A DNA stretch of 64,000 bases from Citrobacter youngae ATCC 29220 (GTDB taxonomy: Bacteria > Pseudomonadota > Gammaproteobacteria > Enterobacterales > Enterobacteriaceae): positions 250,049 through 314,048 of the forward strand of contig NZ_GG730301.1 in the NCBI RefSeq assembly GCF_000155975.1. Reading direction: 5' to 3'. Positions 1 to 64,000 of this stretch are shown here, piece by piece. The notes beneath the pieces are model-generated. The model did not search any database. It was not told the DNA's origin and was given only the letters and a program-made list of their open reading frames with translations. Made by a program: the position numbers and the translations under genes. Every line of letters begins with the position of its first letter. The first letter of the stretch is position 1.

Positions 1-53
1 ACCGCGACCAGGCGGGCTCCATGGAGCTGAAGAAACGTCAGGGGTATTTCTAA
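1..53 (+). CDS. cysD: Sulfate adenylyltransferase subunit 2, C-terminal end (partial)
   Basis: The window opens inside an open frame that ends at a TAA at 51-53. Its last residues read DQAGSMELKKRQGYF, the known C-terminus of enterobacterial CysD. CysD is the small catalytic subunit of ATP sulfurylase, which adenylates sulfate to APS. The next gene, cysN, starts 10 bases on and encodes its GTPase partner, with a Shine-Dalgarno AAGGAG between them. Only about 17 codons are present. Confidence 0.93.
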   Translation, partial: RDQAGSMELKKRQGYF

Positions 54-62
54 GGAGCCGCC

Positions 63-1490
63 ATGAACACGACACTTGCACAACAAATTGCTAATGAAGG
101 CGGCGTTGAAGCCTGGATGGTTGCCCAGCAACACAAAAGTCTGCTGCGTTTTTTAACCTGCGGTAGCGTGGATGACGGCAAAAGCACCCTGATTGGTCGT
201 CTGCTGCACGATACCCGACAGATCTATGAAGATCAGCTATCATCGCTGCACAATGACAGCAAACGCCACGGCACGCAGGGTGAAAAGCTCGATCTGGCGC
301 TATTGGTTGACGGCTTGCAGGCCGAGCGCGAGCAGGGCATTACCATCGACGTGGCTTATCGTTATTTCTCCACCGAGAAGCGCAAATTTATTATTGCGGA
401 TACTCCCGGTCACGAACAGTACACCCGCAACATGGCGACCGGCGCGTCGACCTGCGACCTGGCGATCCTGCTGATCGATGCGCGTAAAGGCGTGCTGGAT
501 CAGACCCGTCGTCACAGCTTTATCTCCACGCTGCTCGGGATCAAACATCTCGTGGTGGCGATCAACAAAATGGATCTGGTGGACTTTAGCGAAGAGACAT
601 TTAACCGCATCCGTGAAGACTATCTCACGTTTGCTGAACAGCTGCCGGGCAATCTGGATATCCGCTTTGTGCCGCTCTCCGCGCTGGAAGGCGATAACGT
701 GGCTTCGCAAAGCGTCAGCATGCCGTGGTACAGCGGTCCGACGCTGCTGGAAGTGCTGGAAACCGTTGAGATCCAGCGCATTGTTGATACCCAGCCGATG
801 CGTTTCCCGGTGCAGTATGTGAACCGACCGAATCTGGATTTTCGCGGTTATGCCGGAACGCTGGCCTCCGGTAGCGTGCAGGTCGGGCAGCGCGTCAAGG
901 TGCTGCCGTCCGGCGTTGAGTCGAGCGTGGCGCGGATCGTTACCTTTGATGGTGATTTACAGCAAGCGCATGCCGGTGAAGCGATCACTCTGGTGCTGAA
1001 AGATGAGATTGATATCAGCCGGGGCGACCTGCTGCTGGATGCCGCTGAAGCATTGCCGGCGGTACAAAGCGCTGCCGTTGACGTGGTGTGGATGGCGGAA
1101 CAACCGCTGTCGCCGGGGCAGACTTATGACATCAAAGTCGCTGGTAAGAAGACCCGCGCACGCGTGGATAGCGTCCAGTATCAGGTTGATATTAATAATC
1201 TGACCCAGCGTGAGGTCGACGCGCTACCGCTGAACGGTATTGGTCTGGTGAATCTGACCTTTGATGAGCCGCTGGTGCTGGATACCTATCAGCAGAACCC
1301 GGTTACGGGTGGGTTAATTATCATTGACCGCCTGACTAACGTCACCGTCGGCGCGGGGCTGGTGCGCGAGCCGATCGTGCAGGAGCAGGCCGCCGCTTTT
1401 CAGTTCAGCGCGTTTGAACTGGAGCTGAATGCGCTGGTGCGTCGCCACTTCCCACACTGGGGTGCGCGCGATCTGCTGGGAGGAAAATAA
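63..1490 (+). CDS. cysN: Sulfate adenylyltransferase subunit 1, GTPase
   Basis: This 475-residue protein is the GTPase subunit of ATP sulfurylase, which couples GTP hydrolysis to APS formation in assimilatory sulfate reduction. An EF-Tu-like GTP-binding domain is visible: P-loop GSVDDGKST (34-42), DTPGH (113-117) and NKMD (168-171). Beta-barrel domains follow. The length matches enterobacterial CysN. AAGGAG lies six bases before the ATG. The TAA stop overlaps the ATG of cysC by one base, as in the cysDNC operon of E. coli and Salmonella, so translation is probably coupled. The operon is known to be under CysB control; no CysB site is inside the window. Confidence 0.98.
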
Positions 1491-2095
1491 TGGCGCTGCA
1501 TGACGAAAACGTCGTCTGGCATGCCCATCCTGTTACACCGCAACAGCGGGAGCAACGCCACGGCCATCGTGGTGTTGTGCTGTGGTTTACCGGGCTGTCT
1601 GGCTCCGGTAAATCTACGGTAGCGGGGGCGCTGGAAGAGGCGCTGCACAAGCTGGGGGTGAGCACATATTTGCTGGATGGCGATAACGTGCGTCACGGCC
1701 TGTGCAGCGATCTGGGGTTTAGCGATGCCGATCGCAAAGAGAATATTCGTCGGGTTGGCGAGGTGGCTAACCTGATGGTGGATGCCGGTCTGGTGGTCCT
1801 GACCGCCTTTATCTCTCCGCATCGCGCCGAGCGAAAAATGGTCCGCGAGCGCGTTGGCGCAGGGCGTTTTATTGAGGTTTTTGTCGATACGCCATTAGCA
1901 ACCTGTGAAGCGCGCGACCCTAAAGGATTGTATAAAAAAGCGCGGGCGGGAGAGTTGCGCAATTTCACCGGAATTGACTCGGTATACGAAGCGCCTGAAT
2001 CGCCAGAAATTCATCTTGATGGTGAACAATTGGTAACAAATTTGGTTCCCCAATTATTAGACCTGCTGAGACAGGAAGATATTATCAGATCCTGA
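1490..2095 (+). CDS. cysC: Adenylyl-sulfate (APS) kinase
   Basis: CysC phosphorylates APS to PAPS, the second activation step of sulfate assimilation. The 201-residue protein has the P-loop GLSGSGKST at 35-43, the family motif [10 protein letters not shown] shortly after, and the conserved [10 protein letters not shown] segment. The length is standard. The start overlaps the cysN stop by one base. A GC-rich hairpin follows the stop and probably marks the 3' end of the cys transcript. Confidence 0.98.
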
Positions 2096-2100
2096 GACAC

Positions 2101-2118
2101 CCGGGCTTGCATGCCCGG
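2101..2118 (+). terminator. GC hairpin after cysC, possible 3' end of cysDNC
   Basis: CCGGGC and GCCCGG form a perfect 6-bp stem around a 6-nt loop, six bases after the cysC stop. There is no T-run after it, so it is not a standard intrinsic terminator. It may protect the 3' end or mark Rho-dependent termination. Confidence 0.4.
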
Positions 2119-2142
2119 TCAGTCACGGTCACAGGATTAGAT

Positions 2143-2466
2143 ATGCGTAACAGCCATAACATTACTATCACAGAGTCAGATACCTTCGCCGCCGACGACG
2201 AAACCACCTGGTCACTCCCGGGGGCCGTGGTCGGCTTTGTGGCGTGGCTGCTGGCGCTGGGATTCCCGTGTCTGATGTATGGCCCTAACACGCTGTTTTT
2301 CTTCCTTTATACCTGGCCCTTTTTCCTCGCCTTGTTGCCCGTGGCGATTGTCGCGGGTATTGCCCTGAACTCGCTGTTGAAGGGGCGGCTGCTGCTGAGT
2401 ATTACCTGTACCCTGCTGGTGGTTGGGGCGATGTTTGGCGCACTGTTTATGTGGTTATTGGGGTAG
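2143..2466 (+). CDS. ygbE: DUF3561 inner-membrane protein YgbE
   Basis: This 107-residue protein starts MRNSHNIT like E. coli YgbE and ends FGALFMWLLG. It has a polar N-terminus of about 30 residues and then three hydrophobic segments (about 30-50, 52-72 and 85-105), so it should be a small inner-membrane protein. Its function is unknown. An in-frame TTG at 2107 would add 12 residues, but that codon lies inside the hairpin and the E. coli start corresponds to the ATG at 2143. It sits between cysC and ftsB as in E. coli and Salmonella. Confidence 0.93.
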   Translation: MRNSHNITITESDTFAADDETTWSLPGAVVGFVAWLLALGFPCLMYGPNTLFFFLYTWPFFLALLPVAIVAGIALNSLLKGRLLLSITCTLLVVGAMFGALFMWLLG

Positions 2467-2573
2467 GCTCACGTCTTTTCACATGATCGCCGTTGTTGTC
2501 CACTCTCTGGCCATAATTCAAACCGTAACCAACAATGAGATTATGTTCTCCTTACACGGGGTATACGTAACAA

Positions 2574-2598
2574 CGGGCAAATGTGGTACATTTGCCCG
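2574..2598. other. Perfect 10-bp inverted repeat upstream of ftsB
   Basis: CGGGCAAATG and CATTTGCCCG flank a 5-nt spacer (TGGTA), 83 bases before the ftsB start. It could be an RNA hairpin ending ygbE transcription or an operator for the ftsB-ispD operon. No T-run follows on either strand. Confidence 0.6.
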
Positions 2599-2680
2599 CG
2601 TTGTCGCGGCATTCCCGCCCGTTGATGTAAAGTCGTCTTCGGAAGTTATGGGATGTTAATGCCGTTTTTCAGGGGGCAGG

Positions 2681-2992
2681 ATGGGTAAACTTACGCTGCT
2701 GTTGCTGGCTTTATTGGTCTGGCTACAGTATTCGCTGTGGTTCGGTAAGAACGGCATACATGACTATAGTCGCGTCAACGATGACGTTGTTGCGCAGCAG
2801 GCTACAAACGCGAAACTTAAAGCGCGAAACGATCAGCTCTTTGCCGAAATTGACGATCTCAATGGCGGACAAGAGGCTATCGAGGAGCGTGCGCGCAACG
2901 AACTCAGCATGACTAAGCCGGGCGAAACCTTTTATCGTCTGGTGCCTGACGCGTCTAAACGCGCCCAGACTGCAGGGCAAAACAATCGATAA
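2681..2992 (+). CDS. ftsB: Cell division protein FtsB
   Basis: FtsB is a bitopic inner-membrane divisome protein that forms the FtsQLB complex, which links early septal ring assembly to FtsWI peptidoglycan synthesis. The 103-residue product has a very short cytoplasmic start, one membrane segment (about 4-21, [18 protein letters not shown]) and a periplasmic coiled coil (about 29-70) containing [16 protein letters not shown]. Length and sequence match E. coli FtsB. It is followed closely by ispD on the same strand. Confidence 0.97.
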
Positions 2993-3010
2993 ACCGTCCA
3001 GGGATTTAAC

Positions 3011-3721
3011 ATGGCAGCCACTTTATTGGACGTTTGCGCCGTGGTGCCGGCTGCCGGGTTTGGCCGCCGAATGCAAACAGAGTGTCCTAAGCAGTACCTC
3101 TCTATTGGCAATAAAACCATTCTTGAACACTCGGTTGATGCGCTGCTGGCCCATCCCCGGGTGACGCGAGTCGTCATCGCTATCAGCCCAGGCGACAGCC
3201 GCTTTGCTCAACTTCCGCTCGCCGCGCATCCGCAAATTACCGTAGTGGATGGCGGCAACGAACGTGCTGACTCCGTCCTTGCCGGTTTGCAAGCGGCAGG
3301 AGAGGCGCACTGGGTGCTGGTGCATGACGCCGCGCGTCCGTGTCTGCACCAAGATGATTTAGCGCGTTTGCTGGCAATCAGTGAGACCAGCCGCACCGGC
3401 GGGATCCTGGCAGCACCCGTACGCGATACGATGAAACGCGCTGAACCGGGCCGGACAGACATTGCTCATACGGTCGAACGCACCGATTTATGGCATGCGT
3501 TGACGCCGCAGTTTTTTCCTCGCGAGCTGTTGCACGACTGCCTGACCCGTGCGCTCAATGAAGGCGCAACCATTACGGACGAAGCCTCGGCGCTGGAATA
3601 TTGCGGCTTTCATCCGCAGCTTGTCGAAGGACGCGCTGACAACATCAAAGTTACCCGCCCGGAAGATCTGGCGCTGGCGGAGTTTTATCTGTCCCGAACA
3701 ATCCATTTGGAGAAAGCATAA
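3011..3721 (+). CDS. ispD: 2-C-methyl-D-erythritol 4-phosphate cytidylyltransferase
   Basis: IspD transfers CMP from CTP to MEP in the non-mevalonate isoprenoid pathway. The 236-residue protein has the nucleotidyltransferase loop PAAGFGRRM near residue 13, the conserved [15 protein letters not shown] and the C-terminal KVTRPEDL. These are the IspD hallmarks and the length is normal. The TAA stop overlaps the ispF ATG by one base (TAATG), so IspD and IspF, which act two steps apart in the pathway, are translationally coupled. Confidence 0.98.
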
Positions 3722-4200
3722 TGCGAATTGGACACGGTTTTGACGTACACGCTTTTGGCGGCGTTGGCCCAATTATCATTGGCGGCGTACGCATCCCGTA
3801 TGAAAAAGGATTACTGGCGCATTCTGATGGCGACGTAGCGTTACATGCGCTCACTGACGCCCTGCTTGGCGCTGCGGCGTTGGGGGATATTGGTAAACTC
3901 TTCCCGGACACCGACCCGGCTTTTAAAGGGGCAGATAGCCGCGAATTATTGCGTGAAGCCTGGCGGCGTATTCAGGCGAAAGGTTATACGCTTGGTAATG
4001 TGGATGTGACGATTATCGCCCAGGCGCCAAAGATGCTGCCGCACATTCCGCAAATGCGCGTGTTTATTGCCGAAGACCTCGGCTGCCATATGGATGACGT
4101 TAACGTGAAAGCGACCACCACGGAAAAACTCGGTTTCACCGGGCGTGGGGAAGGGATTGCCTGTGAAGCGGTGGCGTTACTCATTAAGGCAACGAAATGA
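3721..4200 (+). CDS. ispF: 2-C-methyl-D-erythritol 2,4-cyclodiphosphate synthase
   Basis: IspF cyclises CDP-ME 2-phosphate to MEcPP with loss of CMP. The 159-residue protein starts [13 protein letters not shown], containing the metal-binding DxH (Asp8, His10), and has the family motifs [12 protein letters not shown] and [13 protein letters not shown]. It acts as a homotrimer with zinc between subunits. Its stop overlaps the truD start by four bases (ATGA). Confidence 0.98.
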
Positions 4201-5226
4201 CTGCGTTTGAGAATCTGACATATCTCCATGGCAAACCACTGGGCCATGGCGTCCTGAAAGCGAATCCGGAAGATTTTGTCGTCGTTGAAGATTTAGGCTT
4301 CGAACCGGATGGCGAAGGCGAGCACATTTTGGTGCGGATCCTGAAAAATGGCTGTAATACCCGTTTTGTGGCTGACGCGCTGGCGAAGTTCCTGAAAATT
4401 CACGCCCGAGAAGTGAGCTTTGCCGGGCAAAAAGATAAGCATGCGGTCACGGAACAGTGGCTGTGCGCGCGCGTGCCGGGCAACGCGATGCCTGATTTAA
4501 GCAAATTTGAGCTCGAAGGCTGTAAAGTGCTGGAGTACGCGCGCCACAAGCGTAAGCTGCGTTTAGGCGCGCTGAAAGGCAACGATTTTACGCTGGTGCT
4601 GCGTGAAGTTAGCGATCGCGCTGACGTGGAAGCGCGTTTACAGGCGATGAGCGAACGTGGCGTACCGAACTATTTTGGCGCTCAACGTTTTGGTATCGGC
4701 GGCAGCAACCTGCAAGGCGCGCTGCGCTGGGCGCAAAGCGATGCGCCGGTGCGCGATCGCAATAAACGCAGTTTTTGGTTGTCGGCGGCCCGTAGCGCGT
4801 TGTTTAATCAGATAGTCAGTGAACGCTTGAAAAAAACAGACTTTAATCAGGTTGTTGACGGCGATGCGCTACAATTGTCGGGACGCGGAAGCTGGTTTGT
4901 CGCCACACGGGAAGAACAGACTGAATTACAGCGTCGCGTCGATGATAAAGAATTGATGATCACAGCGGCATTACCGGGCAGCGGTGAGTGGGGAACTCAG
5001 CGCGACGCGCTGGCGTTTGAAAAAGGCGCCGTCGCTGATGAAACCGCGCTGCAGTCTCTGTTACTGCGCGAGAAGGTTGAGGCATCGCGACGTGCTATGT
5101 TGCTGTATCCACAACAATTAAGCTGGAACTGGTGGGATGACGTAACCGTTGAGTTACGCTTCTGGCTACCGGCAGGTAGCTTCGCCACCAGTGTAGTAAG
5201 GGAACTTATTAACACAATGGGTGATT

Positions 5227-5246
<20 letters not shown>
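4197..5246 (+). CDS. truD: tRNA pseudouridine(13) synthase TruD
   Basis: TruD makes pseudouridine 13 in tRNA-Glu. The 349-residue protein contains the TruD motif [12 protein letters not shown] with the catalytic Asp (about residue 80) and NYFGAQRFG in the second half, at the usual family length. The start overlaps ispF by four bases and the 3' end overlaps the surE start, so it lies inside a continuous ftsB-to-pcm operon. Confidence 0.98.
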
Positions 5247-6608
<1,362 letters not shown>

Positions 6609-6726
6609 ATAGCGCCGCTGAATACCTGGAGTTTTCCTGGATATTCTCGAACGAGTAAGCGTATTGTGTCGGTGCCTTGCACGGCGATGACGTCACGGGT
6701 TTTAACCAAATTTTCCTGGGGGATAA

Positions 6727-7854
6727 ATGAGCGCGGGAAGCCACAAATTTACCGTTCGCCGCATAGCGGCATTGTCACTGGTTTCATTATGGCTGGCAGG
6801 TTGTTCAAACACCTCGAATCCGCCAGCGCCGGTCAGTTCGGTTGACGGCGGAGCATCCGCGAACACCAGCTCCGGTATGCTGATTACGCCTCCGCCAAAA
6901 ATGGGCTCGACGTCGACGGTTCAACAGACGCCACAGATCCAACCGGTGCAGCGTCCAACTACGCAACCAACGCAAATTCAGCCCGTTACGGAACAGCCTG
7001 TACAGATGGAAAACGGTCGCATTGTGTACAACCGTAAGTATGGGAATATTCCGAAAGGTAGCTACACCGGCGGCAGTACCTATACTGTTAAGAAAGGCGA
7101 CACGCTTTTCTATATCGCCTGGATTACCGGGAACGATTTCCGTGACCTCGCACAGCGCAATAACATTCCGGCCCCGTATGGCCTGAATGTCGGCCAAACT
7201 CTGCAAGTGGGCAACGCGTCGGGTACACCGATTACCGGTGGGAATGCCATCACCCAGGCGGATGCAGCACAGCAAGGAGTTGTGACCAACCCTGCACAAA
7301 ATTCCACCGTTGCTGTTGCTTCGAAACCAACAATTACGTATTCTGAGGATTCAGGTGAACAAAGTGCTAACAAAATGTTGCCGAACAACAAGCCTGCTGG
7401 GACAGTTGTCACAGCGCCAGTAACGGCTCCAGCAGCTAGCACAACCGAATCAACTGCAAGCTCGACGTCGACCAGCGCGCCAATCTCTACCTGGCTCTGG
7501 CCAACTGACGGCAAAGTGATCGAAAACTTTGCGGCTACCGAAGGTGGCAATAAAGGGATCGACATTGCAGGCAGCAAAGGACAGGCGATTGTCGCGACCG
7601 CAGATGGACGCGTCGTCTATGCCGGTAACGCGCTGCGTGGTTACGGTAATCTTATTATCATCAAACATAACGATGATTACCTGAGCGCCTACGCCCATAA
7701 CGATACAATGCTGGTCCGGGAACAACAAGAAATCAAGGCGGGGCAGAAAATAGCTACCATGGGTAGTACCGGAACCAGTTCAACACGCTTGCATTTTGAA
7801 ATTCGTTACAAGGGGAAATCCGTAAACCCGCTGCGTTACTTGCCGCAGCGATAA
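6727..7854 (+). CDS. nlpD: Murein hydrolase activator NlpD (lipoprotein)
   Basis: NlpD is an outer-membrane lipoprotein that activates the amidase AmiC at the septum. The 375-residue precursor has a lipobox LAGC giving an acylated Cys at about residue 26, a long Pro/Thr/Gln-rich linker, a LysM domain (about 118-165, [20 protein letters not shown]) and a C-terminal LytM/M23 domain (about 255-372) ending [18 protein letters not shown]. Activators of this type lack a full set of M23 zinc ligands. In E. coli the main rpoS promoter lies within nlpD, and the same is expected here. Confidence 0.97.
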
Positions 7855-7916
7855 TTCGGCGGAACCAGGCTTTCACTTGCTAGTTCCGTTAGGGATCACG
7901 GGTAGGAGCCACCTTT
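7800..7916 (+). promoter_or_regulatory. Proximal part of the rpoS leader with self-inhibitory pairing
   Basis: The segment after CTGCGTTACTTGCCGCAGCG is nearly the same as the E. coli rpoS leader, including GGCGGAACCAGGCTTT, TAGTTCCGTT and GGATCACGGGTAGGAGCCACC. In E. coli the upper part pairs with the ribosome-binding region and is opened by the sRNAs DsrA, RprA and ArcZ with Hfq. GGAACCAGG and the later TAGTTCC can pair here. The Shine-Dalgarno AGGAG is at 7904-7908. Regulation by those sRNAs is inferred from similarity. Confidence 0.8.
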
Positions 7917-8909
7917 ATGAGTCAGAATACGCTGAAAGTTCATGATTTAAATGAAGATGCGGAATTTGATGAGAACGGAGTAGAGGCTTTTGATGAGAAA
8001 GCCTTGAGTGAAGAGGAACCCAGTGATAACGACCTGGCTGAAGAAGAGCTGTTATCGCAGGGGGCCACACAGCGTGTGTTGGACGCGACTCAGCTTTACC
8101 TTGGTGAGATTGGTTATTCGCCACTGTTAACAGCCGAAGAAGAAGTTTATTTTGCGCGTCGCGCACTGCGTGGAGATGTCGCCTCTCGCCGCCGCATGAT
8201 TGAAAGTAACCTGCGTCTGGTGGTGAAAATTGCTCGTCGTTATGGCAATCGTGGTCTGGCATTGCTGGACCTGATTGAAGAGGGCAATCTGGGGCTTATC
8301 CGTGCCGTCGAGAAGTTTGACCCGGAACGCGGGTTCCGCTTCTCAACATACGCAACGTGGTGGATCCGTCAAACGATCGAACGGGCGATTATGAACCAAA
8401 CCCGTACGATCCGACTGCCGATTCACATTGTAAAAGAGCTGAACGTCTATCTGCGTACCGCGCGTGAGTTGTCGCATAAACTGGACCACGAACCGAGCGC
8501 AGAAGAGATTGCTGAACAACTGGATAAACCGGTTGATGACGTCAGCCGTATGCTCCGACTCAACGAGCGCATTACCTCGGTAGACACCCCGCTGGGTGGC
8601 GATTCCGAAAAAGCGTTGCTGGATATTCTGGCCGATGAAAAAGAAAACGGTCCGGAAGACACCACGCAAGACGATGATATGAAACAGAGCATCGTCAAAT
8701 GGCTGTTCGAACTGAACGCCAAACAGCGTGAAGTGCTGGCACGTCGTTTCGGTCTGCTGGGGTACGAAGCTGCAACACTGGAAGATGTGGGCCGCGAAAT
8801 TGGCCTCACGCGTGAACGTGTTCGTCAGATTCAGGTTGAAGGCCTGCGTCGTCTGCGTGAAATTCTGCAGACTCAGGGGCTGAATATCGAAGCGCTGTTC
8901 CGCGAGTAA
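7917..8909 (+). CDS. rpoS: RNA polymerase sigma factor RpoS (sigma-38)
   Basis: RpoS directs RNA polymerase to stationary-phase and general stress genes, including biofilm genes in enterobacteria. The 330-residue protein is essentially identical to E. coli RpoS: region 1.2/2 with [17 protein letters not shown] and the -10 recognition helix [17 protein letters not shown], region 3, and region 4.2 with [20 protein letters not shown]. It is full length with no sign of the inactivating mutations often found in lab strains. An intrinsic terminator follows. Confidence 0.99.
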
Positions 8910-8926
8910 GCACAAGTTCTATCAAG

Positions 8927-8960
8927 AAAGGCCGGTCTCATTGAGACTGGCCTTTTTCTT
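8927..8960 (+). terminator. Intrinsic terminator of rpoS
   Basis: AAGGCCGGTCTCA and TGAGACTGGCCTT form a 13-bp stem with one G-T pair and a minimal loop, followed by TTTTTC, 17 bases after the rpoS stop. Confidence 0.92.
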
Positions 8961-8989
8961 TGGTGCTACTGCTTATTGGTCGGTACGTA

Positions 8990-9024
8990 TTGCCCGATGG
9001 CGCTTTGCTTATCGGGCCTACAAG
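8990..9024. repeat. REP (repetitive extragenic palindromic) element
   Basis: TGCCCGATGGCG...CTTATCGGGCCTACAA matches the enterobacterial REP consensus (GCCGGATGGCG...TTATCCGGCCTAC). It lies between the convergent rpoS and hosA, the usual place for such elements. Confidence 0.8.
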
Positions 9025-9043
9025 ACATCACTCGTAGCCGCCA

Positions 9044-9448
9044 TTACCCCATCATCTTACGCACCAGATGAGTGAACTGTTCGCGTTCTTCCTCGCTAAG
9101 TCTGCCCAGAAACTCATCATCCACGCTATCTCCCAATGGGGTTGCGCTGGCCAGTAAGGCCTCTCCTTGCATGGTCAAATAGACAAACCGCCGGCGCTTA
9201 TCCGCCGGGTCGTGTTCACGCCTGACCAGATCGCGTTTTTCCATCCGGCTCAGCATTTCCGCAAGCGTTGCTTTGGTGCAGACCGCGGCCTCCATCAGGG
9301 CGACCTGTTCAATGCCGGGCTGTTCGGCAATGGCGCGCATCACCGCGTACTGCGGCTTGGTGAGCTCCGGTAACTCGAACTGCCAGCGAGCGGTATGCTG
9401 CTGAAAAAGCTGGCGTAGCAGGTGAAATGCTTTATTGCGTAACGGCAT
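9044..9448 (-). CDS. hosA: MarR-family regulator HosA
   Basis: This 134-residue winged-helix repressor starts MPLRNKAFHLLRQLFQQHTA and closely matches HosA of pathogenic E. coli. The MarR domain includes QVALMEAAVCTKATLAEMLSRM (recognition helix) and the wing DPADKRRRFVYLT. HosA is known to repress the neighbouring decarboxylase operon and to be released by 4-hydroxybenzoate. An upstream in-frame start would add 11 residues, but GGAG lies seven bases before the ATG at 9448 and the known homologue begins there. It is divergent from ecdB, with a perfect palindrome in the shared promoter. Confidence 0.92.
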   Translation of the reverse strand: MPLRNKAFHLLRQLFQQHTARWQFELPELTKPQYAVMRAIAEQPGIEQVALMEAAVCTKATLAEMLSRMEKRDLVRREHDPADKRRRFVYLTMQGEALLASATPLGDSVDDEFLGRLSEEEREQFTHLVRKMMG

Positions 9449-9577
9449 GAGAACTCCGGGATTGCGGTCAGTCTCTATCATAGCGGGTTACGCCTCCTTT
9501 TTTAATCATTGCTGTTTTAGCGATCCGTGCGCGGTGGCCTTGCCCGGAATGCGTTGTGAGAGTATTTTAACCAAAAC

Positions 9578-9591
9578 GTTCGTACACGAAC
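9578..9591. promoter_or_regulatory. Putative HosA operator
   Basis: GTTCGTACACGAAC is an inverted repeat (GTTCGT/ACGAAC with two central bases) 16 bases upstream of the ecdB start in the hosA-ecdB intergenic region. As I recall, the reported E. coli HosA site is a palindrome of this type in the same position. Binding here is inferred. Confidence 0.75.
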
Positions 9592-9606
9592 AAATTGAGA
9601 GATTGA

Positions 9607-10200
9607 ATGAGACTGATTGTAGGAATGACGGGGGCCACCGGCGCGCCGCTCGGGGTGTCGCTGCTGCAGGCGCTGCGGGAAATGCCGGAAGTGGAAACCC
9701 ATTTGGTGTTGTCGAAATGGGCCAAAACGACCATTGCGCTGGAAACGCCGTACAGCGTCCACGATGTATCCGCACTGGCAGACTATTGCCACAACCCCGC
9801 GGACCAGGCCGCGACCATCTCCTCCGGATCGTTTCGTACTGACGGCATGATCATTATCCCCTGCAGCATGAAAACGCTGGCCGGTATTCGTGCGGGTTAC
9901 GCGGAAGGGCTGGTGGGGCGCGCCGCAGACGTGGTGCTGAAAGAAGGGCGCAAACTGGTGCTGGTGCCGCGTGAAATGCCGCTGAGCACCATCCATCTGG
10001 AAAACATGCTCGCGCTTTCCCGCATGGGCGTGGCGATGGTCCCGCCGATGCCCGCGTTTTACAACCATCCGCAAACGGTTGATGACATCACGCAGCACAT
10101 TGTGGCTCGTGTGCTCGACCAGTTTGGGCTTGAACACCCTAACGCCCGTCGCTGGCAGGGATTACGACAGGCGCAGAATTTTGCACAGGAGAACGAATAA
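9607..10200 (+). CDS. ecdB: Hydroxyarylic acid decarboxylase subunit B (UbiX-like prenyl-FMN synthase)
   Basis: This 197-residue flavin prenyltransferase has MRLIVGMTGATGAPLGVSLL at the start (FMN-binding GASG-type loop), SSGSFRTDGMIIIPCSMKTLA in the middle and LVLVPREMPLSTIHLENML near the end. These are UbiX/Pad1 hallmarks. It makes the prenylated FMN cofactor used by the UbiD-type decarboxylase encoded next. The stop overlaps the ecdC start by one base (TAATG). Other names used for this gene are kpdB, bsdB and pad1. The operon decarboxylates 4-hydroxybenzoate and related acids; the true substrate here is inferred from homologues. Confidence 0.93.
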   Translation: MRLIVGMTGATGAPLGVSLLQALREMPEVETHLVLSKWAKTTIALETPYSVHDVSALADYCHNPADQAATISSGSFRTDGMIIIPCSMKTLAGIRAGYAEGLVGRAADVVLKEGRKLVLVPREMPLSTIHLENMLALSRMGVAMVPPMPAFYNHPQTVDDITQHIVARVLDQFGLEHPNARRWQGLRQAQNFAQENE

Positions 10201-11627
10201 TGGCATTTGATGATTTGCGCAGCTTTTTGCAGGCGCTGGACGACCAGGGACAATTGCTGAAAATCAGTGAAGAAGTTGATGCCGAGCCGGATCTGGCCGC
10301 GGCGGCCAACGCGACCGGGCGTATAGGCGACGGCGCGCCTGCGCTGTGGTTTGACAACATTCGCGGTTTTACCGATGCCCGCGTGGCGATGAACACCATC
10401 GGCTCATGGCAAAACCACGCCATTTCGATGGGGTTGCCGATCAATACGCCGGTCAGAAAACAGATCGACGAGTTTATTCGCCGCTGGGATAAATTTCCGG
10501 TAGCCCCGGAACGTCGTGCTAACCCGGCATGGGCTGAAAATACCGTCGACGGCGAAGACATTAATCTTTTCGACATTCTGCCGCTGTTTCGCCTGAATGA
10601 TGGCGACGGCGGTTTCTACCTGGATAAAGCCTGCGTGGTGTCGCGCGATCCGCTGGATCGGGACAACTTCGGCAAACAGAACGTCGGCATTTACCGCATG
10701 GAAGTGAAGGGTAAACGTAAGCTCGGCCTGCAACCGGTGCCGATGCACGATATCGCGTTGCACCTGCATAAAGCGGAAGAGCGCGGTGAAGATCTGCCGA
10801 TTGCCATCACGTTGGGTAACGATCCGATTATCACTTTGATGGGCGCCACGCCGCTGAAGTACGATCAGTCGGAATACGAGATGGCGGGAGCGCTGCGTGA
10901 AAGCCCGTACCCGATCGCCACCGCGCCGCTGACCGGCTTCGACGTGCCGTGGGGTTCAGAAGTGATTCTCGAAGGGGTCATTGAAAGCCGCAAGCGCGAA
11001 ATCGAAGGACCGTTTGGCGAGTTTACCGGCCACTATTCCGGCGGTCGCAACATGACCGTGGTGCGTATCGATAAAGTCTCTTATCGCACCAAACCGATTT
11101 TTGAATCTTTGTACCTCGGTATGCCGTGGACCGAAATCGACTACCTGATGGGGCCGGCGACCTGCGTACCGTTGTACCAACAGCTGAAAGCCGAATTCCC
11201 GGAAGTGCAGGCGGTGAACGCCATGTACACCCACGGGCTGCTGGCGATTATCTCCACCAAAAAACGCTACGGCGGCTTTGCCCGCGCGGTGGGCCTGCGG
11301 GCGATGACCACGCCGCACGGTCTGGGTTACGTGAAGATGGTGATTATGGTCGATGAGGACGTTGACCCGTTCAACCTGCCGCAGGTGATGTGGGCGCTGT
11401 CGTCGAAGGTCAATCCGGCGGGCGATCTGGTGCAGCTGCCGAATATGTCGGTGCTTGAGCTTGATCCGGGTTCCAGCCCGGCAGGGATCACCGACAAGCT
11501 TATCATTGATGCCACCACGCCGGTTGCGCCGGATAACCGTGGTCATTACAGCCAGCCGGTATGTGATTTACCGGAAACGAAAGCCTGGGCTGAAAAGCTG
11601 ACCGCTATGCTGGCCAACCGTAAATAA
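10200..11627 (+). CDS. ecdC: Hydroxyarylic acid decarboxylase subunit C (UbiD family)
   Basis: This 475-residue catalytic UbiD-family decarboxylase uses prenyl-FMN and a divalent metal. Diagnostic segments are FDDLRSFLQALDDQGQLLKI at the N-terminus, EGPFGEFTGHYSGGRNMTV (the EGPFGE(F/Y)TG motif, about residue 263) and DEDVDPFNLPQVMWALSSK (catalytic acidic region). It removes CO2 reversibly from hydroxybenzoates. It lies between subunits B and D, the normal kpdBCD/ecdBCD order. Confidence 0.95.
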   Translation: MAFDDLRSFLQALDDQGQLLKISEEVDAEPDLAAAANATGRIGDGAPALWFDNIRGFTDARVAMNTIGSWQNHAISMGLPINTPVRKQIDEFIRRWDKFPVAPERRANPAWAENTVDGEDINLFDILPLFRLNDGDGGFYLDKACVVSRDPLDRDNFGKQNVGIYRMEVKGKRKLGLQPVPMHDIALHLHKAEERGEDLPIAITLGNDPIITLMGATPLKYDQSEYEMAGALRESPYPIATAPLTGFDVPWGSEVILEGVIESRKREIEGPFGEFTGHYSGGRNMTVVRIDKVSYRTKPIFESLYLGMPWTEIDYLMGPATCVPLYQQLKAEFPEVQAVNAMYTHGLLAIISTKKRYGGFARAVGLRAMTTPHGLGYVKMVIMVDEDVDPFNLPQVMWALSSKVNPAGDLVQLPNMSVLELDPGSSPAGITDKLIIDATTPVAPDNRGHYSQPVCDLPETKAWAEKLTAMLANRK

Positions 11628-11637
11628 GGAGTAGCAG

Positions 11638-11859
11638 ATGATTTGTCCACGTTGTGCCGATGAACATATTGAAGTAATGGCGAACTCGCCGGTAGAAGGT
11701 GTCTGGACGGTATATCAGTGTCAGCACTGTCTGTACACCTGGCGTAATACCGAGCCGCTACGCCGTACCAGCCGTGAGCATTACCCACAAGCGTTTCGTA
11801 TGACGCAGAAAGATATTGATGACGCGCCGATGGTGCCGAGTATCCCGCCGCTGCTGTAA
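11638..11859 (+). CDS. ecdD: Hydroxyarylic acid decarboxylase subunit D (YclD-like)
   Basis: This 73-residue protein starts MICPRCADEHIEVMANSPVEG and contains a second cysteine pair in QCQHCLYTWR, forming a small zinc-ribbon-like fold. The subunit is required for full decarboxylase activity in several bacteria; its role is not well defined. GGAG lies five bases upstream of the start. It is the last gene of the operon and converges on mutS across a BIME. Confidence 0.92.
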   Translation: MICPRCADEHIEVMANSPVEGVWTVYQCQHCLYTWRNTEPLRRTSREHYPQAFRMTQKDIDDAPMVPSIPPLL

Positions 11860-11861
11860 AA

Positions 11862-11940
11862 AAAGCCCGGTGGCGCTACGCTTACCGGGCCTACGGGTTT
11901 TTGTAGGCCGGATAAGGCGAAGCCGCCATCCGGCACATTG
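11862..11940. repeat. BIME: two REP units in opposite orientation
   Basis: AAGCCCGGTGGCGCTACGCTTACCGGGC is one REP unit. After GGTTTTTG comes the inverted unit, with GTAGGCCGGATAAGGCG and GCCGCCATCCGGCA. It separates the convergent ecdD and mutS genes and could end transcription from both sides. Confidence 0.9.
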
Positions 11941-11943
11941 ATG

Positions 11944-14505
11944 TTACACCAGACTCTTCAACCGGTAGATCCACTCCAGCGCCTGACGCGGCGTGAGCGA
12001 ATCCGGGTCAAGGTTTTCCAGCGCCTCCACGGCGGGGGAGGTCTCTTCCGGAACTGACAGCAGCGACATCTGTGTACCATCGACCTGGGTTGCGGCAACA
12101 TTCGGCGCGATGCTTTCCAGTTCGCGCAGTTTTTGCCGCGCGCGCTTGATAACCTCTTTCGGCACGCCTGCCAGCGCCGCTACGGCCAGACCATAGCTCT
12201 TGCTCGCCGCGCCATCCTGTACGCTGTGCATAAAGGCGATAGTATCGCCGTGCTCTAACGCATCCAGATGCACATTAGCAACGCCTTCCATCTTCTCCGG
12301 GAGCTGAGTCAACTCGAAATAGTGGGTTGCGAAAAGCGTCAATGCTTTGATTTTATTAGCCAGATTTTCTGCGCACGCCCATGCCAGCGACAGGCCGTCG
12401 TAGGTAGAGGTGCCGCGCCCAATCTCATCCATCAGCACCAGGCTGTTCTCGGTAGCGTTATGCAGAATGTTGGCGGTTTCGGTCATTTCAACCATGAAAG
12501 TGGAACGACCGGATGCCAGATCGTCCGCCGCGCCAACACGGGTAAAGATACGATCGATAGGCCCTATCTCGACTTTTTGTGCCGGAACATAGCTGCCGAT
12601 ATACGCCAGCAGCGCAATCAACGCCGTCTGGCGCATATAGGTACTTTTACCCCCCATGTTCGGCCCGGTGATGATCAGCATCCGCCGCTGGGGTGAGAGG
12701 TTGAGCGGGTTGGCGATAAACGGCTCAGTCAGCACCTGTTCCACCACCGGATGACGCCCCTCGGTAATACGGATGCCGGGTTTATCGGTGAAGGTCGGGC
12801 AGGTGTAATTCAACGTGTAAGCACGTTCCGCGAGGTTGACCAGCACGTCCAGCTCCGCCAGCGTGCTGGCGCTCTGTTGTAAATCCGCCAGATGCGGTAG
12901 CAGCATATCGAACAGTTCGTCGTACAGCTGTTTTTCCAGGGCCAGCGCCTTACCTTTGGAGGTCAGGACTTTGTCTTCGTACTCTTTTAGTTCAGGAATA
13001 ATGTAGCGTTCAGCGTTTTTCAGCGTCTGGCGACGCACGTAGTTAATCGGCGCCAGATGGCTCTGCCCGCGGCTGATCTGGATGTAATAGCCGTGAACGG
13101 CGTTAAACCCAACTTTTAGCGTATCAAGACCTGTGCGTTCGCGCTCGCGGATTTCCAGCCTGTCCAGATAGTCGGTTGCGCCATCGGCCAGCGCTCGCCA
13201 CTCGTCCAGCTCTTCGTTGTATCCTGTGGCAATCACGCCGCCGTCGCGTACCAGCACCGGCGGCGCTTCCACGACGGCGCGTTCCAGCAGTTCACGCAGC
13301 TCGGCAAACTCACCCATTTTCTCACGCAGCGCCTGCACGGGGGCGCTATCTACGCGTTCCAGCTGTGCACGTAGTTCAGGGAGCTGCTGGAACGCGTGAC
13401 GCATGCGGGCCAGATCGCGCGGGCGCGCGGTACGCAGGGCCAGGCGCGCAAGAATACGTTCCAGATCGCCCACCTGACGCAGTGCCGGTTGTAATTCACT
13501 GGTGGAATCCTGTAGTGCGCCGATGGTCTGTTGGCGCTCGGTGAGGATTTTGGTGTCGCGGACCGGCATATGCAGCCAGCGCTTGAGCATACGGCTGCCC
13601 ATCGGCGTCACGGTGCAGTCGAGTACCGAAGCCAATGTGTTTTCAACGCCGCCCGCCAGGTTCTGGGTGATCTCCAGGTTGCGGCGCGTGGCGGCATCCA
13701 TAATGATGCTGTCCTGCTGACGTTCCATGGTGATGGAGCGAATATGCGGCAGCGAGGTGCGCTGGGTATCTTTCACATATTGCAGCAGACATCCGGCAGC
13801 GCATAACCCGCGTGGCGCGTTCTCAACGCCAAAGCCAATCAGGTCTCGCGTGCCAAACTGCAGATTTAACTGCTGACGGGCGGTATCAATTTCAAATTCC
13901 CACAGCGGGCGACGGCGTAGGCCGCGACGGCCCTCGATCAGCGAGGTTTCAGCAAAATCTTCGGCATACAGCAGTTCTGCCGGGTTGGTGCGCTGCAGCT
14001 CGGCGGCCATGGTCTCGCGATCGGCAGGTTCGCTAACGCGAAAACGCCCGGAGCTGATGTCCAGCGTGGCATAGCCGTACCCTTTGCTGTCCTGCCAGAC
14101 GGCGGCCAGCAGGTTGTCCTGACGCTCCTGCAACAGCGCTTCATCACTGATGGTGCCGGGCGTAACGATGCGTACAACTTTACGCTCCACCGGTCCTTTG
14201 CTGGTGGTCGGGTCGCCAATCTGTTCGCAAATAGCGACGGATTCCCCTTGATTGACCAGCTTGGCGAGGTAGTTTTCTACCGCATGGTGGGGAATGCCCG
14301 CCATCGGGATGGGCTCCCCTGCGGATGCGCCGCGTTTGGTCAGGGAGATGTCAAGCAACTGCGACGCGCGCTTCGCGTCGTCATAAAACAGTTCATAAAA
14401 GTCGCCCATGCGATAAAACAGCAGGATCTCCGGGTGCTGAGCCTTCAGCTTGAGATACTGCTGCATCATGGGGGTGTGGGCGTCGAGATTATCGATTGTA
14501 CTCAT
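11944..14505 (-). CDS. mutS: DNA mismatch repair protein MutS
   Basis: MutS recognises mispaired bases and starts methyl-directed repair with MutL and MutH. The 853-residue protein has the same length as E. coli MutS. Seen in order: mismatch-binding Phe-X-Glu in [11 protein letters not shown] (about 36-40), the connector and lever domains, the Walker A loop [10 protein letters not shown] (about 612-621), [16 protein letters not shown] (Walker B) and THYFEL. The C-terminal tetramerisation helix [10 protein letters not shown] is intact. It is the last core gene before the accessory region; in Salmonella SPI-1 lies next to it. Confidence 0.99.
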
Positions 14506-14721
14506 AGAGTTTTTGTGTCCATGTTCTTAAATTTTAATGAGTTAGTGATTTTTTTCGTTCTCATTAAGTATCACATTGATCCATTCCATCTCATGGAATC
14601 CTACATTTTACTGTGGGTTAACGTGCTGATTTATAAATGCAGGCAGGTATGCTACGGCTACACATTGCACAACCTACATTTCATTCCATGACTACGTAGG
14701 GAGCATGATAACGGAGTCTTT
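14506..14721. other. Upstream region of mutS, AT-rich, no convincing gene
   Basis: This 216-bp stretch holds the mutS promoter side. ATTCCAT-CTC-ATGGAAT (14583-14599) is a 7-bp inverted repeat with a 3-nt spacer. A 56-codon open frame from 14521 has no ribosome-binding site and no recognisable product, so I do not call it. Confidence 0.5.
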
Positions 14722-15289
14722 ATGGCAGGAAAACAACAGGGAAGACCACTTTTGTTTAAAGTGATAGAAACGATGAAGTCAGTCTTGCTGCTGCGCGCCT
14801 CAAGCTCATGGAATTATGTAGTGATGAGGATACGGCTAACTCACTGATCTATTCATTCGGGGAGTTTCGCAAGCATCAGGACCGCTGAGGGCGTGAAGTG
14901 CCTGGGGCGAGGGCTGAGCATTCGTCATGCTGTCAGGAGACGGGTCTTGCCTCATATGATTCAGGGGATTGAAAGCAAGGCTGACGATGAAACAATCCTG
15001 CAAAATCCTGTTGTTTGCGGATCGATTGAACATGATGGGTTGGTGAATGGCCGTGAGATTGCCTATTTTGGACTTTTGGACTGACCTTTATGTATCAACG
15101 AATTGCACCAGCCAGGTAGTCATGTCTCTGGGATTGGGATTGACGCCTCGTGGTAAAAAAATTGAAATGTCGTCGAGGTTGGGTACACATGACCTGGGAT
15201 GCGGTGCGTCTGTAACAGATGTTGGCGTTAGCATGTCTTTGCCTGAGCAGCCATTTGTACCGATGATTGATTTCAGAAGAGAGAAATGA
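14722..15289 (+). pseudogene. Decayed coding region, possibly a PAAR-type (T6SS spike-tip) remnant
   Basis: An ATG at 14722 has a good CGGAG upstream, but the frame ends at 14847. Protein-like sequence then continues in another frame (EVSLAAARLKLMELCSDEDT...) to a stop at 14888. Two more fragments follow in different frames, 14893-15084 (...NPVVCGSIEHDGLVNGREIAYFG) and 15047-15289 (ending CGASVTDVGVSMSLPEQPF). The GS...VNGR.IA.FG pattern recalls PAAR domains, but this is weak. The segment looks like one or two genes broken by frameshifts. The original function is uncertain. Confidence 0.4.
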
Positions 15290-15374
15290 AAGATTTAACT
15301 CATGTTTTTATTCTGAATATTTATATCATTCTTTATTATTTTAGCGATAGTTATTTACTTGTTATGGTGAAAGA

Positions 15375-16417
15375 ATGGGTGAGTTGAAATATTTAATATT
15401 AGAACCGAAAAATTGGAAGGTAGATACGCAGGAAAATATTATCAGGATAATCATTAACAGTAGTGTGTTCTATTTGAGCAAAAAAACATTTAACAATAGT
15501 GATGATTTTTATAAATTAAATAACGTGCCTTTGGTTTATGTTATTGCCAAGTGTTTTGATAAAGGAGTGAACTGGATTCACTGGCTTAGTGATGGCAATA
15601 ATATCATACTTGAACCCAATTACATCTCTTGTGACAAGGAGAAAAAGGATAGTAATGCATGGATACGATATGAACCTGTTATCTATGAAAAAAGAAAAGA
15701 GAAAAAGAAAACTAAAAAAACTACTGTATGGTTAAAGCGTTTGATGTACTTTGCTTTTTTTCTTCTATTTTTATGTATTCATATGTTATTGCACTTGTTG
15801 CAATGCTTTTTTGGGGGGGGGGGTCATTTCTTATTTTCATTGGTGAAAATTCGTCAGTGCGAATTTTTGATAGCAATTCTGATTTTAATATACTGCAGCA
15901 ATGGATGTTGAGGGCATCGCCTGACTTTTCAATTTTTTCATTACTTGAATCAAAGGAGAGTAATAATATAAACACCTCTTGGTTAGTAAGTGAAAGCAAA
16001 GAAAGTCATCTCATTGATGGCGTGGTTCAGTCTTTACAGCCAATATGGGTGCATGAGTCTAGTGGCTTAAGTCATGTCAGATATATGGTTTTTGATTTTG
16101 TCTGTGACGATACTCCATGTTCATTCCATTGCTGGATGGACTGCTCTGTGTATATTGATTTACCAACTGCCTGGGTTTCACTGCCTCCATTTATATTTGA
16201 AGGCGATGATGTTGTTTTATGCTATAGTGACGACTTTAACTCTCAGATGAGAGCAAATAACAAAGCTTTTGGAATAAATGACGAAAAAACATATCCTTTG
16301 TATATTTTTAATAAATCTACTGGCGAATTTTTTGGCAGAGTAAAAAGAATCTGTGATAAAAGTGATTTAAAGGAGTCATATGTGTCATGCTATCCCAATG
16401 TGAAAGAAATCCTCTAA
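15375..16417 (+). pseudogene. Unknown membrane protein, split by a frameshift at a poly-G tract (possibly phase-variable)
   Basis: Two overlapping frames together make one protein homologous along its length to the intact 342-residue gene at 16694-17722. The 5' part (from ATG 15375, MGELKYLILEPKNW) includes a soluble domain of about 110 residues, a Lys-rich stretch and a hydrophobic segment. The 3' part (FLIFIGENS... to 16417) has the conserved LPPFIFEGDDVVLCY and PLYIFNKSTGEFFG. The frame changes exactly at an 11-G run (15813-15823). A run of 9 or 12 G would join the two into one reading frame of about 345 codons. It may be a switched-off phase-variable gene, a fixed pseudogene or a base-calling error. 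Function unknown. Confidence 0.7.
15813..15823 (+). repeat. Homopolymeric G(11) tract inside a coding region
   Basis: Eleven consecutive G follow CTTTTTT in the codons of a transmembrane segment. The upstream frame reads GGG-GGG-GGG-GGT and soon leaves the homologous protein sequence, while the frame resumed downstream reads GGG-TCA-TTT-CTT. Such a long G-run is rare in enterobacterial coding DNA and is a classic slipped-strand site. Confidence 0.9.
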
Positions 16418-16479
16418 ATAAGAGTGATCTTTGATTGGCATATTGAAATCTTCTAAGTAGTGGAGGTAAAGTTGTTTTG

Positions 16480-16610
16480 GCTTCATCAACCATTATTTTC
16501 TTGGCCGTCAGTCTTTGATAATCCAGCGGTTTGCATCCCTCATGAACCGCCATCACGCCAGCTAAAAGTCGTGATAAACGCTCATTGCCTTCCCTGAAGG
16601 GATAAGTATC
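16480..16610 (-). pseudogene. Fragment of a Fic-family gene (copy 1)
   Basis: Read on the minus strand this gives YPFREGNERLSRLLAGVMAVHEGCKPLDYQ. That matches the Fic active-site motif HPFxxGN(G)RxxR and the sequence after it, but the catalytic His is Tyr and the Gly is Glu, and no start or N-terminal domain is present. A very similar segment is at 18588-18700. It is a non-functional remnant. Confidence 0.65.
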
Positions 16611-16693
16611 AACTCTGTTCTGGTGGCCAAATTTAGTGTGCCACTACATTTCCGATATGAGAGTATCGATCGTATAAGATATTTTTAAGTGGT

Positions 16694-17722
16694 TTATGGA
16701 ATGAATGATACATAATCATTTGGATATTTGTATTGGCATGAGTTTATATCCTCTTTACGCACAACTCTGTTTTCGCTGCCTAATAATTTTTTTGTTGTTT
16801 TGTTATAAATGAATAATGGATATATACTGTTATCTTCCCGTTTGAAAATTTTTGCATTCTCTCTCATCAATTGATCAAATGTAGCACTGTGAAATAGAGT
16901 GACTTCATCTCCGTCAAATAAGAAAGGAGGCAGCATATCCCATTCGGTAGGGCAAGTCATTCTCTGGGCTTTAGTACCCCACCAGCTGAAAGTACAAAGC
17001 TCGTCATTACAATAAAAAATATGATTTATATGGTCGTCATTTATTCCACCCATCGAATTAGTTAATTTTGCTTGTTGTAAAGAATGAATAGTGCCACTGA
17101 CCATATCATAATTATGTATATTGCTGAATAACTCACAAGAATTATCAGCTTTTTTATTTAATTCATTAATTAACTCAAAGTTCTCGAAGGATTTATTTTC
17201 TGAATTAACCCATTTTTCTAATATTCTAAAATTGGAATTGTCATTTTCCACGTATAATGGGCGTACTGTAAAGTACATTAATAACAGACTGAAAAGAGAA
17301 ACGCCGCATAACAATAAAGTCTCAAATGGGAAAAAATAATACAGAAAAAGCATGCTTATAACAAGGGGGGTTAATTTAAAGACCAGATTGCATTTGTTTA
17401 TTTTTTTATTGATGTTTTCATCTTTTCTTGTATATGTTGGTAATAATATATTATTGACACCATCACCGGCCCAGTGGATCCAATATTCGTCTTCACTGAA
17501 TTCGCTGGCGACAATATAGATAAATTCTAATTTTTTTAAGTTGTGGATGTTATCTGTATTGTCAATAGTCTTTGAACTAAAGTAAAATATTTTCTCACCT
17601 ATTATTATTCTTGTTATAGGATTGCATAAAGATATCACCCAGTCTTTCGGTGTTAATTTTAGATACCTTAATTTATTCATCTGAGAACCTGAAATGGAGG
17701 CATGTAATTGCTCACGTAGCAT
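16694..17722 (-). CDS. Unknown membrane protein, intact paralogue of 15375-16417
   Basis: I do not recognise this 342-residue protein. It has an N-terminal soluble domain of about 130 residues (LRYLKLTPKDWVISL..., WIHWAGDGVNNILLP), then two closely spaced hydrophobic segments (about 135-175) that look like a membrane hairpin. A soluble C-terminal domain follows, with CPTEWDMLPPFLFDGDEVTLF. There is no signal peptide. M15 (MNKLRYLK) is a likely alternative start and aligns with the start of the paralogue. The gene is AT-rich and inverted relative to the paralogue. Paired, diverged membrane proteins next to a decayed possible PAAR gene would fit an immunity role, but that is speculation. Confidence 0.7.
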   Translation of the reverse strand: MLREQLHASISGSQMNKLRYLKLTPKDWVISLCNPITRIIIGEKIFYFSSKTIDNTDNIHNLKKLEFIYIVASEFSEDEYWIHWAGDGVNNILLPTYTRKDENINKKINKCNLVFKLTPLVISMLFLYYFFPFETLLLCGVSLFSLLLMYFTVRPLYVENDNSNFRILEKWVNSENKSFENFELINELNKKADNSCELFSNIHNYDMVSGTIHSLQQAKLTNSMGGINDDHINHIFYCNDELCTFSWWGTKAQRMTCPTEWDMLPPFLFDGDEVTLFHSATFDQLMRENAKIFKREDNSIYPLFIYNKTTKKLLGSENRVVRKEDINSCQYKYPNDYVSFIP

Positions 17723-18313
17723 ATATCATAATCAGAATAACAAATGTCTCTGTATGTTATAAAACATGTTAGATCTATAATCTACGACACAATTTAGTTA
17801 CCCACAATAAATCTATTACAAGAACGATTAGGGAGCAGGGTCGTACTAACTCAAGGTGATCATGATCTTGGGTGAAATTATGGTATGCCGTAGGCGGAAA
17901 TGTATAGCGAAGGATTCGTTGTACGGAGTAAGCATAAGATTGCGAAGAGATGGTGGCGAGCCCGCCGGGATCTGCCGTCGGAGGCCGGTATCAAACAACC
18001 ACTGCTGCTGTGGTAAAGAACCATGGTGGTGAGTGCAGGGGAAACGCCCGGACAAGATCTGAGGCTATATACGATACTGTGATATGAGTTAACCAAATAG
18101 GCCATGAGGCGTTTACACTTTTCTAAAAAGCTTTTGGTTGGTATATAGTCAAAACCTTAGACGAAACAACCTTCACGCTATGGCCCTGGCGGAGAACGTC
18201 CCGGTGAGAAAGCAATGACTTCTTGATGACGTCGGCCTACAGATGATGTTAAGTCGTGTCGAAACCTTGATATAATGTGTAAGGGTTACATATTCGATAA
18301 CTGAGGAATTGTG
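17723..18313. other. 591-bp stretch with no recognised gene
   Basis: 17723-17830 is AT-rich and likely contains the promoter of the 16694-17722 gene. 17830-18240 has a different, more balanced base composition and only short open frames on both strands, none with recognisable similarity; it looks like imported or decayed DNA. Close to the next gene is a -10-like TATAAT (18271-18276) followed by GAGGAATT before the ATG at 18314. Confidence 0.5.
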
Positions 18314-18484
18314 ATGAGCAATGACAAGAAAACGCAGGTGTATTACGTTAAACCGTCTCGCGCCGACATCGTTCGCTCGGTAGCAACGTCAACCGCCGTT
18401 GAGACGGGGCAGTCCTCTGAGAAGATCGAAGCTTCGCTTGAAGCGACGCGCAAAAAGTTCGCCCATCTTCGTCTTGCTGTTTAA
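18314..18484 (+). CDS. Small protein of unknown function (56 aa)
   Basis: An ATG preceded by GAGGAATT at good spacing opens a 56-codon frame beginning MSNDKKTQVYYVKPSRADIV and ending KKFAHLRLAV. The product is basic, soluble and helix-prone. A TATAAT box lies about 40 bases upstream. Its stop overlaps the stop of the Fic remnant on the other strand by two bases, so the two were arranged tail to tail. An antitoxin role for the lost Fic protein is possible but unsupported, as I see no Fic inhibitory motif ([S/T]xxxE[G/N]). Confidence 0.6.
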   Translation: MSNDKKTQVYYVKPSRADIVRSVATSTAVETGQSSEKIEASLEATRKKFAHLRLAV

Positions 18485-18739
18485 TTTCGTCTCAACGCCG
18501 CGCTAACCCAATAACACATCGGGCCGTAGTCCATTGACATGCCTGCGTGGATAGCCGAAATATATTCGGCTTTGTTTTGCTCCCAGCTTTGATAATCCAG
18601 CGGCCTGTATCCTCCCTGAACCGCCATCACATTCAGCTAAAAGTCGTGATAAACGCCCATTGCCTTCCCGGAACGGAAGGATGAGTATCAGCTCTACATG
18701 GGTTACAGCAATAGCCTCTATGAGCTGTTCTTCGCTCAT
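18481..18739 (-). pseudogene. Truncated, frameshifted Fic-family AMP-transferase gene (copy 2)
   Basis: The minus strand encodes MSEEQLIEAIAVTHVELILILPFREGNGRLSRLLA, with the Fic motif PFREGNGRLSR (catalytic His read as Leu). After a frameshift it continues VMAVQGGYRPLDYQSWEQNK and YISAIHAGMSMDYGPM to a stop at 18481. These are typical Fic C-terminal sequences. About two thirds of the N-terminal part is missing. Fic proteins transfer AMP to target proteins; this copy cannot be functional. Confidence 0.75.
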
Positions 18740-18920
18740 GTTGGTACATGGCTATAGTTTTTATAATCTGATGGGAAATTATCGTTAATAATCAACATTA
18801 ACAGACCAAAGCATCCCGCTCCGTAGCGACTCAGACGATGACAATGTATTCTGGAGAGGGGCAACGATAAATCCAGCCACTGACATTCCCCCCAGGTTTG
18901 GCCGCCAGAACGCGTACGGA

Positions 18921-19433
18921 TTATTCATTTTCCGGCAGCGCGTAATTCTGGCAGTACAGGTAAGGGATCCCCTCTTTGGTTATCAGGTATGTCTCGCTAT
19001 TTAGCGCAAAATAATCGACGTTGGATACGCTGGTATTGGTCAGGAAAAAGTCGGGGAGCAGCTCCTGAATGAGGCTGGCGGGAGCCGTTTCGCGATTGGA
19101 AATTTGGATTTTCTGTGAAATCCAGACCGGGCTTGAGCCGTAGCTGGATTGTGTAAACAGAACCATGCGTTGCACGGTTTGCTCGTTATTTCCGGCATCT
19201 TTGATAATACCATCAACATTCACTATACCTTTACTTCCCCCGGTCTTGATATCAATGATCCCACGAAACGAGCTTGTATTACGCACGATTTCGATAGTCG
19301 AACGACAGGTCAGATTATGTAATTCACCATTGTTTTTAGTGAACCGATAGACGGCAGTAACCATTAGCGCAGCAAAACACAGCAGCAGGATAATACCTGT
19401 CTGGAGGCGGGACGTTCGCGGATAAAAATTCAT
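18921..19433 (-). CDS. Membrane-anchored periplasmic protein, likely partner of the adjacent ToxR-like regulator
   Basis: This 170-residue protein has a short basic cytoplasmic end, one membrane segment (about 11-29, TGIILLLCFAALMVTAVYRF) and a periplasmic domain of about 140 residues with two cysteines (LTCRSTI near residue 43 and YLYCQN near 162). The start ATG overlaps the stop of the upstream regulator by one base. The layout resembles ToxS beside ToxR and E. coli YqeJ beside YqeI. I infer that it stabilises or tunes the regulator's periplasmic domain. Confidence 0.7.
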   Translation of the reverse strand: MNFYPRTSRLQTGIILLLCFAALMVTAVYRFTKNNGELHNLTCRSTIEIVRNTSSFRGIIDIKTGGSKGIVNVDGIIKDAGNNEQTVQRMVLFTQSSYGSSPVWISQKIQISNRETAPASLIQELLPDFFLTNTSVSNVDYFALNSETYLITKEGIPYLYCQNYALPENE

Positions 19434-20218
19434 TAGCTATCATACCGGGGGTAATAAACCGACTGACAGGCGTTTTCTTGCCTGGCTTTCATCGGTGAGC
19501 GACATACAAGTACGGACAATTTCTTCGATTCAGGGTAGGTCGTAATATAGATGAATTTATTGCCCTGACACAGTCCCGGATTTTTGTCGATAAACGCCGT
19601 ATGCCGGGAGAAATTACTGGCATCGTTGTTAAAGTAATACTGACAGTCAGAGGGTGTTTTAGCGGCGGTGATATAACCTGAGAAATAATCATCGCTGGCT
19701 TGCCATGGGTATAATATAAGCGCGCAAATTATAAGAGTCAGCGTCACCATGATTATTTCTACGGTGGTGAACAAAGATTGACGCGATGTACCCGGCAACA
19801 GATCCGCTATAACGGTATCGGGTGCTACGGACGCTTCACCTGAAGAAGAGATATCTTCTGGCGTCTCAATCGCCTGAATATCAAACGATTCCTGAATGAT
19901 CAGCCCTTTGCGCGGGATGGTGGTGATCAGCGGTTGCTCCAGTTCCAGCTGCAGCAAACTTTTACGCAGGGAGAGAATGCTTTGATAAAAGGCATTGAAG
20001 CTAACCTGACGATGATTTTTACCCCAGCCGAACGCCAGTAGTTCATTTTGTGAAACCACTTGCCCGCGATGTTGAATAAGTAATAAAAGACATAATGACG
20101 CTGAGTGTTTGAGTTTTATCCGCTGATTGGGTTGATCCACTCGCGCCAGAGATTGTGCGTCTGGCGTAAATATTATTCTATTTTCAATCAGATAACTGAC
20201 ATTGCCAGTCTCAGACAT
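19433..20218 (-). CDS. ToxR/CadC-type membrane-bound winged-helix regulator
   Basis: This 261-residue protein has an N-terminal OmpR-type winged helix (about 5-115) including VSQNELLAFGWG and NAFYQSILSLRKSL (recognition helix), ending TTIPRKGLII. One membrane segment (about 150-170, VEIIMVTLTLIICALILYPW) and a periplasmic domain with three cysteines follow. This is the ToxR/CadC/YqeI plan: a one-component sensor acting on DNA from the membrane. It is co-transcribed with its periplasmic partner. Its position next to the adhesin island makes it a candidate regulator of it; targets are unknown. Confidence 0.85.
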   Translation of the reverse strand: MSETGNVSYLIENRIIFTPDAQSLARVDQPNQRIKLKHSASLCLLLLIQHRGQVVSQNELLAFGWGKNHRQVSFNAFYQSILSLRKSLLQLELEQPLITTIPRKGLIIQESFDIQAIETPEDISSSGEASVAPDTVIADLLPGTSRQSLFTTVEIIMVTLTLIICALILYPWQASDDYFSGYITAAKTPSDCQYYFNNDASNFSRHTAFIDKNPGLCQGNKFIYITTYPESKKLSVLVCRSPMKARQENACQSVYYPRYDS

Positions 20219-20663
20219 AGTGTCTCTACTCTTAATGGTGCGCCAGGCGATGGGTAAACCATGATATCACTTAGCCCATAATAGCTACCAGCATGGACCC
20301 GATCCGACAATGAGAATCGCGAAGTGTTTCAATTTAGTATCATAATATAACAAGAATGGTAACTTTTTAATGAAAATAAAAACCATATAAATCAATTGAT
20401 TGTGTCTTTTTGGCTACTCTGCAAAGAAGAGAAAGATGAAAGAATGACCGCAAAGATGATTGCCATTAATTCTTTATGGACAGCGCAATATACTGCCTGA
20501 CGCCACCACGCGAAAACAACATGTGTCTGAACGCGTCCACGGCACCAGGGAATGCCGGTGGTAGATGTAGAGAAAGGATAAATGTCAGTTTGTTTGCAGG
20601 CTGACATTTATTTTTGGTGTTCAGTAAATTTTGATAAAACCATAATTTGCGGTAGAGAGTCCC
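20219..20663. other. 445-bp divergent intergenic region with a terminator-like hairpin
   Basis: This stretch separates the ToxR-like gene (minus) from the Crp-like gene (plus). The first 180 bp are very AT-rich and should hold the ToxR-like promoter. A plus-strand hairpin with a T-run lies 49 bases before the next start codon, so a short transcript or leader may end here. No convincing protein gene is seen. Confidence 0.55.
20579..20615 (+). terminator. Intrinsic-terminator-like hairpin upstream of the 20664 gene
   Basis: TAAATGTCAG and CTGACATTTA form a perfect 10-bp stem around a 12-nt loop, followed directly by TTTTT. It reads on the plus strand, and no annotated gene ends there. Confidence 0.7.
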
Positions 20664-21269
20664 ATGTTCCAGAAAGAAATTGAAAATGCTGTAGTACTTG
20701 TGGGTGATGAAATGAAGAAGTCAGATAATGCCTGGCTGTCGTTACGCAAAAAACGCCAGCGTATTGATCTGAAGGTCGATGGAAATATCTTGTTTCTGGA
20801 GAAAGGGACTATCTCTGTTTATCGTGTGGAAAATGACTTAGTCACCGTGAGTATTTCTGCTCCGGCTATACTCGGTCTGCCGCAAATGCGTACTGAAGTC
20901 GCCGGGCACTATTTACGCTGTGATACCGATTGCGAAATGTGGGCGATGAGCGTGCAGAACGCCGATCATTTGTTTACCGCTAAAAACTTATGGAAGCAGG
21001 CGTTTGATATCTTAACGCATCACCTGCAACGCTATTTCCAGCGTGAAGCGTTGCAGTCGCATCGCACCATTCGTGAGCAGATTATCGAACATGTAAAATA
21101 TATTTGGTCGATGGAACCTGAGGTGCGTGAGAAAACGTCCGTATATACCTTTATTTTGACCCGTAACCATATCTCCCGCAGCGCCATCCACAAGGTTTTA
21201 CAGGAACTGGTTAATGACGGGAAAATCACCTTAAACCGGGGAAAACTTTCTTTCTGTACTCCGTTATAA
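20664..21269 (+). CDS. Crp-like / IprA (YaiV)-type transcriptional regulator
   Basis: This 201-residue protein has an N-terminal domain of about 120 residues that looks like a degenerate cyclic-nucleotide-binding barrel (LFLEKGTISVYRVENDLVTVSISAPAI, LGLPQM). A C-terminal winged helix carries NHISRSAIHKVLQELVNDGKITLNRGKLSF. The plan matches small enterobacterial regulators of the YaiV/IprA group; exact family membership is inferred. It converges on the type I secretion operon and could regulate the island. Confidence 0.65.
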   Translation: MFQKEIENAVVLVGDEMKKSDNAWLSLRKKRQRIDLKVDGNILFLEKGTISVYRVENDLVTVSISAPAILGLPQMRTEVAGHYLRCDTDCEMWAMSVQNADHLFTAKNLWKQAFDILTHHLQRYFQREALQSHRTIREQIIEHVKYIWSMEPEVREKTSVYTFILTRNHISRSAIHKVLQELVNDGKITLNRGKLSFCTPL

Positions 21270-21275
21270 ATTTAT

Positions 21276-21304
21276 GCGCTCCCTGACACAATGAAAGGGA
21301 GCGC
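21276..21304. terminator. Hairpin between convergent genes
   Basis: GCGCTCCCT and AGGGAGCGC form a perfect 9-bp stem with an 11-nt loop, between the stops of the Crp-like regulator and the HlyD-type gene. It is a plausible bidirectional terminator, though it lacks a T-run. Confidence 0.5.
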
Positions 21305-21310
21305 AGGCGA

Positions 21311-22684
21311 TTAACGTTCTCTGAGCGCCTCCGCGCGAGCACGAATAATCGGTTTTAACAGATAGCTGAGAATCGTTTTCTTGCCAGTGAGAATATCGAC
21401 GCTTGCCACCATGCCGGGAATTACCAGCATCGGATGCTCTTTTGTTCCCAGGTAGTTTTTGTCCGTTTGCAGGCGAACAATATAAAAGCTTCGGCCCTGT
21501 TTATCGGTGACGGTGTCCGGACTTATCTGCACCACCTCGCCTTCCAGACCGCCATAGATGGTGTAATCGTAGGCCGTAAATTTCACCATCGCGTGCTGGC
21601 CCGGATGAAGAAAGGCAATATCGCGGGGCTGTATTTTGGCTTCGATTAACAGCTTGTCATCCAGCGGAACGATTTCTACCAGATCGCTGCCTGGCTGTAT
21701 GACGCCGCCGATAGTGTTCACCATCACCTGCTGGACGATACCCCGCACCGGTGAGGTGACCATCGTCCGGTTCACCCGGTCTTCCAGCGCTTTAACGCTG
21801 GCCTGCGTCTTGCTCAGGTTCGTGCGCGCCTCGTTGAGCTGCGCCAGCGCATCGCTCTGGAAACGGCCACGGCTTTCACCGATTTTATTCTCAATTTCGT
21901 TAATTTCTGATGCGGCCTTAGGCAGCGACAGGCTAATAGAATTGAGCTGCCCGGCGGTTTCCACTTCGGTACGACGCAGACGCAGTAGTTCAACTTTTGA
22001 AATGGCGCCCGAGGCGAGCAGCGGCTCGGACATTTTGATTTCCTGGCGTATTAGCCCAAGGCTGTGCTTGAACTGATCTTGCTTAGATTCAAAATCGCGC
22101 AGCTCCTGCTTTTTCTGCACCAGCTGTTCTTCGAGCCCGGATATTTCGTTGTGAAACTGCTCCCGTCGGCTGTTGTACAGTTCGGTTTCTCCCCTGGCGA
22201 CATCCGGCGCTTTGCTGGCAATCTCTGGCGAAATAACAAAGTCCTGGTTTTCAACCTCCGCCGTCAGGCGTTCAACCTTTGCACGCAGGCCGAGTTTATC
22301 CGCTTCTGTTTCGCCGACGTTAGAGGCAAAGCGCGTGTCATCCAGATGCAGTAACGGTGTTCCGGCGTTAACGATTTGTCCTTCATGCACATACAGCTCG
22401 GTGACGATCCCCCCTTCCAGGTTCTGGATTTTTTGCAGTTTGGATGAAGGGATCGCCTTACCTTCGCCGCGCGTGACTTCATCAATTTTCGCAAAGCCAG
22501 CCCACACGAAAGACAACACCACCAGCGCAAGGATCGTCCACAGCGTCAGTCGAATCACCCTCGGGGAGTCATCAATAATGGCCTGGCTGACTTCATTGAT
22601 ACTGTCAGTTTGATTTTCATCACGACCATGAAAATAGTGCTGCATAGCGCGGTGGGCACGAGCCAGGAAATCAGCGAGATGCAT
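21311..22684 (-). CDS. Type I secretion membrane fusion protein (HlyD/LapC family)
   Basis: This 457-residue periplasmic adaptor bridges an inner-membrane ABC exporter and an outer-membrane TolC-like channel. It has a cytoplasmic N-terminus of about 45 residues, one membrane segment (about 46-68, VIRLTLWTILALVVLSFVWAG), the lipoyl half-motif GGIVTELYVHEGQIVNAGTP, a long coiled coil (about 130-300), and the barrel motif VTSPVRGIVQQVMVNTIGGV. The C-terminus ends LSYLLKPIIRARAEALRER. The start overlaps the end of the ABC exporter gene by 14 bases. It should export the adhesin encoded at 26629. Confidence 0.93.
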   Translation of the reverse strand: MHLADFLARAHRAMQHYFHGRDENQTDSINEVSQAIIDDSPRVIRLTLWTILALVVLSFVWAGFAKIDEVTRGEGKAIPSSKLQKIQNLEGGIVTELYVHEGQIVNAGTPLLHLDDTRFASNVGETEADKLGLRAKVERLTAEVENQDFVISPEIASKAPDVARGETELYNSRREQFHNEISGLEEQLVQKKQELRDFESKQDQFKHSLGLIRQEIKMSEPLLASGAISKVELLRLRRTEVETAGQLNSISLSLPKAASEINEIENKIGESRGRFQSDALAQLNEARTNLSKTQASVKALEDRVNRTMVTSPVRGIVQQVMVNTIGGVIQPGSDLVEIVPLDDKLLIEAKIQPRDIAFLHPGQHAMVKFTAYDYTIYGGLEGEVVQISPDTVTDKQGRSFYIVRLQTDKNYLGTKEHPMLVIPGMVASVDILTGKKTILSYLLKPIIRARAEALRER

Positions 22685-24887
22685 TAATCTGCCCCTTTTT
22701 CAACGCATCCATCACCACAGCTTTCGGGCCATCCGCGATGATGCGTCCTTTATCAACAATAATCAGACGCTCCACCAGCGACAGCATTGACGCGCGGTGC
22801 GTAACCAGTAATAACGTTTTACCCGCGATGCGGGGGACCAGCGCGTGTTTGATTTTCTCTTCACTGGTGTTGTCCATCGAACTGGTGGGTTCATCCAGTA
22901 ACAGAAGCGGCGGATCCAGCAATAGCGCGCGTGCGAGCGCTACCGCCTGCCGCTGTCCGCCGGAAAGCCGGGAGCCGCGCTCGCCAACCTGCAGGTTGTA
23001 ACCGTCAGGATGCAGGCGGGCAAAATCGTTAACGCCGGCCAGTTCCGCCGCACGCAGCATGGTTTCGTCATCGACATAACGCGCCCCGCACAGCAAATTG
23101 TCGCGTAGCGTGCCGGTGAACAACTGGATATCCTGCGGCACGTAGCCGATGCTGTGGCGCAGATCGTTCACATCCAACTGACGAGAATCGATACCGTCGA
23201 TCAGAATATTACCGGCGCTGGGGTGATACAGATTGACCAGCAGTTTGCTAAGCGAGCTTTTACCGGAACCACTGCGTCCGATAATGCCGATTCGTTCGCC
23301 GGGTTGAATAGTCAGATTGATTTTTTGCAGCGACAGGTTTTGTTGTTCCGGGTAGCTGAAATCGACATCGCGAAATTCAATGCTGCCCTGTAGCTGCTCA
23401 CGTTTGAGCGGATTTTCATCCGCGCGACGCTCCTGCGCCAGCGACATCATTTTCTCGGTATTTTTGATGGTGAGCTTCGCCTGCTGATAGCGGGCGATAA
23501 GGCCGGTTAACTGACCCAGCGGTATTAATGCCCGGCCGTTGAGCATGTAGCAGGCGATAAGTCCCCCCATACTCAGTTTGCCGTCGATAATCATGTACAC
23601 CCCGACGATAATCATCACCACCCCGGAGATTTGCTGGAACCAGCCGGTCAGGTTGCTCGCCAGGCTGGACAACGTTTTTACCCGCAGCTCCAGGCGGCTC
23701 AGGCTGCCCAGCGTTTGTTCCCACTGGAACTGGCGCTCGCTCTGGGCATTGTTCACCTTGATGGCATCCAGGCTGCTCAGGGTCTCAATCAGCAATGCCT
23801 GGCGTTCGCTGGCGAGGCTCATGGTTTTCGTTACCGCCGCGTTGACCGGTTTTTGTAACGCCCAACTGCACAGCAAAGCAATCGGCAACGTCAGGAGCGG
23901 GATCCACGCCAGCGCGCCGCCGATAATCCCAATAACGATCAGCAGTAGCAGGGTAAACGGCAGATCGATAATCGTCGTCAGCGTAAGCGATGAAAGGAAA
24001 TCGCGTAGCGACTGAAACTCGTGGATGTTTTGCGCAAAGCTGCCCACCCGCGCCGGACGTTCTTTCATCTCCATGCCGATAATGCGCTCAAACAGCGTTG
24101 AGGAGATGATGAGATCGCTTTTTTTGCCCGCAATATCAAGGCAGATACCGCGCAGCATTTTCAGGATCAGATCAAAAACAAAAGCCAGACAGATACCGAC
24201 CGCCAGCACCCATAGCGTGACCGTTGCCTGGTTAGGCACCACGCGGTCATAGACGTTCATGGTGAAGAGCGGCGTGCCGAGGGCGATCAGGTTGATCAGC
24301 AGGCTAGCCAGTACCGCATCCATATACAGAAAACGTGACAGCTTCAGCGTGTCTTTAAACCAGGATTTGGTGCGTGGCAGGAAGGCTTCCGCCTGCAAAT
24401 CGAATTCGTGACGAGGGTGGGCGAAAATGACCTTCCCGGCATAATTCTGCTCAAGCGTGGCGCTGTCGATCCGAATTTCCCCGCCTTCGCTTTCACTGGG
24501 CATAAAGCGGGCGCTACCGTCGTCGTTCCACGCCAGCAGTACGCCGGTGCCTCCGGAGCGCAGTAACAGGATCGCGGGCAGGGACATGGCCGGGATTTTA
24601 TCGAGCGCGCGCGTGACGACTCGCGCCTTTAAACCGGCCCTTGTCGCCGCGCGTGGAAATATATTCAGCGTGAGCCGATCGTTTTCTAATGGCAGTCCGC
24701 TGCTTAATGTTGAACGGCTGGCCGGTTTACCATGTAAAGAACACAGAATAAGTAAACTATCTAATAGCGGGTCGTCATTATGGCTACGGGGATCGTGATG
24801 TTGAGAGTAATGGTTATCGGTATTCTCTGGTACATCATTTAATAATTCGGCTTGAGCACTCATTTCAGCAACCATTTCTGACTGCAC
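22671..24887 (-). CDS. Type I secretion ABC exporter with C39-like domain (LapB family)
   Basis: This 738-residue exporter has an N-terminal peptidase-C39-like domain (about 41-165) lacking the catalytic Cys-Gly context, so it is a docking domain and not a protease. A six-helix membrane domain (about 188-460) and an ATPase domain (about 500-735) follow. The ATPase has Walker A GRSGSGKSS (537-545), signature LSGGQ (641-645), Walker B LLLLDEP and switch TH (696-697). Such CLD exporters move very large RTX/LapA-type adhesins. The GTG start at 24887 is uncertain; ATGs at 24875 and 24863 are alternatives. Confidence 0.93.
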   Translation of the reverse strand: MQSEMVAEMSAQAELLNDVPENTDNHYSQHHDPRSHNDDPLLDSLLILCSLHGKPASRSTLSSGLPLENDRLTLNIFPRAATRAGLKARVVTRALDKIPAMSLPAILLLRSGGTGVLLAWNDDGSARFMPSESEGGEIRIDSATLEQNYAGKVIFAHPRHEFDLQAEAFLPRTKSWFKDTLKLSRFLYMDAVLASLLINLIALGTPLFTMNVYDRVVPNQATVTLWVLAVGICLAFVFDLILKMLRGICLDIAGKKSDLIISSTLFERIIGMEMKERPARVGSFAQNIHEFQSLRDFLSSLTLTTIIDLPFTLLLLIVIGIIGGALAWIPLLTLPIALLCSWALQKPVNAAVTKTMSLASERQALLIETLSSLDAIKVNNAQSERQFQWEQTLGSLSRLELRVKTLSSLASNLTGWFQQISGVVMIIVGVYMIIDGKLSMGGLIACYMLNGRALIPLGQLTGLIARYQQAKLTIKNTEKMMSLAQERRADENPLKREQLQGSIEFRDVDFSYPEQQNLSLQKINLTIQPGERIGIIGRSGSGKSSLSKLLVNLYHPSAGNILIDGIDSRQLDVNDLRHSIGYVPQDIQLFTGTLRDNLLCGARYVDDETMLRAAELAGVNDFARLHPDGYNLQVGERGSRLSGGQRQAVALARALLLDPPLLLLDEPTSSMDNTSEEKIKHALVPRIAGKTLLLVTHRASMLSLVERLIIVDKGRIIADGPKAVVMDALKKGQINASR

Positions 24888-24952
24888 ACCTAAAACAATA
24901 GCAAGCTAATAATCAGTGTGCAGTGGCAGAGCGTTATTTGGATTAATAATTA

Positions 24953-26296
24953 TTAATGCAGTTCTGGCAGGTTATCTGCGGCAACAGAATCCACCGGTTG
25001 GCCTGACGGCGGCGGTGTAATCTTCAGAATATTCATTAGTTCACCGGTGCGTTCGCTAATACGGTAGCCGCTGGTTATAGCCAGATAACGTAATTCAACA
25101 AGACGACGTTTGGAGGAGAAAACTTCATTTTCACTGTCGAGCAAATCCAGCAGCGTGCGTTCGCCAAGACTGAACTGATCCTGATAGGCGGTGCGCACTT
25201 TGACGCTGCGGTCGGCATATTCTTCGGCGGAAGGAAGTTGAGCGCGCGCGTTTTGTAGCGCCGTCCAGGCCAGACGCAGCTCCTGATTCAGCTGGCGAAG
25301 CGTGTTATTGCGTACGTCCTGCGCCTGTTTATGCAGATACGCGCGCGAGTTCATGTTGGCCTTGTCGCTGCCGCCCTGGTACAGGTTGTAATGCAGTTTT
25401 ACCATCGCTTCCCACTCTTCGGTATGGGCGCGGGTGGTGTCGGTGTTGTTACTTATTCCGCGGGAGAGTTCCACGTCCACGCGCGGGTAGAACGTTGACT
25501 TCGAGGCTTCATACTGCTGGTGTGCGGCTTCGATATCCGCAGTGGCGGATTTCAGTAATGGGCTGTTTTTTTCCATCCGATTTTTGGCGTCTTCCAGCGA
25601 GGTGGGCAGCTGGGAGTCAATGCTTTCGGGCAGGCTTAAACCTTGCGGATCCATGCCCGTCACGCTGGCAAAGGTGGTTTTCGCATCTTCAAGATTCGTC
25701 TGCTCGGTCAGCAGGTTGTTACGCGCCTGCGCCAGACGCGCTTCGGCCTGCATAAAGTCCCCGGAGCGGCCAACCCCCTGATCGGTACGCAGTTTTATCT
25801 GGTCGTAAATGCGCTCGTGGTTCGCCAGATCGTCCTCGGCAAGGCGAACAAACTCTTCGCGTTGCAGCACGTCGAAATAGGCCTGAATGACCGCATAAGC
25901 GGTACTTTCGCTGGTGTTCATCACGCTCCAGGCGCGCGAGTCAACGGTCGCTTTTTGCCGCGCAACTTCACTGGCGGTGGCAAAACCGTTAAACACATTT
26001 TGCTCAAGGCTCAGCGTCGCTTCGTTAGGTGACTGGGTCAGACCGTTATTGCATCCTGCCGCGCGAGTCGTTGCATCGTCAACATTTTTGCGTCCGGCCT
26101 CTGCGTTTAAATTGAGTGAGGGTAAATAGCCACCTTGTGCGGCCCGCAGTTCTTGCTCTGAAGAATAGCGGCTATTTATTGCGGCATTAACTTCAGGATG
26201 ATTAGCCAATGCATTTTTAACGGTATTTTGTAAGTCTTCTGCGTTGACTAAATTTATTGAAAAACAGGAAAGCAGAAAAACTAAAAGCTTCTTCAT
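24953..26296 (-). CDS. TolC-family outer-membrane channel of the type I system (LapE-like)
   Basis: This 447-residue outer-membrane efflux protein has a signal peptide cut after VNA (about residue 19) and two repeated OEP modules, with ALANHPEVNAAINSRYSSEQELRAA, VQQ/AYFDVLQREEF-type and YQDQFSLGERTLLDLLDSENE motifs. It forms the trimeric channel-tunnel of the secretion system. It is the first gene of the tolC-ABC-HlyD operon and is divergent from the giant adhesin. A dedicated channel with its own adhesin is the LapABCE arrangement. Confidence 0.92.
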   Translation of the reverse strand: MKKLLVFLLSCFSINLVNAEDLQNTVKNALANHPEVNAAINSRYSSEQELRAAQGGYLPSLNLNAEAGRKNVDDATTRAAGCNNGLTQSPNEATLSLEQNVFNGFATASEVARQKATVDSRAWSVMNTSESTAYAVIQAYFDVLQREEFVRLAEDDLANHERIYDQIKLRTDQGVGRSGDFMQAEARLAQARNNLLTEQTNLEDAKTTFASVTGMDPQGLSLPESIDSQLPTSLEDAKNRMEKNSPLLKSATADIEAAHQQYEASKSTFYPRVDVELSRGISNNTDTTRAHTEEWEAMVKLHYNLYQGGSDKANMNSRAYLHKQAQDVRNNTLRQLNQELRLAWTALQNARAQLPSAEEYADRSVKVRTAYQDQFSLGERTLLDLLDSENEVFSSKRRLVELRYLAITSGYRISERTGELMNILKITPPPSGQPVDSVAADNLPELH

Positions 26297-26539
26297 GACA
26301 TGAATGCCCTATATCACACGGTTATGACATCCTGCTGTCGTCGCTATCATCCATTTTTACAAACACGTTATATTAATTAACAAAGGTGAATTGTCTTAAT
26401 TGAAGCTTATGAGCCGCTATTCCCAGACATGTTTTGTCACATCGTGTTTTATTTTTGGTTATTTTTTATTATATTCATTTGCCAGTCAAGTCTCATGTAA
26501 TTGCATTCTATTAAATGTGTTTTTTTCTACATTGAGATA

Positions 26540-26555
26540 TTAATGTTTACATTAA
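26540..26555. promoter_or_regulatory. Putative operator, copy 1: TTAATGT-TT-ACATTAA
   Basis: Two 7-bp arms are separated by two bases, 74 bases before the adhesin start. The 20-nt context 26537-26556 matches 44231-44250 at 19 of 20 positions. The protein that binds is unknown. Confidence 0.6.
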
Positions 26556-26573
26556 ATGAATGTGATATTTGTT

Positions 26574-26589
26574 CGTTAATATATTAACG
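26574..26589. promoter_or_regulatory. Second palindrome upstream of the adhesin: CGTTAATATATTAACG
   Basis: This is a perfect 16-bp palindrome 40 bases before the adhesin start and 34 bp centre to centre from the first palindrome. It could be a second operator or overlap the -10 region. Confidence 0.5.
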
Positions 26590-26628
26590 ATTTTATAAAA
26601 ATAATGATGGTAATTAAGTGAGGTTACG

Positions 26629-29600
26629 GTGAGCAAATTACTCGGTGTGATCAAAGCAATCATTGGGCAGGTATACGTTGTCGATGCTAATGGCACGCAA
26701 CGACTTGTTCATGAAGGCGACAGGGTATATAGCGGTGAGGAAATTGTAACCGGAGCCAGCGGCGCGGTGAGTCTCTCTTTACCAGACGGGAAGACGCTGG
26801 ATATTGGCCGTAACAGCCACTGGGGGGAGCACGGGCTACAGGCCAGCCATAATCCGGATAATAATGCCCAGGATATTGCCGCCGTACAAAAAGCGATTGC
26901 CGACGGCGCTGACCCGACGCAGGTGCTGGAAGCCACCGCTGCGGGTAATGACGCGCCGGTACAGCTTGAAGGCGGTGGCGGTGGTCACACCCTGGTTCAG
27001 CTTGAACTGACCGGGCAGGTGGTTGATCCAACGGCGGGTTTTAATACCAACGGTTTGGGTAGCCCGAGCTGGGATATCAACTTGCCGGTAGGGGGAACAA
27101 CCGCGAGCAAGGCGAGCGTTTTCCCGCCAGAAGTGCAAATTACGGAGTTTGCCGGTAATGACGGTTTTATTAACAAAAGTGAATTCCACCAGACCCGTTT
27201 AAGCGGCACCAGCAATCAAAATCACGTCACGCTTACCTTCACCGATAGCCAAAAAAACACATTCACCGTTGAGGTTCCGGTGAATAACGGCCACTGGACT
27301 ATTGATACCGATCTGGGCGGGTTGGCGCCGGGAAATGTAACCGTAGCGGCAATAGCAACCGACGTCACGGGGCGAACGGCAGAAAGTGTCGACAATGCGC
27401 TGATTGATATTACCGGTCCCCGCATCGACATTCGCATCGAAAGCGTAACGCCGGATAATCTCATTAACTACGAAGAGTCGCGCCAGCCGCAAACCCTGAT
27501 TCACGGCTCTGTCGGTGGCGATGCCAGGCCCGGCGATGTCGTTACCTTACTGGTTGACGGCAAAGAATATACCGGCGTTGTTACCGACCCGGGTAGTGGG
27601 TCACTGGTCTATACCATTCCGGTACTGACTGACGGATTGCTAAACGACCCGAACGTTCACGCCACGCTTACCTCTTTCGACGATGCCGGAAATAGCACAA
27701 CGGTTTCCACCGATCGCCACGTCGATCAGGACTTATCCGCGCAAAACGCCGTGACTATTGACGCGGTGGCGACTGATGATGTCGTCAATGCCAATGAGTT
27801 TCGCATGCCGACCCTCATTTCTGGCGTCGCCAGCGGCGATGCGCAAGCGGGCGATCCGGTCACGCTGACCATTCAGGGCAAAGCGTTTCACGGCACGGTT
27901 TTCGACGACTATGGTCAGCTACGCTATGAGATCGTGGTGCCTTCAGCCACCCTGAAAGAAGGGGCGAACGATGTGCAGGTGACGCTGGTCAGCCACGACG
28001 CGCCAGGCAATGAAGCCACCGCCGTGACGCATCGCACGGTGGTGCTGGACACCCAGGCGCACAACGCCCTGACGATTAATGATGTCACCGACGACAACAC
28101 CCTGAACCGCGCTGAACTGTATGCGCGCAACCAGGTGATTTCCGGAACCGTCAGCGGTGAAGACGCGAAGGCGGGTGACCCGGTACAGCTGGAGATTAAC
28201 GGCCACCAGTACAATGGTCAGGTGATCGATCTCGGTAACCACTCGCTGGGTTACCGCATTGCGGTGAACTCTTCCGACTTTGCAAATAACAGCATTCCGG
28301 TTGATGGTAACGTGGAAGTGAAGGTCACGGTTACCTCTCACGACGCGGCGGGCAACCTGGCGATCGCCACCGACACCCACAGCGTGCACATTGATAATCT
28401 TGCGACCAATCAGGTCAACATTGACGCGGTAGCGACGGATGATGTGGTCAACGCCAGTGAAAACCGTATGACCACGCTGATTAGCGGCGTGGCGGGCGGT
28501 GATGCCAAAGCGGGCGATGCGGTCACCGTCAGCGTACAGGGGCAAAACTATGCCGGAACGGTGGTCAATGATAACGGTCAGTTGCGCTATGAGGTGGCAT
28601 TACCGAAAGGAACGCTGCTGGAAGGTAAAAATGATGTGCTGGTGACGCTGGTCAGCCACGATGCGGCGGGTAACGAAGCCACCGCGCTCGCGCACCGTAC
28701 CGTCACGCTCGACACTCAGGCGCACAACTCGCTGACAATCAATGATGTGGACAGTGATAACACCCTGAATCGTAGTGAGCTGTACACACGTAACCAGGTC
28801 ATCTCCGGCACCATTGGCAGCAATGAAGATGCTAAGCCTGGCGATCCGGTACAACTGGAGATCAACGGTCACCAGTACCGCGGGGAGGTTATCGATTTAG
28901 GCCACAATGTGCTGGGCTACAGTATCACGGTAGACACTTCAGACTTTGCCAACAACAGTGTACCGATTGACGGTAACGTGGAGGTGAAGGTCACGGTTAC
29001 CTCTCACGATGCGGCGGGCAACCTGGCGATCGCCACCGACACCCACAGCGTGCACATTGATAACGTCGCGGAAAACAGCGTGCATATCGATACGGTCGCC
29101 ACGGACAATGTCATCAATTACCAGGAGCTGTCCGCGGCGACACAGCGTATTACGGGGATCGTCGGAGGTGAAGATGCGAAGGTCGGCGACCCGATCCAAC
29201 TGGTGGTTAATGGTCATCAGTACGCCAGCCAGGTCATTGACCTTGGTCAGGGGACGCTGGGTTACCGCATTGATGTGGACTCATCGGCGTTTGCCAACAA
29301 CCGCGTTCACGTGCTGACGGATGTCGACGTGCACGTCACGGTCACCTCGCATGATGCGGCAGGTAATCTTGCCATCGCGACTGACAGCCATAAAGTCCAT
29401 ATCGATAACTTTGCTAAAAACGTGGTGACGACCGCAGTGGTGGCGTCCGATGATGTGGTAAACGCCATTGAAAACCGCATGCCGACGCTGATTAGCGGTA
29501 TCGCGAAAGGTCTGGATGCCAAAGCGGGTGACGTGGTGACCGTTCACGTGCAGGGGCAAAATCAGGACTTTAGCGGCACGGTGGTTAACGATCGCGGCGT

Positions 29601-32600
29601 TCTGCGCTACGAAGTATTTGTTCCAACGGGCGTGTTGCAGGAAGGCGGCAACGACGTGATGGTCACGCTGGTAAGCCACGATGCTGCGGGCAATCGGGCG
29701 GTTGCGGTGGAGCACCGTACCATCACGCTGGATACCCAGGCGCACAGCACCGTGGGTATTGATGACGTGACCGTCGATAACAACCTTAACCATCAGGAGC
29801 TGGATACGCCGATGCAGCTCATCACCGGTAAGGTGGGCGGTGACGCGCAGCCTGGCGATGCGGTACGCGTTGAAATCAACAACCAGACGTTTCATGGCAA
29901 GGTTATCGACCTTGGAGGCGGCGTCTTAGGCTATCAGGTCCCGGTTAACTCGTCGGCATTCAGCGATAATAAGGGGCTTCTGGATAAAGATGTGGCCGTG
30001 AGCGTCACGGTTATCTCTCATGATGCGGTGGAAAATGAGGTTATAACCACCGCAACCCATGTGGTGCATATTGATAACCATGCCGGGGCTGGAATCACCG
30101 TTGATACGGTAGCGGGCGATGACAAGCTCAACGGCGCAGAAGCAGCAAAACATCTCACCGAGGTGATGGGCACGGTGTCCGGCGATGTACACGCGGGCGC
30201 TAAAGTTCAGGTCATCGTCAACGGTCATACCTACGAAACAACCGCGCAGGCACTCCCGGAACATAACAATGCGCTGGGATATAAGCTGGACGTTCTGAGC
30301 CGCGATCTGGTCAAAGATCCGCATATCGTGGCCCGCGTAGTCGGCGAAGATACTGTGCATAACTTCCAGCAAGCGGGGATAATGCACGACCTGGAGGTTG
30401 ATTTACATGCCAAAGCCATGCTGACGATTGATCCCGTCACCGGTGACAACATGATAAATGGCGATGAGTCAAAACAGCCATTCACCTATGTAACCGGGAA
30501 AGTGGCTGGGGATGTTCACGTTAATGATGTCGTTTATCTCACCGTGAATGGCCACGTCCTGACGGGGAAGGTGAGCGATACCGGAGGCGGGGTTCTCGGC
30601 TATAGCATTAAAGTCAGCACCGCCGATCTGATCTCCGATCCGCATTTAACCGCGACGGTCAGCACCACCGATGGCGCGGGCAACCCGGCGACCGCCAATG
30701 CAGAAACCACGGTGATTATCGATACCCGCATTGATGCGCAGATAACCATTGATGCCGTGACGCCGGATAATACGCTGAATCTTGCCGAGCAAATGCATGG
30801 CTATACGATGGTAAGCGGGACGGTGAGCGGGGAAGTTCGCCCCGGCGATCCGTTCACTATGACCATCAACGGCCATACCTATTCCGGGGTGGTGGAGGAT
30901 CGCGGTAATCAACAAATGGGATTCCACGTTCCCGTTGCCACGGCCGATCTGGTCGCCAGCCCGCACATTGAAGTCTCAATGGATGTCACCGACGCGGCGC
31001 AGAACCATGCCCATATTGTGGCGCATCATGACGTCAATCTGGACGCGCAAGCGCTGGCCTCAATCACCCTCGATCCGGTAACGGGCGACGATGTATTGAA
31101 TAAGATTGAACTGGGGCAAACGACCACGATCGTCAGCGGTACGGTGGGCGGTGACGCGAAAATTAATGATGTGGTGCACCTGAATATCGGCGGTCATATG
31201 GTTGATGTGACGGTAACCAACCTGCCAAATCCAGGAACCCTGGGGTATTCCACTGATGTGGATACGCAATGGCTGCAAAACGATCCGCATATCACCGCAA
31301 CCATCACCACCGCTGACGCGGCAGGAAATAACGCCACGGCAGATGCGCACAGTACCGTGATTATCGACGACCAGATTGACGCGATTGTGCATATCGATCC
31401 GATCGTCACGGATAGCGGTGATGCGGTGATTAACCACGACGAAGCCCTTAAGCCGCAAACGACGGTTACGGGTACGGTGGGAGGCGATGTCAAAATCGGT
31501 GATACGGTTGAACTCACCATCAATCATCAGATCTACTATGCGCAGGTGGAAGATCAAAACGGCCAGCGGGCTTTCAGCGCTAAGGTGTCGACTCTGGATC
31601 TGCTGATGGATCCGCATATTCATGCTGAGGTAACGGCGAAAGATGACGCCGGCAATATTGCGCACGGGCACGATGACATGCCTGTGGTGGTTGATACCGT
31701 TGCCGATGCGGGTATTACGATTGACTCCGCGTTGAGCTGGCGAGGCTGGGCGCTACCCGCTGGAAACCGCCCGGAATTTGTGACGGTAACCGGGCATGTT
31801 ACCCCGGACGCGAAGCTTAATGATTTGGTTACCGTTGATGTGGGCAACAACACGCATCTGGAAACGCATGTTATTACCCTCCCTGATGGGCAACTGGGTT
31901 ACACGCTGGATATTCTTTCTCAGGACTGGAACAACAACGGCAATATCACCGTCTCCATCACCACCCATGACGATCACGGCAACACGGCGACAGCGGTAGA
32001 GCATAAATTTATCGATCTCCCGTGGGTAACCCAGACTTATACGCCTGCCAATACGCCTTTTAGTATGCACACCCCGACCACAACGGGAGCAGGAACCACG
32101 CAACCTCACCAACCGACCGTGCATCTCACCGTTGATAAAGTGACGGGTGATGATGTTCTCAACCACGATGAAGCGCAGAAAGCAACGACGGCAATCCGTG
32201 GCCTGGTCAGCGGCGACGTTCAGGCCGGGGACAAAGTTATTGTCACCATCAATAATGTGCAGCATACCGGACACGTCATGACTATCCCGACGATGCCGGG
32301 ACAGTTGGCATACGAAGTGGATGTGCCAACGAATGAACTGCAGGCGCATCCGACGTTTGATGTCTCCATCACGGCCGGGACAGCGACAGATACGGTGCAG
32401 AAAACCATCACCGTCGATACGGATAACCCGCTGCAGATAACGATGGATAAGGTAGCCGGTGATGATGTTATCAATGCTGCTGAGGCGCAAAGTGGGAAAA
32501 CGACCGTCAGCGGCACGGTCAGCGGCGAAGGCATCCACGATGGCAGCGTGGTGAGCCTGCAGATCAATGGCAATACGCTAACCGCGGTCGTGCATGATGA

Positions 32601-34737
32601 TAAGCATGGTCACCTGAGCTGGTCGACGAAGGTCGGTATCAACGATCTGCACAATAACCCGGATATTATCGCGACGGTAATGGCGACGGATGATAACGGC
32701 AACCTGGGGAGCGCCTCTGCCAGCGGCCATGTCGTGGTCGATCTGAGCGCTGATGCAGGCGTGACGATAGATAACATTGCCGGTGACAATGTGCTGAACG
32801 CGCGGGAATCGCAACAGCCTAAGATGACCGTAACGGGCTCGGTATCCGGAGACGTGCACCCAGGTGATAAGGTGACGCTGACGGTGAACGGCAACCCTTA
32901 TGCGGCGATTGTCGATAATAACCATCACTACAGCGTGGATATCTCCACCAAAGACCTGCTGGCCGATCGCGCTATTGTCGCCACAGTCTCTGGATATGAC
33001 GATCGCGGTAACGTGCAGCCCGCCAGCTTCACGCAGGGCTATTCGATTGATAAATCGGCAAGCGGCAGCGTGACCATCAACACCGTCGGCGGCGACGATA
33101 TTATCAATGCTGATGAAGTGAAAGCGGGTAGCGTTGAGGTGAGTGGTACGGTGGATGGCGACGTGCATCTCGGTGATAAAGTCGCCATTCTCGTCGATGG
33201 CGTCACCGTACATACGCGTGTCATTGAGCTACCGCATATGAACGGGCAACTGGGCTACAAAGCGCTGGTGAGTACGGCCGGGCTGCAACATGACCCGAAT
33301 ATTCACGTCAGCGTGCAGGGGCAGGATTCGGCGTTGAACCCAATGCATGCCGGGAACGACAAAACGGTCACTATCGATACGCAGGTTGATGCCAGCATCG
33401 TGCTGGATAAGGTGTCAGTCGATGATGTGCTGAACAATGAGGAAACTCAGCATGCGAAGACCACCATCAGCGGTTATGTGACCGGGGACGTGGATGTTGG
33501 CGATCGGGTGACCATCACGGTTAACGGTAAAGATCTGGTGGCAGATGTGAAAAACAGCGGCGGGCAGAAGGTATTTAGCGTAGATGCCAGTACGGTTGAC
33601 CTGATTCACGATCAAAAGATAACCGCTCACGTCACCGCCCATGATGATGCTGGTAACCGTGATGAGATCCATACCGATAAGACTATCACTATCGACAGGA
33701 CGGCTGCGGGAACGATGGATATTGATAGCGTCACCTCGGATAACGTCCTGAATCATCAGGAACTCCAGGGAACGACGGTGAGGTTAACCGGGCATCTTGG
33801 CGGCGATGTGGATGTATGGGATTCGATCAAATTAAAGATTGACGGTCATGAATATACCGGTTCGGTAGAGACATTAAGTCATGGCGAGCGGGTCTGGCAC
33901 GTCGACGTAGGCAGCGATGTCATGAAAGCGAACACCACGTTCTCGGTTGAGGTCAACGGTCATGATGCGCCGGGCAACCCGTATTCAAAGACAACGTCCC
34001 ACACCTATGCAGTGGATCAACAGGCCGACGCCACGCTTATCATGGATAAACTCACCGGGGATAATCACATCTCGCGTGCGGAAGCACAGGGGGCTATCAC
34101 CCATATCACCGGCAGCGTGAGCGGGGATGTGCATGATGGGGAGCATATTAAAGCGCTGGTAAATGGTCATCAGTACGATGCGATTCTGCATCAGGGCAAT
34201 AATGGGCTGACCTATGACATTGAGGCCGAGACCTCAGCGTTTCGGGCAGGGCATAACCGCGTGAGCGTATTGGTTGAGGCGCATGATAACCACGGCAATA
34301 TTACGCCGTATACGCAAGCGCTGAACGTGACGATGGACGATCCCGCGCCGCTGAAAGGGCATACGGCGGATAAAGGGAATCATGCCGCGATGCAGCATGC
34401 GCTGCACAACCTGTTCGACGACAACGCATTGTCTCTGTCTTATGCGCCAGCAGCGACCGGACGCGGGCAGGCAACTGCCGTGTTGAGCGCTGACGATAAG
34501 GCGAAGGCCGTGCTCGATAAAGTCGATCTTAGCGATCTGGCGCGTGAGCTGCATGAAGGCGTGGATATTGCGAAGTACATCCAAAGCGGCGGCGATCATC
34601 AGCACATTGCCAGTCCGGCGAAGGTCGCGCATGGCATTGATACCGCGCTCTCCACCCCAACGAGCGACGCTCTGCATTCTGCGACCTACTCGTTGGATCA
34701 TCTGATTGCCAAACCCGATCACAACCCGACTCACTAA
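26629..34737 (+). CDS. Giant LapA/BapA-type repeat adhesin with LapG-cleavable retention module
   Basis: This 2702-residue protein (roughly 280 kDa) starts at GTG with GAGGT upstream. Residues 1-100 match the LapA retention module (KAIIGQVYVVDANG, GDRVYSGEEI, LSLPDGKTLDIGRNSHW). TAAG at 103-106 is the LapG cleavage motif. A Gly-rich hinge follows, then 22 Ig-like repeats of about 100-120 residues with recurring ID.V..DNVLN..E and VTSHDAAGN. The last 130 residues are His-rich and helical. I see no RTX nonapeptides, von Willebrand domain or signal peptide. Secretion by the adjacent type I system and release by LapG when cyclic-di-GMP is low are inferred from the Pseudomonas Lap system. Confidence 0.93.
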   Translation: MSKLLGVIKAIIGQVYVVDANGTQRLVHEGDRVYSGEEIVTGASGAVSLSLPDGKTLDIGRNSHWGEHGLQASHNPDNNAQDIAAVQKAIADGADPTQVLEATAAGNDAPVQLEGGGGGHTLVQLELTGQVVDPTAGFNTNGLGSPSWDINLPVGGTTASKASVFPPEVQITEFAGNDGFINKSEFHQTRLSGTSNQNHVTLTFTDSQKNTFTVEVPVNNGHWTIDTDLGGLAPGNVTVAAIATDVTGRTAESVDNALIDITGPRIDIRIESVTPDNLINYEESRQPQTLIHGSVGGDARPGDVVTLLVDGKEYTGVVTDPGSGSLVYTIPVLTDGLLNDPNVHATLTSFDDAGNSTTVSTDRHVDQDLSAQNAVTIDAVATDDVVNANEFRMPTLISGVASGDAQAGDPVTLTIQGKAFHGTVFDDYGQLRYEIVVPSATLKEGANDVQVTLVSHDAPGNEATAVTHRTVVLDTQAHNALTINDVTDDNTLNRAELYARNQVISGTVSGEDAKAGDPVQLEINGHQYNGQVIDLGNHSLGYRIAVNSSDFANNSIPVDGNVEVKVTVTSHDAAGNLAIATDTHSVHIDNLATNQVNIDAVATDDVVNASENRMTTLISGVAGGDAKAGDAVTVSVQGQNYAGTVVNDNGQLRYEVALPKGTLLEGKNDVLVTLVSHDAAGNEATALAHRTVTLDTQAHNSLTINDVDSDNTLNRSELYTRNQVISGTIGSNEDAKPGDPVQLEINGHQYRGEVIDLGHNVLGYSITVDTSDFANNSVPIDGNVEVKVTVTSHDAAGNLAIATDTHSVHIDNVAENSVHIDTVATDNVINYQELSAATQRITGIVGGEDAKVGDPIQLVVNGHQYASQVIDLGQGTLGYRIDVDSSAFANNRVHVLTDVDVHVTVTSHDAAGNLAIATDSHKVHIDNFAKNVVTTAVVASDDVVNAIENRMPTLISGIAKGLDAKAGDVVTVHVQGQNQDFSGTVVNDRGVLRYEVFVPTGVLQEGGNDVMVTLVSHDAAGNRAVAVEHRTITLDTQAHSTVGIDDVTVDNNLNHQELDTPMQLITGKVGGDAQPGDAVRVEINNQTFHGKVIDLGGGVLGYQVPVNSSAFSDNKGLLDKDVAVSVTVISHDAVENEVITTATHVVHIDNHAGAGITVDTVAGDDKLNGAEAAKHLTEVMGTVSGDVHAGAKVQVIVNGHTYETTAQALPEHNNALGYKLDVLSRDLVKDPHIVARVVGEDTVHNFQQAGIMHDLEVDLHAKAMLTIDPVTGDNMINGDESKQPFTYVTGKVAGDVHVNDVVYLTVNGHVLTGKVSDTGGGVLGYSIKVSTADLISDPHLTATVSTTDGAGNPATANAETTVIIDTRIDAQITIDAVTPDNTLNLAEQMHGYTMVSGTVSGEVRPGDPFTMTINGHTYSGVVEDRGNQQMGFHVPVATADLVASPHIEVSMDVTDAAQNHAHIVAHHDVNLDAQALASITLDPVTGDDVLNKIELGQTTTIVSGTVGGDAKINDVVHLNIGGHMVDVTVTNLPNPGTLGYSTDVDTQWLQNDPHITATITTADAAGNNATADAHSTVIIDDQIDAIVHIDPIVTDSGDAVINHDEALKPQTTVTGTVGGDVKIGDTVELTINHQIYYAQVEDQNGQRAFSAKVSTLDLLMDPHIHAEVTAKDDAGNIAHGHDDMPVVVDTVADAGITIDSALSWRGWALPAGNRPEFVTVTGHVTPDAKLNDLVTVDVGNNTHLETHVITLPDGQLGYTLDILSQDWNNNGNITVSITTHDDHGNTATAVEHKFIDLPWVTQTYTPANTPFSMHTPTTTGAGTTQPHQPTVHLTVDKVTGDDVLNHDEAQKATTAIRGLVSGDVQAGDKVIVTINNVQHTGHVMTIPTMPGQLAYEVDVPTNELQAHPTFDVSITAGTATDTVQKTITVDTDNPLQITMDKVAGDDVINAAEAQSGKTTVSGTVSGEGIHDGSVVSLQINGNTLTAVVHDDKHGHLSWSTKVGINDLHNNPDIIATVMATDDNGNLGSASASGHVVVDLSADAGVTIDNIAGDNVLNARESQQPKMTVTGSVSGDVHPGDKVTLTVNGNPYAAIVDNNHHYSVDISTKDLLADRAIVATVSGYDDRGNVQPASFTQGYSIDKSASGSVTINTVGGDDIINADEVKAGSVEVSGTVDGDVHLGDKVAILVDGVTVHTRVIELPHMNGQLGYKALVSTAGLQHDPNIHVSVQGQDSALNPMHAGNDKTVTIDTQVDASIVLDKVSVDDVLNNEETQHAKTTISGYVTGDVDVGDRVTITVNGKDLVADVKNSGGQKVFSVDASTVDLIHDQKITAHVTAHDDAGNRDEIHTDKTITIDRTAAGTMDIDSVTSDNVLNHQELQGTTVRLTGHLGGDVDVWDSIKLKIDGHEYTGSVETLSHGERVWHVDVGSDVMKANTTFSVEVNGHDAPGNPYSKTTSHTYAVDQQADATLIMDKLTGDNHISRAEAQGAITHITGSVSGDVHDGEHIKALVNGHQYDAILHQGNNGLTYDIEAETSAFRAGHNRVSVLVEAHDNHGNITPYTQALNVTMDDPAPLKGHTADKGNHAAMQHALHNLFDDNALSLSYAPAATGRGQATAVLSADDKAKAVLDKVDLSDLARELHEGVDIAKYIQSGGDHQHIASPAKVAHGIDTALSTPTSDALHSATYSLDHLIAKPDHNPTH
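26935..26946 (+). other. Predicted LapG cleavage site (Thr-Ala-Ala-Gly)
   Basis: ACC-GCT-GCG-GGT encodes Thr103-Ala104-Ala105-Gly106. In Pseudomonas LapA the periplasmic protease LapG cuts between the two Ala of a TAAG motif at nearly the same distance from the N-terminus. Cutting here would release the adhesin from its outer-membrane plug. Confidence 0.85.
27118..34341 (+). repeat. 22 tandem Ig-like repeats in the adhesin, partly in an alternating A-B pattern
   Basis: Each unit is about 300-350 bp. Repeats 3-9 alternate between two types: A units (repeats 3, 5, 8; ending VTLVSHDAAGNEAT) and B units (4, 6, 7, 9; ending VTVTSHDAAGNLAIATDTHS). B units 4 and 6 are almost identical in DNA near their 3' ends (about 28310-28397 and 28977-29064), which points to recent unequal recombination or gene conversion. 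Later repeats are more diverged. Repeat 15 carries an extra Thr/Pro-rich insert. Confidence 0.88.
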
Positions 34738-34747
34738 CCGTTGCTTC

Positions 34748-34769
34748 CTGCCCTGTGCGAACAGGGCAG
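34748..34769 (+). other. Hairpin with GCGA tetraloop between adhesin and small downstream gene
   Basis: CTGCCCTGT and ACAGGGCAG form a perfect 9-bp stem closed by GCGA, a stable GNRA-type loop, 11 bases after the adhesin stop. No T-run follows, so it may lower but not stop read-through, or stabilise the large mRNA. Confidence 0.65.
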
Positions 34770-34788
34770 TGGCATCAGGGTATTTAAA

Positions 34789-35079
34789 ATGAAAAACACG
34801 GATATAAATTCTGCACCCTCTGAAGCACACGCACAGACGGAAGGCGCTGGTAAAAGCGCGAAAAACGACACTCCGCAACCTTTAGAGATGCTGCAAAAAA
34901 GCGACCTGGAGATGGTCCGCGTGCTCGACGATCTGATTTACCTGCTGATCCGTAAAGGCGTGATTGCCATTACCGATCTTCCACCGATGGCGCAGGTTAA
35001 ATTAATGAATCGCGCGAACGCGCGTCAGGAGCTTGGCGGGTTAGAGCAACTGCTTGGGAGTGATGACCGTATTTTTTAG
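34789..35079 (+). CDS. Small conserved protein co-encoded with the adhesin (96 aa)
   Basis: The ATG at 34789 opens a 96-residue soluble protein. The first 45 residues are polar and low in complexity. The C-terminal half is conserved-looking and helical: LEMVRVLDDLIYLLIRKGVI then TDLPPMAQVKLMNRANARQEL. This pattern resembles short proteins in Pseudomonas that carry the misleading label 'tryptophan synthase subunit beta-like' (from memory). An earlier TTG at 34741 would start before the hairpin and is unlikely. It is 51 bases after the adhesin stop on the same strand, so it may be an adhesin accessory factor. Function unknown. Confidence 0.75.
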   Translation: MKNTDINSAPSEAHAQTEGAGKSAKNDTPQPLEMLQKSDLEMVRVLDDLIYLLIRKGVIAITDLPPMAQVKLMNRANARQELGGLEQLLGSDDRIF

Positions 35080-35380
35080 GTTCATCGCAGGTTAGCATTC
35101 ATCGTGATGGTGGTTTTGAAGGTTCAGGGGAGGGGGCGAATACAAGCCTAAACCTTCTGACCACTGTTTTCTATTGATTCACGCTAAGCTGCGAGGGCCT
35201 TTTTGGGCATGTCGCACACATGCAGGCAACGGGCGTTAATCCCCTAAAATGGCTAATTACAACATTGCTTTCAGCACACACTACCGCGGTTATTCCATTT
35301 AGGCTTTCCCTGTCCCCTGCCTTTGTTCCTCGTAAATATCCGGCAGGGATATCACTCTTATATTCTCTCAGGGAGCATTT
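35080..35380 (+). other. 301-bp intergenic region before the crystallin/Ig protein
   Basis: No gene is seen. It should hold the promoter of the next gene, with AGGGAG nine bases before its ATG. The end of the small adhesin-linked gene's transcript must also lie here, but I see no clear intrinsic terminator. Confidence 0.5.
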
Positions 35381-37240
35381 ATGTCCGATTCCGTTCTTGC
35401 AGGCGTCAGCCTCATTCTCTACACCGGTAAAAATTATGCCGGCACCCAGCAATTGGTCGCTCACGGGGACTTCGGTGAGCTTGCCATCAGTTCGGCCTCC
35501 TGGGACTACGCCTCTGCGGCCATGTCCTCCATGCAGGCCTTCATCTTCAGCGATGTCAGCACCGCGGATGCTTCCGCCAGCTATCTCGGCCATGCGGAGG
35601 ACCTTCTCAGCACCAGCGTATCTGACCTCACCGCCCTGTATCCTTCTGCCACTCAGTTTCCGCTCAACTTCCTCGGCCTTAACCCTGCCATCGCCACGCT
35701 GGTCCGGCTGGTGATTGACCCGGAACAGGCCGCTCCCGATGCGGTGGCATCGACCGCGCTGGTCGGCGGCAGCGCCACCAACATCACCACCCTGAGCCTG
35801 CCGGGCCGCCCGGGGGCCCTCGGTTTCGTTAGCCTGACGGAAGGCAGTTCTGTGGTGGCTGCCTGCCCGTACGGAACATATAACAGCGCAGACGGTACCA
35901 TCGACTGGAGCGGCAAAATGGGCTCCGTGGTGCTGGAATATACCGGTGGCCGCATTGTGGTGGTCAGTACCAGCGGATTCCCGGACGGCTGGGATTTTGG
36001 CGCGCCGGAGCAACAAGCGGACGGTTCGTGGACGGTGGCGCTGAACGGCGGCGTGCCAGCAGGTAACGAGATTGCCGCTATCAGCGCCAGCCCGGCCAGT
36101 ATCGTCAACGACGGCAGCAGCGCGTCGGTCATTACCGCCAGCGTGGTGAACGCCAACGGTCTGCCCGTCTCCGGCGTCACGGTGAACTGGAGCACCACGG
36201 CGGGCAGCCTGAGCGTGGCGAGTTCGGTCACGTCAGCAAACGGCAAGGCCACCACCTCGCTGACGGACAGTGGCACAGCCGGTCTGGTGACGGTGACGGC
36301 CGCCATCAGCGGCAGCAGCAAAAGCACCCAGATGACGGTCACGGACAGTAAGGCCGGGTACGTACTGGCATCGCTGGCTGCGGACAAGAACACCCTGCTT
36401 AACGACGGTACGGATCTGGTGAAGCTGACGGCCACGGTGAAAGACGGCAACGGCAATCTTATCAGCGGCGTACCGGTGTACTGGAGCACCACGCTGGGCA
36501 CGCTGAATCATGTGGAGCAGGACTCAGATACAGTCGGTGAGTCACACGCGAAGTTGACGGATACGGGGGATACCGGCACGGCCAGCATTATTGCCCAACT
36601 CGATAATGGCAGTCATAAAACGCTCAATATTTCGATTACTGAATTTCGCCAGCTATATTTCATTACTGATGCTCCAGCTTTGGACTATCTTGATGACGAT
36701 AGTACCTATACAACGGAAAACGCAGTGGCTATTTATGGGAAAATTGGTGATGTCGTAGAATTAACGCTTACCGGTTCTGAGCTAGACAATCCGGTATTTG
36801 TTGATAATAATTTGAATAATATAACGATAGTGGTGGCTTCGGTACCGGAAATAGCTTCGGTGACTGACCATCAGGAAGTGGTCACAGTTTCAACAACCAT
36901 CAACGGCGAGCCGCAGCAGCCTGGGACACTCACCTTTGGTCATTTCCCAACCGTCGATGGCCAGTCTTTAGCGGCCACAAATGGTGCCAAGGCAGATGGC
37001 ATATGCTATAACAACGTTTATTATAATACATCAAACCTGCAGTACTCATCAGCCACAGCAACTCTCAGTGGAAGTGCCGTATTTGCAGGAACTAATTCCC
37101 AAAGTCTGGCATTGAATTTACCGGCACCCTCTTATGATTACTATTTTACTATTACGAATACCGTTGCTGAAGAGGTCTTAATCACCGTGCAATTGGAGAA
37201 CTATTTTACCATCAATTGCACATCCAGATTTGATGTATAA
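35381..37240 (+). CDS. Protein with N-terminal beta/gamma-crystallin-like domain and two Big_1 (invasin-type) Ig domains
   Basis: I do not know a characterised homologue of this 619-residue protein. Residues 8-55 (LILYTGKNYAGTQQLVAHGD, then WDYASAAMSSMQAF) fit a beta/gamma-crystallin Greek-key motif. Residues about 230-325 and 330-425 are two Big_1 domains (NDGSSASVITASVVNANGLP..VSGVTVNWSTTAGSL; NDGTDLVKLTATVKDGNGN). A C-terminal domain of about 190 residues has AT-richer DNA. There is no signal peptide, lipobox or membrane segment, so export, if any, must use a non-Sec route such as the neighbouring type I system. A surface or matrix role is inferred from the domains and position. Confidence 0.75.
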   Translation: MSDSVLAGVSLILYTGKNYAGTQQLVAHGDFGELAISSASWDYASAAMSSMQAFIFSDVSTADASASYLGHAEDLLSTSVSDLTALYPSATQFPLNFLGLNPAIATLVRLVIDPEQAAPDAVASTALVGGSATNITTLSLPGRPGALGFVSLTEGSSVVAACPYGTYNSADGTIDWSGKMGSVVLEYTGGRIVVVSTSGFPDGWDFGAPEQQADGSWTVALNGGVPAGNEIAAISASPASIVNDGSSASVITASVVNANGLPVSGVTVNWSTTAGSLSVASSVTSANGKATTSLTDSGTAGLVTVTAAISGSSKSTQMTVTDSKAGYVLASLAADKNTLLNDGTDLVKLTATVKDGNGNLISGVPVYWSTTLGTLNHVEQDSDTVGESHAKLTDTGDTGTASIIAQLDNGSHKTLNISITEFRQLYFITDAPALDYLDDDSTYTTENAVAIYGKIGDVVELTLTGSELDNPVFVDNNLNNITIVVASVPEIASVTDHQEVVTVSTTINGEPQQPGTLTFGHFPTVDGQSLAATNGAKADGICYNNVYYNTSNLQYSSATATLSGSAVFAGTNSQSLALNLPAPSYDYYFTITNTVAEEVLITVQLENYFTINCTSRFDV

Positions 37241-37276
37241 CTCATTCTCCGCAAAGTATATGTAATAGTATGACCA

Positions 37277-37316
37277 TTATTGGGCCAGATGATATTTATC
37301 GCATCAGGCCCAATAA
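37277..37316. terminator. Long hairpin between convergent genes
   Basis: TTATTGGGCC and GGCCCAATAA form a perfect 10-bp stem; the 20-nt interior (GATGATATTTATCGCATC) can pair partly, giving a near-cruciform. It sits between the stops of the crystallin/Ig gene and lapD and is a likely shared terminator. Confidence 0.65.
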
Positions 37317-37350
37317 GCAAGTCACAGCAAATACAGCGATAGTGTGATTA

Positions 37351-39285
37351 TCACAGCGGCGCGGGCTCACCTAATAATTGGCCCATTGCGCCATCAATCC
37401 CTAACTCCTGCAATACCTTAAGCTCGCCTTGCGTTTCAACACGTTCGGCAATGAGCGGCAAATCAATACTGCGCGTGGCGCTGCACAACACTTCAATAAA
37501 CAAACGCTTATCGTTTTCTTCATCAATATTACGAATATAGCTGCTGTCGATTTTCAGATAGGCAAGCCCCCACTGCGACAGATGACCGATCATATCGAAA
37601 CGACTGCCAAAGTGTTGCAGACCCAGCGCGCAGCGATGCTGATTTGCGGCTTTGACAAACGCCGCCATCTGATGTGGCCCAGGGAGCTGATTTTCATCCA
37701 GCTCCAGAATCAGCTGGCTGGCTAAGCGCGGTGCATATCGCAGCGGATTTAACAGGTCGGCAATGGCGCTGGCGCTGGAGACCGAGCTGCCTGAAATACT
37801 CAGCGCTAATTTCCCCGGCGCGGTTTTCAGTTGGTTCAGCGTCAGTTTCAGCATCACTTTATCGAGACGATGACTCCAGCCAAAGCGGTGGATCCACGGC
37901 AGGAAACGACCGGCGGTAATGGTGTTGCCCTGCTCATCAATAATGCGCGACAGCACTTTGTAATGCAGAATTTTATCTGGCTGGCGACAGTCCATCACGG
38001 GTTGAAAAGCCAACTGGAACTGCTGATTTTCCAGCGCGTGCTCCAGACGGACAAACCACAAATGCTGATCTTCGGTAGCCGCAGGCACTTCGGTAGTAGG
38101 CACCACCTGATGGTCGGTGTGTGTTTCTGCTTCCACCAGCAGGCGATCGGCCTGGAACAGCAATGACTGCGCGTTATCTCCGGCGCTGAATGGCACCATG
38201 CTGGTATAGGCGACCGGCTGTTGGTCTGACATGCCGGTGGCATAAAAAGCCGTCAGCTTCTGACACAGCGAATTGCCCATATTCAGCATTTCACCGTGCG
38301 TAACCCCCGGACAGAGCAGGGCGAACTCGCCGCCGCGAATACGGGCGAGGGTGCTGTCGAGAGGGGCATATTTTTCTTTATGCGCGTTCAGCAGGTTAGC
38401 GATGTTGAGCAACAGCTTGTCGGTATGCGGTCCGCCAAAACGCTGATTCAGGCCGCCTAAATCCTGCACGCGAACCAGCATCAGATACCCTGGCGCCGTG
38501 TCGGCATCGCTTAGCCGCGCCTGAAACTGCATATCGAACGCGCGGCGGTTGGCAATTCCGGTCTGACTGTCGAGGTAAGCTTCATTGTGCAGACGTTCGC
38601 TGTAGACGGCTTGCTCTTCAAATAACGACTTGAGCTTCGCCGCCATCAAATTCATGGCGCTAACGACGCGGCGTAATTCCGGCGTTTTTGGCAGTTCCTG
38701 TAGCGTCAGAAATTCGCGGCGGGCAATCGCTTCCGACTGTTTTGCCAGATAATTGAGCGGACGTAGCAGTTTGCGCAGCAGCAGAATACCGGCGATTAAA
38801 CAGGCGAGACTACAGGACAGCATCCACAACAGATTGCCTAAGGTATTGTCCCACAGACGCTGCACGGCAAAGATCGGATCGCTGGTGACTTCCACGCGGG
38901 CGGCCTGCTGCCAGCCGCGCATAATCGTCGCCTCACCGGTTTGCGGCGTGACATCCACCAGATCAACAAACCAGCCGGGGACATCGGGAATTGACGCCGC
39001 CGCGCTGCGCTCAAGCATCGTTTTGCCGTTTTGCAGATTGATAATGCGGATTTTTTTGTAGTAACCACTGTCGAAAATCGAGCTTACCATTAGCTCGATC
39101 ATCGCCGGATCGTTAACGTTGGGCGTCAGCGAAACGCCCAGCGCCGTCGCGGCATCCTGAGCATGTGAAAGGAGTTGGTTATTGGACTGATCGCGAGAGC
39201 TTTCTAACGTCACAATAAAATTGCCGCTAAACACAACCATCATAAAGAGAGAGATTGCCAGGAGTAACTGTTTAAAAAGAGACAC
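37351..39285 (-). CDS. lapD: LapD-type cyclic-di-GMP receptor (degenerate GGDEF and EAL)
   Basis: LapD is an inner-membrane receptor that sequesters LapG in the periplasm when cyclic-di-GMP is bound. The 644-residue protein has a membrane segment (about 6-26), a periplasmic domain of about 125 residues including the conserved GWFVDLVDV and GW, a second membrane segment (about 151-170) and a HAMP region. Its GGDEF domain is degenerate (RGGEF, 317-321), and in its EAL domain EAL is replaced by KVL (443-445), as in known LapD. Both enzyme sites are therefore dead and binding is expected. It is last in a five-gene operon, nine bases after lapG. Confidence 0.93.
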   Translation of the reverse strand: MSLFKQLLLAISLFMMVVFSGNFIVTLESSRDQSNNQLLSHAQDAATALGVSLTPNVNDPAMIELMVSSIFDSGYYKKIRIINLQNGKTMLERSAAASIPDVPGWFVDLVDVTPQTGEATIMRGWQQAARVEVTSDPIFAVQRLWDNTLGNLLWMLSCSLACLIAGILLLRKLLRPLNYLAKQSEAIARREFLTLQELPKTPELRRVVSAMNLMAAKLKSLFEEQAVYSERLHNEAYLDSQTGIANRRAFDMQFQARLSDADTAPGYLMLVRVQDLGGLNQRFGGPHTDKLLLNIANLLNAHKEKYAPLDSTLARIRGGEFALLCPGVTHGEMLNMGNSLCQKLTAFYATGMSDQQPVAYTSMVPFSAGDNAQSLLFQADRLLVEAETHTDHQVVPTTEVPAATEDQHLWFVRLEHALENQQFQLAFQPVMDCRQPDKILHYKVLSRIIDEQGNTITAGRFLPWIHRFGWSHRLDKVMLKLTLNQLKTAPGKLALSISGSSVSSASAIADLLNPLRYAPRLASQLILELDENQLPGPHQMAAFVKAANQHRCALGLQHFGSRFDMIGHLSQWGLAYLKIDSSYIRNIDEENDKRLFIEVLCSATRSIDLPLIAERVETQGELKVLQELGIDGAMGQLLGEPAPL

Positions 39286-39294
39286 AGGTGATTC

Positions 39295-39993
39295 CTATTT
39301 ATCCATCGGGAAGCCCTCTTCCCGCATTTTGATGAAAACTTGCTGCCAGCGAGAAAGTCTCTTGCTGTCCCCAACGCGCTTATTGTTCTGATTGCCCGGA
39401 AGCCAAAGGCCAGTGTTGTTAAAGGAGTAGACGGGTAATAAATCCATACGCTGCGTGGCCGGTGAAATGGTGTTCGTCAGGCTGTCGAGTATCAGAGGAA
39501 TCGCCTCTGGGGTCGCGTACCAGGTCAGCACCATATGCGCGCGGTTTAAACGCAGGGCCTTAACATAGGTAATACGCAGTTTGTCTTCGGAGACGCCCAG
39601 CTGGCGGAGCGTGAAATATTTAGCGATCGCGTAGTCTTCGCAATCCGCCTCGCCTTTACGCAGTGACTCGATGGGGGTGGCCCAGTAATCGACGCTATGC
39701 CAGGCGTCGATATCTTCGGTATAGCGGAGCTTATCGTTCAAAAATTGGTTTACGGCGTGTAATTGTGTTTGCTCGTCTGCATGACGCAACTGGAGCAAAA
39801 GCTGCTGCCAGGCGTTGATCCGCCGCTGCGCCTCTGGGCTTGCGGGGCCGTAAAGCGCATCGGATTTTTGCTGGATACTGGCAAAATCCCAGGCGGCGCG
39901 CAGCGAATGGACCGCCAACAGCAGTAGCAGCATCCCGGGGATTTTCCACAGGCGAAGCAGGCTGTGGTGTAAAGAGCGGCTGATAGTGTTCAA
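39295..39993 (-). CDS. lapG: LapG-type periplasmic cysteine protease (transglutaminase-like)
   Basis: LapG cuts the TAAG site of LapA-type adhesins and is calcium-dependent. The 232-residue precursor has an N-terminal hydrophobic export signal (about 16-34) and the catalytic triad Cys118 (KGEADCEDYAIAKY), His153 (NRAHMVLTWY) and Asp170 (LILDSL). The spacing is like Pseudomonas LapG. Its start overlaps the stop of the upstream solute-binding gene by four bases. The substrate is almost certainly the adhesin at 26629. Confidence 0.94.
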   Translation of the reverse strand: MNTISRSLHHSLLRLWKIPGMLLLLLAVHSLRAAWDFASIQQKSDALYGPASPEAQRRINAWQQLLLQLRHADEQTQLHAVNQFLNDKLRYTEDIDAWHSVDYWATPIESLRKGEADCEDYAIAKYFTLRQLGVSEDKLRITYVKALRLNRAHMVLTWYATPEAIPLILDSLTNTISPATQRMDLLPVYSFNNTGLWLPGNQNNKRVGDSKRLSRWQQVFIKMREEGFPMDK

Positions 39994-40883
39994 TTACTAT
40001 GCTGACAGCTGTCTGGCGACGGGACTTTCATCTTTTCGCAGGACCAGGGAGACAGCCACTTTTTGCGTAACTGCGTGTTGATGGGAGATGCAAAAAAATC
40101 TTTCAACGTGCTGTTAACAAACGTCACGAACTGCGGATCGTTTTTCCTCATCATAATGGCGTAGTGCATATCATTGCCGATGCTCTGCGCAGACATGCTG
40201 AACAGTTCCGGTTGCTCGCTATCCTTAATCAACGGCCAGGCCAGAACATCATCAAGAAATAAAGCGGCGGCTTCATTATGCGCCATCTTGTCAAACGCGC
40301 CGTTTATCGTGGTGGTGGTAATTGTCGAAATATTAAGATGCTGCTCCCTGTTGGCTTTATTAAACTCCAGCAAATCTTTTGAGCTTCCAGGCAGGCTCAC
40401 CGTGCGGCCTTTTAGATCGACAATCGAATGGATATTATTTTTACGCAACGCAATGATGCGCATTTTCGCGGTGTAATAGTCGATAGAAAATGAAACGCTG
40501 GACATCCGCTCCGGCGCATTGGTATTTACGCTACAGTCCATATCAATTTTACGCGTGTTTAACGCGGAGAAGCGTTCCCCAAAGTTCACGGGAATATAAT
40601 GAATGGTTAGGCTGCTGAGCTTCAGATACTGGCGTAACTTATCGGCAATCATGTTACATACCGCAATGGTATAACCCGTGACCTTGCCGTTGTTATCGGT
40701 CAATGAAAACGGCGGCAGTTGGCGATAGCCCACGTTGAGCACGCTGCTGTTTTGAATATGGTCGAGCGTCGCGGCGTTTTGCTGCGCCATCAGCGTGGGG
40801 GAGACCACGATGCCTGCCAGTAAGGTCAGCCATTGCACCGCACGCTTCACCCTTGCCACCTCACGATTAATTATATTTTTCAT
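39990..40883 (-). CDS. Periplasmic solute-binding protein, SBP_bac_3 family (second of pair)
   Basis: This 297-residue amino-acid-binding-like protein has a basic N-terminus and a Sec signal cut near TLMAQ (about residue 33). Family features are VLNVGYRQLPPFSLTDNNGKVTGYTIAVC, DLKGRTVSLPGSS and a C-terminal lobe with four cysteines in total. No permease or ATPase is nearby, so it is unlikely to be a transporter part. It lies inside the operon with a GGDEF-EAL protein, LapG and LapD, which suggests ligand sensing. The ATG at 40883 is preferred over an in-frame TTG two codons earlier. Confidence 0.85.
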   Translation of the reverse strand: MKNIINREVARVKRAVQWLTLLAGIVVSPTLMAQQNAATLDHIQNSSVLNVGYRQLPPFSLTDNNGKVTGYTIAVCNMIADKLRQYLKLSSLTIHYIPVNFGERFSALNTRKIDMDCSVNTNAPERMSSVSFSIDYYTAKMRIIALRKNNIHSIVDLKGRTVSLPGSSKDLLEFNKANREQHLNISTITTTTINGAFDKMAHNEAAALFLDDVLAWPLIKDSEQPELFSMSAQSIGNDMHYAIMMRKNDPQFVTFVNSTLKDFFASPINTQLRKKWLSPWSCEKMKVPSPDSCQHSN

Positions 40884-41799
40884 AATCAAAACTGATCTTC
40901 TTTTTAGCAGACATTAATGCTTTCAGGTTATCTGACATGGGAATATTTAAATTAATGGCTTTCGGCGGAATCGGTGACTGAAACCATTTATTGTACAGCG
41001 CAGTAAAGTCGTTGCTGGTCATCAGAGAGGACAGCGTGCTATCAACAAACTCTTTAAATTCTTTATCATGCAACGGGAGCAACAGGCCCGCTGGTAGCGG
41101 GGCGCTGAGCGCAATATCCGACAGCGCATAATCCTCAGGGGTTGGCGTTTGCGCAATCATCCCTTTGAGTAATACCGTGCTGGAGATCAGCGCAGAATAC
41201 TCACCGTTCTTGAGTTCATTGAAGGCAGTAATATTATTGGTATTGAGATGAATGTTGATATTCAAATCATTCGCGGCATTCACTTTTTGTAACTGCTCAA
41301 CGTAAATTGTGCCGCTTTTTACCAGTACGCTATGCCCCGAAAGTTCTGCCAGATTGTCGTTACTTTCATTTTTACGCATCACAAAGCGGGTGCTTGAAAA
41401 GTAAAAAGGCAGGGAGAACTCGCTGATGCTGTGACGGCTTTGCGAATAAAAGGCGGGTATGCACATGATGTCTGCCATGTGATTTTTAATCAGCACAAAC
41501 TGCGATGCCGAATTGGCCAGCACCCACTTTACTTTCAGGTTCTTAAGCTGGAGTTTTGTTTTAAGCGCACGGACGATACTGTTGCAGATGTCAATGGAGT
41601 AGCCCGCAGGGGCGTTGCCATTTTGCCACGAGAAGGGGAACGCATCATCCTGATAGCCAAGGGTGATGGTTTGCTTACTGGCGATCTGCTCCAGCGTATG
41701 CAGCTGCAGGGGCGTTCCCGCCAGGCATGGCGTAGCCCATGCCATCAGCACGCTGGCACATAGCAGGATACGTTTTGCCAGGCGAAGGATGTCAGACAT
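40867..41799 (-). CDS. Periplasmic solute-binding protein, SBP_bac_3 family (first of pair)
   Basis: This 310-residue protein has a signal peptide cut at about residue 27 (WATPCLAG). Its family features are ITLGYQDDAFPFSWQNGNAPAGYSIDIC, LSGHSVLVKSGTIYVEQL and a final FVDSTLSSLMTSNDFTALYNKWF. It resembles glutamate/aspartate-type binding proteins but has no cognate transporter. A near-perfect AAGGAGGT lies upstream of the ATG, so high expression is likely. It overlaps the upstream GGDEF-EAL gene by eight bases and the next binding protein by 17. It may present a ligand to the periplasmic domain of that GGDEF-EAL protein, as NspS does for MbaA in Vibrio (inference). Confidence 0.87.
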   Translation of the reverse strand: MSDILRLAKRILLCASVLMAWATPCLAGTPLQLHTLEQIASKQTITLGYQDDAFPFSWQNGNAPAGYSIDICNSIVRALKTKLQLKNLKVKWVLANSASQFVLIKNHMADIMCIPAFYSQSRHSISEFSLPFYFSSTRFVMRKNESNDNLAELSGHSVLVKSGTIYVEQLQKVNAANDLNINIHLNTNNITAFNELKNGEYSALISSTVLLKGMIAQTPTPEDYALSDIALSAPLPAGLLLPLHDKEFKEFVDSTLSSLMTSNDFTALYNKWFQSPIPPKAINLNIPMSDNLKALMSAKKKISFDYEKYN

Positions 41800-43984
41800 T
41801 GCTCAGACCTCCTTCAGTCGTCTCTCCGGCGAACGCGGAAAGTACCTCATGTTCGCGAAGCGGATAGCTAAAGAAATAGCCCTGAACATTCTGGCACTCT
41901 ATGTCGCGGAGAATATCGCGCTGCTGCGCGGTCTCTACGCCTTCAGCGGTGACCGACATGTCATACTTATGGGCAAACTGAATCAGCATCACAATTAAAT
42001 ACTGGCTGGCGTTATCCTGTTGCAGTTTATCGACCAACGTGCGGGCAATCTTGATGCGGGTAAAAGGATAGATCAGCAGGTAATCCAGAGCCGCGTACCC
42101 GGTACCTAAATCGTCCATGGCGATTTCAATGCCCAGAGCGCGGATCTCTTGCAGTACGGGTAAGGCGATTGATTTATCCAGTTTTTCGGATTCGGTAATT
42201 TCTATTTCAAGGCGTTCCGCCGCGAGCTGGCTGATGCGTAAGGCGTCTTTGATCACATCAACCAGCCCCGGACTATGCAGCTGGTAGGCTGATATGTTGA
42301 CGGCGATCCTGGTGTGCTCCGGCCATTTCGCCGCGGCTTCACAGGACTGACGAATAATCCATTCGCCTAAACGCACAATCAGACCGGAGCTTTCGGCAAT
42401 ATTGATAAAATAATCAGGGTAAATCATGCCCTTGGTGGGATGATTCCAGCGGATCAGCGATTCATAGCCATACACGCTTTCATCTGCCAGGTTGATGATT
42501 GGCTGGTAGTGAAGTTCGAACTCCTTGTTATCAATACCATCGATGATTTCCTGATTAATAAACAGGCTGTGGGTCTGCTTCATAACCATGCCGTCTTCAA
42601 AGAAATGGAAACAACCGCGGCCGTGATGCTTAGAGGCATACATAGCAAGGTCGGCATTGATCATCAACGTCGAGGTATTGTTGCCCTGATAAGGCGCAGT
42701 GGTGATGCCGATGCTACAGCTGATGGAAAAAGTATGAGTGCTCCAGGTAAACGGGGTACTCAGTGCGCGAATGATGCGCTTCGCCAGACGATTCGCTTCT
42801 CTGATGGCGTTGTCGCTGACATGCTGCAGGATGGCGAATTCATCTCCCCCCAGACGCGCCGCGATATCGTTGGGGCCCAGCAGCAGTTGCAGGCGCTGGG
42901 CCACGCTGATTAACAGTTCATCCCCGGCTTTATGGCCGAAGGTATCGTTAACCGGTTTGAAGTTATCGAGGTCAATCAGCAGCAGGTTGAACGGTTTTTC
43001 ATCCAGATGAATTTCACTGACGCGTTTATCTAACGCCTGGCCAAACGAAACGCGGTTGGGTAGTCCGGTCAGTGAATCATGGTGGGCCATATGCTCCATC
43101 TTTTGCGACATCTCATGCATGCGCTGCAGGTAGCCGCGCTCTTTCATGGCGACGCGTAATTTTTCAATGGCCCCAGCCAGATGCCCAATCTCGTCGTCCT
43201 GATCAAGATAGGGGGTGATGCAGTCCGTCTCTTCATGGGCGATGCGGGTGAGAGAGGCGATCAGCAACGGTACCGGTCGGAATAAGCGGCGCATAAACAG
43301 CGTTACCAGCGCCAGCGTCACCAGTAAAATCAGGACGAAAATGATACTGCTCTTTTTCAGCATCGCATCGTAGGTGGCGTACAACTCACTTTTTTTACCG
43401 ATGCTGCTGATCAGGCTCCCGAGGATCTCGCCGGAAGGCGTCAAAATAGGGACCGCGCTGATAAAGCACTCTTCGCCATTAATCTGGGCGAAACCAACAT
43501 AGTATTTGACCAGCACATCTCGCGGTAGACGACCGGAGAAGGAGATAATCCCTTCGCCGTCTTCGGACTTGTTATTAATGCCGATAAACCCTTTCTCCGG
43601 TGTATAAAGAAACAGCCAGGTGGGGCTGTGCGTCTGCACTGACGCCAGCGCCAGGACGTCTACCGGGTTATATCCGGTTTGCAGAATCGAATCGGTGTCG
43701 CCAATCTGCCTGTCGGAGACGATGCGCGAGATCTGCCCCGCATCGCTGGTTTCAACCGAAACGGTGGTATACACGCTGCGGATGATGTAGGTCATAATCT
43801 GTGCATTCGCCTCAGCTCGCTGTACCCACTGCTGATAAGAAAAGCTGTTTATCAGGCTCCAGTTGGTAAAGGCGCCAGCACTAAAAGCAATAACGATACC
43901 CACCAGCAAGAATTGCGTTATTTTGCCAGTGATGGAATGTTGCCACCCTTTTATTGCTTTAAGGGAAAACAGAGACTGTGCCAC
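41792..43984 (-). CDS. Membrane GGDEF-EAL protein with periplasmic sensor and HAMP
   Basis: This 730-residue cyclic-di-GMP enzyme has membrane segments at about 22-42 and 211-231 around a periplasmic domain of about 165 residues. HAMP (about 232-285) follows, then GGDEF with intact GGDEF at 379-383 but no Arg for an RxxD inhibitory site. The EAL domain has ESL (507-509), NISAYQ, EITESE, DDLGTGYAALDY and QGY; the usual LKID is IKIA. Both activities are possible; phosphodiesterase activity is less certain. It heads the operon with two binding proteins, lapG and lapD, so it likely sets the local cyclic-di-GMP seen by LapD. Confidence 0.92.
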   Translation of the reverse strand: MAQSLFSLKAIKGWQHSITGKITQFLLVGIVIAFSAGAFTNWSLINSFSYQQWVQRAEANAQIMTYIIRSVYTTVSVETSDAGQISRIVSDRQIGDTDSILQTGYNPVDVLALASVQTHSPTWLFLYTPEKGFIGINNKSEDGEGIISFSGRLPRDVLVKYYVGFAQINGEECFISAVPILTPSGEILGSLISSIGKKSELYATYDAMLKKSSIIFVLILLVTLALVTLFMRRLFRPVPLLIASLTRIAHEETDCITPYLDQDDEIGHLAGAIEKLRVAMKERGYLQRMHEMSQKMEHMAHHDSLTGLPNRVSFGQALDKRVSEIHLDEKPFNLLLIDLDNFKPVNDTFGHKAGDELLISVAQRLQLLLGPNDIAARLGGDEFAILQHVSDNAIREANRLAKRIIRALSTPFTWSTHTFSISCSIGITTAPYQGNNTSTLMINADLAMYASKHHGRGCFHFFEDGMVMKQTHSLFINQEIIDGIDNKEFELHYQPIINLADESVYGYESLIRWNHPTKGMIYPDYFINIAESSGLIVRLGEWIIRQSCEAAAKWPEHTRIAVNISAYQLHSPGLVDVIKDALRISQLAAERLEIEITESEKLDKSIALPVLQEIRALGIEIAMDDLGTGYAALDYLLIYPFTRIKIARTLVDKLQQDNASQYLIVMLIQFAHKYDMSVTAEGVETAQQRDILRDIECQNVQGYFFSYPLREHEVLSAFAGETTEGGLSNV

Positions 43985-44593
43985 GGATTATGTTAATTCC
44001 TGAAATGAGTATGCGGTGCTGAATTTAATTTTCTGTGATGACTTAATGAATATTATTGTTGCAAGAAAGTAGATGAAAGATGTGAAACGCCATGACGTAA
44101 CAAATAGCTAACATTGAACCGGCGAACGTAATGACAACAATAACGGTATGCGAATATAGATAACGCGGTGCTTTTCGTCAACAGGAAAAAATGCTTATAA
44201 AAATACATTTATTGCCAGGCGCTGTTGTTCATATTAATGTTGACATTAAAACCTCATGGAATATTTTTTGTTCGCGCTGAATGGTGGGGCTGAAAAATGG
44301 TCGTGGATGCGTCTTTTTTTGCCTGGTATCAATGGATTAGCGACTGTTTCATGTGGTGTTAACGTGATTCCCCTCCGCCAGGATGTCCATTTTTGTCTAT
44401 TAATGGGTATTTATTTATTGATTTGATATGAATAAGATGCTCGTCTCAATATAGAACCTTACTTTATTTTCTCAGTGCGCGGTCAATGTTGACAATTTTG
44501 CTATTGTTCAGCTCCTGATCCAAAAGGATTTGTTTGTGACATTCGAGTCTGGATTAAAGTCCTATTGGTATAGTGCATAGCGGATAAATTGAT
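43985..44593. promoter_or_regulatory. 609-bp divergent promoter region between the two cyclic-di-GMP operons
   Basis: No gene is found on either strand. The region is AT-rich and should carry promoters for the lapG/lapD operon (minus) and for the PdeF-like/chemosensory genes (plus). It holds the second copy of the palindrome found upstream of the adhesin. Confidence 0.7.
44234..44249. promoter_or_regulatory. Putative operator, copy 2: TTAATGT-TG-ACATTAA
   Basis: This is a 7-bp inverted repeat with a two-base spacer. The surrounding 20 nt (44231-44250) differ from 26537-26556 at one position only. It lies about 250 bp from the minus-strand start and 345 bp from the plus-strand start. Confidence 0.6.
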
Positions 44594-46786
44594 TTGGACG
44601 CGATAATAAATACTAACACAGCAAAAAGCATTCAAAAATGGTGCCTGCCGCTTGCTTTGCCTGGCCTGTTATATCCACTGGCACAATATCTTAACGGTTA
44701 TTGTCTTCTCAATAATAATATTTTAACAGTTTACGATCTCAAACTCGCCGTATTTTCCGCCGCATTAGTTCTGTTTGGTTTTCGGGTATTACCGGGATTT
44801 ATTCTGTTTCTCGCGTTGATGTTCGTGGTGGGGCCGCAAAGCGAGCGGGTGGATGCGCTGTGCCTGGTTATGGCCTCAACCTTTAGCTATGCCGCTTATC
44901 GTAAAGTGACGGGCAGACGCAGCTGCGCCAGTTTTGGCCGTATAAAAATCAGCCTGAATCGCCTGATCTGGCTATGCGGCTTCAACATCCTGCTCTATCT
45001 GTTGTTCAGCAGGATATTTGCCGTGTTCGTCACCCATGGGCATCGCCCGGATGTGGACAATATTCCGGTTTTGAGCCTGGAGATGCTGGTGCGTATTCAG
45101 GGGATCATCAACGGTTGCCTGACGGGCATCCCCTTTTTCTATAAAATTTATCGCATCATTCGTCGACCGTCTTACCTGTTGACCTTTATCAGAGCGATTG
45201 TCCTTCAGTGTAAAGGGAATATCACCGCCTTTGGCGTCAGCGTCTGGTGTATTTTGCTGATTTCACTGATGTTCTGTTTGACGTCACCGCACAGTCCGAA
45301 CATCTTTTTCTCTTTTTATAGCCTGATCCTGTTATTTCCATTGATGCTGTGGGGGGCGATTAAGATTGGTCACTCGTTCACCATGCTGGTGTGGACAGTC
45401 GTACTGATTATTTTAGGCAAACATAACGACAGCTATATCGCCAGCGACATCAATTTCATGCTGCATCAGGCGCTGGTTTCCACCCTTATTTTTGTCTTTT
45501 CACTCACCATTGTGATCATGGGTGCGTTGGCAAAATTTACCCGCCAGCGGTTTAACCAGGTCCTGCGTCTGGGTCTGACTGACCCGATGACGGGCATGGC
45601 GAACCTGCGCGCTTTGAAGACGGAGCTGTTTACTACCGAGGGGGCGACGGTATGTCTGATACAGATCCCCGAGCTGGAGCTCTTTTCGCGCCGCTATGGT
45701 TTTCATTTCCGCGCCCGCTACCAGAAGATCCTTGCTGAACATCTCAGACGTCATCTGATCAAAAGCGAGAAGGTCTATTATCACGCGGGCTATGATCTGC
45801 TTCTCCGCCTGGAAAATGGGACCTGGGAGCGGTTATGCGACCTGTATCAGGCTGCCAACAGCTTCCGCCTCTTCTACAACAATCACCGGCTGGGTTTTCG
45901 CAGCGGTTTGGGCTACTGCCTGATTAACGATCATAGCGATGATATCTACCAACTGGTGGGTAAGCTCGGCATGGTGGCTGGCTTATCGCTGACCAACGGC
46001 AGACCGGAAAACCTCGAAGCGCAGCACAGTCGGGTTCTTGGCAACCACATCGTTGATAAAACTGAAATCCGCACCGCGTTGCAAAATGCGCTGGACAATA
46101 ATGGCTTCGTTCTGATGGCCCAGCCGATAGTCAGTACCCATGGCGAAGCGCCATATCATGAAATATTGATCCGTATGCTCAACGAACGGGGGGAATTTAT
46201 TCCACCGAACAGCTTTCTGCCGGTTGCACATGATGCGGGGCTGGCGCCGGATATCGATCTGTGGGTCATCGAAAGCACCCTGAAATTCATGCGTACCCAT
46301 CCGCAGCGCTGTTTTGCCATTAACCTGGCGCCGGTGACGGTGTGTCGTTCAAATATTGTCACCAGGATCACTCAGCTCCTGCACGATTACGCGGTGGAGC
46401 CGCAGCGGATTATTTTTGAGATAACGGAAGCCGATACATTATCAGATAAAGAACAAACCGTGGAAACCCTGGCGTTAATACGCCAGCTGGGATGCCGCGT
46501 GGCGATTGATGATTTTGGCACCGGGTTTGCCAGTCATGCGCGTTTGATGAACATCGAAGCAGATATCCTGAAAATAGACGGCTCTTTTATTCGACGGATC
46601 ACCGAAAGCGAGATCAGCTATTACATCGTCGAGTCATTCTGCCGTGTCGCCGAAATGAAAAATATGCAGGTCGTCGCTGAATTTGTCGAAAACGCCAATA
46701 TTCAGGCATGCCTGGAAAAAATGAATGTTGGGTGGTTGCAGGGATACCACATTGGCAAGCCTACACCGCTGCTTACGCTGGAATAG
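44594..46786 (+). CDS. MASE1-type membrane phosphodiesterase with degenerate GGDEF (PdeF/YfgF-like)
   Basis: This 730-residue protein has eight or so membrane segments (about 17-310) of MASE1 type. The GGDEF domain is degenerate (HAGYDLLLRL, about 397-406). The EAL domain has the catalytic set: EIL (523-525), AINLAP, EITEAD, DDFGTG, LKIDGSF, AEFVE and QGYHIGKP. It resembles E. coli PdeF (YfgF) in plan and sequence, including YHEILIRM and SFLPVAHDAGL. It should hydrolyse cyclic-di-GMP. The TTG start is uncertain; upstream Shine-Dalgarno is weak. It lies 61 bp before the MCP gene and may be in the same transcript. Confidence 0.9.
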   Translation: MDAIINTNTAKSIQKWCLPLALPGLLYPLAQYLNGYCLLNNNILTVYDLKLAVFSAALVLFGFRVLPGFILFLALMFVVGPQSERVDALCLVMASTFSYAAYRKVTGRRSCASFGRIKISLNRLIWLCGFNILLYLLFSRIFAVFVTHGHRPDVDNIPVLSLEMLVRIQGIINGCLTGIPFFYKIYRIIRRPSYLLTFIRAIVLQCKGNITAFGVSVWCILLISLMFCLTSPHSPNIFFSFYSLILLFPLMLWGAIKIGHSFTMLVWTVVLIILGKHNDSYIASDINFMLHQALVSTLIFVFSLTIVIMGALAKFTRQRFNQVLRLGLTDPMTGMANLRALKTELFTTEGATVCLIQIPELELFSRRYGFHFRARYQKILAEHLRRHLIKSEKVYYHAGYDLLLRLENGTWERLCDLYQAANSFRLFYNNHRLGFRSGLGYCLINDHSDDIYQLVGKLGMVAGLSLTNGRPENLEAQHSRVLGNHIVDKTEIRTALQNALDNNGFVLMAQPIVSTHGEAPYHEILIRMLNERGEFIPPNSFLPVAHDAGLAPDIDLWVIESTLKFMRTHPQRCFAINLAPVTVCRSNIVTRITQLLHDYAVEPQRIIFEITEADTLSDKEQTVETLALIRQLGCRVAIDDFGTGFASHARLMNIEADILKIDGSFIRRITESEISYYIVESFCRVAEMKNMQVVAEFVENANIQACLEKMNVGWLQGYHIGKPTPLLTLE

Positions 46787-46847
46787 CATGGCGCTAACGC
46801 CTTATGGCCAAAAAAAGTAATTTCTTCTCAGGTAGAGAATAAAAATC

Positions 46848-48938
46848 ATGAGTGACATTATTAAAGTGAAAAATCGAACGGCGGGCGCTACCGGTGTGGG
46901 ACCGCGCGCTCGGCTGCTCTCATGGCTGCACAATATCCATCCCGGTGTGGCGATGAAGCTCGGTATGATTCTGGTTTTTTGTATCGCAACGCTGCTGATT
47001 GGTGCCTCTTTTATACTATCGTCTTATCTTTCCGAGGAATTGCAGGCTAATGCTCTGGAGATGATAAAAACCAACACGCGTATTTTCCACAATAGCATTT
47101 CTAATGAATTCCAGCGCGTCACCCGCGACGCGGAGCATTACAGCAACGTTTATATTAATAATTACCAAAACGTTGCCGATAAGCCGCTGCGTTATATGGA
47201 CGCAACTGAATTAAAAGCGGTACTGAGCAATCCTAACACTAACGCGCATTTCACCGAATTAACCAGCGTATTCGCCAGCACATTTATTCTGCAAGGCGAG
47301 CAGTTTACGCGCGTTAGCAGCACGTTACTGGCGAGTTCGGGCAATACGGCCACCGCAACGGTGCTGGGGCATGATAACCCGGCATTGCCGCTACTTCTGA
47401 AAAACAAACCCTTTTCGGGTGTGGTCACGCTGTTCGGAAAGCAGTTTATTAGCCACTATGAGCCGATAGCCGATAAATATGGTCAGGTCGTTGGCGCGGT
47501 TGCGGTGGGATTCGATGTTAAGCAAAGTCTGCAACCGATCATTCAGCGTTTGTTGAATGTGCATGTGGGTAAAGAGGGTTACGCCTACGTGCTGGATGCC
47601 GGATTTGAACCGGGTCGTATGTTGGTCCATCCATCGCTGAGCAATCAGCAGGCGATTAATATCACCGATGCCAATGGCTATAAGCTGTTTGCCGATATCC
47701 TCGAACATAAAAATGGCATCACTTACTACAACTGGGTGAGTCGATACGGTACGCCGCCGAGGACCAAGGTTGCCGTCTATGAATATATCGATGGGATCGA
47801 CTGGATCATTGCCACCACCAGCTACGTTGATGATGTCTCCAGAAGCAGCAACCTGGTACGCAATGGCCTGTTGTTGTTCACGGCTTTCTTGTTACCCGTC
47901 ATTTTAGTGCTGATTGCCGTTGCCAGTCGTTATCTGATTTCACGCCGTTTAAACCGCGTACTGGGCATTGCACAGACCATCGCAAAAGGAGATTTAACGG
48001 TTGACGTTGAGATCGATCACCACGATGAAATCGGCGAACTGCTGAGCGCGGTAGAGATGATGCGTCAGCGCCTGCACTCGCTGGTCGGCGATATGGTTTC
48101 TCATGCGGATTCGGTACACCAGGCGTCACTGCATATTACCGAAGCGGTAGATGGTCAGGCGTCAACCAGCGTGGAAACGTCATCTTCGGTGGCCGAAATT
48201 ACCTCCACGATGGAAGAGCTATCGGCTTCATCGACACAGATCGCTGAGCACTCACGCGCGGTGGTGGATATTGCCAACCAGACGCTTGAGGATTGCAATA
48301 AAGGTTCAGAATCGATGTCGCAATTGCTGATGCGGATGACGGATATTGATACCGATAATCAGCAAAATATGCGTGAAATCATGATGCTCGGCAACAAGTC
48401 GACGGAAATCAGCCGCGTGATGGTGATCATCAACAGCGTTGCCGATCAAACGAAACTTATCGCCTTTAACGCCGCGCTGGAAGCGGCCAGCGCCGGAGAA
48501 GCCGGTAAGCGTTTCTCGGTGGTGGCGGCTGAAATTCGCCGTCTGGCCGACTCCGTGACGGAATCGACGGTTGAGATCGAGAATAAAATTAGCGAGATCC
48601 AAAACGCGATCAATCGCCTGGTGCTGAACGCGGAAAAAGGCGGCGAGAGCATTAAAGCGGGAGCCAGAGCCTGTAAAGTCAGCGCTGAACATCTGAACGA
48701 CATCGTCGTTACCGCAGAGCAAACCTCTACGGCGGCGCTACAAATTTCACTATCAACTCAACAGCAGAAAACGGCGAGTAATCAGGTGGTTATGGCGCTG
48801 CGTGAGATTGTCGTTGCCAGTAACTATACCTCGCAATCGATCAAAGACATTTTGGTTGTCAGCCAGGATATGACGCAACTGTCGAAAGCGCTGAAAGAGG
48901 CGTCGACGTCATTCACTTTGACGGAAACGGATGCATGA
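46848..48938 (+). CDS. Methyl-accepting chemotaxis protein (Cache sensor), input of a Wsp-like pathway
   Basis: This 696-residue receptor has membrane segments at about 37-60 and 343-366, around a periplasmic region of about 280 residues with a Cache-type fold (GYAYVLDAGFEPGRMLVHPS, GIDWIIATTSYVDD). HAMP follows, then a signalling domain with the hairpin tip IAFNAALEAASAGEAGKRFSVV. There is no C-terminal CheR/CheB tether pentapeptide. Its stop overlaps the cheB start (ATGA). It is the only receptor in the operon and equivalent to WspA in role. Confidence 0.93.
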   Translation: MSDIIKVKNRTAGATGVGPRARLLSWLHNIHPGVAMKLGMILVFCIATLLIGASFILSSYLSEELQANALEMIKTNTRIFHNSISNEFQRVTRDAEHYSNVYINNYQNVADKPLRYMDATELKAVLSNPNTNAHFTELTSVFASTFILQGEQFTRVSSTLLASSGNTATATVLGHDNPALPLLLKNKPFSGVVTLFGKQFISHYEPIADKYGQVVGAVAVGFDVKQSLQPIIQRLLNVHVGKEGYAYVLDAGFEPGRMLVHPSLSNQQAINITDANGYKLFADILEHKNGITYYNWVSRYGTPPRTKVAVYEYIDGIDWIIATTSYVDDVSRSSNLVRNGLLLFTAFLLPVILVLIAVASRYLISRRLNRVLGIAQTIAKGDLTVDVEIDHHDEIGELLSAVEMMRQRLHSLVGDMVSHADSVHQASLHITEAVDGQASTSVETSSSVAEITSTMEELSASSTQIAEHSRAVVDIANQTLEDCNKGSESMSQLLMRMTDIDTDNQQNMREIMMLGNKSTEISRVMVIINSVADQTKLIAFNAALEAASAGEAGKRFSVVAAEIRRLADSVTESTVEIENKISEIQNAINRLVLNAEKGGESIKAGARACKVSAEHLNDIVVTAEQTSTAALQISLSTQQQKTASNQVVMALREIVVASNYTSQSIKDILVVSQDMTQLSKALKEASTSFTLTETDA

Positions 48939-50002
48939 ACAGCGGCAACATACGGGTGCTGATCCTCGACCTGGACAGCGCATCACGCAACGAGCTGGTC
49001 AGGCAACTGGAAGAGCACCCGGATATTAAGGTGGTGGGGCAAGCAGCACACCGCCGACAGGCGATCCGCTTGTTGCAGCAGCTGATGCCCGACCTGCTGA
49101 TTCTGACGCTGGACACGTCAGGCGCCGAAAACGTCGAGGTTGTGGAAACGATCATGGCGACCAGCGCTATACCCATCCTTGTGATGAGATTTTGTCCAGA
49201 AAAACAATGGGATGAGGATTATATTTCCCGCGGCGCGCTGGCGGTGCTGCACCATAGCAGCGATTTCCCGCTCTCCACCGATGCGCTGCATCGCAAAGTG
49301 GAATTGCTGGTCGGTGTAAAAGTGATTCGTCATATCAAGGGATTACGTCACCCAACCGAACCGGTAATGCCCGCCGCGCGTCCGACGATGAACGCCGTAA
49401 AGACGACGCAGGACTGGCCGTTTGTGCTGGCGATTGCCTGTTCGACGGGGGGGCCGCAGGCACTGAGCAAGCTATTACAGGATCTCCCCGGTACGTTTCC
49501 GTGCCCGGTGCTCATCGCCCAACACATTGCCGATGGCTTCGCAAAAAATATGGTGCACTGGCTGGACAGCGTGACCGAACTGAAGGTGCGCCTGGCGCAG
49601 GAAGACGACCGGGTCGAAGCGGGATATGTCTATATTTTACCGCCGGAGCAGCATCTGATCGTCAAAAGCAATCAACGACTGGCGGCAATCCCCAGACAGG
49701 AAAGCGATGTCTATCATCCCAGTTGCAATCTATTGCTGGAGTCGGTGGCTGAGGTGTTTCGCGAAAAGGCCGTCGGGCTGATTATGACGGGCATGGGCAG
49801 CGATGGCTGTCGTGGCATTGAGCTTATTTTCCGCCGGGGAGGGAGAACGCTGGCGCAGGACGAAGAAAGCTCGGTGGTATTCGGTATGAATAAGAACGCG
49901 ATCGACAAGCAGCTCATCCACCGCACGATCCCGCTGAACGGCCTCGCCAGCGTCTTGCTTTCGATGGCGTTGCACGGGCATTTTGAGAGTAAATTGCCAT
50001 GA
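48935..50002 (+). CDS. CheB-type methylesterase with degenerate receiver domain (WspF-like)
   Basis: This 355-residue protein has an N-terminal receiver-like domain (about 6-125) and a C-terminal methylesterase (about 163-350). The catalytic triad is intact: Ser170 (ACSTGGPQAL), His197 (AQHIADGF) and Asp290 (GMGSDG). The receiver looks damaged: the acidic pair reads Asp12-Leu13, and the phosphoacceptor position aligns with Thr58 (PDLLILTLDTSG). Asp60 could substitute only with a two-residue shift. Activity may therefore not depend on phosphorylation. The start overlaps the MCP stop and the stop overlaps the cheR start (both ATGA). Confidence 0.92.
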   Translation: MNSGNIRVLILDLDSASRNELVRQLEEHPDIKVVGQAAHRRQAIRLLQQLMPDLLILTLDTSGAENVEVVETIMATSAIPILVMRFCPEKQWDEDYISRGALAVLHHSSDFPLSTDALHRKVELLVGVKVIRHIKGLRHPTEPVMPAARPTMNAVKTTQDWPFVLAIACSTGGPQALSKLLQDLPGTFPCPVLIAQHIADGFAKNMVHWLDSVTELKVRLAQEDDRVEAGYVYILPPEQHLIVKSNQRLAAIPRQESDVYHPSCNLLLESVAEVFREKAVGLIMTGMGSDGCRGIELIFRRGGRTLAQDEESSVVFGMNKNAIDKQLIHRTIPLNGLASVLLSMALHGHFESKLP

Positions 50003-51411
50003 TCCCCAATCTTCCCGATTACGCCCGTTTGATAAAAGAACGGGTGGGTTTGCACTTTGATAACGCAATGGAAGCGTTGCTGAAATCGGCGCTGAAACGG
50101 CGTATGAGCGAACGAAATATCAGTAATTACTATGAATATTATGAACAACTGCGTATGTCGCAGGATGAGTTCGATAACTTCATTACGCTGATTACCATTA
50201 ACGAAACCTATTTTTTCCGCGAAAGCGATACGCTGGATCTGATCTGCGATAAGTGGGTCCCGCGTCTGCTGCAACAGCGCAGCGGCCCGCTGCGTATTCT
50301 CAGCGCCGGATGCTCTTCCGGAGAAGAGGCCTATTCGCTGGCGATTAAACTGCATGAGAAATACCAGGGCGAAATGGCCCAGCAGATTGAAATTTACGGT
50401 TGTGATATTGACCCGGTAATCCTGGCAAAAGCCAGAAACGCCAGCTATTCAAGCTACTCGTTTCGCGGCGTCGACCCGGGCATTCAGCAGCGCTATTTTA
50501 CCCGCTCAGGAAACCTCTACCGGCTGCATGATGCGATCCGTGAGAAAGTCTCGTTTCACCGCACCAACATTATAAAAGAACAGCTGTTGCCGGAAGTGGA
50601 CATCATTTTGCTGCGCAACGTGTCCATCTATTTCGACACGCCAACGCGTCGTGAACTGCACGGTAATTTGTCGAAAATGCTCCAGCCTCAGGGGGCTTTA
50701 TTTTTTGGCAACGCGGAAACGCTGGCCAACAATTTCGACATCCTGAAGCTGGAGCAGGAAGAGGGCATTTTTTATTTTTGCCACCATCGTGAAGCGGCGA
50801 AGGTAGCGCCCGTGCCCCGAGCTGCAGCGCGCGTTGCGCCGCCGAGAACGGTGGTTGAACTGGACGCTCCCGCGCCAACGGTGCAGCAGAATAATGACTG
50901 GCTGAAGAAAGCGCGCGCCTGTCTCGATGAAAAATGTTTTTCTGAAGCTGAAAAGTGTATTGCCTGCGTATTACGCGACGATCCCCGTAATCCGGATGCG
51001 CTGCTGATTCAGGGCGTCATTGCCCTCGAACAGCGTCAGTTTTCTCAGACCGCCGGAAACGCGCAGAAAATCCTCGCCCAGGATGAGTGGTCGGCAGAAG
51101 CTAAAATGCTGCTTGGCATGGCGATGATGTGGCAGCGTCAGACGCAACAGGCTATCGCCTGGTTTAAACAGGTGGTTTATCAGGAGCCAGGCTACTGGCC
51201 AGCGCACTATTATCTGGCCGAAATGTACCGTCAAAGCGAGTTACGCCAGCCTGCGCAGCGTACGTATCGCGTGGTGATGCAGTTACTGAACGACGAAATG
51301 AACAACCCTTCTACGGTTTGTCGTCTGCGTTTGCCGATGGTGTTTCCCGGCAATACGTTTCGTTTTCTCTGTGAACATCAACTGGCGCAATTTGCCCACC
51401 AAAGTGGCTAA
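49999..51411 (+). CDS. CheR-type receptor methyltransferase with TPR tail (WspC-like)
   Basis: This 470-residue protein has CheR N and catalytic domains (about 1-265), with NETYFFRE, the SAM loop ILSAGCSSGEEAYSLAI and LLRNVSIYFD (canonical N-Y-I/L-F region). After a Pro/Ala linker there are about three TPR units (about 295-430). The CheR-TPR fusion is the form found in Pseudomonas WspC. It adds methyl groups to the adjacent receptor for adaptation. Confidence 0.94.
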   Translation: MIPNLPDYARLIKERVGLHFDNAMEALLKSALKRRMSERNISNYYEYYEQLRMSQDEFDNFITLITINETYFFRESDTLDLICDKWVPRLLQQRSGPLRILSAGCSSGEEAYSLAIKLHEKYQGEMAQQIEIYGCDIDPVILAKARNASYSSYSFRGVDPGIQQRYFTRSGNLYRLHDAIREKVSFHRTNIIKEQLLPEVDIILLRNVSIYFDTPTRRELHGNLSKMLQPQGALFFGNAETLANNFDILKLEQEEGIFYFCHHREAAKVAPVPRAAARVAPPRTVVELDAPAPTVQQNNDWLKKARACLDEKCFSEAEKCIACVLRDDPRNPDALLIQGVIALEQRQFSQTAGNAQKILAQDEWSAEAKMLLGMAMMWQRQTQQAIAWFKQVVYQEPGYWPAHYYLAEMYRQSELRQPAQRTYRVVMQLLNDEMNNPSTVCRLRLPMVFPGNTFRFLCEHQLAQFAHQSG

Positions 51412-51422
51412 TAAGAGCGATT

Positions 51423-53540
51423 ATGGCTATCGATCTGAAAAAATTCGTTCTGCGCTTTATTGATGAAGGGAGAGGTCATTTGCAGACGATCAGCGAAGGG
51501 GCGTTTCTCCTCTCCGCTGATGAACACACTGAAGCCTGGATAGGTGAGATGTTTCGCGCCGCGCACACGCTGAAAGGGGGCGCGCGGATGCTGAAACTGC
51601 AAAGTATCGCTGATGTCACTCATTATCTTGAGGATGTATTAAGTGAGCTGCGCGATAACAAACTGACGCCGGACAGGGTGCTGGGCAATTTGATTCATGA
51701 GTCCGTGGAGTATCTTTCGGGCCAGTTGACCCAGCTTTTTGTCAGCGAGGGCGATAATCAGTTGCCACCGGCGGATGCCGGACTGTGCGAACGTCTGGCC
51801 CGCGCCAGCCGGGGGGAAACCGTCACTGCGGCGCTGGAGTCGCCAGCGGCTACGGACAAGCCTGCGGCGGCCCTCTCCGTGGACTCAGGTATCAAGCAGG
51901 CCGATTTTGTCCGGGTAAAACTGAACAAGCTGGATGGCCTGATCGACATCCTTGGCGAGGTGCTGGCCGGGCACGATCGCCTTGAACAGCAGATCCAAAA
52001 CCTGAGTCAGTTGGTTCCCCGATTGCCGGGCCTGAGCGCCGAACAGCTTCGCCAGCAGATCCACGATTTTAGCGCGCAGTTGAAAGAGAGCGTTCAGCTC
52101 CAGCATTTGCAGATGTTTGAACTGTACGACGTGGCGGCGCGGATCCGCATGCTTCCGCTTTCAACGTTATTTGAGCCGATCTCCCTGCAGGTCAGCGAGC
52201 TGGCTGCCACGCTGAACAAACAGGTGGTGTGCCGCTTCGTCGGCGGCGAAGTGGAAATCGACCGGCAGCTTATTGACCGGCTATCGGAGTCGCTGACGCA
52301 TTTGCTGCGTAACGCGGTCGATCACGGCATTGGCGAAATTGACGAACGCCTGGCGCTGGGGAAATCAACGCGCGGCACCATTACCATCACCACTCAGCAG
52401 GACGGCAGCGGAATATTACTGCGCATCGAAGATGACGGTCGCGGTCTGAATTATGAGGCCATCAGCGCGAAGGCGGTCAGTAAAGGCCTGGTTCCCGCAT
52501 CAATGGCCGGACAACTCTCCGAGCAGGAGTGTAATGAGCTGATTTTTCATCCCGGTTTTTCCACCAGCAAGATTGTCTCCGAGCTTTCCGGGCGCGGCGT
52601 TGGCCTTGATGTGGTGCGTAAAACGGTGGTGACCGACCTGCAAGGTGATTTGCAGGTATACAGTCACCCGGGCGTCGGAACCAGCTTTAGCCTGCGCCTG
52701 CCGGTCTCGCTCACGATGATGCGAATTATGCAATTTGAAGAGCAGGGACACCTGTTCGGACTGGCGGCACAGTATGTGGTCGAGGTGGTGGAATGTACCC
52801 CGGAGGGGATTAGCGACATCGCCGGGCGACCGGCCATTATTCTGCATAACGAGTTTATTCCGGTGGTTTGCGCAGGCGCTCTGCTGGGCATTCACGATCG
52901 TCAGGGGAACCACTCATCGGCGGGACAGCGTTTAATCATCGTGCAGAACCAGTACAGCAAAATGGCGCTGCGGGTGGATAAGCTGCTCGATGAACGCAAG
53001 ATGATGATCAAACCGTTACCGAAGCATATGCAGCAGCAGTCGCTGGTCTCCGGCATGGTACAGACGCCGGATAACCAACTGGTCAGTATCCTGCAAGTGC
53101 CTGCGCTGATGGCGATGGCGCAGCAGTCGCGGCAAACCAGCGCCCCGGCGCCAGCGGCGAGCGTGGCGCAAGATGCCTGGCACGTGCTGGTGGTCGATGA
53201 TTCTCTCAATACCCGCGAGATAGAAAAAAATGTGCTGGAAGCGCATGGCTATCAGGTCACGTTGGCAGAAGACGGGCTGTCAGGGCTGCAAAAAGCGAAA
53301 CTGACCCAGTTTGATGCCGTACTGACGGATGTCGAAATGCCGCTTATGGATGGTTTTACCTTCACCAAAGCGTTGCGCGCAGAGAAAAATTACCAGCACA
53401 CTCCCATCATCATCGTGACGTCCCGCGCGAAGGAAGAAGACCGGCGAAGGGGGATTCAGGTCGGGGCGGACGCCTACATCGCCAAAGGCGATTTCGAGCA
53501 GGACAGTTTAATCAAAACATTAAAAATGCTTTTGTGCTGA
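51423..53540 (+). CDS. Hybrid histidine kinase CheA-REC (WspE-like)
   Basis: This 705-residue kinase has an N-terminal Hpt domain (phospho-His48 in AAHTLKGGARML), no P2 domain, and a dimerisation region. The ATPase follows (N-box HLLRNAVDHGI, DDGRGLN, GRGVGLDVVR, GVGTSFSLRLP), then a CheW-like domain (about 440-575) and a C-terminal receiver with Asp636 (LTDVEMPLMDG). This layout is that of WspE. It should pass phosphate to its own receiver, the CheY protein and the GGDEF regulator encoded next. Confidence 0.95.
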   Translation: MAIDLKKFVLRFIDEGRGHLQTISEGAFLLSADEHTEAWIGEMFRAAHTLKGGARMLKLQSIADVTHYLEDVLSELRDNKLTPDRVLGNLIHESVEYLSGQLTQLFVSEGDNQLPPADAGLCERLARASRGETVTAALESPAATDKPAAALSVDSGIKQADFVRVKLNKLDGLIDILGEVLAGHDRLEQQIQNLSQLVPRLPGLSAEQLRQQIHDFSAQLKESVQLQHLQMFELYDVAARIRMLPLSTLFEPISLQVSELAATLNKQVVCRFVGGEVEIDRQLIDRLSESLTHLLRNAVDHGIGEIDERLALGKSTRGTITITTQQDGSGILLRIEDDGRGLNYEAISAKAVSKGLVPASMAGQLSEQECNELIFHPGFSTSKIVSELSGRGVGLDVVRKTVVTDLQGDLQVYSHPGVGTSFSLRLPVSLTMMRIMQFEEQGHLFGLAAQYVVEVVECTPEGISDIAGRPAIILHNEFIPVVCAGALLGIHDRQGNHSSAGQRLIIVQNQYSKMALRVDKLLDERKMMIKPLPKHMQQQSLVSGMVQTPDNQLVSILQVPALMAMAQQSRQTSAPAPAASVAQDAWHVLVVDDSLNTREIEKNVLEAHGYQVTLAEDGLSGLQKAKLTQFDAVLTDVEMPLMDGFTFTKALRAEKNYQHTPIIIVTSRAKEEDRRRGIQVGADAYIAKGDFEQDSLIKTLKMLLC

Positions 53541-53562
53541 TGGCGCAAAATCGAGAGAGAAG

Positions 53563-53925
53563 ATGCGAATTTTATTAGTTGATGATGATCTTTTTGCGGC
53601 AGAGCTGGCCTCCATTTTTTTGCAAATGGACGGCTACGACGTGGTGATTGTGGAAAGCGCGATTTCCGCCTTAGCGTGCCTGGATTCGGATAACAGTATC
53701 GACCTGGTGATTAGCGACCTGCATATGCCGGAGATCGGGGGGCTGGATTTGCTGGCGCTGTTACGCGCTCAGAATTGGTCTAAGCCCTTTATTTTACTCA
53801 GCGCGAATGAGGTGACGGCCAGCGATCTCCTGTACGACCGTTGGGTAAAAAAAGATGAAAACCTGGCGGAAAATCTGGGGGCGGCAGTAAATGCGCTCCT
53901 GCAACCGTCCGTGGTTACTGAATAA
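53563..53925 (+). CDS. Stand-alone CheY-like receiver
   Basis: This 120-residue single receiver domain has the acidic triplet Asp7-Asp8-Asp9, phosphoacceptor Asp52 (LVISDLHMPEIGG), Ser80 and Lys96. All key residues are present. The Pseudomonas Wsp operon has no such gene, so this may be a phosphate sink or a second output. It lies 13 bases before the GGDEF regulator gene. Confidence 0.9.
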   Translation: MRILLVDDDLFAAELASIFLQMDGYDVVIVESAISALACLDSDNSIDLVISDLHMPEIGGLDLLALLRAQNWSKPFILLSANEVTASDLLYDRWVKKDENLAENLGAAVNALLQPSVVTE

Positions 53926-53938
53926 GCCTGGGCGTTTG

Positions 53939-55615
53939 ATGAAACAAGAAAATAAGCACATAGCGATGGCGGCTGCGCAGGAAAAAATAGCGCGTCTGCG
54001 CCAGGGCTTTTTACGTCGCATCCCCGACATGCTGGCGCAGGCGGAAAGGCTGCTCGTTCAATTAGTCGCTGAACCCAGCGAAGCCTGTCGTAAACAGCTG
54101 CATATTCTGCTGCACAGTATTCATGGTTCGGCAGGGTCCTTTGGTTTTAGCCCGCTGGCGAATGCCTCAGCGGAAGGTGAGCGTTTACTGACAGAGCCGG
54201 AAACTGGCCCCGGTACGCTGCATTACGATGAGCTTCGGCGCATCCTTCGTTGGTTGTATACCTTGACTCAGGAACAGCTCAACCTTGAGCACCGTATCAG
54301 CGATACGGATTTCACTTTACCAATCGCCGCGCAGCGCCCGGAAGGGGGATACGTGCGACGGGCCAGCAAGCCTATCTACCTGTGTGATGATGACGTTGAC
54401 CAGGTTGAGTTGCTCGCTACCCAACTGCGCTGTTTCGGTTTTACCTGTCATGTGTTTGCGAACACGCAGGATTTTACCCAGGCCGTGTTGTCGCAACCGC
54501 CAGCCGTGGTGATTATGGATGTCAGCTTTCCGGACAACGCCTACGGCGGGCCGCTGGCGATGTCGGATCTGAAACAGAAAGTGGGCAAGCCTTTTCCGGT
54601 GCTGTTTCTCTCGTGCCACAGCGATTTTAACGCCCGCATCAACGCCATTAAGTCCGGCTGTGATGGTTATTATGTAAAGCCGGCTTCGATTACCGATTTA
54701 GTACAGGAGCTTCACCGCCTGACCCAACCGTCGCTGAAAAAGCCTTATCAGGTGCTGTTGATCGATGATGAACCGGCGGTGGCGGAATACAACGCGGAAA
54801 GGCTGCGCATGGCGGGCATGGAAGTACATGTCCTGGAAAAACCGCACTATTTACTGCACGTGCTGAACGCGCAACCGATCGATCTGGTGTTGATGGATTA
54901 CCACATGCCGGAGTTCAGCGGCGAGGAGCTGACGAAACTGATTCGCCAAATACCGCAGCACATCGGCCTGCCTATCGCCTATCTCTCCAGCGAGACTAAC
55001 AAGCATGCGCAGTTGGGCGCGATGAGCATCGGCGCGGAGGATTTTATTCTCAAACAGGCCGATCCTGAGGAACTCATCCGTGCCGTAACGATCCGCGCGG
55101 AAAGAATGCGCGTCCTGCGTGCCCGCATGTCGCAGGACAGCCTGAGCGGATTATATAACCACTCCACGACCACTCATTATCTCAAAAGCGCGATTGCCGA
55201 GTCGAACTACAGCGGCAACCCGTTCTGTATGGTGATGGTGGATCTGGATCGCTTCAAAAGCATTAATGATACCTATGGCCATGCGGTCGGCGACCAGGTG
55301 ATTGTTGGGATTTCGCAGCTGTTTTCCCATCGCCTGCGTAGCACGGATATCGTTGGTCGTTACGGGGGTGAAGAGTTTGTCATCATTATGCCTGGCACCA
55401 GCAGCGACAAGGCGGCGCGGGTGGTCGAGCGATTGCGCAGGGACTACGAGCAGGTCACCTTCTCCGTGAATGACGCCAGCTTTCACAGTACCTTCAGCGC
55501 GGGTATCGCGCAGTGGCAGTTTGGCGATCGTGTTGAAACGCTGCGCGAACGCGCCGACCAGGCGCTGTATGCCGCGAAGCAAAATGGTCGTAACACCTTC
55601 TGCATTGCTGAGTGA
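53939..55615 (+). CDS. Hpt-REC-REC-GGDEF diguanylate cyclase (output of the pathway)
   Basis: This 558-residue protein has an Hpt-like domain (about 15-115; phospho-His59 in HSIHGSAGSFG) and a receiver with Asp194 (VVIMDVSFPD). A second receiver carries Asp320 (LVLMDYHMPEFSG). The cyclase domain (about 395-555) has an intact GGEEF at 476-480 and an RxxD inhibitory site (Arg467-Asp470) five residues before it. It corresponds in role to WspR but has two receivers like PleD plus an extra Hpt. An in-frame start at 53891 would run back into the cheY gene, so ATG 53939 is chosen. Confidence 0.93.
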   Translation: MKQENKHIAMAAAQEKIARLRQGFLRRIPDMLAQAERLLVQLVAEPSEACRKQLHILLHSIHGSAGSFGFSPLANASAEGERLLTEPETGPGTLHYDELRRILRWLYTLTQEQLNLEHRISDTDFTLPIAAQRPEGGYVRRASKPIYLCDDDVDQVELLATQLRCFGFTCHVFANTQDFTQAVLSQPPAVVIMDVSFPDNAYGGPLAMSDLKQKVGKPFPVLFLSCHSDFNARINAIKSGCDGYYVKPASITDLVQELHRLTQPSLKKPYQVLLIDDEPAVAEYNAERLRMAGMEVHVLEKPHYLLHVLNAQPIDLVLMDYHMPEFSGEELTKLIRQIPQHIGLPIAYLSSETNKHAQLGAMSIGAEDFILKQADPEELIRAVTIRAERMRVLRARMSQDSLSGLYNHSTTTHYLKSAIAESNYSGNPFCMVMVDLDRFKSINDTYGHAVGDQVIVGISQLFSHRLRSTDIVGRYGGEEFVIIMPGTSSDKAARVVERLRRDYEQVTFSVNDASFHSTFSAGIAQWQFGDRVETLRERADQALYAAKQNGRNTFCIAE

Positions 55616-55626
55616 AAGGAGAAAAC

Positions 55627-56151
55627 ATGAGCCAACAGCTGGAGCACATTCTCGCCCTGAATCACGGTGAAAAGCCGGAGTGTGAAAACGTTGATGAACC
55701 GCAGCGAACGCTGGTGCTGTTTCAGCTGGCGGGTAAGAATTTTGCATTTTATGGGGCGCAGATAAAAGAGATCCTCGCGGAGCGTCCTATTTCCTGGGTT
55801 CCCTGCTGTGCGCCAATGCTGGAAGGCGTCATCAACTACCGTGGACGCGTGGAGTCGGTGATGAGGCTGGACGGCCTGATCGACAAACCTGACGTTAACC
55901 CGGCAGGTAAACGCACCATCCTGATTGGTTGCGCCGAAAAAATGCAAAGCGGGATCCTGATAGATAAGCTGATTGATGTGCTGGAAGTCACCGAAAGCCA
56001 GATCCACTTGCCGGGAGACTCGCTGCCTCCGGCGCTGCAGACTATCGCAGTGGGTGTGGTTAACGTGGCGGAAACCTGGTTCACGCTGCTCGATCTGAAT
56101 CTGGTTTTTGCACGTTATCAGGAGACCAGCGGTTATGCCGACTCTCACTAA
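55627..56151 (+). CDS. CheW-type scaffold protein 1
   Basis: This 174-residue CheW-domain protein links the MCP to the CheA kinase. Motifs include LVLFQLAGKNFAFYGAQIKEIL, WVPCCAPMLEGVINYRGRV and VVNVAETWFTLLDLNLVF. AAGGAG six bases before the ATG at 55627 decides the start over a GTG at 55612. The first 30 residues are an extra tail. It overlaps the next cheW by 17 bases. Confidence 0.92.
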   Translation: MSQQLEHILALNHGEKPECENVDEPQRTLVLFQLAGKNFAFYGAQIKEILAERPISWVPCCAPMLEGVINYRGRVESVMRLDGLIDKPDVNPAGKRTILIGCAEKMQSGILIDKLIDVLEVTESQIHLPGDSLPPALQTIAVGVVNVAETWFTLLDLNLVFARYQETSGYADSH

Positions 56152-56494
56152 TCTGGCTGTGGTGCGTATTACCCTCGGGACGCTCAATTTTTATATTCCG
56201 GCAAACCAGGTCGGGCGCTGCTCGCTGGTGACACAGGTTGCGCCTGAAATCCCGCGTTTTAGCCAGTGGCTGGGCATTGCCGATGAGCCGCAGCAGGGCA
56301 GGCATTTGCACTTGTTTGTCCCGCAGAGCGGGGTTGAGACCGGCTGGTACCTATGGGGGCAGCTGGAGAATGTCATCTTGCCTGGCGATACTATTTTTGC
56401 CGTACCGCCGCTTCTGGTGCGCAACTGTCATCTGCCTGCGCTACGTGCGCTGGTGGGCAGCGAAGCCTTCAGCCCGTTGTTAAGCTGGCGCTGA
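56135..56494 (+). CDS. Short, divergent CheW-like protein 2
   Basis: This 119-residue protein starts MPTLTNLAVVRITLGTLNFY, with AGGAG 10 bases upstream of the ATG at 56135. It keeps the CheW N-terminal beta pattern (FYIPANQVGRCSL) and the VPP..LVRNCHLPALRALV end. It is about 40 residues shorter than usual and lacks the G-x-I-x-x-R-G core of the first CheW. Wsp-type operons also carry two CheW proteins (WspB and WspD). It is the last gene of the operon and converges on sitD. Confidence 0.72.
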   Translation: MPTLTNLAVVRITLGTLNFYIPANQVGRCSLVTQVAPEIPRFSQWLGIADEPQQGRHLHLFVPQSGVETGWYLWGQLENVILPGDTIFAVPPLLVRNCHLPALRALVGSEAFSPLLSWR

Positions 56495-56503
56495 AAAATG
56501 GTG

Positions 56504-57361
56504 TTAGCACGCTGACACACCATGCTGGCGTCGCCGCTCTAAACGACGATCGCGCAGGGTTGAATAAATAAAAGTCATGACAAACAGCAGAGAAAATAAT
56601 ACGACGATGGTGGGGGCCGGTGCGCTGTCGATGAAAAATGACAGGTATACGCCCATAAACGAGGTAATGACCGATATAACCACCGCCAGCCACAGGGCGT
56701 GGGAAAATTTCCGCGTCATCAATATCGCAATGGCGCCCGGCGCAATCAGCAGGGAAATCGACAAAATAATGCCTACCGATTTAAGCGTGGCGACAATCGT
56801 CAGAGCAATCATACACAGCAGGCCGTAATGCAGCAGCGTGGTGTTAAGGCCGCTGGCCTTGGCCTGATGCGGGTCGAACGCGTGCAGCAGCAGATCTTTC
56901 CACTTTAGTCCGATGATAAGCGCGATCCCCAGCGCGATCGTTGAGGTTTGCACGATATCGCTAAACGATACGCCCAGCATATCGCCGAACAGAATATGAT
57001 CGAGATGGACCTCCGACTGGATCGAAACGTACAGCACCAGGCCCGCGCCAAACATACCGGAAAAGACGATCCCCATCAGGGTATCGCGCTTAATCCGGCT
57101 ATTGTCGTCGAGATATCCGGTCGCCACCGCGCAGAACAACCCGGCGATAAACGCGCCAATTGCCAATGGGATGCCTGCAATCCATGCCAGAACAATGCCG
57201 GGGAAAACCGCGTGACTCATGGCGTCGCCCATCAGCGCCCAGCCTTTAAGCACCAAAAATACCGACAGCAGCGCGCAGGGGATGGCGACAATGGTGGAGA
57301 TGACCAGCGCATTGACCATGAAGCTAAACTGAAAGGGTTCCAGCAGCGTCGTTAAGCTCAT
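56504..57361 (-). CDS. sitD: Manganese/iron ABC transporter permease SitD
   Basis: This 285-residue ABC-3 family permease has about eight membrane segments, starting [20 protein letters not shown] and closely matching Salmonella SitD. It and SitC form the inner-membrane channel for Mn2+ and Fe2+. The start overlaps the sitC stop by four bases; a much longer frame upstream is only a shadow of sitC. The last gene of sitABCD, it converges on the chemosensory operon nine bases apart. Confidence 0.96.
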   Translation of the reverse strand: MSLTTLLEPFQFSFMVNALVISTIVAIPCALLSVFLVLKGWALMGDAMSHAVFPGIVLAWIAGIPLAIGAFIAGLFCAVATGYLDDNSRIKRDTLMGIVFSGMFGAGLVLYVSIQSEVHLDHILFGDMLGVSFSDIVQTSTIALGIALIIGLKWKDLLLHAFDPHQAKASGLNTTLLHYGLLCMIALTIVATLKSVGIILSISLLIAPGAIAILMTRKFSHALWLAVVISVITSFMGVYLSFFIDSAPAPTIVVLFSLLFVMTFIYSTLRDRRLERRRQHGVSAC

Positions 57362-58215
57362 ACGGACTCCTTGTTTACTAGGCGGGCACGACGGCGATTT
57401 GCCAGCAGACCGTGTTTTGGCGCAAAGACAAATGCCAGCAGAAACAGCAACGTTTGCAGAACGACAATAATGCCGCCGGTTGCGCCGTCCAGCCAGTAGC
57501 TCAGCCAGGCGCCAAAAAAGCTGGTCAGGCTGCCGATCGCCACGGCGATAGTGAGCAGGCGAGGAAAACGATCGGTCAGCAGCCAGGCTGTGGCGCCGGG
57601 GGTAACCACCAGACAAATCACCAGAAATGCGCCGACGGTTTGCAGGGCGGCCACCGTGGAAACGGAGAGCAGCGTGAAAAATAACAGTTTTAACCGGCCT
57701 GGATTCAGAGCGATAGAACGCGCATGGTTTTCATCAAAAAAAACCACCATCAGATCTTTCCACTTCAACAACAGGATAGTCAGCGAGATAACGCCAATAA
57801 TCGCCAGTTGCACAATATCTTCTGGCGCAATCGCCAGCACGTTTCCCAGAATAATGGTCTGGATGTTGACCGACATCGGATTGAGCGACACCATAAACAG
57901 CCCGATACCGAAAAAAGAGGAAAAAATCAGTCCGATAATCGCATCTTCCTTCAGGCGCGAACGCTGATTGAGAAACAGCATGCTGCCCGCCGCCAGCCCA
58001 CCGGAAAGAAATGCGCCAAGCGCGAAGGGAAGCCCTAGCATATAAGCGCCAGCAACGCCCGGAACGATAGAGTGCGACAGCGCATCGCCAATCAGCGACC
58101 AGCCTTTGAGCATCAGATAGCAGGAGAGAAACGCGCACAGGCCGCCGACCATCGCTGAGACCCACATGGCGTTGAGCATGTACTGGTAGCCAAACGGTTC
58201 TGTCAGCCAGTTCAT
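57358..58215 (-). CDS. sitC: Manganese/iron ABC transporter permease SitC
   Basis: This 285-residue ABC-3 permease begins [20 protein letters not shown], with the family's [18 protein letters not shown] loop that contacts the ATPase. It overlaps sitB and sitD by four bases each, so the operon is translationally coupled. It is the second permease in the SitABCD importer. Confidence 0.96.
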
Positions 58216-59033
58216 GCTGATTCCCCTTCGTTTGTCGCGCGTCGCGAAATAAACGGACGTTCGTCATCGGTAATCACATGCTGCTCACCGCCGTTCAGCG
58301 CCACATGGCGCAGAACGCCGCTGAATGCCTGCTCGAGATTCTCGGTGGTAAACGTGGTTTCGGTCGGGCCACTCGCCAGCACCGTACCTTTAATCATTAC
58401 CGTGTAATCACAAAACTCGGCGACGGACCCCAGATTATGCGTAGAGACCAGCATGGTCCGCCCCTCCGCGCGCAGTTCGCGTAGCAGATCAATGATGCGC
58501 GCCTCGGTTTTCACATCCACGCCGGTGAAGGGTTCATCCAGTAAAATCACCTGTCCATCCTGGGCGATGGCTCTTGCCAGAAAAACGCGTTTTTTCTGCC
58601 CGCCGGACAGTTCGCCTATCTGACGATGGCGATAGTCCAGCATATCGACCCGTGCCAGCGCCGCATCAACACTGGCGTGGTCGATCTGTTTTGGCCGACG
58701 CAGCCAGCCCATATGGCCAAAGCGTCCCATCATCACGACATCTTCCACCAGTACAGGAAACGACCAGTCCACCTCTTCGGACTGAGGGACATAGGCAATC
58801 AGATTCTGTTTCAGCGCCTGATTAACCGGCTGCTGCAGAATCGCTATTTCCCCCTGCGCCAGGCGAACAAACCCCATCAGCGCTTTAAACAGCGTTGATT
58901 TTCCTGAACCGTTTACGCCGACCAGGGCGGCAATCGAACCGCCCGGAACCTGAAACGTGGCGTCCCGCAATGCGGTGTGACCGTTGCGATACGTCACCGT
59001 AACCTGATTTACGGTAATCGCAGAGTGACTCAT
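58212..59033 (-). CDS. sitB: Manganese/iron ABC transporter ATPase SitB
   Basis: This 273-residue ATPase has Walker [10 protein letters not shown] (about 38-46), the signature [14 protein letters not shown], Walker B VILLDEP and the H-loop STHNLGSV. It powers Mn2+/Fe2+ uptake. It overlaps sitA and sitC by four bases each. Confidence 0.96.
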
Positions 59034-59947
59034 GGTTGGCTCTCCAGACCGCTATTGATGCCGTTAACAATGGTTTGCGTGGTAACGCGCAGTAAATCCA
59101 GATAAGTCGGAACCGGGCCATCGGCCGCGCTGAGCGAATCGACATACAGCACGCCGCCGTAATGCGCGCCAGACTCACGGGCTACCTGACGCGCAGGCTT
59201 GTCGGACACGGTGCTTTCGCTAAACACCGTTGGGATATGATGCGCTCGGATCGCATCGATCACTTTACGTACCTGTTTGGGGGTACCCTGCTGATCGGCA
59301 TTGATCGGCCACAGATACAGCTCTTTGAGGTTGTTATCACGCGCGAGGTAAGAGAATGCGCCTTCACTGGTGACCAGCCAGCGTTTATCCGCAGGGAGCT
59401 TCGCCAGTTCTGCATGCAGCGGCGCCAGAGTCTGCTGGATTTTCGCTTTATAATTCTCCGCATTTTTTTGGTAGGTTGCGGCATTGTCTGGGTCGTATTT
59501 CATCAGCGCATCGCGAATGTTATTCACGTAGATAAGCGCGTTCTCTGCCGACATCCAGGCGTGCGGATTCGGTTTGCCGTTGTACGGCCCTTCGCTGATA
59601 CCCATTGGCTGCACGCCGTTCGAGACCATCACCTCCGGCACGCCGGATAAATGCTGGTAGAAACGGGAAAACCACAGCTCAAGGTTAAGACCGTTGGAGA
59701 GAATAAGCTGCGCGCCTTGCGCCCGCTTGATATCGCCCGGCGTGGGTTGATATTCATGAATTTCTGCCCCGGGTTTGGTGATGGAGCTGACGTCCGCGGC
59801 GTCACCTGCGACGTTACTTGCCATATCCGCAATCACCGTAAAGGTGGTTATCACTTTGAACTTTTCTTGCGCCCAGGCAGGCGACAACGTCAGCGCCGTT
59901 AACGCGCCAGCAAGGAGAAATGACTTCAGATGGGGCAGCTGCGGCAT
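59030..59947 (-). CDS. sitA: Manganese/iron-binding periplasmic protein SitA
   Basis: This 305-residue cluster A-I (ZnuA/PsaA-type) binding protein has a signal peptide cut after AWA (about residue 26). Metal-ligand regions are visible: [13 protein letters not shown] (His), NPHAWMS (His), a Glu in [11 protein letters not shown] and Asp in YVDSLS. GAGGGAT lies just before the ATG at 59947, favouring it over a GTG four codons upstream. Upstream are an MntR-like box and a Fur-like box. In Salmonella sitABCD flanks SPI-1 and supports survival in metal-poor hosts. Confidence 0.96.
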
Positions 59948-59983
59948 AGTATCCCTCACAACAAAGTGGTTAATTTATCAACG

Positions 59984-60003
59984 AATATAGCCTTTGCTAT
60001 GTT
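59984..60003. promoter_or_regulatory. MntR-type operator upstream of sitA
   Basis: Read on the minus strand the site is AACATAGCAAAGGCTATATT. It fits the enterobacterial MntR box (AACATAGC...GCTATGTT), as known for Salmonella sitA and mntH. Manganese-dependent repression of sitABCD is expected. Confidence 0.8.
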
Positions 60004-60023
60004 ATATAGCACAAGGTATAAAC

Positions 60024-60044
60024 AAATGAAAATAATTCTTATTT
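60024..60044. promoter_or_regulatory. Fur-box-like sequence upstream of sitA
   Basis: The core TGAAAATAATTCTTATT resembles the Fur consensus TGATAATNATTATCA in spacing and A/T pattern. Salmonella sitABCD is repressed by both Fur and MntR. The match is partial. Confidence 0.55.
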
Positions 60045-60084
60045 GCGTAGGGTGCTAAGGAATTGGCGGGGGATAACGCGTTAC

Positions 60085-60106
60085 GCGCCGACACGATTGT
60101 CGGCGC
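60085..60106. terminator. GC-rich hairpin downstream of the SGNH hydrolase gene
   Basis: GCGCCGACA and TGTCGGCGC form a perfect 9-bp stem with a CGAT loop, 24 bases past the stop of the minus-strand gene. It has no T-run. It could end porin/hydrolase transcription. Confidence 0.5.
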
Positions 60107-60129
60107 GCAGGGGATGAATAACCCGATGA

Positions 60130-60903
60130 TTATGACTTCTGGAATTCAGTGACGGTTTCCCATGCTACCTGCTGTAACGCTTTGGCGGTGGCTGGAGTCA
60201 TATCCGTATCAACAGGAAGCGCGCCGCCGACCGGAGACTGGTTATACAGGGTAGCGAAAAATACGCAGGCGGCGAGATACGTACCAGAAATCGAAGGGTG
60301 TACGCCATCATGATAATACAGGTTTATTTCCGGATGGGTTTTGCGCGCTTTCTCGAAAGCCAGGCCTACCGGAGCGACATATCCCCCCGTTTTTTGCGCA
60401 ATGGAGATATAAGCATCCGCCAGTTTTTGGCTATCTTCGGGTTTAGCTTTCTTCGCCCAGGTCATGAAATAGACGACTTTTGCACCTGCTTTATGCGCCA
60501 TTTCGGCCATTTGGGTTGCGGAGTCAACGAAGTTTTGTCGGGTACTTTCTTTCTTTGAGATCGTTTCTGTGGAGTTCCCCTGCAATACCACCACATCCCA
60601 TTTCTGTAGCGTGTTCTGGTAGCGCATATTCTCAATTTGCCAGCCTAAATGACCGCTGGAAATCGTGATCCCCCGATACTTATAGCCTTTGGCATGGTTC
60701 GGCAGTAAAGACTGCGTTAAATCCCGTAATCGGGTATTGATATTATTGTTATAGAACGTGAACGAGTTACCATAAAGCGCGACAATTTTATTCTCGCCAT
60801 CCATTTTGGCATGGGCGGAAGGCGCTAATAATGTATCCGCGTGAGCACAAATACTGCTCAGTGCAAGGGTCATTGCTGCGGCAAACAAGGTTATTTTTTT
60901 CAT
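60130..60903 (-). CDS. Secreted SGNH-type hydrolase-like protein
   Basis: This 257-residue precursor has a clear Sec signal (cut after AHA, about residue 22). It carries an SGNH/GDSL-like plan: block I ALYGNSFTFY (nucleophile Ser), VVVLQGNSTET (block III-like Gly/Asn), and the block V Asp-x-x-His in YHDGVHPSISG. It is probably a periplasmic esterase or deacylase; the substrate is unknown. It is 10 bases downstream of the porin gene, so the two likely handle the same compound. Confidence 0.75.
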   Translation of the reverse strand: MKKITLFAAAMTLALSSICAHADTLLAPSAHAKMDGENKIVALYGNSFTFYNNNINTRLRDLTQSLLPNHAKGYKYRGITISSGHLGWQIENMRYQNTLQKWDVVVLQGNSTETISKKESTRQNFVDSATQMAEMAHKAGAKVVYFMTWAKKAKPEDSQKLADAYISIAQKTGGYVAPVGLAFEKARKTHPEINLYYHDGVHPSISGTYLAACVFFATLYNQSPVGGALPVDTDMTPATAKALQQVAWETVTEFQKS

Positions 60904-60913
60904 CGGTTATCTC

Positions 60914-61954
60914 TTAGAAATCATAACGGAGTCCAACGATGAGCGCATCATCATTGGTTTTTTTGTTCTTACTGGCGAATTCTTTATCGTAAGTAAATGA
61001 TAACCACGTATCTTCAGCCAATGTTAATTGCGCTTCAGCACGCCAGTCTTCTTTTTCAGCGATATCTTTACCATCTTCATTTAAAAAACTATATCCAGTG
61101 AGAACCTTGACGGTGCCAAAGTTGTAGGAAATAAGTGAATCCATTCCTTTATAATTATTATCACTTTTGTTATCGCGGGAAATAGAAGTCCGTAACGCGG
61201 TTACCGCGACTTCATAGGCTTTATAGTTGAGTTGTAACCCTCCCATAATTTGATCGTTTTGATTACGTCCATCGGTAGTCTCCACCCCATCCTGTCGCTT
61301 ATAACGACTTGCCGCAATCGCCGGTGTAATTCTAAAATCGCCAAATTTGAAAGACTTGCGATAGCTGGCCATCGCGCCGTAGTCGAGGGCTTCGTTATCG
61401 CTGTTGCCATTACCGGAGACCCATGCCAGCTGAATCTCATTGCCGGCAAATTTGGCGTTCCACTGTACGGTGCCGTCCTGGCGGTTGAACTGGTACGAAT
61501 CATCAATGGTTGTAATGCCATAGCTGTAGATATTGGGGGTAAAGTTTTTGTACTTATCGGTCATTTTCATTACCTGATACAGCGGGTTTTTGGTTCTCCC
61601 GGTGATCAGTTCACCCCACGTTTTATTCGACAGGCCGACATAGGAATAGCGGGCCTCCATATCGCTTTCACCGGTATTGTTATCATTTTTTTCGGTACGC
61701 ACCTGCCATTCCAGGCGACCCACGATTTTAGTCTCTGGCAGAAGATCCAGATCTCGGGTGAGATAAATACCCACACGGCCACCCAGATCGCTTCGGCTTT
61801 CACTTCCGGCAAATGAATTCTGGCCACTGGCAATTTTGCCCTCAACGCGACCATAGATATCCAGAGTATTTCCATCCTTATTATAGACGTTTAAGGCGAA
61901 CGCCGAGGAACTCATACCCATTAGTAATATTAGTGAATAATTTTTTAGCTTCAT
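60914..61954 (-). CDS. Gram-negative general-type porin
   Basis: This 346-residue outer-membrane porin starts MKLKNYSLILLMGMSSSAFA (signal peptide), then a mature start LNVYNKDGNTLDIYGRVEG typical of OmpC/OmpF relatives. It has the usual YSYVGLSNKTWGELITGR region and a final strand ending LIVGLRYDF with C-terminal Phe. GAGGGATG lies just upstream of ATG 61954; a longer frame to 62083 has no signal peptide at its start. It is more diverged from OmpC/F than a housekeeping copy would be. The pairing with an SGNH hydrolase suggests a specific nutrient. Confidence 0.9.
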   Translation of the reverse strand: MKLKNYSLILLMGMSSSAFALNVYNKDGNTLDIYGRVEGKIASGQNSFAGSESRSDLGGRVGIYLTRDLDLLPETKIVGRLEWQVRTEKNDNNTGESDMEARYSYVGLSNKTWGELITGRTKNPLYQVMKMTDKYKNFTPNIYSYGITTIDDSYQFNRQDGTVQWNAKFAGNEIQLAWVSGNGNSDNEALDYGAMASYRKSFKFGDFRITPAIAASRYKRQDGVETTDGRNQNDQIMGGLQLNYKAYEVAVTALRTSISRDNKSDNNYKGMDSLISYNFGTVKVLTGYSFLNEDGKDIAEKEDWRAEAQLTLAEDTWLSFTYDKEFASKNKKTNDDALIVGLRYDF

Positions 61955-62360
61955 GTCATCCCTCAAAACAGCATTAATTTCCTGACCATAAAAAGAAAGT
62001 TCACAGCGGGATAATTGTTTGTGGAAAAGGAATGGCAGCGGTATGGGAAACATTTTTTCTCGTAATGAAATGTGATTATTCACGCATAAATATCTCTGAT
62101 TGCGCTATTGTATTAATGGTTCTTATATTTAATGAACGTTTTTATTGAAATATTGCGACTGTTTAAACTGTAATACGGGAATTACTGTGAAGTACATCCC
62201 ATTTCTAACGGGAGCAAAAACTGAAAATGGGAATAGTGCATTCTCATAGCCGGTTTTGGGGTGGGAATACTATTTTCCCCTGTAATTTGCAGGACAGATC
62301 CCGCAAAATTGATTAATCACATTTCGATTATGACGCATTCATTGGCCGGAGAGGCGCTGT
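61955..62360. promoter_or_regulatory. 406-bp divergent promoter region between porin and lyase genes
   Basis: No gene is seen. ATGGGAAT-AGTGC-ATTCTCAT (62227-62247) is an inverted repeat with one mismatch. A related GGGAA-TACTATT-TTCCC lies about 20 bp further on. These are candidate operators for the SIS-domain regulator at the window's end. Confidence 0.5.
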
Positions 62361-63731
62361 ATGTTCGGTAAGCAAACAACGGTATTTGATTCTGATCTTT
62401 ATTCTTCATTGTTCACCCACGGTCGGATGCGGGAAATATGGTCTGACGACAATCTGCTGCGTTGCTGGTTGCGTTTTGAGGTCACTGTCGCACGCGTTCA
62501 AAGTGAGTTAGGCATTATCCCTGAGCAGGCGGCAGCTGAAATTGCGCAAGCCTGCCAGGAAATAGAGATAGACTGGCCTGCGCTGGCCCAGGAAACACAA
62601 ACGGTGGGGATGGCGATAAAACCGCTAATCGATCAGATCTCTGCTTCTGGTACACCGTTGGTAAGCCAGTTTTTGCACTGGGGATGCACCACTCAGGACC
62701 TGCTGGATTCAGGCATGGCGATGAGATTGCAGCAAACGCTGATGCTGCTGCGCGAGCAATTGCGCGATGTGGGTGAAGCGATGAAAGCGATGGCGATACG
62801 TCACACCCGTACGGTTATGGTTGCGCGCACCAATTCGGTGGATGCCTCCGCCACAACATGGGGGCTTCATGTTTGCAGTTATCTGGCGGAGGTTAACCGC
62901 CATCTGGCAAGACTCCAGCAGCTGTATCCGCGTGCGGTGACCGGACTCTTCGGCGGCGCGGTGGGGAATCTGGCTTCCGTGGGCGAGAAGGGAATGGAAA
63001 CTCGTGAACGACTGATGCAGGCGTTGGGTCTGAATGTGCCCTGCGGTATTAATAACGCCAGTCAGGATGCGGTCGTGGAAGTTGTGCAGTTTTTTGCGCT
63101 GGTTCACGGCACGCTGTGTCGGCTGGCTAACGATGTCGAAACCATGGGGCGCACGCCGATTGCTGAACTGTTTGAGGGCGAAGGCGGCGGCGGATCCAGT
63201 ACGATGCCGCACAAAGTCAACCCGCGCGCCAGTAACATGATGCAAACGCTGGCCAGAATGGGCTGGATGTATGCTTCCGGCGCGCCGGCAATGCTGGATC
63301 AACAGGATGTGCGAGCCGCCTCTATGCGGGTTCTGAACTGGACGATCCTTCCGGAGGCCTCTAATGCCTTATCGACCAGCCTGACACGCGCAAAGAATTT
63401 GCTTTCTCATCTCATTATTAATGAAGAGAAGATGCGCGCTAATTTTGACTGCTCGAAGCACTTTATTATGTCGGAATCGCTGACGATGAAGCTTGCCGCT
63501 AAAATTGGCAGGGAATCTGCCTATAACTTAGTGAAAAACCTGCTGAAGCATGCAGCCGGCGAGCAAAGCTTCATGGAGATCGTGCAGGCCAGTTCGGCAA
63601 TCCGCGCGTCATTGTCAGTGGCGGAAATCGCCGCCGCCTGCGAGCCGCTGTCATATATTGGGGCTAACGATGCGCTAATTGCAGAAACGATTGCTGAATT
63701 CGATCGTGTGAAAACGACAGAGATGGCCTGA
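62361..63731 (+). CDS. Fumarase/aspartase superfamily lyase (PcaB / adenylosuccinate-lyase-like)
   Basis: This 456-residue enzyme is of the fumarase/aspartase/argininosuccinate lyase superfamily. It has the signature GGGGSSTMPHKVNPRASNMM (catalytic Ser loop, about 276-295), WGCTTQDLLDSGMAM (His/Thr region) and MVARTNSVDASATTWGL. The sequence is nearest in pattern to 3-carboxy-cis,cis-muconate cycloisomerase and bacterial adenylosuccinate-lyase-like proteins. No other protocatechuate genes are nearby, so the real substrate is unknown. GGAGAGG precedes the ATG. It is divergent from the porin gene. Confidence 0.85.
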   Translation: MFGKQTTVFDSDLYSSLFTHGRMREIWSDDNLLRCWLRFEVTVARVQSELGIIPEQAAAEIAQACQEIEIDWPALAQETQTVGMAIKPLIDQISASGTPLVSQFLHWGCTTQDLLDSGMAMRLQQTLMLLREQLRDVGEAMKAMAIRHTRTVMVARTNSVDASATTWGLHVCSYLAEVNRHLARLQQLYPRAVTGLFGGAVGNLASVGEKGMETRERLMQALGLNVPCGINNASQDAVVEVVQFFALVHGTLCRLANDVETMGRTPIAELFEGEGGGGSSTMPHKVNPRASNMMQTLARMGWMYASGAPAMLDQQDVRAASMRVLNWTILPEASNALSTSLTRAKNLLSHLIINEEKMRANFDCSKHFIMSESLTMKLAAKIGRESAYNLVKNLLKHAAGEQSFMEIVQASSAIRASLSVAEIAAACEPLSYIGANDALIAETIAEFDRVKTTEMA

Positions 63732-63742
63732 ATCGTTATGCT

Positions 63743-63766
63743 GCCGGGAGAGAGCACTCTCCTGGC
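63743..63766. terminator. Hairpin between convergent lyase and regulator genes
   Basis: GCCGGGAGAG and CTCTCCTGGC form a 10-bp stem with one G-T pair and an AGCA loop, 11 bases after the lyase stop. It is a plausible shared terminator without a T-run. Confidence 0.6.
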
Positions 63767-63770
63767 GGCG

Positions 63771-64000
63771 TTAGGTGTTGTGTGCTGAGGCCGAAAATGT
63801 TTCGAAGAAGACGAACAACTCTTCCAGCTGGGCAAAATTCCCCTCGTTATCTCCTTTCTCATAAGCCAGATGCAAAATCAGCTCGATAAAGAAGAAGCCG
63901 AGAATACGGCTTTGAAAAATGGACTGTACGTCGCTGGGGAGAACAAACTGCAGATCGCAGAATTTACCGTAAGGGTTCGCCTCGGAGTTGGTCACCAGCA
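63771..64000 (-). CDS. C-terminal end of a probable RpiR-type (SIS-domain) regulator, partial
   Basis: The minus-strand frame is open to the window edge and ends at 63771. The visible 76 residues include LVTNSEANPYGKFCDLQFVLPSD, which fits the end of a SIS sugar-phosphate-binding domain as in RpiR-family regulators. A hydrophobic helix and an acidic tail follow. The N-terminal helix-turn-helix is outside the window. It converges on the lyase gene and may control the porin/lyase pair. Confidence 0.5.
   Translation of the reverse strand, partial: LVTNSEANPYGKFCDLQFVLPSDVQSIFQSRILGFFFIELILHLAYEKGDNEGNFAQLEELFVFFETFSASAHNT

Follow-up and report, generated by a model that had tools for sequence, protein, structure and literature searches.

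What is a complete set of chemosensory genes doing beside a large Lap-type adhesin in Citrobacter youngae ATCC 29220, and to which class of chemosensory pathway does it belong? Our reading of the 64,000-nucleotide stretch analysed (the window), to which we assign a probability of about 0.7, is that an ACF pathway of the cluster 2 type is built into a Lap island of approximately 35 kb, which comprises the chemosensory operon with its upstream EAL gene and a Lap circuit, and that its cyclase would act via LapD to retain the adhesin. All of the genes of the original prediction were found, in the order claimed (MCP, CheB, CheR-TPR, CheA-REC, CheY, cyclase, CheW and a last gene), and the operon very probably starts earlier, at a MASE1-EAL gene, so that it reads as follows.

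44594..46786, plus strand: MASE1-EAL protein, first gene of the operon, with no Pfam GGDEF match between MASE1 and EAL
46848..48938, plus strand: MCP, a 40H chemoreceptor with a Cache_3-Cache_2 sensor and HAMP, lacking an NWETF tail
48935..50002, plus strand: CheB methylesterase, its receiver without the phospho-accepting Asp
49999..51411, plus strand: CheR methyltransferase with a C-terminal TPR
51423..53540, plus strand: CheA kinase with a C-terminal receiver, His48 and Asp636 kept
53563..53925, plus strand: stand-alone CheY-like receiver
53936..55615, plus strand: Hpt-REC-REC-GGEEF diguanylate cyclase with an RxxD I-site
55612..56151, plus strand: CheW coupling protein (CheW1), PF01584
56135..56494, plus strand: small last gene, placed as CheW3 is in Halomonas; sequence without a match to CheW

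The MASE1-EAL gene lies 61 bp upstream of the MCP gene on the same strand, is found in all 15 named loci of relatives and encodes a protein in which the EAL-domain residues checked are kept in 16/16 sequences (motif E-I-L). The tight coupling by ATGA overlaps that had been proposed for most junctions holds for MCP/CheB and CheB/CheR only; the cyclase/CheW1 overlap is GTGA, if GTG is the start, and the other junctions downstream of the MCP gene are gaps of 10-22 bp or, in one case, a 17-bp overlap. The cyclase start was placed by choice at 53936, which the searches took as given, because a longer open reading frame from 53891 overlaps cheY, and the most likely start of the last gene is 56135, where the Met is invariant (16/16). 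A gene-neighbourhood comparison, suggested with the original prediction, bore it out: the nine genes from the EAL gene to the last gene stand in a constant order in 15/15 named loci, and their dN/dS values against four Citrobacter loci are 0.02-0.25, so the arrangement is not due to chance. The same order and the purifying selection in these four comparisons rule out decay, and the operon is real and intact. The CheB Asp aside, the other phosphotransfer and catalytic residues checked are likewise kept in all 16 Citrobacter and Buttiauxella sequences, the exception being the CheY Lys, which is missing from one of them, and the Hpt and both receivers of the cyclase each carry a phosphorylatable residue. 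Scans for promoter-like sites (15, compared with 11.3, S.D. 3.2, in shuffled sequence) and terminator-like sites (14, compared with 14.5) were uninformative, as the counts were near the shuffled expectation.

The operon is a separate ACF lineage with its own fixed gene order, that of the 'chemosensory cluster 2' of Halomonas titanicae KHS3 (Gasperotti et al. 2018, PMC5907407). The Halomonas cluster shares with ours the order MCP-cheB-cheR-cheA-cheY-DGC-cheW2-cheW3, a 40H receptor, CheA-REC, CheR-TPR, an Hpt-REC-REC-GGDEF cyclase and a small last gene whose product resembles no known protein in sequence, and clusters of this type were already noted in Enterobacteriales in that paper. The two CheW proteins of the original prediction are differently founded: CheW1 matches PF01584, whereas for the last gene the name rests on its position and on the published modelling of its Halomonas counterpart, CheW3 (PMC5907407), since none of its 16 members matched the Pfam CheW model at E values up to 10 (HMMER, filters on) and a profile comparison with CheW1 gave a probability of 0.7 out of 100 (E 0.078). 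In contrast with Halomonas, the Citrobacter and Buttiauxella operon is headed by the EAL gene, sits inside a Lap island and encodes a CheB receiver devoid of the phospho-accepting Asp; its receptor also differs from the Halomonas-type receptor of locus L091, to which the sensor region does not align and which it matches only from residue 382. The original prediction had overlooked that the CheB receiver is Asp-less, that an EAL gene comes first and that the last gene does not resemble CheW in sequence.

The phospho-accepting Asp is absent from the CheB receiver in 16/16 Citrobacter and Buttiauxella sequences, all of which keep the esterase triad, and present in each of the eight CheB proteins examined from cluster 2 loci of families other than Enterobacteriaceae. 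A phosphorylatable CheB receiver, tested as a feature of cluster 2, is thus what this operon lacks; because the other features tested were either found or left open, and the parts of PMC5907407 consulted name no such criterion, we take the absence as a lineage-specific loss, and it goes beyond the published work that we found. The step of the pathway from kinase to CheB is apparently switched off: with CheB presumably no longer phosphorylated at the usual site, its negative-feedback arm would be cut. The receiver might instead serve to bind a new protein partner, such as the CheR TPR or the CheW3-like protein, with adaptation regulated by another route, a reading that we consider possible but rather doubtful. 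The domain has after all been kept; in four comparisons its dN/dS of 0.07-0.19 shows purifying selection, and an ENVE stretch in it is invariant in three aligned sequences, although not across all 16; against this, no partner is known and such selection fits a purely structural role equally well.

Given this operon, the question of its output turns on the Lap genes of the island and on two copies of a palindrome, listed here in order along the window.

21311..22684, minus strand: HlyD-family adaptor of a type I secretion system, LapC-type by position (TIGR01843 over cut-off)
22671..24887, minus strand: type I secretion permease/ATPase, LapB-type by position (TIGR03375 over cut-off)
24953..26296, minus strand: TolC-family outer-membrane protein, LapE-type by position (TIGR01844 over cut-off)
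26540..26555, unstranded: palindrome TTAATGT-TT-ACATTAA, 73 bp ahead of the adhesin start in the region between the divergent LapE and adhesin genes
26629..34737, plus strand: large Lap-type adhesin of 2702 amino acids, first TAAG at residue 103
35381..37240, plus strand: Ig-like/invasin-domain protein inside the island (PF02369, PF09134)
37351..39285, minus strand: LapD c-di-GMP receptor (NF045673, 1017 bits against a cut-off of 1020; PF16448 over cut-off)
39295..39993, minus strand: LapG periplasmic cysteine protease (NF045674 over cut-off)
39990..40889, minus strand: family-3 solute-binding protein (PF00497), 4-bp overlap with lapG
40867..41799, minus strand: family-3 solute-binding protein (PF00497; PDB 2ia4, E 5e-37), in 15/15 named loci
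41792..43984, minus strand: GGDEF-EAL protein heading the lapG/lapD operon, in 15/15 named loci
44234..44249, unstranded: palindrome TTAATGT-TG-ACATTAA where the lapG/lapD and chemosensory operons diverge, overlapping a -35-like TTGACA

These genes encode homologues of LapG and LapD, the latter with RGGEF and KVL in place of GGDEF and EAL, and an adhesin that had no Pfam match and carries, at residue 103, the TAAG that we take to be the LapG cleavage motif, as at the TAAG site of LapA. LapD, LapG, a type I secretion system and an adhesin bearing TAAG close to its N-terminus are also the parts of the LapA-LapD-LapG system of Pseudomonas fluorescens; unlike there, lapG and lapD here share an operon with the GGDEF-EAL protein and two solute-binding proteins, and this operon is divergent from the chemosensory one. 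The solute-binding protein next to lapG was matched in all 15 named loci (L051 in part only), and the nearest NCBIfam model to the other, NF008063 (glutamate/aspartate), scored under its cut-off.

The physical linkage to the adhesin proved stronger than originally claimed. CheB, LapG and LapB have an identical distribution, in 10 of 17 Citrobacter genomes; in six of the seven without the island the flank was seen and, apart from a single EAL fragment, held neither Lap nor che genes. Ten Buttiauxella loci preserve the arrangement. This 10/17 pattern counts as one linked island and not as ten independent events, and such linkage speaks of co-inheritance, not of signalling. In addition, the palindrome TTAATGTNNACATTAA, which has three exact sites in the genome, is present in each of the island's two divergent promoter regions. 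In Citrobacter it is largely conserved (on the adhesin side, exact in 7/9 others, with one mismatch in one and two in one), although on the operon side, the only side seen in Buttiauxella, none of the 10 loci had it with one mismatch or fewer. Its third exact site, between glnA-like and typA-like genes, means that the motif is not confined to the island. Probably, as judged from these sites, one regulator binds at both, so that the pathway is expressed in step with the adhesin and the secretion system that exports it.

Alternatively, the c-di-GMP could be made for general use (flagella, other effectors), with the Lap genes adjacent only because they ride on the same island. This we think unlikely, since the operon is divergent to lapG in two genera with different genes downstream and since the Citrobacter palindrome is common to the adhesin promoter region, although the distribution elsewhere offers it some comfort. 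Cluster 2 operons elsewhere had no Lap genes within the sequence examined around them (at most 20 kb), which means that control of Lap is not an intrinsic trait of the lineage, and two g8 genomes (G126 and G198) have lapD-lapG without the chemosensory operon. Spread into E. coli or on plasmids was also considered and rejected. CheA DNA had no match among 20,395 E. coli records. The cyclase had four matches at E <= 1e-60 among 72,556 plasmid records (Halomonas sp. PA16-9, Azospirillum, Niveispirillum and Roseibium); the same cluster is present in the Halomonas record and was not found within 9 kb either side of the cyclase in those of Azospirillum and Niveispirillum.

The place of the operon among chemosensory classes was assessed from a CheA tree (66 candidate rows, minus 10 too short and 5 duplicates; quick search without bootstrap) with the genome's flagellar CheA as root. 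The 17 labelled cluster 2 rows lie on one side of a branch with SH-aLRT 99, the clade in which the window CheA falls, and three Wsp-order rows form a separate branch (SH-aLRT 100); one of the latter loci, L098, is validated by its cyclase, which matches WspR (3bre, E 2.8e-108) over its length. The window and 15/15 named relatives have the cluster 2 gene order, which six loci from outside Enterobacteriaceae also show in full (L091, L117, L118, L120, L122 and L124), as does Halomonas sp. PA16-9. In L092, a member of the same CheA clade, CheB is missing from the sequence seen, and the lineage can thus do without it. By length the receptor belongs to the 40H class, because it carries two 14-residue inserts relative to both MCPs of the genome's flagellar locus, which it shares with L091. 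The CheA tree and this receptor, which is not 36H, rule out the flagellar chemotaxis class. The non-flagellar route to c-di-GMP that had been foreseen from the genes is thereby supported; in the tree this CheA stands apart from Wsp as well as from the genome's flagellar CheA.

The gene order of Wsp is wspABCDEFR; neither this order nor a WspR-type single-receiver REC-GGDEF cyclase occurs in the operon. PleD of Caulobacter, the best solved-structure match of our cyclase (residues 272-554), ahead of WspR, has the same tandem receivers and GGEEF and is not known to be part of any chemosensory array. PleD differs in having no Hpt, and Wsp, to which cluster 2 has been likened as an ACF type, has in common with it a receptor, CheW, CheR-TPR, CheA-REC, CheB and a receiver-GGDEF cyclase (both points from PMC5907407; for CheR-TPR and ACF pathways see also PMC3447774). 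Our operon differs from Pseudomonas Wsp in its CheA branch, gene order, extra CheY and a cyclase with Hpt and two receivers. That it is Wsp itself, its genes reshuffled and its cyclase fused, is very improbable and is rejected, the shared outline of parts (40H receptor, CheR-TPR, CheA-REC, CheB, cyclase) being outweighed by the strongly supported split of the two in the CheA tree, by the identical gene order of distant taxa and by the cyclases, of which ours best matches PleD whereas the Wsp-order one matches WspR over its length. What had been described as a rearranged Wsp of unusual composition is instead a lineage with its own fixed order, published in Halomonas in 2018.

From the genes, domains, residues, phylogeny, co-inheritance and palindrome seen in the DNA, we infer the following phosphotransfer routes, LapD step, effect of the CheB change and regulator for a cluster 2 pathway acting on the Lap circuit. 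Together with CheW and the CheA-REC kinase, the 40H receptor with its periplasmic Cache sensor would form an array of its own. The kinase would hand phosphate to the Hpt and receiver domains of the GGEEF cyclase, while the receiver of CheA and the stand-alone CheY would serve as a sink or brake. The resulting c-di-GMP would bind the neighbouring LapD, which would hold LapG, and LapG so held would no longer cut the adhesin at TAAG, leaving it on the surface. The EAL and GGDEF-EAL proteins may reduce or adjust the signal, the latter perhaps being tuned in turn by the two solute-binding proteins. CheR and CheB would still set receptor methylation, and a regulator at the common palindrome could couple expression of pathway, adhesin and secretion system. 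More tentatively, and with odds that we put against it, the island may be a self-contained attachment module in which the array drives a phosphorelay cyclase that serves mainly LapD, the severed CheB feedback makes a non-adapting or kinase-independently adapted sticking switch, and one palindrome regulator turns on sensor, effector and adhesin together. The Halomonas group has reportedly gone on to work on the cluster 2 receptor Htc10.

The kind of pathway is thus known but little studied; the loss of the CheB Asp, membership of a Lap island and the common palindrome go beyond the published work that we found, and no paper on the operon in Citrobacter or Buttiauxella was among the matches listed from the open-access literature. 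In 2018 the pathway type was left without a known stimulus or output (PMC5907407). The adjacent Lap circuit suggests an output for it in Citrobacter and Buttiauxella, as far as gene content can indicate, and natural comparisons are available between species that carry the island and species that lack it. An Asp-less CheB amid an otherwise intact phosphorelay would make this a testable case of a chemosensory array whose methylesterase feedback has been naturally cut.

The genes and gene order of the original prediction, a chemosensory operon placed next to a Lap adhesin island, were borne out by ORF and domain searches of the window, whose host genome comprises 5.15 Mb in 10 contigs:

15375-21269, stretch near mutS carrying small ORFs and genes for two putative regulators (Trans_reg_C and HTH_46)
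35381-37240, protein of 619 aa containing Ig-like and invasin domain-3 repeats, encoded between the adhesin gene and lapD
39990-43984 (region), GGDEF-EAL gene and two family-3 solute-binding protein genes, the latter two between it and lapG/lapD
44594-46786, + strand, MASE1-EAL gene
46848-56494, + strand, MCP, cheB, cheR, cheA, cheY, cyclase, cheW and a last gene (56135-56494) encoding a small protein at the CheW3 position

The operon very probably starts with the MASE1-EAL gene, which lies 61 bp upstream of the receptor gene, and a divergent region of 609 bp parts it from a tightly coupled operon encoding a GGDEF-EAL protein, the two solute-binding proteins, LapG and LapD. As no permease gene occurs in the latter operon, the two solute-binding proteins may serve the GGDEF-EAL protein as ligand sensors in the periplasm. 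Leftward of the LapD operon lie the gene for an adhesin of 2702 aa, which has TAAG at residue 103, and type I secretion system genes (TolC-, permease/ATPase- and HlyD-family).

To place the operon among chemosensory classes, a CheA tree of 51 rows was built by a quick IQ-TREE search with SH-aLRT support values, the flagellar CheA of the same genome serving as root. The window CheA groups with 16 other rows labelled cluster 2, after Halomonas titanicae chemosensory cluster 2 (SH-aLRT 99), and the three CheAs from loci with the gene order of the Pseudomonas Wsp pathway form part of a separate 15-row branch (SH-aLRT 100). A branch with SH-aLRT 99 splits both sets from the genome's flagellar CheA and three more CheAs (L039, L040 and L041), which supports a non-flagellar chemosensory system. 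One unlabelled row, L125, whose stretch stops at a contig end, also falls within the cluster-2 clade. In L098, the one of the three Wsp-order loci that was checked, the cyclase matches P. aeruginosa WspR (3bre) over its length with an E value of 2.8e-108; the best match of the window cyclase is PleD. The complete gene order of the window recurs in the cluster-2-type loci L091, L117, L118, L120, L122 (where 1.1 kb without a match separates cheR from cheA) and L124, and in L121 with CheR read as two ORFs; both CheW genes are missing from the stretch of L123, and L092 is without CheB. Halomonas sp. PA16-9 has the same cluster, with 85-97% identity to L091 and its cyclase read in two ORFs. Compared with the two MCPs of the genome's flagellar locus, the receptor shows two symmetric 14-residue inserts, and it has no NWETF tail; in the PDB its sensor matched only chemoreceptor sensor domains, and those weakly. 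In Halomonas titanicae such a cluster was described by Gasperotti et al. 2018 (PMC5907407), who assign it to the ACF pathways and note carriers among Enterobacteriales and other groups. Because the CheA clade, gene order and receptor features of the window all agree with their description, the basic chemosensory system is already known.

We scanned genome_contigs (84,980 species) with a CheB alignment as query and obtained 15 loci, 5 from Citrobacter and 10 from Buttiauxella; both patterns of the scan fall in the CheB receiver of these same sequences, so more distant carriers may escape the scan. The closest named relative of the window CheB was that of Citrobacter werkmanii (96%), in a scan from which the genome's own records may be left out; the window thus probably comes from a Citrobacter of the C. 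freundii complex. In all 15 loci the nine operon genes, EAL gene through last gene, stand in order and are divergent from the GGDEF-EAL, solute-binding protein and LapG genes, with only a partial match for the second solute-binding protein in L051 and with LapG extending past the end of the stretch in L060. Of 295 genomes from the order, only the window's own and two others gave a CheB match exceeding 60% identity. The same 10 of 17 Citrobacter genomes carry CheB (E <= 1e-60), LapG and LapB, and none of the three was found in the other seven at the limits used. Two of the ten carriers have a second, more distant LapG and LapB, 57-65% identical (G307:C1:2187984-2199719 and G304:C30/C48), possibly a second Lap system.

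The right end of the island is flanked by a metal ABC transporter, here labelled sit, whose families score below the cut-off; the sit binding protein is present in 17/17 Citrobacter genomes. The sit site of the seven operon-less genomes was searched with 34 queries, each a window gene or part of one, and only matches of more than 55% identity were kept. mutS lies on the far side in five (L133, L135, L137, L138 and L139); L134 has there the genes that adjoin mutS in the window, mutS itself not being found in its stretch, and no far flank was seen in L136. This search detected no Lap or che genes at any of the seven sites, bar one C-terminal EAL-gene fragment, 75% identical, beside sitD (L134:3804-4649). 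With flanks free of Lap and che genes in operon-less genomes, the island in the window spans about 21311-56494, and the fragment kept in L134 suggests a remnant after loss or deletion of an ancestral island. The stretch at 15375-21269 is variable among Citrobacter genomes without the island. The right edge also varies: in the Citrobacter loci L046, L047, L049 and L050, other genes amounting to about 2.7 kb separate the operon's last gene from sit (approximately 17580-20270 of each; by eye, L046 and L047 have an M20-peptidase-like gene there), and in L048 and the window the two nearly abut.

In Buttiauxella the genes downstream of the operon differ from those in Citrobacter, and neither mutS nor sit was found in the sequence stretches of the five loci tested; the module is therefore at another genomic place. 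By eye, an acetyl-CoA acetyltransferase-like gene lies downstream in 9/10 Buttiauxella loci, preceded in eight (L052-L055 and L057-L060, approximately 17600-19700) by a gene for a small GGDEF/GGEEF protein on the same strand as the operon, which might be a further cyclase belonging to the module. Two Buttiauxella genomes carry a large repeat protein directly past LapD, broken by a contig end in both.

Both divergent regions of the window contain the exact palindrome TTAATGTNNACATTAA, which was noticed by eye in the alignment of the operon side before being tested, the adhesin-side site being found by the search itself. One copy, at 44234-44249, falls in the region that separates the two divergent operons and overlaps a -35-like TTGACA; the other, at 26540-26555, is in the adhesin/LapE divergent region, 73 bp upstream of the adhesin start. 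The exact palindrome appeared in none of 2000 dinucleotide shuffles of each region, a control that is not independent for the operon side, where the motif was picked by eye. Genome-wide there are three exact sites and five with up to one mismatch (one for the reversed control pattern); the third exact site, G000:C9:103365-103380 (L154), lies between genes that by eye resemble glnA and typA. The adhesin-side site is exact in 7/9 other Citrobacter, with one and two mismatches in the remaining two, and the operon-side site is exact in three of the five named Citrobacter loci, with one mismatch in two. None of the ten Buttiauxella stretches searched contained it with one mismatch or fewer; two have a two-mismatch match in the same region.

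The CheB receiver lacks its phospho-accepting Asp in all 16 Citrobacter and Buttiauxella sequences (Thr in 15, Ala in one), and in 16/16 the second acid-pair residue and the Lys have likewise been replaced; the Ser-His-Asp esterase triad is intact in every one. The Asp is kept in 13 of 14 other CheBs in the same alignment, L099 being the exception, in 8/8 CheBs of cluster-2 loci outside Enterobacteriaceae and in Halomonas sp. PA16-9. It is likewise lost in L128, which has a different arrangement; since L099 and L128 belong to other kinds of chemosensory locus, the loss has arisen more than once. All 16 loci retain CheA His48, the CheA receiver residues, Hpt His60, those of both cyclase receivers, the GGEEF and RxxD motifs and every EAL-domain residue that was checked; the CheY residues are retained as well, except for the Lys (15/16). 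The degenerate receiver is under purifying selection (dN/dS 0.066, 0.067, 0.072 and 0.185 in four Citrobacter comparisons), which is stricter in the esterase domain (0.023-0.037). According to PMC7698151, the phosphorylated receiver stimulates CheB and a wspF (cheB) mutant has the Wsp pathway locked active. By analogy, the Citrobacter/Buttiauxella system probably lacks kinase-driven demethylation.

Restraint of LapG by c-di-GMP-bound LapD is established in Pseudomonas. From the linkage, the co-inheritance and the shared palindrome, we infer that the cyclase of this operon would be linked to the LapD encoded beside it.
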